DNA of 23,007 bases from Micrococcaceae bacterium UBA6021. GTDB lineage: Bacteria > Actinomycetota > Actinomycetes > Actinomycetales > Micrococcaceae. Shown one piece after another: positions 1 through 23,007 of this stretch. A model generated the notes under the pieces. The model made no database searches. It saw only the letters and a program-made list of their open reading frames with translations, and was not told the origin of the DNA. Both the position numbers and the translations under genes were made by a program. The stretch is taken from contig DIZT01000053.1 in assembly GCA_002427975.1 (NCBI GenBank), positions 1,637 through 24,643 on the forward strand, given 5' to 3'. Within the stretch, counting starts at the first letter, position 1; each line of letters opens with the position of its first letter.

Positions 1-33
1 AGCCTGACAGCCCCAAGTGTCGTCGGAGGAGTT

Positions 34-297
34 ATGAAAATGATGGATGGTTGGTACGGGAATGGCTGGGGTGTCGGCGCGTGGGTGGCCATGGCACTGT
101 TGATGCTGATTTTCTGGGGCGGCGTGGTTGCTGTCGTTATGCTCCTGGTCCGGCGCGCCCATCCAGGCGAGGGACCGGCCGCTCTGCGTCCGCCGTACCA
201 CGACGCCGAGCGCATTCTCAATGAGCGCTTCGCCCGCGGGGAAATCGACGAGCAGGAGTTCACTGCACGGCGCACGGCGCTCAGGCGCCAGGAATGA
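34..297 (+). CDS. Small membrane protein with C-terminal SHOCT domain
   Basis: An 87-residue protein with one hydrophobic segment (about residues 15-40), a short basic linker and a C-terminal SHOCT-like helix pair (about 57-84, with the pattern ILNERFARGEIDEQEF). SHOCT domains are short oligomerisation modules found at the ends of many bacterial membrane proteins; no enzymatic role is known. The GGAGGA ribosome binding site at 25-30 lies only 3 bases from the ATG at 34 but 9 from the ATG at 40, so translation may begin two codons later. The stop overlaps the ATG of the cupredoxin gene by four bases (ATGA), which implies translational coupling and a joint role at the membrane. The operon may start left of the window. 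Domain call is confident; function is unknown. Confidence 0.85.
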   Translation: MKMMDGWYGNGWGVGAWVAMALLMLIFWGGVVAVVMLLVRRAHPGEGPAALRPPYHDAERILNERFARGEIDEQEFTARRTALRRQE

Positions 298-866
298 AGA
301 CCCTTTCCCGCCGCGGGCAGGTCATCCTCGGGATCGCATCCGTGATTCTTCTGACCGCCCTGTCCCTCGTAGCAGTGGGCGTGGTGCGCAGTGTTGTGAG
401 TCCCTGGGGCACCGGCTTTCTGTCCCGGACCCGGTGTGCGGTTCCGGATCTTCCCGGGCCTGTCGTCAGCGTTTCACTGACCAACATGGGCGGCCCAATG
501 ACGGGACAGCGCAACGGCATGTTGGGCGGTGCCATGAGAATGACGGCAGACCGGAGCACGGTGGCACACGGTACGGTATCGTTCCTGGTCGCCAACGCGG
601 GAACCAAAAGCCATGAACTGGTCATCGTTCCCCTATCTGCCGACCAGATCCCCGGAACCCGACCGATCGGCGGCGACGCCCGAATCGATGAGGCGGGCAG
701 TCTCGGGGAAGCGTCCAACACCTGCGCCGAGGGCGCCGGGCAGGGGATTTTGCCCGGCGCGTCAGGCTGGGTCACCGTGACGCTGCCGCCCGGGCGCTAT
801 GAGCTGGTCTGTAATCTCCCGGGCCACTATGCGGCCGGCATGTACACCCAGCTCATGGTCACCTAG
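294..866 (+). CDS. Membrane-anchored cupredoxin (sulfocyanin-like blue copper protein)
   Basis: A 190-residue protein with an N-terminal signal anchor (hydrophobic residues about 10-36), so the rest should lie outside the cytoplasmic membrane. The C-terminal half is a cupredoxin fold with a type 1 copper site: His107 (KSHELV), then Cys173, His178 and Met183 in CNLPGHYAAGM. These are the expected His, Cys, His, Met ligands. Such proteins carry single electrons or bind copper in the cell envelope. The segment around residues 62-83 is rich in Met and Gly and may offer extra copper contacts. The start overlaps the upstream SHOCT gene, so the two are probably co-expressed. Immediately after the stop lies the remnant of an ABC-2 permease. 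The partner protein and direction of electron flow cannot be read from the sequence. Confidence 0.88.
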   Translation: MKTLSRRGQVILGIASVILLTALSLVAVGVVRSVVSPWGTGFLSRTRCAVPDLPGPVVSVSLTNMGGPMTGQRNGMLGGAMRMTADRSTVAHGTVSFLVANAGTKSHELVIVPLSADQIPGTRPIGGDARIDEAGSLGEASNTCAEGAGQGILPGASGWVTVTLPPGRYELVCNLPGHYAAGMYTQLMVT

Positions 867-1358
867 CCCCGGGAAGTCTCGACGTTACGAATAACCATCG
901 CCGGGAAGGCGTTGGGGTGCCTTGGTATCGCAGTTGTCCAAGGCGCGCACATCATGCTCGGCACGGCCCCGGCTGTTCGGCGTCGGCTGGGGGAATCCGC
1001 TCCTGGCCGGCCTGATCCTGGTACTCTTCGCGGCAGTCCGCAGCGGCGGCCGCGCAGGTGATCGGCTCAGTCCTGGACAGCGACACCGCAGCTTCAGGCG
1101 TCGGGGTGGGACTGGGCCTGGTGCTGGCCGGCCTGGGAGGTTCCATAGTGCCTCCGGAGTTCTTCTCTGAAAACTCTGCAGACCCTTTCCCGTGCCACCC
1201 CGCATCACTGGGCCTATGACGCCTACGCCGCGATCCAGCGCCACAACTGCGGGCTGGCCGACATCCTTCCTCAACTGGGGATTCTCGCCGCGATGGCCGC
1301 GGCGTTGCTGGCACTGGGTGCCCTCCTGCTGCGAGGGAGCCTCAACCGTTCGCTGTAG
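867..1358 (+). pseudogene. C-terminal remnant of an ABC-2 type transporter permease, three frameshifts
   Basis: No intact frame covers this stretch, but four consecutive pieces in shifting frames read as the C-terminal third of an ABC-2 permease. Piece 1 (867 to about 966) contains GKALGCLGIAVVQGAHIML. Piece 2 (about 973-1038) contains LFGVGWGNPLLAGLILVLF. Piece 3 (about 1040-1171) contains GLVLAGLGGSIVPPEFFSE. Piece 4 (about 1173-1358) contains TPHHWAYDAYAAIQ and a last membrane helix ending in RGSLNRSL and a stop at 1356-1358. Each switch moves by +1, as from one extra base (the third at GAAAAC, 1169-1174). The N-terminal part and the ATPase partner are absent. The remnant begins directly after the cupredoxin stop, in the same frame, and its tail overlaps the tail of the convergent DUF4389 gene. 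The family call rests on remembered conserved blocks, not on a search. Confidence 0.7.
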
Positions 1359-2897
1359 GCCCATCCGTTGGGTTAGGACTGTCTGGGGTAGGGCCGTCCG
1401 GTGAGGCTGGCAGGCGAACGTCGCCTGCACCCGGAAGGCCTCCGCGAAGATCACTGGCGCCCAGGTCAAGGCGGAACGGCGGATATTCATCCCGCATCAG
1501 GGCGACGTAAGTGATGACACGGTAAATCCAGCGATTGAAGCCCAAAAGCAGGTCGAACAGCGGGCGCTGGTAGCGGCCGCTGAACAGCAGGATCACCGCC
1601 GCAACAAGAACCAGGAAGCCGAGCAGCGAAAACCCCATGCCGGTCTCGTATCTGATGCCCGGCGCTACGGGGTCGCTCCAGCGGACGGTGCTGGTGCCGG
1701 TCAGCGCCGCAACGATGATCAGTTGAGGCAGCGCCAGGAGCCACCACTTGACCAGCACGAGCCCACGCGAAAGACGCTCAGGGTAATCAACCTCGAAATC
1801 GGCTGGGTAGTCCGTCCTGGCCAGCGTAAACGGCGGGTACTTATCTGTTCCCAGCGCGGCGTAGGCATAGAAAGCCACCCGCCAATTCCAACGAAGGACT
1901 CCTACATTGAAATCGAAAAGGGAACGGGGAAAGCGGCCCGTAAACAGGATGGCGAATCCGGCGATTACGGTGACGACAACGAACGCAAACCAGAGGAAGA
2001 ACAGCACAATGAAGTGCGGTATGACCAGGAACCACTTCACGAGCCACAGCCACCTGGATAACACCGGGTCGAGTTCACCCCAAAGCCGTGCAGGGTACGA
2101 CGCTGTCTCCCCAGCGGAATAGGACGGGGTCGGCTGGACTGCTGAACCGGAATACGCCCAGGGCGCTGTGACCCCGGGCATCGAAGCGGCCACCGGTGGC
2201 AGAGCGGCTCCCGGCGGGGCGGCCGCATGGGCGTGCCTGCCCAGTCCTTGGGCGCCGAAAATCAGCAGCGGAACCCCGGCAGAATGGCTCCCGCTGCCAG
2301 CAGACTGGCGGCTATCGGGCCAAAAAGCTCAGACCGGAACCCGGCCTTCAGGTCGGCGCGAGTGTCCGGACTGGCATCGGTATTCATTACGACCACTGAC
2401 CAGTTCCCCGACAGGATCTTCCAGTCAAATTCCTGTTCCCCCGCTCCCGAAGCTGATGCCACCCAAAAGTCCTGCCCGGATGGAAGAGGCGGTTGCTGTG
2501 ATCCCCGTGTTTCCCGATACTCAACATGGAAGGGCCGGAAACTGAGGTCCAGCAGCTCGGAGTAGTTGGCCCCGGACAGGTAGCGCTCCACGTCAGACCG
2601 GGGGGCTATCCCGACAAAGATCTCTTTGCCGGGATTAGCGGATTCCGCCGAAATCCGGATGCTGCCCACATCAAAGGGCAAAGGCCCGGGGTAGGCGGCA
2701 TCACGCATGTTGTCCGGCCCCGCGGAAATGATCGCTGAGGAATCAACGTCGAAGCGTTCACTCGGTGAGGTGAGCTAGCCGCCGTCGTTCTGGAGTGAAT
2801 TCACCCACGCGGCACCGATGCCGCCGAAGAGCAACCCGATACCCATCATCGAGAACAAAATACCGAGAATGAGCATGGTGATGGAACGGGCCCGCAT
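1342..2897 (-). pseudogene. DUF4389 membrane protein gene, broken by an amber codon and a frameshift
   Basis: Read from the ATG at 2895-2897 (ribosome binding site GGAGGA at 2903-2908, 5-base spacing), this gene begins MRARSITMLILGILFS, a membrane segment. It meets TAG at codon 41 (2775-2777). The same frame then continues (LTSPSERFDVD, VFVGIAP-like FVGIAPRSDVERYL, DFWVASASG) to a stop at 2262. A shift near 2270-2280 is needed to enter the frame of 1342-2193. That frame carries two DUF4389-type repeats, each with a [20 protein letters not shown] start, a VKW segment, membrane helices and a [16 protein letters not shown] motif. With one base restored the gene would encode about 518 residues, close to what I recall for the family. 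Codon 41 is where an aromatic Tyr would be expected, so TAC/TAT to TAG is likely. The 283-residue downstream piece could still be translated alone from about 2193. Confidence 0.75.
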
Positions 2898-2965
2898 GGA
2901 AGTCCTCCCGTGGTCGATATTCGGATTTTTCCGCCAGCCCCGGCCGCGCCTGGCTCCCTCCAGAG

Positions 2966-3925
2966 TCAGCCCCGCGTGCCGCCGCGGGTAGGGCCATAGG
3001 TCACTCGTGGAAGCTGCAACTGCGTGCCGGAATCAGCAGCCGGTCGGGGTGCAGGTCGCGTGATGATGGTGGGACAAGGCAACCGCATCAGAACCTTTTC
3101 GGCTATGGATCCGATGGGTTTCCGTAGTCCGCCCCGTCCCCAGCAGCCGATCACCAGCAGGCTTGCCTGTTCTGCGGCACGGATGAGCACGTCGGCAGGA
3201 GAGTCATCCGATTCCAGTGCCTCGTAAACAGTCAGCGACTGAAATTTCTCCCGCATGTTGCCAGCAGCTTCTGAAATGAGCGTCCGGGGGTCAGGCTTAC
3301 GGCTGTAACCGGGTTCGGTCCGGCTTCCTGCGGCAGCTGGTGGCAGCACTTTCGATACAGCATGCAGAACTGTCAGCGACTCTCCCATCCGATTTGCCTC
3401 GTCCGCCGCCATCTTCAGGGCAAGCTCGGAGTCAACCGACCCGTCGATGCCAACCACCACCCCTGTTCGGCCCGCCACACTGGGAGCGGGAATGACAGCG
3501 ACGGGACTTTGACACAGGACAGCCGTCTGGAAGCTGACCGACCCAAATCCCTCTCCCCGGCTGTCTGCTGAACGGTCCGAACCGATAACCACAATCTCGG
3601 CGCCCACGGACAACATGCTAAGCACCAGTGCTGGCTCGCCGGGATGCCAGTTGGTGCCGATCGGCAGCGTCGGATGCCGCTCGGCCACCCGGTCGCGCTC
3701 CAGGCCCAGCAGCACCTCCGCCCCGGCCACCGCCTTCCCGTACTCCGCCGGCACCCTGTAGTACCAGGGCGCCGGTACCACTCGCACCAAATGCAGGCGA
3801 AGACCTCGTCCATTCGCTCTCTGCGCAGCCCAGTCCGCAGCCTCTTGGCCCGTCCTGGAGCCATCGGCCCCTACCAGGACTTCGTCCGCTTTCAAGTCCT
3901 GCCCCCTTTCATCATTTCCCCTCAC
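2966..3925 (-). CDS. Tandem universal stress protein (two Usp domains)
   Basis: A 319-residue protein with two UspA-type domains: about residues 12-145 (VLVGADGS start, PVAVIPAP end) and about 155-290 (GVVVGIDGSVDS start, CPTIITRPAP end). In domain 2 the ATP loop reads GCWGRGGLRKPIGS, one residue shorter than the usual G2xG9xG(S/T). In domain 1 the loop is degenerate (GSDRSADSRGEGFGS), so ATP binding there is doubtful. The start is either GTG at 3923-3925, with AGGGAGA six bases upstream, or TTG at 3893-3895, with AGGGGG six bases upstream; I kept the longer form. A DosR-box-like site lies upstream at 3956-3969. Tandem Usp proteins of this kind belong to hypoxia regulons in actinobacteria. 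The function is taken to be stress adaptation through nucleotide binding. Confidence 0.9.
   Translation of the reverse strand: MRGNDERGQDLKADEVLVGADGSRTGQEAADWAAQRANGRGLRLHLVRVVPAPWYYRVPAEYGKAVAGAEVLLGLERDRVAERHPTLPIGTNWHPGEPALVLSMLSVGAEIVVIGSDRSADSRGEGFGSVSFQTAVLCQSPVAVIPAPSVAGRTGVVVGIDGSVDSELALKMAADEANRMGESLTVLHAVSKVLPPAAAGSRTEPGYSRKPDPRTLISEAAGNMREKFQSLTVYEALESDDSPADVLIRAAEQASLLVIGCWGRGGLRKPIGSIAEKVLMRLPCPTIITRPAPRPAADSGTQLQLPRVTYGPTRGGTRG
2991..3004. promoter_or_regulatory. DosR-box-like site upstream of the DUF4389 pseudogene
   Basis: GGGCCATAGGTCAC matches the palindromic core GGGNCNNNNGNCCC with one mismatch. It lies inside the last codons of the minus-strand usp gene, about 95 bases before the DUF4389 start. 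It is nearly identical to the site at 6237-6250. Being in coding sequence it could be coincidental. Confidence 0.4.
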
Positions 3926-3955
3926 CCAGTGTCTCCCTGAGTCACGGAACGGCTA

Positions 3956-3969
3956 GTGCCATAAGCCCC
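3956..3969. promoter_or_regulatory. DosR-box-like site between divergent usp and oxidoreductase genes
   Basis: GTGCCATAAGCCCC fits GGGNCNNNNGNCCC with one mismatch, the same T-for-G change seen at 10437-10450. It lies 31 bases from the GTG start of usp (minus) and about 100 bases from the oxidoreductase ATG (plus). It could serve either or both. It overlaps the left arm of a hairpin (3965-3986). Confidence 0.45.
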
Positions 3970-3986
3970 CGGCTGCCTCCGGGGGC
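3965..3986 (+). terminator. Strong GC hairpin, terminator-like, in a divergent intergenic region
   Basis: GCCCCCGG (3965-3972) pairs perfectly with CCGGGGGC (3979-3986) around a six-base loop and is followed by CTTTCG. It looks like a short-tailed intrinsic terminator for plus-strand transcription, yet no plus-strand gene ends upstream of it. It may insulate the 4069 gene from antisense readthrough or act in its leader. Confidence 0.45.
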
Positions 3987-4068
3987 CTTTCGTCCCTGTT
4001 GCCCGTCCCCGGAGCCATTGTCTACTGGATGCACACGCAGACCGCGGCGTTCCCATCAAAGGAAGACC

Positions 4069-4710
4069 ATGACCAACATCACCATTCTCGGCAGCGGGCA
4101 CATGGCCCGCGCACTCGCCGTGACGATGCTGCGAGCAAACAACCCGGTACAGATTCTTGGCCGCGACGGCGCCAAAACACGGGACCTGGTTGAAAGCCTG
4201 GGACCCGGCGCAACGGGAGGCCTGACCGGGGCGCCCGTCACAGGAGCCATAATCTTCCTGGCCATCCCGCACAAGGAGGTGCATAACGCCATCCTGGAAA
4301 CCGGTGACCTTCTCGACGGACGGGTCGTAGTGGATATCAGCAACACAGTGGATGTCACAAACTTCGATAGGCTGACCACGGAGCCCGGCACCTCCGCGGC
4401 CGAAGAGACAGCGCGGCTGCTAAAGGGGCGCGCCGATGTGGTGAAGGCGTTCAACACCACGTTCCCCGCAACGCTGGAAGCCGGAAAAGTCTCGGGACAG
4501 CACCTGGATGTTTTCATCGCAGGCGACTCGGAGCAGGCCAAAGAGAAGGTCAGCGCCGTGACAGCGGCCGCGGGACTCAGGCCCATTGACGTCGGACCCC
4601 TTCGGCGCTCGCGCGAACTGGAAGCCATCATGCTGGTTGTCATGGGCCTTCAGGTCAGCCCTGAGCACGAGCATTTCAACTGGGACACGGCGCTCAGGAT
4701 ATTTCCTTAG
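4069..4710 (+). CDS. NAD(P)-binding oxidoreductase, F420:NADP reductase-like fold
   Basis: A 213-residue protein that begins with a Rossmann fold: ITILGSGHMARALA carries the G8-x-G10-x-x-A13 dinucleotide loop. Further conserved pieces are IIFLAIPH (mid-domain strand), VVVDISNTVD and the VKAFNTTF block typical of the COG2085 group of F420-dependent NADP reductase-like proteins. That group includes true F420:NADP reductases and many uncharacterised reductases, so the substrate is not assigned. The ATG at 4069 follows GGAAG at 4061-4065. The frame is open far upstream, but nothing in that extension resembles a protein domain. The last codons lie in a 15-base direct repeat (4699-4735). The gene is convergent with the MBL nuclease and may share the DosR-like site at 3956. 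Confidence 0.85.
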   Translation: MTNITILGSGHMARALAVTMLRANNPVQILGRDGAKTRDLVESLGPGATGGLTGAPVTGAIIFLAIPHKEVHNAILETGDLLDGRVVVDISNTVDVTNFDRLTTEPGTSAAEETARLLKGRADVVKAFNTTFPATLEAGKVSGQHLDVFIAGDSEQAKEKVSAVTAAAGLRPIDVGPLRRSRELEAIMLVVMGLQVSPEHEHFNWDTALRIFP

Positions 4711-4735
4711 GAGAGGACACATATTTCCTTAGGAG
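4699..4735. repeat. 15-base direct repeat at the 3' end of the oxidoreductase gene
   Basis: ATATTTCCTTAGGAG occurs at 4699-4713 and again, perfectly, at 4721-4735. The first copy includes the stop codon. This looks like a small local duplication and leaves the protein end unchanged. Confidence 0.85.
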
Positions 4736-4755
4736 GGGCCCTGGCGATCCCTCCT
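4731..4755. terminator. Hairpin between convergent genes, possible bidirectional terminator
   Basis: AGGAGGG (4731-4737) pairs with CCCTCCT (4749-4755) around an 11-base loop. On the plus strand a weak T-run (GTTTTA) follows a few bases later. It sits between the ends of the oxidoreductase and MBL genes, where a shared terminator is expected. Confidence 0.5.
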
Positions 4756-4763
4756 GCGGAGTT

Positions 4764-6149
4764 TTAGCGGGCATGTTTAAGATCTACCATTTCAAGGTGT
4801 TCAGGAACCCGGACGTTCCAGCCCAGTTCACGTTTGATGCGAAACCGCAAGGCGTCAGATGCCTCCGGCTCACCGTGGGTGATATAGGTCATGCGGGGAG
4901 CCTGAGGGGCTGCGCGCATCCACTCGACGATTTCGTTGGAATCCGCATGCGCCGAAAGACTGTCCAACATGACCACTTGGGCCTTAATGGGTATTTCCTG
5001 GCCAAAGATCCGTAACTGCCGCGCCCCGCCGGCCAGTGCGGCACCACGCGTCCCCTCGGCCTGGTATCCGCTAAGCACCACCACGTTTTTCGGGTCGGGT
5101 CCGTAGGCCTGCAGATGGTGCAGGATCCGGCCCCCCGTGAGCATGCCGCTCGCCGAGATGATCACCATGGGGCCGCCGCGCAGGTTCAGCAGTTTGGAAT
5201 CATCCACACTTCGGGTCATGGTGGCCACCCGATACATCTCTTTGTACTCGCGTTCATTCAGCCGATGTTCTTCGGGGTGCCTCTGGTACATCCCTGATGC
5301 GTCGACGGCCATCGGGCTATTGAGGTAAATGGGGATGTCCGGGATCGCCCCGCGCCGCCGGAGGCGCGAGAGATGCAGCATCAGCGTCTCCGCCCTTCCT
5401 ACCGCGAAGGCCGCAATGAGGACGACTCCTCCCCTCTTCGCCGCTCGTACTATGACTTCTCCCAACTCAGCCTCCGGATCTGTCACCGGGTGGGACCGGT
5501 TGCCGTACGTGGATTCGGCCACCAGAACGTCGGTGGCCTCAAGTGCCCGCGGGCGGTGCATCAGTGGATCATGGGGCCGGCCGAGGTCGCCGGTGAAGTG
5601 CACATGAGCGCCCTGCACGGACAACCGGATCTGCGAAGCGCCCAAGATGTGTCCCGCCGGCACAAAAGTTGCCTGGATGCCACCCCCGAGGTCGAAGGAT
5701 GTGTCAAAATCGTGCGATTCGAAGCTGTTCAGGGACCGCACGGCATCGGCGGCTGTGTATACCGGCACGGCGGGGTGATGGGATGAATACTCGTGCAGGT
5801 CCGCGTAGCGCGTTTCTTCCTCCTGGAGGTGTCCGCTGTCGGGCAGGAGGAGCGTGCACAGCTCCGTGGTGGCCGCAGTAGCATGTACGCGCCCGCGGAA
5901 GCCGTCCCGCACCAGCGCCGGTACGTAGCCTGTATGGTCCAGGTGGGCGTGTGTCAGCAATACAGCGTCAATGGATGCCGGAGGTACCGGAAACGGTGCC
6001 CGGTTACGGACCCGGATGCGTTTGATTCCTTGGAACAATCCACAGTCGATAAGAATCCGCCGCCCTCCCGCATCCACGAGATACCGGGACCCCGTCACAG
6101 TCTCGGTTGCCCCCAGAAAGCGGAGAGTGTCCGCGTCCTTGTCCTTCAT
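4764..6149 (-). CDS. MBL-fold beta-CASP ribonuclease-like hydrolase
   Basis: A 461-residue metallo-beta-lactamase-fold protein of the beta-CASP type, the group of RNA-processing nucleases. Metal-site motifs run in order: THAHLDH (His67, His69, Asp71, His72), GHILGAS (His167), FTGDLG (Asp188), the beta-CASP acid in AESTYG (Glu212), SAHAD (His401) and THGEP (His425). The C-terminal RNA-specificity segment is present, and the length is normal for the COG1236 group. Two zinc ions and RNA phosphodiester cleavage are expected from the family. The ATG at 6147-6149 has GGGGAG a few bases upstream. It is divergent from devR, and DosR-like boxes lie between the two. Possible roles are RNA turnover on entry to dormancy (inference). 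The exact RNA target is unknown. Confidence 0.93.
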   Translation of the reverse strand: MKDKDADTLRFLGATETVTGSRYLVDAGGRRILIDCGLFQGIKRIRVRNRAPFPVPPASIDAVLLTHAHLDHTGYVPALVRDGFRGRVHATAATTELCTLLLPDSGHLQEEETRYADLHEYSSHHPAVPVYTAADAVRSLNSFESHDFDTSFDLGGGIQATFVPAGHILGASQIRLSVQGAHVHFTGDLGRPHDPLMHRPRALEATDVLVAESTYGNRSHPVTDPEAELGEVIVRAAKRGGVVLIAAFAVGRAETLMLHLSRLRRRGAIPDIPIYLNSPMAVDASGMYQRHPEEHRLNEREYKEMYRVATMTRSVDDSKLLNLRGGPMVIISASGMLTGGRILHHLQAYGPDPKNVVVLSGYQAEGTRGAALAGGARQLRIFGQEIPIKAQVVMLDSLSAHADSNEIVEWMRAAPQAPRMTYITHGEPEASDALRFRIKRELGWNVRVPEHLEMVDLKHAR

Positions 6150-6236
6150 TACTCCCCTTTTCCGAGAAAAAACAGTGGTATGCGGACCCGAAACGGCCGG
6201 TGCACAACGTTCTCCCCGTTACCCGCGGCAGCGGTA

Positions 6237-6250
6237 GGGCCATTGGTCAC
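6237..6250. promoter_or_regulatory. DosR-box-like site 1 in the devR/MBL intergenic region
   Basis: GGGCCATTGGTCAC fits GGGNCNNNNGNCCC with one mismatch. It is 88 bases from the MBL nuclease start and 126 from devR. It is paired with a perfect core match 23 bases further on, as in regulated mycobacterial promoters that carry two boxes. Confidence 0.6.
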
Positions 6251-6272
6251 AGCGTCCGGGCGCCAGCGGTTC

Positions 6273-6286
6273 GGGTCATTGGACCC
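6273..6286. promoter_or_regulatory. DosR-box-like site 2, perfect core, upstream of devR
   Basis: GGGTCATTGGACCC is a full match to the core GGGNCNNNNGNCCC and nearly a perfect palindrome. It lies 90 bases before the devR ATG. Positive autoregulation of the response regulator is the natural reading. Confidence 0.65.
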
Positions 6287-6330
6287 TTGTGGCATCCTGG
6301 CCGTTCCTAAAGAATGAGTCAGGCGCAGGC

Positions 6331-6347
6331 GGGCACCCTTGGTGCCC
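6331..6347. promoter_or_regulatory. Perfect inverted repeat in the devR leader
   Basis: GGGCACCCTTGGTGCCC has 7-base arms (6331-6337 and 6341-6347) separated by CTT and ends 28 bases before the devR ATG. Its spacing differs from the DosR-like boxes, so it may be an operator for another regulator or a leader hairpin. Confidence 0.5.
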
Positions 6348-6375
6348 TTGGAACGGCGGCGCGGAGGGGATAGGC

Positions 6376-7059
6376 ATGAACGCCACTGCAGCATCGGAGC
6401 ACGAGGTTGCCTCGTCCAACACCGGCATTAGTGTGTTCATCCTTGACGATCATGAACTGGTCCGCCGGGGCCTCCAGGACCTTTTGGAAAGCGAAGGTTT
6501 CGTCGTCGTCGGGATGTCCGGTTCTGCCGCCGAAGCGGCCCGCCGGATTCCAGCGCTGCACCCGGACGTTGCAATCCTGGATGCGCGCCTACCAGACGGT
6601 ACAGGCATCGAAGTGTGCCGCGATGTCCATTCCGTTGATGAAACAATTAATTGCCTGATCCTCACAAGCTACGACGACGAGCAGGCACTCCGCGGGGCAG
6701 TCCTGGCGGGTGCCTCAGGTTACGTTCTCAAGGAAATAGGTGGTTCGGACCTGATCGGCGCCCTGCGCCGCGCAGCCCGGGGTGAATCCCTGTTCGATGC
6801 CGCCCTGAAAGCCAGGATCGTTCAGGGGCTCACAGAACCTGAGCGCGTGGACCCAAGGATCGCGTCGTTGACCCGGCAGGAGCGCAGAGTGCTGGAACTG
6901 GTCGGGCAAGGCCTGACGAACCGTCAGATCGGCGAACGCATGCTGCTGGCGGAAAAGACAGTCAAGAACTATGTCTCGTCCCTGCTTGCCAAGCTGGGTT
7001 TCGAGCGGCGGACACAGGCCGCGGTTCATATGGCACAGCATTCCTCCCCTGACCAGTAG
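6376..7059 (+). CDS. devR: DevR/DosR-like NarL-family response regulator
   Basis: A 227-residue two-component regulator. The receiver domain (about residues 18-135) has the acidic pair Asp24/Asp25, phospho-acceptor Asp69 in ILDARLPDG, Thr97 in LILTSY and Lys119 in GYVLKE. The LuxR/NarL helix-turn-helix (about 163-222) contains LTNRQIGERM, then LAEKTVKNYVSSLLAKLG. The blocks LAEKTVKNYVS, RRTQAAV and LAGASGYV closely match what I recall of mycobacterial DosR, so the subfamily call is firmer than usual. I chose the ATG at 6376 because AGGGGA lies just upstream (6365-6370). The frame is open back to 6289, but that stretch holds the inverted repeat and abuts the DosR-like box. It is convergent with its likely kinase, with only three bases between the stops. 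It probably activates the surrounding genes under low oxygen. Confidence 0.93.
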   Translation: MNATAASEHEVASSNTGISVFILDDHELVRRGLQDLLESEGFVVVGMSGSAAEAARRIPALHPDVAILDARLPDGTGIEVCRDVHSVDETINCLILTSYDDEQALRGAVLAGASGYVLKEIGGSDLIGALRRAARGESLFDAALKARIVQGLTEPERVDPRIASLTRQERRVLELVGQGLTNRQIGERMLLAEKTVKNYVSSLLAKLGFERRTQAAVHMAQHSSPDQ

Positions 7060-7062
7060 GAG

Positions 7063-8853
<1,791 letters not shown>

Positions 8854-8879
8854 TCATCTAGGCTGTTCGGTTTGATTAG

Positions 8880-8893
8880 GGGTCTTTGTGCCC
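8880..8893. promoter_or_regulatory. DosR-box-like site between divergent devS and PNPOx genes
   Basis: GGGTCTTTGTGCCC fits GGGNCNNNNGNCCC with one mismatch. TACATA right after it (8894-8899) could be a -10 element for the plus-strand gene. It could drive both directions. It also argues against a PNPOx start at 8888. Confidence 0.5.
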
Positions 8894-8929
8894 TACATAG
8901 CGGGGCAGCTGCTCCGTATGATCTTGGCC

Positions 8930-9397
8930 ATGACCACAGACGCATCGATACCGGAGACCGCCGAGCTGCCAGCTGAGGAGTGCTGGCGGTTACTGCAAGG
9001 CGATTCGGTGGGCCGCCTTGCCGTGTGGGTGAACGACCACCCCGAGATCTTTCCCATCAACTACAAGGTCCACCATGAATCCCTGGTCTTCCGCACGGGT
9101 GCGGGCACCAAGCTTGCATCCGCCTTGGGCAAGCAGGTTGCACTTGAAGTCGATGGTGCCGACACGGACAGCGGCGTGGCATGGAGCGTCGTCGTGAAAG
9201 GTCCGGCTACAGCGCTTGACCGGACCCCCGAAGTCCTGGAGTCCATCGGACACTTACTGTTCCCCTGGGAAACGGGCCGCAAAGACCATTTCCTCCGTAT
9301 TGTCCCGGAGAGCGTCAGTGGAAGACGGTTCAGAATTGCCGCGCCGCTGACCTGGGGCGGCCCCTTGGATGAGGCCACCCGCGCCGGACTGGAATAA
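8930..9397 (+). CDS. PNPOx-fold flavin/cofactor-binding protein
   Basis: A 155-residue protein of the pyridoxamine 5'-phosphate oxidase-like split-barrel fold. Recognisable blocks are [16 protein letters not shown] at the N-terminus, [18 protein letters not shown], the central VALEVDG strand and WSVVVKG. Members of this group bind FMN, F420 or haem and include many reductases of unknown substrate; I cannot say which cofactor applies. The most likely start is the ATG at 8930. An in-frame ATG at 8918 has GGGGCAG about ten bases before it, and the frame is open from 8888, but that extension overlaps the DosR-like box. A clear paralogue lies at 16600-17064. The gene is eight bases upstream of adh and probably co-transcribed with it. 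Confidence 0.85.
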
Positions 9398-9404
9398 CCG
9401 GTTC

Positions 9405-10409
9405 ATGCAGGCATGGTGGGTTGAGGATCCCGGTCCCATCGGGTCAGGCCCATTACGGACGGGCGAGCGCCCCGATCCGTCCCCGGGGCCGGGCGAGGTC
9501 CTGCTCTCTGTACTCGCGTGTGGAGTCTGCCGCACAGATCTCCACCTGGCTGAAGGAGACCTGCCGCCCCATGGCTCCCGCCGAATCCCGGGTCACGAAG
9601 TGGTCGCCGAGGTGGTGGGGCTGGGAGCAGGCAGCTCCAGGTTCCGGCCCGGCGAGCGTGTCGGAGCAGCCTGGCTGGCCCGCACCTGCGGCTCCTGCCG
9701 TTTCTGCCGTCGCGGGTCCGAGAACCTCTGCCTGGCACCGGCATTTACCGGCTGGGACACCGACGGCGGGTACGCCGAGCTGATGACCGTCCACGAGGAT
9801 TATGCGTACCGGATACCCGAAGTATTTACCGATGAGCAAGCGGCGCCCTTGCTGTGCGCAGGAATCATCGGCTACCGGGCCCTTCGTTCCTCCGGCCTAC
9901 CGCCGGGTGGCAAACTCGGTATTTATGGCTTTGGTGGGTCGGCCCACCTGACAGCGCAGATGGCCCTCTACGAGGGTGCCAGCGTCTACGTCATGACACG
10001 ATCAGCGGCGGCGCAGAGGCTGGCACTTGAACTGGGTGCAGAGTTTGCCGGGCCCGCCGAAGCAGACCCGCCTGAACTCTTGGACGCGGCCATCCTGTTC
10101 GCGCCAGCGGGCCAACTGGTACCAACCGCGCTTCGTGCTCTGGACCGCGGAGGCACGCTCGCCGTCGCCGGCATCCATTTGAGCGACATTCCGGTCCTGG
10201 ACTACCAAAAGGACCTTTTTCAGGAGCGCAGCCTGCGCAGTGTCACGGCCAACACCCGGGCCGATGGGCGGGAATTCCTCGCGCTGGCAGAGCAAATACC
10301 GCTCCGCCCCACCACGGTCCCCTACCCGTGGACAAAGGCCGACCAGGCCTTGGTGGACCTGTCCCTGGACCGATTCACGGGAGCCGCCGTATTGCTCCGG
10401 GAGGGCTGA
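9405..10409 (+). CDS. Zinc-dependent alcohol dehydrogenase, AdhA-like
   Basis: A 334-residue medium-chain dehydrogenase/reductase. Catalytic zinc ligands are Cys42 (CGVCRTDLH), His64 (PGHEVV) and Cys151 ([12 protein letters not shown]). Structural zinc ligands are Cys95, Cys98, Cys101 and Cys109. The dinucleotide loop is GFGGSAH (about 175-181). The block [17 protein letters not shown] is typical of the AdhA-type bacterial enzymes that interconvert primary alcohols and aldehydes with NAD(P). The ATG at 9405 gives the usual N-terminus ([12 protein letters not shown]). The frame is open from 9369, but that would overlap the preceding gene by 29 bases and add residues not seen in the family. It probably forms an operon with the PNPOx gene. 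In this setting it may regenerate NAD+ when respiration stops (inference). Confidence 0.92.
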
Positions 10410-10436
10410 GGCGGCACCGGAAACCCTGGGTCTTCA

Positions 10437-10450
10437 GTGACCTTAGGCCC
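10437..10450. promoter_or_regulatory. DosR-box-like site upstream of the usp operon
   Basis: GTGACCTTAGGCCC is one mismatch from GGGNCNNNNGNCCC. Its reverse complement, GGGCCTAAGGTCAC, closely parallels the sites at 2991 and 6237. It ends 35 bases before the first usp ATG. Confidence 0.55.
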
Positions 10451-10485
10451 TAGGCCACCGACGGATCCTGGGGGAAGGTACTGCC

Positions 10486-10953
10486 ATGAGTGATAATGAT
10501 CGCATCCTTGTTGGAATCGACGGTTCCGAATACTCCCCCGCGGCGCTGCGCCTCGCCGGGCGCTTGGCGTCCGCACTGGACGCACCGTTGCACGTCGTCA
10601 CCTGCCTGGGCTTCTCCGACTTCTACCTGCCAGCGCACTTGCCTCCCGGGGAGATCGACAGCACGGCTGAGCTTGAGGCGATCGCCAAACGCCTCATGGA
10701 GCAGGCCATCGACAGGGCCTACGGCGCGGAGCGCCCGGAACATCTCACGACAGCCGTGAAGGCGGGGTCGCCTGCCAAGGTCCTGGTTGACGAAAGCCGC
10801 GACGCCCAACTGCTCGTCGTCGGGCGGCGCGGCCACGGCGGCCTCCTTGGCCAGCTCATGGGCTCTGTCAGCGCAGCGTGTACAGCCCACGCGCACTGCC
10901 CTGTGCTGGTGGTCAGCCAGGATGCCGGGAACCACGATGCAACCGACCACTGA
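10486..10953 (+). CDS. Universal stress protein, single domain
   Basis: A 155-residue single UspA domain. It opens with RILVGIDGSEYS and ends with CPVLVVSQD. The ATP-binding loop is complete: GRRGHGGLLGQLMGS fits G2xG9xG(S/T), so ATP binding is expected. The ATG at 10486 follows GGGGGAAGG, about six bases upstream. It is the first of three usp genes that overlap end to start: the next gene begins 17 bases before this one stops. A DosR-like box lies 35 bases upstream. Role by family: stress or low-oxygen adaptation through nucleotide binding; no enzymatic activity is implied. Confidence 0.92.
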   Translation: MSDNDRILVGIDGSEYSPAALRLAGRLASALDAPLHVVTCLGFSDFYLPAHLPPGEIDSTAELEAIAKRLMEQAIDRAYGAERPEHLTTAVKAGSPAKVLVDESRDAQLLVVGRRGHGGLLGQLMGSVSAACTAHAHCPVLVVSQDAGNHDATDH

Positions 10954-11452
10954 ACTGCCGCCAATCGTGGTGGGTGTGGACGGAAGCGCTCCGTCCATAC
11001 TCGCGCTGCGCTGGGCGGGCGCGTTGGCGCCGCTGCTCAAGGCCCATATCCGGGCCGTGTCCTGCTGGCATTTCCAGATCGCCGTCGGAACATTCCTACC
11101 GGTTGACTGGAACCCCGAAGAGGACGCCCGGAACGTCTGTGCAGAGGCAGTGGCCAAGGCCTTCGACGGCGTTCTTCCGGCAGGGCTTGAAATGGTGGCA
11201 GTCCAAGGGCCGGCGGCCAAGATCCTGGTCGAAGAAAGCCGGTCAGCTCAGTTGGTCATAGTGGGCAGCCGTGGCCACGGAGGTTTTGAAGGGCTGCTGC
11301 TCGGGGCGGTAAGCGCAACAGTCGCTGAACACGCAAAATGCCCTATCCTTGTCGCCCATGGACTCGACCTGCCGGCAGGGATTTCGGTTGCTCCCGGTCA
11401 GGCTTCCGCGGAGGGGGGCGCGCAGGCCGGGTCCAGCCATGCCCTCCCGTGA
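10937..11452 (+). CDS. Universal stress protein, single domain, overlapping its neighbours
   Basis: A 171-residue protein with one Usp domain (about residues 9-140, PIVVGVDGSAPS to CPILVAHG) and a Gly/Ala-rich tail of about 28 residues. The loop GSRGHGGFEGLLLGA has the right spacing but ends in Ala where Ser or Thr usually contacts phosphate, so nucleotide binding may be altered. The ATG at 10937 gives the normal Usp N-terminus. The frame is open from 10787, but that extension lies in the preceding usp gene. It overlaps the upstream gene by 17 bases and the downstream one by 14, which suggests coupled translation and roughly matched amounts. Confidence 0.88.
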   Translation: MQPTTELPPIVVGVDGSAPSILALRWAGALAPLLKAHIRAVSCWHFQIAVGTFLPVDWNPEEDARNVCAEAVAKAFDGVLPAGLEMVAVQGPAAKILVEESRSAQLVIVGSRGHGGFEGLLLGAVSATVAEHAKCPILVAHGLDLPAGISVAPGQASAEGGAQAGSSHALP

Positions 11453-12314
11453 CCGCGTGGTGGTTGGCTACGACGGGTCGGGTGAGGCCACCTTGGCAGT
11501 ACGCTGGGCTGCACGGAATGCGGTGCTTTTGGACTGTGAACTGCAGGTGGTTCATTGTTCGCTGTGGCCGCTGCTGACCCGTGACCTGGGACCCGTCCCA
11601 GGCGTGGCCGGCAGCGGACTGCAACATCAGGCGCAGGCCATCCTTGATGAAGGACAAGCCGAGGCGCTGTCCGTGGCGCCCCGGGCCAGGATCAGGAGCA
11701 GCCTCCTGCACGGACTCCCCGCAGGCCATCTCCGTCGGATCGCGGACAATGCGCGGATGCTGGTTCTTGGCAGCCGCGGGATCGGTGGCTTTATGGGACT
11801 TCTGGTGGGATCAGTAAGTCTGGAACTCGCCGCGACGGCCTCCTGTCCCGTTGCGGTCATCCGGTTCGATCAGAACCCGGAAGGGCGCATCGTGGTGGGA
11901 ATTGACTCCTCAGGATCGGCGGACGCCCTGAGTATTGCCTGTGCCATCGCCAGTGCCACGGGAGCGGACCTGATTCTGATGCACGTCATCCGGCCCCATG
12001 ACGGCACGGCCAACAACGCCGGAGATGGCCAAAGAGCGGCCCGTCGTCTCCTCCAGACGGCGGCTCACGACGCCCGGGCCCTGGCTCCGGACGTGCCTAT
12101 CAGCCAGCACGTCGCCCAGGATACGTCGGTCCCGCGGGCGCTCCTCAATGCCGGTCGCGGCGCCGCCCTCATCGTTGTCGGCAACAAGGGCCGGGGGCTT
12201 CTCGGCGGAACTATCGGGTCAAATGCCCATGCAGTCCTCCACCACGCCACCGGCCCCGTCTTGATCTCCCGGCAGCCGGAGCCCGGCCGGACCATAAGCA
12301 ATTGGAAGACCTGA
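11439..12314 (+). CDS. Tandem universal stress protein (two Usp domains)
   Basis: A 291-residue protein with two Usp domains: about residues 5-143 (RVVVGYDGSGEA to CPVAVIRF) and about 150-280 (RIVVGIDSSGSA to GPVLISRQ). The first loop, GSRGIGGFMGLLVGS, is a full G2xG9xG(S/T) motif. The second, GNKGRGLLGGTIGS, is one residue short. The ATG at 11439 is used because it yields a normal N-terminus, although the frame is open from 11349. It overlaps the preceding usp gene by 14 bases and ends the operon: the next gene has its own DosR-like box and a 125-base gap. The domain layout parallels the other tandem Usp at 2966-3925. Confidence 0.9.
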   Translation: MPSRDRVVVGYDGSGEATLAVRWAARNAVLLDCELQVVHCSLWPLLTRDLGPVPGVAGSGLQHQAQAILDEGQAEALSVAPRARIRSSLLHGLPAGHLRRIADNARMLVLGSRGIGGFMGLLVGSVSLELAATASCPVAVIRFDQNPEGRIVVGIDSSGSADALSIACAIASATGADLILMHVIRPHDGTANNAGDGQRAARRLLQTAAHDARALAPDVPISQHVAQDTSVPRALLNAGRGAALIVVGNKGRGLLGGTIGSNAHAVLHHATGPVLISRQPEPGRTISNWKT

Positions 12315-12334
12315 GCCGCCGCCGTCGGTCTCCC

Positions 12335-12348
12335 GGGACCTTTGTCCC
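12335..12348. promoter_or_regulatory. DosR-box-like site, perfect core, upstream of adh-flavodoxin-ATPase operon
   Basis: GGGACCTTTGTCCC matches GGGNCNNNNGNCCC at every fixed position, and its GGGAC/GTCCC arms are those of the mycobacterial consensus TTSGGGACTWWAGTCCCSAA. It ends 91 bases before the adh ATG. Confidence 0.65.
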
Positions 12349-12439
12349 TTACGGCTGAGGCAACCGGGCGTCATCGTTGAGGTGGAGCAGCATGCCGCGC
12401 GTGCGGTGGACCCCCGATCAACAACAGACAGGAACGGTT

Positions 12440-13495
12440 ATGAAAGCCATCGTTTACGGAGGCCCAGGGAAGAAGTCCTGGACAGATGTTCCCGATCCGG
12501 CCATCCGGAATCCCACCGATGCCATTGTCAAGGTCGACACCACGACCATCTGCGGGACCGATCTGCACATCCTCAAAGGGGATGTACCGGCTGTAACGAC
12601 AGGAAGAATCCTCGGCCACGAAGGGGTGGGAACCATCACCGAGGTGGGGTCGTCCGTTACCAGCCTGAAGCCGGGCGACCGGGTGATCATTTCCTGCATC
12701 AAGTCCTGCGGCCATTGCGCCAACTGTAAGAGCGGCCTCTATTCGCATTGCCTGGGCGACGAGGGCGCCTCGGGCATCGGTTGGGTCTTCGGCCACCTGA
12801 TCGACGGGACCCAGGCCGAATACGTCCGCGTCCCCTACGCGGAAAACTCCCTGCACCTGCTGCCGGCCGGCGTGAGTGACGAGCAGGCCGTTATGCTCTC
12901 CGACATTCTCCCGACGGGCTTCGAGATCGGCGTGCAATACGGCCGGGTGAAGCCCGGCGACACGGTGGCGGTGGTCGGGGCAGGCCCGGTGGGACTGGCA
13001 GCAATCGCCACGGCGGGGCTCTATGGAGCGGCCACCATCATCGCCGTCGACCTTGACGGGAACCGCCTGGAAAAGTCCCGCGGGTTTGGCGCCACCCACG
13101 TCGTGCTCTCAGGGGACTCCAACTGGAAGGAACAGGTGCTGGGCCTGACTGACGGCCAGGGCGTTGATGTGGCCATCGAAGCAGTGGGGATTCCCGCGAC
13201 CTTCAGCATGTGTACCGAGATCGTCCGGCCGGGCGGGAACGTGGCCAACGTCGGCGTCCACGGGAAACCCGTGGAACTGCATATGGAGGACCTTTGGATC
13301 AAGAACATCAGCATCAGCATGGGACTCGTGAATGCCAACACCACTCCGATGCTGCTGAAACTCGTCGCCCAGAAGAAGCTCCCGGCGGAGAAGTTCGCAA
13401 CGCACCACTTCCGCTTTGACCAGTTCATGGATGCCTACGACACCTTCGCCCGTGCCGCAGAAACGAACGCCCTGAAGGTGGTCATCACGGCATGA
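12440..13495 (+). CDS. Zinc-dependent alcohol dehydrogenase (tetrameric MDR type)
   Basis: A 351-residue medium-chain dehydrogenase. Catalytic zinc ligands fit the Cys38 (TICGTDLH), His60 (LGHEGVG) and Asp155 (SDILPTG) pattern of tetrameric secondary-alcohol dehydrogenases. Structural zinc cysteines are at 90, 93, 96 and 104. The dinucleotide loop is VVGAGPVGL (about 178-186), and Asp204 at the end of the second strand (IAVDLDGNRL) favours NAD+ over NADP+. It differs clearly from the AdhA-like enzyme at 9405, so the two probably have different substrates. The ATG at 12440 has AGGAACGG upstream. Its stop overlaps the flavodoxin ATG (ATGA). It leads a four-gene operon that ends with the P-type ATPase. 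Confidence 0.93.
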   Translation: MKAIVYGGPGKKSWTDVPDPAIRNPTDAIVKVDTTTICGTDLHILKGDVPAVTTGRILGHEGVGTITEVGSSVTSLKPGDRVIISCIKSCGHCANCKSGLYSHCLGDEGASGIGWVFGHLIDGTQAEYVRVPYAENSLHLLPAGVSDEQAVMLSDILPTGFEIGVQYGRVKPGDTVAVVGAGPVGLAAIATAGLYGAATIIAVDLDGNRLEKSRGFGATHVVLSGDSNWKEQVLGLTDGQGVDVAIEAVGIPATFSMCTEIVRPGGNVANVGVHGKPVELHMEDLWIKNISISMGLVNANTTPMLLKLVAQKKLPAEKFATHHFRFDQFMDAYDTFARAAETNALKVVITA

Positions 13496-13950
13496 AAGCC
13501 CATATCGTCTTCGACTCCGCTTATGGAAACACCAAGGCGATTGCAGAGGCCATCGCACAAGACCTCAGACCTATCCGCGCTGCAGCGGTTTCCGTGACGG
13601 ACTTCAACCCCGGGAACCTGTCTGTCGGCGATCTTCTCATCGTCGGCTCCCCCATCAACGGCTGGCGGCCCACCCCCAAAATCACAGAACTGCTGGGGCA
13701 GTTGGGCAACGGCAAGCTCGAGGGCATCAAGGCAGCAGCATTCGACACCCGCGTCCGGTTCTTCATCCATGGCGACGCTGCAAAGAAGATGACCAAATTG
13801 CTCAAGGAAGGCGGCGCCAACATCATTTCAGCCCCGGCCCCCTTTTACGTCCAGGGCACCGAAGGGCCCCTGCGCGGCGGAGAACTGGAGAAAGCAGCGG
13901 ATTGGGTGAGGAGCCTGGCTTCGGCGTTGGAGCAGAAAGGAGCACCATGA
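13492..13950 (+). CDS. Flavodoxin-family protein
   Basis: A 152-residue flavodoxin-like protein. The FMN-phosphate loop is FDSAYGNTKAIAEAIA (residues about 7-22). The second loop region is LIVGSPINGWRPTPK (about 49-63), and the later block AAAFDTRVRF matches the third flavin contact strand. Flavodoxins carry electrons between redox enzymes. This short, actinobacterial form is also related to menaquinone-linked or protoporphyrinogen-oxidase flavodoxins, so the exact partner is open. It starts inside the adh stop (ATGA) and overlaps the downstream truncated flavodoxin the same way, so the three are translationally coupled. The next gene is its shortened paralogue. Confidence 0.87.
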   Translation: MKAHIVFDSAYGNTKAIAEAIAQDLRPIRAAAVSVTDFNPGNLSVGDLLIVGSPINGWRPTPKITELLGQLGNGKLEGIKAAAFDTRVRFFIHGDAAKKMTKLLKEGGANIISAPAPFYVQGTEGPLRGGELEKAADWVRSLASALEQKGAP

Positions 13951-14144
13951 AAGCAGCCATCGTGTACGAATCCCTCTACGGCCACACACACGCCATCGCC
14001 GATGCGATAGCGCAAGGGCTTGAGCGCCTGGCCGAGCCTGAAAACTTCCTCGTCGATGACACCAACCAGCTCTTGCCCGGTGAACTCGACCGGGCGCGCG
14101 AATGGGGAAGAACACTCGGCACGGCCCTCTCTCCAGCACCCTGA
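13947..14144 (+). pseudogene. Flavodoxin-family remnant, 65 residues, internal deletion
   Basis: The first 26 residues (MKAAIVYESLYGHTHAIADA and following) are a normal flavodoxin start with an FMN-phosphate-type loop. The last about 35 residues (FLVDDTNQLLPGELDRARE, WGRTL) look like the end of a larger flavodoxin of about 170 residues. The middle of the fold, which should hold the other two flavin loops, is missing. The joint keeps the frame, and the gene keeps a good ribosome site (AAAGGAG at 13937-13943) and an ATGA overlap with the upstream flavodoxin. It may still be translated. Either it is a decaying paralogue or a small protein that has lost FMN binding. The deletion is inferred by comparison with the neighbour and family memory. 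Confidence 0.6.
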
Positions 14145-14153
14145 GGGCTCCGC

Positions 14154-16589
14154 ATGAGCACGGCAGAGACGCCCTTCCCGGCCGGATCTGGCCTCTCCGC
14201 CGAAGATGTGAGGCAACGAACACTGTCGGGCCTGGCCAACGGAGTTCCCGACAATTCGAGCCGAAGTCTGTGGCAGATTATCCGGGCAAACGTGCTGACA
14301 CTGCTCAACGGCATTGTTGGCGGCTGCTTCCTGCTGCTGCTGTTGCTCGGCCAGTGGAGGGACGCGCTCTTCGGCCTCGCCGCAATCAGCAACGCCGTCA
14401 TCGGCGTGGTCCAGGAGTACAGGGCCAAACGGCTGCTTGACCGGCTGGCCGTCCTTGACGCCCCACTGGCCCGGGTGCTCCGTGAAGGCCAGGTCCAGGA
14501 AATTGCCGTTGCGGACGTGGTCCTGGACGACATCACCGTGCTGCAGGCCGGCGACCAGGTCGTGGCGGACGCAGTCATCATCGACGGAAACGGTTTGGAG
14601 CTGGACGAATCCCTCCTCACCGGTGAATCAGAGGCCGTGGGCAAGGCCAGGGGTTCGACCGTGCTGTCCGGCTCCGCGGTCACGGCAGGGCAAGGCAGGG
14701 CGCGGGTGGTTGGCGTAGGGGCGGGCTCGTACGCCAGCCGGCTCACAGCCGAAGCGAAGCGTTTCTCCCTGGTCAACTCAGAGATACGAATCGGCCTAGA
14801 CCGGGTCCTCCGCTGGATCAGCTGGTCCCTCTTGCCCATCGTTGTGATCAACACCAACGGCCAGATGCAGGCGAAGGGCGGCTGGGACGTCGCTTTCCGC
14901 ACCGGTGCGTGGGCAGATGCCGTCGTAGGCGCAGTGGCTGGGGCCATTGCGATGATCCCCTTGGGCCTTGTGCTGATGACCAGCGTTGCCTTCGCTGTCG
15001 GGGGTGTTCGGCTGGCCCGCCAGAACGTGCTGGTGCAGGAGCTCGCGGCCGTGGAGGGGCTGGCCCGTGTAGACGTTCTGTGCATCGACAAGACCGGCAC
15101 CCTGACGGAGGGCAGGGTAGTGTTCGACGGCGTGCATACTGCCGGACGGTCCCCCGACCGGGGCTGGACGGATGCGCTGGGATGGTTCGGTGCCGACCCC
15201 CACGCCAACGCTACGGCCCGCTGCCTCACGGGCACCTTCCCTTTCAACGGCACCCGGGCCCCCACCGTCGTCGTTCCCTTCTCCTCCGCCAGGAAGTGGA
15301 GCGCTGCGAGTTTCCACCCGCCCCACGCTGCCGCGGGAACGTGGGTCCTGGGTGCCCCCGAGGTGGTATTAACAGAGAACGGGGCATCGGCTGACGAGGT
15401 CCTGGCCAAGGCCCGGCGCCTGGCGTCGGAGGGCCTGCGCACCCTGGTACTGGCATACGCGCAGGACGTCATGCCCGATGGAGGCACGGATGACGATGTG
15501 CACCTGCCCCGAGGACTCACGACCGCCACACTGCTGACTTTCCGCGAGAAGGTCCGCCCGGATGCCGCGCAGACCCTGTCCTACTTCCGCCAGCAGGGCG
15601 TTTCAGTGAAAATCCTCTCCGGCGATGACCACCGGACAGTAACAGCGGTGGCTCGCGAGGTGGGAATCGACGTCGGCGAAGGCTACGACGCGCGGTACCT
15701 GCCCCCGGACGCGAACCAAATGGAGGAAGCCCTGGACCGTTTTTCCGTGTTTGGCCGCGTCACGCCCGACCAGAAGAAGGACATGGTGCTGGCGCTTCAG
15801 AGAATGGGGCACACCGTCGCCATGACCGGCGATGGCGTCAATGACGCCCTGGCCTTGAAAGAGGCCGACATCGGCATCGCCATGGACACGGCAGCGCCGG
15901 CCACCAAAGCTGTGGCGCGCCTGGTGCTCTTGGACGGGCGCTTCGACCGGCTTCCGGCCGTCCTGGCGGAAGGTCGCCAGGTCATCGCCAACATTGAGCG
16001 CGTCTCGGTGCTGTTCCTGAGCAAGACAACGTACGCCGTCGCCCTGTCCGTGGCGTTCGGTGCGCTGATGTGGAGCTTTCCGTTCCTGCCCCGGCAGCTT
16101 TCCGCCACTGACGGCCTCACCATAGGCATCCCCGCGTTCTTTTTGGCGCTCATGGCCAACCGCCGACGCTACAACCCTGGATTCCTGAAGCGGTCGCTGG
16201 CCATGGCAGTCCCGGCCGGAATCATCATCGCCACGGCGGTCCTGGCCGTGCAGGTGTACGCCCTCGCGGCGGGGGGCTTCACCGCCGGAGCCAGCCGCAC
16301 AGCCGCGGTGATTACGCTGTCATTAGTTGCCCTGAGCGTCCTTGCAGCTGTCAGCCGCCCGGTCAGTCCCCTCCGACTGGCCATCCTCGCCGCCATGTGC
16401 GCAGGGCTTTTCCTGCTGTTGGCTTCCCCCATCCTGCAGGAATTTTTTGTGCTCGAATGGCCACCGCCTGAACTCTCAGCCGCCTCCTTCGCCGCCGCCG
16501 GCGTCGCCATCCTTGCGGTCCTGGCACTGAGCCAGGTCCACGCACGGCGGTTCCCGGTCGATCGGCGGGCGAAGGTGACCCGACCATGA
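14154..16589 (+). CDS. P-type cation ATPase, CtpE-like, with PLGL in place of PEGL
   Basis: An 811-residue P-type ATPase without a heavy-metal (HMA) domain. Motifs: actuator LLTGESEAVG (TGES at 156-159), phosphorylation site Asp312 in CIDKTGTLTEG, hinge MTGDGVNDALALKEADIG (Asp560, Asp564). Membrane helices lie at about 45-90, 220-285 and the C-terminal 200 residues. The order and the block GLVLMTSVAFAVG resemble mycobacterial CtpE, linked there to calcium. Odd point: the membrane motif reads IPLGL (269-272) where PEGL is the rule; the Glu of that motif coordinates the cation in related pumps. Substrate is therefore not assigned. The start ATG at 14154 lies nine bases after the flavodoxin remnant. 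It ends convergently ten bases from the second PNPOx gene. Confidence 0.92.
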   Translation: MSTAETPFPAGSGLSAEDVRQRTLSGLANGVPDNSSRSLWQIIRANVLTLLNGIVGGCFLLLLLLGQWRDALFGLAAISNAVIGVVQEYRAKRLLDRLAVLDAPLARVLREGQVQEIAVADVVLDDITVLQAGDQVVADAVIIDGNGLELDESLLTGESEAVGKARGSTVLSGSAVTAGQGRARVVGVGAGSYASRLTAEAKRFSLVNSEIRIGLDRVLRWISWSLLPIVVINTNGQMQAKGGWDVAFRTGAWADAVVGAVAGAIAMIPLGLVLMTSVAFAVGGVRLARQNVLVQELAAVEGLARVDVLCIDKTGTLTEGRVVFDGVHTAGRSPDRGWTDALGWFGADPHANATARCLTGTFPFNGTRAPTVVVPFSSARKWSAASFHPPHAAAGTWVLGAPEVVLTENGASADEVLAKARRLASEGLRTLVLAYAQDVMPDGGTDDDVHLPRGLTTATLLTFREKVRPDAAQTLSYFRQQGVSVKILSGDDHRTVTAVAREVGIDVGEGYDARYLPPDANQMEEALDRFSVFGRVTPDQKKDMVLALQRMGHTVAMTGDGVNDALALKEADIGIAMDTAAPATKAVARLVLLDGRFDRLPAVLAEGRQVIANIERVSVLFLSKTTYAVALSVAFGALMWSFPFLPRQLSATDGLTIGIPAFFLALMANRRRYNPGFLKRSLAMAVPAGIIIATAVLAVQVYALAAGGFTAGASRTAAVITLSLVALSVLAAVSRPVSPLRLAILAAMCAGLFLLLASPILQEFFVLEWPPPELSAASFAAAGVAILAVLALSQVHARRFPVDRRAKVTRP

Positions 16590-16599
16590 TGACGCGGCC

Positions 16600-17064
16600 C
16601 TAGACCCAGTCCGCCGAAAAATCCTGCGGCGGCCACCAGCGTGTTCGCGGCGAAACCGCAAACCTTCGTCCGGAGACCTCCGTAGGGGTGATCTGCACCA
16701 GATGCTCTTTGAGTCCGGGCTGCCAGGGTTCGCGGTCAGGACCGGCTTCCTGGAGACTTGCCGGGTCGCCGTCAAACGCCCCAGGCATTCCCTTGACCAC
16801 AACGCTCCACACTTCGGTGGCGTAAGCATTCAGCCCGTCCACCTCAAAGGCCACGGCGGCGCCGCTGAGGAAGGCACGGAGTTTCGTGCCGGGGGCCGTG
16901 CGGAAAACCACCGTTTCGCCGACAGTCATGAAGTTCACGGGAAAGATCTCGGGGACCGCACCGTTGATCACGGCCAGCCGCCCGATATAGGAGGACTGCA
17001 GATACTTCCAGCAGTCAGCCGGGGCGAGAACTTCCGTGTGAGACTCTGAGTGGGAGCTGCTCAT
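16600..17064 (-). CDS. PNPOx-fold protein, paralogue of the one at 8930
   Basis: A 154-residue protein of the same split-barrel family as 8930-9397. Shared blocks are CWKYLQSSYIGRLAV, PEIFPVNF, VVFRTAPGTKL, VAFEVDG, VWSVVVKG and SGRRFAV. Cofactor (FMN, F420 or haem) and substrate are not assignable. The start ATG at 17062-17064 is the only clear choice. It is divergent from hsp20 across a 165-base region that contains two inverted repeats, and convergent with the P-type ATPase. The chromosome thus carries two copies in the same stress cluster. The C-terminal parts diverge most, so they may have different partners. Confidence 0.86.
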   Translation of the reverse strand: MSSSHSESHTEVLAPADCWKYLQSSYIGRLAVINGAVPEIFPVNFMTVGETVVFRTAPGTKLRAFLSGAAVAFEVDGLNAYATEVWSVVVKGMPGAFDGDPASLQEAGPDREPWQPGLKEHLVQITPTEVSGRRFAVSPRTRWWPPQDFSADWV

Positions 17065-17134
17065 GCAACTGATCCTAGCCCTCCGGTCCCAGAGCTCATG
17101 AACCGCACCATCGGCTCATCCTTCCCTGGCAGTC

Positions 17135-17156
17135 AGGACCAAAGCCTCTGGGTCCT
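17135..17156. promoter_or_regulatory. Inverted repeat in the PNPOx/hsp20 intergenic region
   Basis: AGGACC (17135-17140) pairs with GGTCCT (17151-17156) around a ten-base loop. The left part, AGGACCAAAGCCTC, has two mismatches from the DosR-like core, so I do not count it as a box, but it lies where one would be expected. Confidence 0.35.
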
Positions 17157-17167
17157 CCCTGTGCTTT

Positions 17168-17190
17168 GCCCGACCCTTAAGGAGTCGGGC
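17168..17190. promoter_or_regulatory. Perfect 7-base inverted repeat upstream of hsp20
   Basis: GCCCGAC (17168-17174) and GTCGGGC (17184-17190) flank CCTTAAGGA, whose first eight bases are themselves palindromic. No T-run follows. It lies 39 bases before the hsp20 ATG and is a candidate operator or leader hairpin. It does not match the HspR (HAIR) or CIRCE consensus. Confidence 0.5.
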
Positions 17191-17229
17191 ACACCACATG
17201 CCTGGCGGTCATCGAGCAAGGAGGCAGAC

Positions 17230-17652
17230 ATGGCTGATTTGATGAAATGGTTTGACACCCGGCGCTCCCCCGTCGAGATGATTGAGAGGCTTTTCGAAGG
17301 TGATACGGCGGCGTCGGGTATCCGCGTCGAAGAGTCGGTTGAAGGTGACACACTGGTGGTCCGGGCCGAACTGCCGGGGATTGATCCCGACAAGGACGTC
17401 AGCGTCTCCATCGTTGACGGCGCCCTTGAGATCAAGGCCGAGCGCAGGGAGAAGTCCGAGCAGAAGGACAAGGACAGTTACCGTTCGGAGTTCCGCTATG
17501 GTTCATTCGTCCGGAGGCTCGCCCTGCCCGACGGCGTTCAACACGATGACATCACCGCCTCGTACAAGGACGGGGTGCTGGAAGTCCGGACGCCGGTCCC
17601 GACGGCCGCCCAGCAGCCTCCGGCAAGGAAGATTGAGATAGCGCGCGGATAG
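17230..17652 (+). CDS. Hsp20/alpha-crystallin small heat-shock protein
   Basis: A 140-residue small heat-shock protein. The alpha-crystallin domain spans about residues 32-122, with VRAELPGIDPDKDVSVSI near the start and the family signature ASYKDGVLEVRTPV near the end. The C-terminal RKIEIARG holds the I-x-I oligomerisation motif. Such proteins bind unfolding proteins without ATP. A strong ribosome site, AAGGAGG (17218-17224), lies five bases before the ATG; the open frame back to 17050 is not a plausible extension. In Mycobacterium tuberculosis the corresponding protein (HspX/Acr) is a leading DosR target, and the neighbours here support the same role. Regulation here may run through the two inverted repeats upstream. 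Confidence 0.95.
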   Translation: MADLMKWFDTRRSPVEMIERLFEGDTAASGIRVEESVEGDTLVVRAELPGIDPDKDVSVSIVDGALEIKAERREKSEQKDKDSYRSEFRYGSFVRRLALPDGVQHDDITASYKDGVLEVRTPVPTAAQQPPARKIEIARG

Positions 17653-17671
17653 CGCCAGGGTCCGCCCGGGA

Positions 17672-18697
17672 TCAGCCGAACAGGACCGCTGCCTCCCGGT
17701 AACGGTCCTCAGGCACGGTCTTGAGCCGGCCCAGTGAAGCGTCAAATCCGACGTTCACGATGCTGGTACCGCGCAGGGAGACCACGGTCCCCCAACGGCC
17801 GCTGGCAGCCGAATCCACGGCTGCCATGCCCAGCCGGGTAGCCAGCACCCGGTCAAAGGCAGTGGGGGCGCCACCCCGCTGGATGTGGCCCAAAACCGTA
17901 GCCCGGGTTTCGATTCCGGTCAGCCCCTGCAGCTCGCGCTCCAGGAGAATTCCGATGCCGCCCAGCCGTGGCCTGCCGAAGGTGTCCAGGCCGCGGGGGA
18001 AGTACGGCGCATCCTGGCCCTCCAGGACGAAAGCCTCTGCGACAACCACCAACGGCGCCCGTCCGCGGTCGCGCGCGGACTGCACCCACCCGGCAACCTG
18101 CTCCAACGGAAGCCTGTGCTCCGGAATCAGGATGGCGTGGGCGCCCGAAGCCATCCCCGCATGAAGGGCTATCCAGCCTGCATTCCGGCCCATGACTTCG
18201 GCGATCATGCAGCGGTGATGCGACTCTCCGGTGGTGCGAAGCCGGTCGATGGCCTCTGTCGCCGTCTGGACCGCGGTGTTAAATCCGAAGGTGAAATCGG
18301 TGGCGTCGAGGTCGTTGTCGATGGTCTTGGGAACTCCAACAACGTTAATACCTTGGTTTGACAGTTCCTGCGCGGCCGCCAGTGTGCCCTCTCCCCCGAT
18401 GGCGACCAGGCCGTCGACGCCGAGGCGGGTGAGGCTCTCGCGCACCGCATCCACTCCGCCTTCCTTTAGCGGATTGGTCCGCGAGGTGCCAAGGATGGTC
18501 CCGCCAAGAGGGGCGATCCCCCGCACGGCACGTCTGGGCAAGGGGACCACGTCCCCTTCAAGCACCCCCCTCCACCCGTCACGGAAACCGACGAAATCAT
18601 ACCCGTGGGAAATGACGCCACTCAGCACAGCCCCGCGGATCACGGCATTCAGTCCGGGGCAGTCCCCGCCGCTGGTCAGGATGCCAAGCCTGGTCAT
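17672..18697 (-). CDS. pfkA: 6-phosphofructokinase, actinobacterial ATP type
   Basis: A 341-residue PfkA family enzyme that phosphorylates fructose 6-phosphate to fructose 1,6-bisphosphate in glycolysis. Key pieces: LTSGGDCPGLNAVIRG at the nucleotide site, IGGEGTL (Gly104 at the position that is Asp in PPi-dependent enzymes), PKTIDNDL (Lys124, catalytic Asp127), MGRNAGWIAL and GHIQRGG. The Gly104/Lys124 combination is the actinobacterial ATP-dependent pattern as I recall it; substrate preference is still inference. The ATG at 18695-18697 overlaps the ppsA stop by four bases (ATGA), so it is coupled to a gluconeogenic enzyme. It is convergent with hsp20. Confidence 0.94.
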   Translation of the reverse strand: MTRLGILTSGGDCPGLNAVIRGAVLSGVISHGYDFVGFRDGWRGVLEGDVVPLPRRAVRGIAPLGGTILGTSRTNPLKEGGVDAVRESLTRLGVDGLVAIGGEGTLAAAQELSNQGINVVGVPKTIDNDLDATDFTFGFNTAVQTATEAIDRLRTTGESHHRCMIAEVMGRNAGWIALHAGMASGAHAILIPEHRLPLEQVAGWVQSARDRGRAPLVVVAEAFVLEGQDAPYFPRGLDTFGRPRLGGIGILLERELQGLTGIETRATVLGHIQRGGAPTAFDRVLATRLGMAAVDSAASGRWGTVVSLRGTSIVNVGFDASLGRLKTVPEDRYREAAVLFG

Positions 18698-21096
18698 CTT
18701 TGCTGGTTCTCGGCCGCTGCAATCACCGGAACCGTCTTGAGGTAGGTATCCGGGTTGAGCGAAATGGAATCGATGCCCTCCTTCACCAGGAACTCCGCGA
18801 AGTCGGCGTGGTTGCTCGGGCCCTGACCACAGATACCGATCTTGATCCCGGCCGCATGAGCCCTGTCGATGACCTGAGCGATCATCGACGTCACAGCTTC
18901 GTTTCGCTCGTCAAAAAGCCCCGCCAGCTGCTCGGAGTCGCGGTCAACACCCAGGACAAGCTGGGTCAGGTCATTGGACCCTATGGAGAATCCGTCGAAG
19001 CGCCGGGCGAACTCCGACGCGAGGATGACGTTCGAGGGGATCTCGCACATCATGTAGATCTGCAGTCCCTGCTCACCGCGGACCAGCCCGTTTTCTGCCA
19101 TCACCTTGATGACCAGGTCTGCTTCGTGAGGGGTGCGGCAGAACGGAACCATGACAACGACGTTGGCGAATCCGAGCCGCTCGCGCACCCGTTTCAGCGC
19201 CCGGCACTCCAGGGCGAATCCTTCCCGGTAACGCTCGTCGTAGTAACGCGAGGCCCCGCGGAAGCCGAGCATGGGATTCTCTTCGGCAACTTCGAAGGAG
19301 CCGCCTCCGATCAGGTGGGCGTATTCGTTGCTTTTGAAGTCACTGAGCCTGACGATCACCGGGTGCGGGTGGTAGGGCGCCGCAATCTTCCCGATGCCCG
19401 TGGCGAGAACGTCAACGAAGTATTCCTGCAGGTCGGTGTAGCCGTACGTGAGCTCTCTGATGCGTTCAGCCTCGACGGGATCAGTAACGCGTTCCGGATG
19501 GACCAGCGCCATCGGATGGATCCGGATGAGATTACTGATGATGAATTCCATCCGTGCCAGCCCCACGCCGGCCGCCGGCAAGCGCCACCACTGGAAGGCC
19601 GCCGAAGGGCTCGCGATGTTGACCATGACGGCGGTCCGGGTTGCAGGCAGCGCCCCGAGGTCAACCTCTTCGACGTCGAAAGCCAGGGTGCCCTCGTAAA
19701 CCTCCCCGTCCTCACCACCCGCGCAGGAAAGCGTGATGGAGGTTCCCTCCTCAAGCACCGAGGTGCCGTTGCCTGTCCCCACCACGGCAGGCACGCCCAG
19801 TTCCCTGCTCACAATCGCGGCATGGCTCGTCGGGCCGCCGTGGTCGGTGACGATGCCGGCGGCGCGCTGCATGATGGGAACCCAGTCGGGATCGGTCATC
19901 CGGGTTACGAGGATGGCCCCGTCCCGGAAATTATCGATGTCCCGGGCGTCCCGGACCACGCAGGCGGAGCCGTGCGCGATTGATTCACCGACCGCCGCAC
20001 CGGAGGCAAGCCGCCGGCCGGATTCGCGGAGGTGGTAGATGTTGAAGACGGACCCGCTGCGCCGCGCCTGGACAGTCTCCGGCCGGGCCTGGACCATGAA
20101 GAGTTCGCCGCTGGACCCGTCTTTGGCCCACTCCATGTCCATCGGCCGCCCGTAGTGGTCCTCCACCGCGACAGCCCAGCGGGCCAGGGTCAAAATCTCG
20201 GAATCGGAGAGCACAAAGGAACGCCGCTCCTGGTCTGTCGTGTCAACTGTCCGGGTGCGTGCGTGCCCGCCGCGGCTGTAAACCATCTTCCGTTCTTTCG
20301 AGCCGGTTGTTTTCTCGATGATGGGGGCAAATTCAGTGGTGGACAGCAGCGGCTTGAATACCTGGTACTTATCGGGGTTGATGGTGCCCTGGACCACCGT
20401 TTCCCCCAGTCCCCACGCGGCGCTGATCAGGACGCTGCGCGGAAAACCTGACTCTGTGTCGATGGAAAACATCACCCCGGATGCCCCAAGGTCTGAACGC
20501 ACCATCCTCTGCACGCCGACGGACAGGGCAACGTCCAGGTGGTCGAACCCCTTGATTTCCCGGTAGCTGATGGCCCGGTCGGTAAACAGGGAGGCATAAC
20601 ACCGCCTGCAGGCCTCCATCAGTTCCCGCTCGCCGGCCACGTTAAGGAACGTCTCCTGCTGGCCGGCAAAACTCGCGTCCGGAAGGTCCTCTGCTGTTGC
20701 GCTGCTGCGCACGGCAACCGAAGCACGGTCCTGGCCTGTCCGTTGGGACAGGCTTCTGTAGTGTTCCCTGATGTCGGCGGCGATGTCCGGCGGAAACTGT
20801 CCTTCGAGGATGAGTTCCCGGATGGCTTCCCCGGCTTCCCGCAGGCTTGTCCGGCCCGCCCGGTAGCCATCAATCGAAGCACGGATCCCCGGTTCGATGC
20901 GGTTGGCGGTGACGAACGCCCTGTAGGCGGAGGCAGTAGTGGCGAAGCCCTCCGGTACCCGGACGCCCGAACTGATCAGGGAGCGGCTCAGCTCGCCCAG
21001 CGATGCGTTCTTGCCGCCCACACAGGGCACATCGCCCATCCCTACGTCTTCCAGCCACACCACGTGAACGTCAGTCATCGTCGTCCTTGCCTTCAT
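18694..21096 (-). CDS. ppsA: Phosphoenolpyruvate synthase, translated from an internal start
   Basis: 800 residues from the ATG at 21094-21096, chosen because GGGAGGA (21104-21110) sits seven bases upstream; this is close to the usual PpsA length. It converts pyruvate, ATP and water to phosphoenolpyruvate, AMP and phosphate. Domains: N-terminal pyruvate phosphate dikinase ATP-grasp (VGGKNASLGELSRSL, VRSSATAEDLPDASFAGQQ), central phosphohistidine swivel (TDHGGPTSHAAIVSRELG, catalytic His425) and C-terminal PEP-binding TIM barrel (GSNDLTQLVLGVDRD, GICGQGPSN with Cys756). The same frame is open upstream without any stop through the P-type ATPase, so a fusion protein is also possible. Its stop overlaps pfkA by four bases. 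Confidence 0.93.
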   Translation of the reverse strand: MKARTTMTDVHVVWLEDVGMGDVPCVGGKNASLGELSRSLISSGVRVPEGFATTASAYRAFVTANRIEPGIRASIDGYRAGRTSLREAGEAIRELILEGQFPPDIAADIREHYRSLSQRTGQDRASVAVRSSATAEDLPDASFAGQQETFLNVAGERELMEACRRCYASLFTDRAISYREIKGFDHLDVALSVGVQRMVRSDLGASGVMFSIDTESGFPRSVLISAAWGLGETVVQGTINPDKYQVFKPLLSTTEFAPIIEKTTGSKERKMVYSRGGHARTRTVDTTDQERRSFVLSDSEILTLARWAVAVEDHYGRPMDMEWAKDGSSGELFMVQARPETVQARRSGSVFNIYHLRESGRRLASGAAVGESIAHGSACVVRDARDIDNFRDGAILVTRMTDPDWVPIMQRAAGIVTDHGGPTSHAAIVSRELGVPAVVGTGNGTSVLEEGTSITLSCAGGEDGEVYEGTLAFDVEEVDLGALPATRTAVMVNIASPSAAFQWWRLPAAGVGLARMEFIISNLIRIHPMALVHPERVTDPVEAERIRELTYGYTDLQEYFVDVLATGIGKIAAPYHPHPVIVRLSDFKSNEYAHLIGGGSFEVAEENPMLGFRGASRYYDERYREGFALECRALKRVRERLGFANVVVMVPFCRTPHEADLVIKVMAENGLVRGEQGLQIYMMCEIPSNVILASEFARRFDGFSIGSNDLTQLVLGVDRDSEQLAGLFDERNEAVTSMIAQVIDRAHAAGIKIGICGQGPSNHADFAEFLVKEGIDSISLNPDTYLKTVPVIAAAENQQR

Positions 21097-23007
21097 GGCT
21101 CGATCCTCCCGGGTCAGCAGCGGCAGCAGCAGAGGCTTTGGTCCTGCGGACTCCGGCGTGGGAAGGGTGCTAACCGGCTTTGTTCCGTGCCGTCTTAGCT
21201 TCTTGTGGGCCCAATCGGCTGCAAAAACCGCCGGAACAGCCAAAGCCGCAACGCCGAACCCGATGGGCGGCGGCGGGAGCTGTCCAAGCACGGCGGAAAC
21301 GGGCAGCACATAGAGGCACACGGCCAAGACGCCGATTTCCGCCAGTACCGCCCAGAGCAGAAGGCGATTAGTGAACCAGCCCTGATTCCAGGGCGGCCGG
21401 GTAGCGCTGCGGCAGGCGAAGGCATTGGCCAACTGGCCAAGCACGACGGCGGTGAAGGCGGCTCCGGATGCCGCCATCACCAGACCGGCATTCTGAGGGA
21501 ATCCACGCGCCCACCCGCCACCGAACAGAACCACGGAAAACGCCGTCATTTCCATGACCGCCTCCACGGCGCCCAGCACGCAGAACACCCGGAACATCAG
21601 TCGGCGGTCCATCAGATGCCGTCTTTCCGGCGGCCTCTTCAGTACTCCCTTTCCTGGTGGCTCACCGCCCAGGGCGAGAGCGGGAAGCAAATCGGTTCCG
21701 ATATCGAGGGCGAGGATCTGAAGCACGCCGAGGGCGAGGGGAAACTGGCCGCCGGACAATGCCCAAATGACGAAGGGCGTCAGTTCGGCAACGTTGTCTG
21801 TCAGGTGGTAGGTCAGGAAGCGGTGAATGTTGGCGTACGTGGCACGGCCCTGTTCGATTGCTGCGACGATCGTGGCGAAGTGGTCGTCCAGGAGCACCAG
21901 GTCGGAAGCTTCACGGGCAACGTCAGTTCCGCTGAGTCCCATGGCCACCCCGATATCGGCCTCCTGCAGCGCGGGACCGTCGTTGACGCCGTCGCCTGTC
22001 ATGGCCACCACGTGGCCGCGGCTCTGCAAGGCCTTGGCCACCCGCAGCTTCTGTTCCGGGGAGACCCGGCTCACCACAATGCCGTCCCGGTCGAGCAGGG
22101 CGCCCAGGATCTGTTCGTCCTCAGGAAACTGCGATCCCTCCAGAACCAGTTCAGGGGATCCCATCAGTCCGATCTCCCGGGCAATCGCAGCAGCCGTTGC
22201 GGGATGGTCGCCCGTGATCATGCCCACCTTGATGCCGGCTTCGCGGGCAGTCTGGATCACGTCGCCCACGTCCGGCCTCGGCGGGTCGTGGAGGGCGATC
22301 AGCCCCAGCAGGGCAAGATCCACTTCGGCCTCCTCGGGAAGGCGCCCCAGCCAGTCCTGCACCGGACCGGGAAGCTCACGCATCGCGACCGCCATGACCC
22401 GCAGCCCCCGTGAAGCCATCGCTTCAACTTCTTCCGCCGCAGCGCCTGCGGACTCTCCGCAGAGCGGCAGGACCGATTCGGGCGCCCCCTTAACAAAGAG
22501 AGTGGCGCCGACAATGACCGATTCACGGCGTCGGCGGGGATCAAACGCGAACCGCCGCGCAGGCTTGGCATCCTCCGGAACGGACCCGGAAAGCCTGCGC
22601 GCCAGGACATCAATGGCAGCCTCCATCGGATCCCCCTCCGTCCTCCACTCAGCTCCGTGGAGTACAGCCCTGCCCTGGGAGGCGGCCCGTGCCCCGAGCG
22701 CGGTTCTGGTGGCCGCGGAGATCGCGGTTCCCTCTATGTCGGCATCCGGCTGGTAGCCCTCCCCCGTCACCTTCACACGGCCGTCGGCTGTAAAGACTTC
22801 GACGGCGTTCATCCGGTTTTGGGTCAGGGTTCCTGTCTTGTCGGTACAGATGAAAGTGGTGGACCCCAGAGTTTCCACGGCCTCCAGATTGCGGACCAAG
22901 GCGTGCCGCGCCGCCATCCGTTGGGCCCCCATCGCCAGTGAAAGAGTGACGGTAGGCAGGAGCCCCTCGGGGACCAGGGCAACGGCGACGCCGATGGCGA
23001 AGAGGAA
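18694..23007 (-). CDS. P-type cation ATPase (5' end off window) in frame with ppsA
   Basis: From 23007 the frame runs without a stop through a P2-type ATPase core and into PpsA (1437 codons in view). ATPase motifs, numbered from the window edge: VPEGLLPTVTL (PEGL at 13-16), phosphorylation site Asp56 in CTDKTGTLTQNR, MTGDGVNDGPALQEADIG (Asp339), then LQILALDIGTDLLPALALGG and four to six C-terminal helices ending near AADWAHKKLRRHG. A linker of about 25 residues (STLPTPESAGPK and following) leads to the PpsA start. Motifs resemble the calcium-type P2A pumps and mycobacterial CtpF, a DosR target. The ATPase portion is 21097-23007 and lacks its own stop. The N-terminal actuator domain is outside the window. 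Confidence 0.85.
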   Translation of the reverse strand, partial: FLFAIGVAVALVPEGLLPTVTLSLAMGAQRMAARHALVRNLEAVETLGSTTFICTDKTGTLTQNRMNAVEVFTADGRVKVTGEGYQPDADIEGTAISAATRTALGARAASQGRAVLHGAEWRTEGDPMEAAIDVLARRLSGSVPEDAKPARRFAFDPRRRRESVIVGATLFVKGAPESVLPLCGESAGAAAEEVEAMASRGLRVMAVAMRELPGPVQDWLGRLPEEAEVDLALLGLIALHDPPRPDVGDVIQTAREAGIKVGMITGDHPATAAAIAREIGLMGSPELVLEGSQFPEDEQILGALLDRDGIVVSRVSPEQKLRVAKALQSRGHVVAMTGDGVNDGPALQEADIGVAMGLSGTDVAREASDLVLLDDHFATIVAAIEQGRATYANIHRFLTYHLTDNVAELTPFVIWALSGGQFPLALGVLQILALDIGTDLLPALALGGEPPGKGVLKRPPERRHLMDRRLMFRVFCVLGAVEAVMEMTAFSVVLFGGGWARGFPQNAGLVMAASGAAFTAVVLGQLANAFACRSATRPPWNQGWFTNRLLLWAVLAEIGVLAVCLYVLPVSAVLGQLPPPPIGFGVAALAVPAVFAADWAHKKLRRHGTKPVSTLPTPESAGPKPLLLPLLTREDRAMKARTTMTDVHVVWLEDVGMGDVPCVGGKNASLGELSRSLISSGVRVPEGFATTASAYRAFVTANRIEPGIRASIDGYRAGRTSLREAGEAIRELILEGQFPPDIAADIREHYRSLSQRTGQDRASVAVRSSATAEDLPDASFAGQQETFLNVAGERELMEACRRCYASLFTDRAISYREIKGFDHLDVALSVGVQRMVRSDLGASGVMFSIDTESGFPRSVLISAAWGLGETVVQGTINPDKYQVFKPLLSTTEFAPIIEKTTGSKERKMVYSRGGHARTRTVDTTDQERRSFVLSDSEILTLARWAVAVEDHYGRPMDMEWAKDGSSGELFMVQARPETVQARRSGSVFNIYHLRESGRRLASGAAVGESIAHGSACVVRDARDIDNFRDGAILVTRMTDPDWVPIMQRAAGIVTDHGGPTSHAAIVSRELGVPAVVGTGNGTSVLEEGTSITLSCAGGEDGEVYEGTLAFDVEEVDLGALPATRTAVMVNIASPSAAFQWWRLPAAGVGLARMEFIISNLIRIHPMALVHPERVTDPVEAERIRELTYGYTDLQEYFVDVLATGIGKIAAPYHPHPVIVRLSDFKSNEYAHLIGGGSFEVAEENPMLGFRGASRYYDERYREGFALECRALKRVRERLGFANVVVMVPFCRTPHEADLVIKVMAENGLVRGEQGLQIYMMCEIPSNVILASEFARRFDGFSIGSNDLTQLVLGVDRDSEQLAGLFDERNEAVTSMIAQVIDRAHAAGIKIGICGQGPSNHADFAEFLVKEGIDSISLNPDTYLKTVPVIAAAENQQR
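21104..21110 (-). promoter_or_regulatory. ppsA: Internal ribosome binding site deciding the ppsA start
   Basis: The minus strand reads GGGAGGA seven bases before ATGAAGGCAAGG at 21096. A near-ideal ribosome site inside an open reading frame argues that free PpsA is made from here even if the ATPase frame reads through. Confidence 0.7.

Follow-up and report, generated by a model that had tools for sequence, protein, structure and literature searches.

A predicted DevR/DosR-type regulon with recurring promoter sites in a chromosomal island of a Micrococcaceae bacterium

Judging from its sequence, the 23,007-nt window analysed here (Micrococcaceae bacterium UBA6021, assembly GCA_002427975.1, contig DIZT01000053.1, positions 1,637-24,643 of the forward strand) very probably carries a hypoxia- or redox-responsive regulon of the DevR/DosR (OsdR) type in a chromosomal island. 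It appears to hold a compact set of stress genes with DevR/DosR-type oxygen-responsive switch sites at their promoters. The original prediction of a DosR-like regulon whose sites recur at gene starts is borne out by enrichment of the sites near devR, by weight-matrix ranking and by footprints in relatives. The host is an Arthrobacter-related soil actinobacterium. Genes were called with our own script trained on window genes, and their starts are approximate:

2775..2897, minus strand: small predicted gene (gene call), likely target of the 2991 site
2966..3910, minus strand: usp (uspA), two Usp domains (Pfam Usp, 121.7 bits, two stretches)
4764..6149, minus strand: MBL-fold / Beta-Casp / RMMBL protein (Pfam)
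6376..7059, plus strand: devR, NarL-family response regulator with receiver and GerE HTH (Pfam Response_reg, GerE)
7063..8850, minus strand: devS, GAF / HisKA_3 / HATPase sensor kinase (Pfam; start codon uncertain)
8930..9397, plus strand: PNPOx1, pyridoxamine 5'-phosphate oxidase-like (Pfam Pyridox_ox_2)
9405..10409, plus strand: adhA, zinc-type alcohol dehydrogenase (Pfam ADH_N)
10486-10953, 10937-11452 and 11439-12314, plus strand: three usp genes (Pfam Usp)
12440..13495, plus strand: adhB, zinc-type alcohol dehydrogenase (Pfam)
17230..17652, plus strand: Hsp20 / alpha-crystallin (Pfam HSP20)

Downstream of adhB, flavodoxin-like genes and a P-type ATPase (Pfam) extend to 16589.

The best solved relative of the regulator is M. 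tuberculosis DevR (3c3w, 214 bits), and the positions of D54, K179, K182 and N183 are all identical in the alignment, the last three being DNA-contact residues of DosR. The protein thereby combines the features of a DevR/DosR response regulator: receiver and GerE HTH, a phospho-accepting aspartate (here Asp69, the D54 equivalent) and the DNA-contact residues. The GAF domain of DevS aligns with DosS GAF-A (2y8h, 185 bits) and keeps the equivalents of His149 and Tyr171, the proximal heme ligand and the distal residue in the DosS/DosT GAF domains (PMC4082495, in excerpt), while the Glu87 position is a Gly, like DosT Gly85. With its HisKA_3 and HATPase domains DevS has the make-up of a DevS/DosT heme sensor, and we infer that it is a heme-GAF kinase. 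The two genes are convergent in the window, which is not the co-transcribed devR-devS layout, and among the 20 Micrococcaceae loci L031-L050, 19 have them side by side in convergent orientation.

All seven predicted sites were found where they had been reported, 6273 and 12335 matching at every fixed base and 2991, 3956, 6237, 8880 and 10437 carrying one mismatch each. The GTGNC half-site is present in four of these five, on the minus-strand reading of 2991 and 6237 and the plus-strand reading of 3956 and 10437; 8880 is a GGGNA-type variant on its minus-strand reading.

2991..3004, minus strand: predicted DevR site GTGACCTATGGCCCTAC for the small gene 2775-2897 (-107 from ATG); 13.6 bits, box at +37
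3956..3969, minus strand: predicted DevR site GGGGCTTATGGCAC for the double-domain usp 2966-3910; 10.6 bits, rank 8, box at +36
6237..6250, minus strand: predicted DevR site GTGACCAATGGCCC for the MBL-fold gene, whose ATG (6149) is 101 bp away; 8.8 bits, rank 9, box at +38
6273..6286, plus strand: predicted DevR site GGGTCATTGGACCC for devR (-103 from ATG); 19.4 bits, rank 1, -10-like AAGAAT, box at +37
8880..8893, plus strand: predicted DevR site GGGTCTTTGTGCCC for PNPOx1; 13.7 bits, box at +37 toward PNPOx1 and +38 toward devS
10437..10450, plus strand: predicted DevR site GTGACCTTAGGCCCTAG for usp2 (ATG 10486); 15.3 bits, box at +37
12335..12348, plus strand: predicted DevR site GGGACCTTTGTCCC for adhB (-105 from ATG); 17.0 bits, box at +37

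The sites lie near gene starts. The 2991 site falls within the 3' end of the usp reading frame 2966-3910, and its target is likely to be the next minus-strand gene, with its ATG at 2897. Beside the 8880 site, TATGAT at 8917-8922 precedes the PNPOx1 ATG at 8930, and the PNPOx1 and usp2 mRNAs are predicted to be leaderless, starting at 8930 and 10486 respectively; the 8880 site may also serve devS. Target promoters of the DevR/DosR regulon carry paired sites that act cooperatively; here 6237 lies 36 bp from the devR site and a further match at 3983 lies 27 bp from the uspA site, and the remaining sites are single.

Among the selected relatives used for footprint alignment, the devR site has a counterpart in all six aligned (-92 to -108, 16.6-20.1 bits), as does 8880 (-49 to -52, 7.3 to 18.2 bits), and 10437 is kept in four of four (-49 or -50, 9.6-14.1 bits). 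The adhB site is present in three of five (L031, L111, L112) and missing from L113 and L115. The 2991 site is kept at -106/-107 in L031 and L112 and degenerate in L111, its putative target gene showing 82-90% identity in all three. The 3956 site is kept in L031, the sole relative aligned, and also occurs upstream of a uspA relative in L148 (12.2 bits). The gap separating devR from the adjoining gene holds sites resembling 6237 in L113, L115 and L148; L031 has none, and the one in L112 is assigned to the small gene.

We scored the window with a weight matrix built from 28 intergenic sites of other Micrococcaceae (L032-L050), which were found via the original pattern and are thus independent in sequence but not in pattern. 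The seven sites rank 1, 2, 3, 5, 6, 8 and 9 among window positions. Seven positions, five of them predicted sites, score 12 bits or more, whereas 100 shuffles gave 0.56 such positions on average and never more than 3. An even spread over coding and noncoding DNA, named beforehand as the contrary outcome, is not what we see around devR: across 21 Micrococcaceae devR loci, including the window, the WW form GGGNCNWWNGNCCC is intergenic 28 times and coding once, a 142-fold intergenic enrichment (0 to 3.1-fold in 11 control repeats).

In each of the seven sites the core is followed, some 23 nt downstream, by a -10-like NANNNT box oriented toward a gene. Of 60 site-gene pairs from 19 other Micrococcaceae loci, 44 show NANNNT at offsets 36-38, where the background is 3.3% per offset; the pairs include sites counted both ways, and the loci are related by descent. 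The box also exceeds background at these offsets beside matrix matches in called coding DNA (3 of 14 orientations in L032-L050, 8 of 32 in L051-L110); either it is imperfectly specific or some of those coding genes are miscalled. When core and box were combined into a composite pattern, defined post hoc with the sites already known, 9 of its 11 genome matches fell within 1.4% of the genome, and 4 of 6 still did after removal of the five sites that had shaped it. Among members of the genus, composite matches average 10.37 per genome with devR (n=46) and 2.07 without (n=15), as opposed to 4.65 and 5.67 for the reversed control, in counts that ignore kinship; the genomes without devR may represent separate lineages. 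The named-genome scan covered the best 80 of 582 relatives.

The claim that GTGNCNNNNGNCCC is the local consensus did not hold. In L032-L050 the symmetric GGGNC form takes that place (22 intergenic, 1 coding). GTGNC is instead an enriched subclass, intergenic 13 times and coding 4 times in Micrococcaceae (22-fold), the enrichment dropping to 4.5-fold in other actinobacteria (6 intergenic, 10 coding). Its strict form GTGACYWWNGGCCCTA, likewise defined post hoc, has 82 matches across 61 genomes, 5 of them in UBA6021 and 50 within 25 kb of devR, and none in the 15 devR-less genomes. It is conceivable, if somewhat doubtful, that the asymmetric GTGACYWWNGGCCCTA constitutes a distinct Micrococcaceae DevR promoter class, in which a strong and a weakened half-site, set some 23 nt away from the -10 box, would be tuned to a level of phosphorylated DevR other than that read by the symmetric devR and adhB sites, in part driving leaderless usp mRNAs.

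The sites could be real and yet be read by another NarL-family regulator, devR being a mere neighbour. The genome does hold 29 matches to DevR at E 0.001, but a single one at E 1e-60; moreover, composite and strict GTG sites track devR across the 61 genomes, most strict matches lie close to it, and DevR keeps the recognition-helix residues of DosR, a reader of the same motif. We consider this alternative improbable.

Chance matches to a loose GC-rich pattern, picked for their proximity to genes, would fit the behaviour of the bare motif. The one-mismatch pattern is unenriched in the window (39 matches against 43.96 +/- 6.88 expected, with at least 39 in 80 of 100 shuffles), the perfect pattern is unenriched genome-wide, where it matches 172 times and its reversed control 311 times, and chance matches also attain scores like those of 3956 and 6237. 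The plain one-mismatch 14-mer is too loose to count as evidence; the signal is carried by the A/T centre together with the phased box. Even the WW pattern is rarer in the genome (21) than its reversed control (43) and mostly background, 15 of the 21 lying inside called genes. That every WW match belongs to the regulon was rejected: the 18 regions outside the window contig comprise these 15, two intergenic matches (C116 and C129, the latter with no called gene start found nearby) and one (C19) too low to classify. Against chance stand the matrix ranking, the conservation, the intergenic enrichment around devR and the box on all seven sites. Forty window positions score at least 3; when a phased -10-like box and a listed gene start 35-135 bp downstream are also required, there remain the seven sites, 8880 displaced by one base, and one position at 17135. 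Chance is a very unlikely origin for the seven as a set. It is a likely one for 18968 (rank 7), rejected as a site because it falls in the coding sequence of PEP synthase and lacks a phased box in the one direction tested, and a possible one for 3983. An RNA role for the palindromes, as terminators or 5' UTR hairpins rather than operators, is equally remote. A GC-rich inverted repeat, judged by eye, adjoins 3983, but in all seven sites the core is upstream of the phased box and so outside the predicted transcript.

Three further positions deserve mention, the first absent from the original prediction and the second beyond its range:

3983..3996, no strand assigned: strong match, perfect pattern, the eighth; 13.9 bits, rank 4
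17135..17148, plus strand: weak variant site AGGACCAAAGCCTC for hsp20; 4.4 bits only, phased box
21132..21145, minus strand: weak variant site AGGACCAAAGCCTC for pps; 2.35 bits, below the box-scan cut, A38/T42 box

A phased -10 box was sought at 3983 in both directions and none was found; the match has a counterpart in L031 and another beside an F420-type gene in L155, with none listed at the L148 uspA, and is possibly a distal site or part of a hairpin. The box and gene-start scan returned 17135 in both directions, and GGGACCAAAGMCTC occurs in G013 and G080. The pps site is near-identical in the same two genomes, and pps may be leaderless from its ATG at 21096.

The preferred reading, regulation by DevR, suggests the following mechanism. 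Loss of oxygen from the DevS heme, or binding of NO or CO to it, would trigger autophosphorylation of DevS, which would then phosphorylate DevR at Asp69. Phosphorylated DevR would bind the 14-bp inverted repeat GGGNC-NWWN-GNCCC and its GTGNC and GGGNA variants, with the site centred some 42 bp ahead of the transcription start and overlapping -35, resulting in class II activation of sigma-A-type promoters. The spacing to the box agrees with such a proximal site overlapping -35, the transcription starts themselves being predicted. Targets would be devR, the usp genes, PNPOx, the alcohol dehydrogenases with the downstream P-type ATPase, the MBL-fold gene and the small gene, with hsp20 and pps as weaker ones.

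The gene content had been said to mirror the mycobacterial DosR regulon, whose targets include usp, hsp20 and P-type ATPase genes; these are indeed shared, and GGGNC...GNCCC inverted repeats stand upstream of usp and related genes here, with a weak site at hsp20, but the OsdR regulon of Streptomyces coelicolor is at least as close. The excerpted account of OsdR/OsdK describes the same inverted repeat, AGGGCCGATCGGCCCT, with sites around the regulator gene and support from EMSA and mutated sites, and likewise lists usp, alcohol dehydrogenase, PNPOx (site at -50) and pyruvate phosphate dikinase as targets (PMC5069765). The core motif was therefore already published outside mycobacteria, contrary to the belief that it is not widely described there. 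Unlike the convergent genes here, osdR-osdK form an operon (PMC5069765, in excerpt); further differences are the lack of a nitrate reductase gene among the annotated window genes, the A/T-biased site centre and the GTGNC variant enriched in Micrococcaceae. With M. tuberculosis DosR/DevR the system shares regulator and sensor families, key residues, the motif core and the class II spacing overlapping -35, a geometry published for the proximal site (PMC3029386, PMC5360333, both in excerpt). It differs in its convergent devR/devS, in the single DevS beside devR with a DosT-like Gly at the Glu87 position, and in several predicted promoters with a single site. The weak mycobacterial consensus RRGNCYWNNGNMM tolerates one degenerate half (PMC6448022, in excerpt), so site asymmetry as such is not new. 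Among the titles listed from one open-access library, none deals with a DevR regulon of Arthrobacter or other Micrococcaceae, and mention inside a text is possible.

Work on this regulon has centred on its role as a dormancy programme in tuberculosis; the present case would extend it to common soil bacteria. The sharper rule (core, 23-24 nt, NANNNT) outperforms the bare 14-mer in telling likely targets from background, and is applicable to other devR-carrying actinobacterial genomes. Second copies of the usp module in one relative (G064) retain their sites.

The DosR-like regulon with recurring sites put forward in the original prediction was upheld in its main idea by the regulator, a weight matrix, conservation, promoter geometry and a genus comparison. 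All seven claimed sites were found at their positions in the window with the match quality claimed, two being perfect and five carrying one mismatch, with GTGNC common to four of these five. A third perfect match, at 3983, had been overlooked.

Regulatory genes, predicted sites with their putative target genes, and conservation among selected relatives aligned per site
6376-7059 (+), devR, putative DevR/DosR-type regulator
7063-8850 (-), devS, putative sensor kinase
2991, small gene (2775-2897): 2/3 relatives, degenerate in the third
3956, uspA (2966-3910): 1/1 relative
6237, MBL-fold gene: this type of site in loci L113, L115 and L148, none in the near twin L031
6273, devR: 6/6 relatives, at -92 to -108
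8880, PNPOx1: 6/6 relatives, at -49 to -52, two weak (7.3 and 9.0 bits)
10437, usp2: 4/4 relatives, at -49 or -50
12335, adhB: 3/5 relatives, missing from L113 and L115

The bare motif was enriched neither in the window, where GGGNCNNNNGNCCC with one mismatch occurred 39 times against 43.96 +/- 6.88 expected, nor across the 3.79-Mb assembly (346 contigs), where perfect GGGNCNNNNGNCCC gave 172 matches against 311 for the reversed control. The pattern by itself is therefore no proof, and the case depends on further tests. In the devR loci of the window and 20 named Micrococcaceae (L031-L050), the A/T-centred form GGGNCNWWNGNCCC had 28 intergenic matches and a single coding one; for 11 control inverted repeats the intergenic/coding enrichment spanned 0 to 3.1-fold, and the S/S-centred version of the core gave one intergenic and seven coding matches. 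The A/T-centred form numbered 74 intergenic and 10 coding in 60 non-Micrococcaceae loci (L051-L110). One control repeat, CCCNCNNNNGNGGG, was 9.3-fold intergenic-enriched in the latter set (47 intergenic, 39 coding).

A matrix trained on 28 sites of L032-L050, with L031, a near twin of the window, excluded along with the window itself, ranked the seven predicted sites 1, 2, 3, 5, 6, 8 and 9 in the window. Seven window positions reached at least 12 bits, compared with 0.56 on average and at most 3 over 100 dinucleotide shuffles; five are predicted sites and the others are 3983 and 18968. Elsewhere in this genome, four stretches beyond the window had best scores of 11.8, 8.5, 9.2 and 8.2. The first of these stretches lies directly 3' of the window and holds four scores above 10.5; two of the sites listed for it have intergenic GTGAC cores upstream of usp and glycoside hydrolase 65 genes. 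Among variants, GTGNCNWWNGNCCC was found in 13 intergenic and four coding positions in L032-L050 (22-fold) and six and 10 in L051-L110 (4.5-fold), and GGGNA in nine and three (20-fold) and 10 and five (14-fold), respectively. The variant preferred in L051-L110 is AGGNC (21 intergenic, six coding, 25-fold).

The sites also share a predicted promoter layout. A -10-like NANNNT box lies at offsets 36-38 from the core in 44/60 site-gene pairs of L032-L050 (27 at 37, 17 at 38, one at 36), with a background of 3.3% per offset and a highest count elsewhere of six; in L051-L110 it occurs in 66/153 pairs (background 2.5%, highest count elsewhere 16). For comparison, at matrix matches in called coding DNA the box was present in 3/14 (L032-L050) and 8/32 (L051-L110) orientations, above background but in few cases. 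ATG counts at offsets 49, 50 and 51 were four, seven and five in L032-L050, with 11 at 49 and 13 at 50 in L051-L110, which makes a leaderless start probable for some mRNAs. All seven predicted sites have a box directed at a gene, and 8880, with boxes in both directions, may act on devS as well. No phased box was found at 3983 in either direction, or at 18968 in the one direction checked. Of the 40 window positions that score at least 3, those with a phased box and with a listed gene start at a distance of 35-135 bp were the seven sites, 8880 shifted by one base, and 17135, the latter toward both hsp20 and a divergent PNPOx gene. A weak predicted site upstream of pps (21132-21145, ATG 21096) has the same layout, and both it and the weak hsp20 site also occur in the genus genomes G013 and G080. 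Predicted transcription starts lie 35-36 nt from the core end. In Mycobacterium tuberculosis, according to PMC5360333, the DrrS start follows at 34 bp from a DosR site that overlaps the -35 region, a layout likened there to class II CRP promoters and said to fit the canonical distance.

A composite pattern (core variants, T and box), written after the sites were known, matched the genome 11 times (reversed control, three): seven on the window's contig C128, two on C116, where usp, PNPOx-like and P-type ATPase genes lie among others, and two elsewhere, the two named contigs making up 1.4% of the assembly. Five of the C128 matches are predicted sites, 3956 and 6237 falling outside the pattern through different box offsets; the other two lie upstream of a usp and a glycoside hydrolase 65 gene. 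Matches to DevR at E 1e-60 were present in 46/61 genus genomes (only 53% identical in G078) and in none of the remaining 15. With kinship ignored, genomes with DevR exceeded those without in A/T-centred sites per Mb (6.14 vs 3.76; the reversed control was also slightly higher, 13.55 vs 12.24, P 0.03), composite sites per genome (10.37 vs 2.07; control 4.65 vs 5.67) and GTGNCNWWNGNCCCTA (2.74 vs 0.73; control 2.70 vs 3.67). A strict GTGACYWWNGGCCCTA form, defined post hoc, gave 82 matches over 36 genomes, 50 within 25 kb of devR and zero in the 15 genomes without DevR. The 55 non-strict matches, 11 in those 15 genomes and five near devR, look like background.

The small gene adjoins devR in L111 and L112, with no MBL and usp genes intervening, and in L112 the devR site and a GTGAC site share a single intergenic region, which supports 2991, now within the end of a usp ORF, as the small gene's site. 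In G064, extra usp copies at 2.73 and 3.07 Mb, distant from devR (3.78 Mb), have sites positioned like those of the main copies.

The devR product has receiver and GerE domains, and among solved structures its closest relative is 3c3w, M. tuberculosis DevR (214 bits), followed by VraR (110 bits). Asp54 and the stretch EKTVKNYVS are conserved in the 3c3w alignment, the latter including K179, K182 and N183, the DNA-contact residues of DosR. Further DevR-like regulators, 52-59% identical to DevR, occur in G001, G006, G007, G017, G029, G062 and G081; the G081 copy has an internal stop, and G062 also has a second close copy. devR and devS are convergent and almost gapless (7059-7063), an adjacent arrangement seen in 19/20 Micrococcaceae loci (L031-L050) and in 36/80 loci overall, 13 of the 80 having no devS match. 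In M. tuberculosis the two genes instead form an operon. So do osdR and osdK in Streptomyces coelicolor, according to PMC5069765.

The devS product has GAF, HisKA_3 and HATPase domains. Aligned with DosS GAF-A (185 bits), its GAF domain keeps the equivalents of His149 and Tyr171 and has Gly at the Glu87 position, matching Gly85 of DosT. The numbering derives from the construct described in PMC4082495, which also supplies the residue roles, with His149 as proximal heme ligand, and reports that the role of the residue at the Glu87/Gly85 position is disputed. DevS is thus a putative heme gas sensor that may bind oxygen stably. The claim that the motif is not widely described outside mycobacteria fails in view of OsdR of S. 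coelicolor; judged from sequence, the system is a DevR/OsdR-type regulon, a known kind, and the titles searched in an open-access library yielded no report of one in the Micrococcaceae group.

Several neighboring features were also observed. On the minus strand, 18694-22932 joins the C-terminal part of a P-type ATPase and PEP synthase in one stop-free frame; the stretch between these matches is likewise stop-free in G013 (L111) and has stops in G080 (L151). PEP synthase may have its own start at 21096 or 21078. The region 4140-8862 of L147 (C116), next to two strong matrix matches, encodes a DUF1508 protein, an OmpR-type regulator and histidine kinase, a membrane protein resembling ferric reductases, an FMN-binding protein and a fragment of ApbE. 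Just past the downstream end of the island is a gene of the phage-integrase family (L125, 5938-6714; ~30.4 kb on C128).
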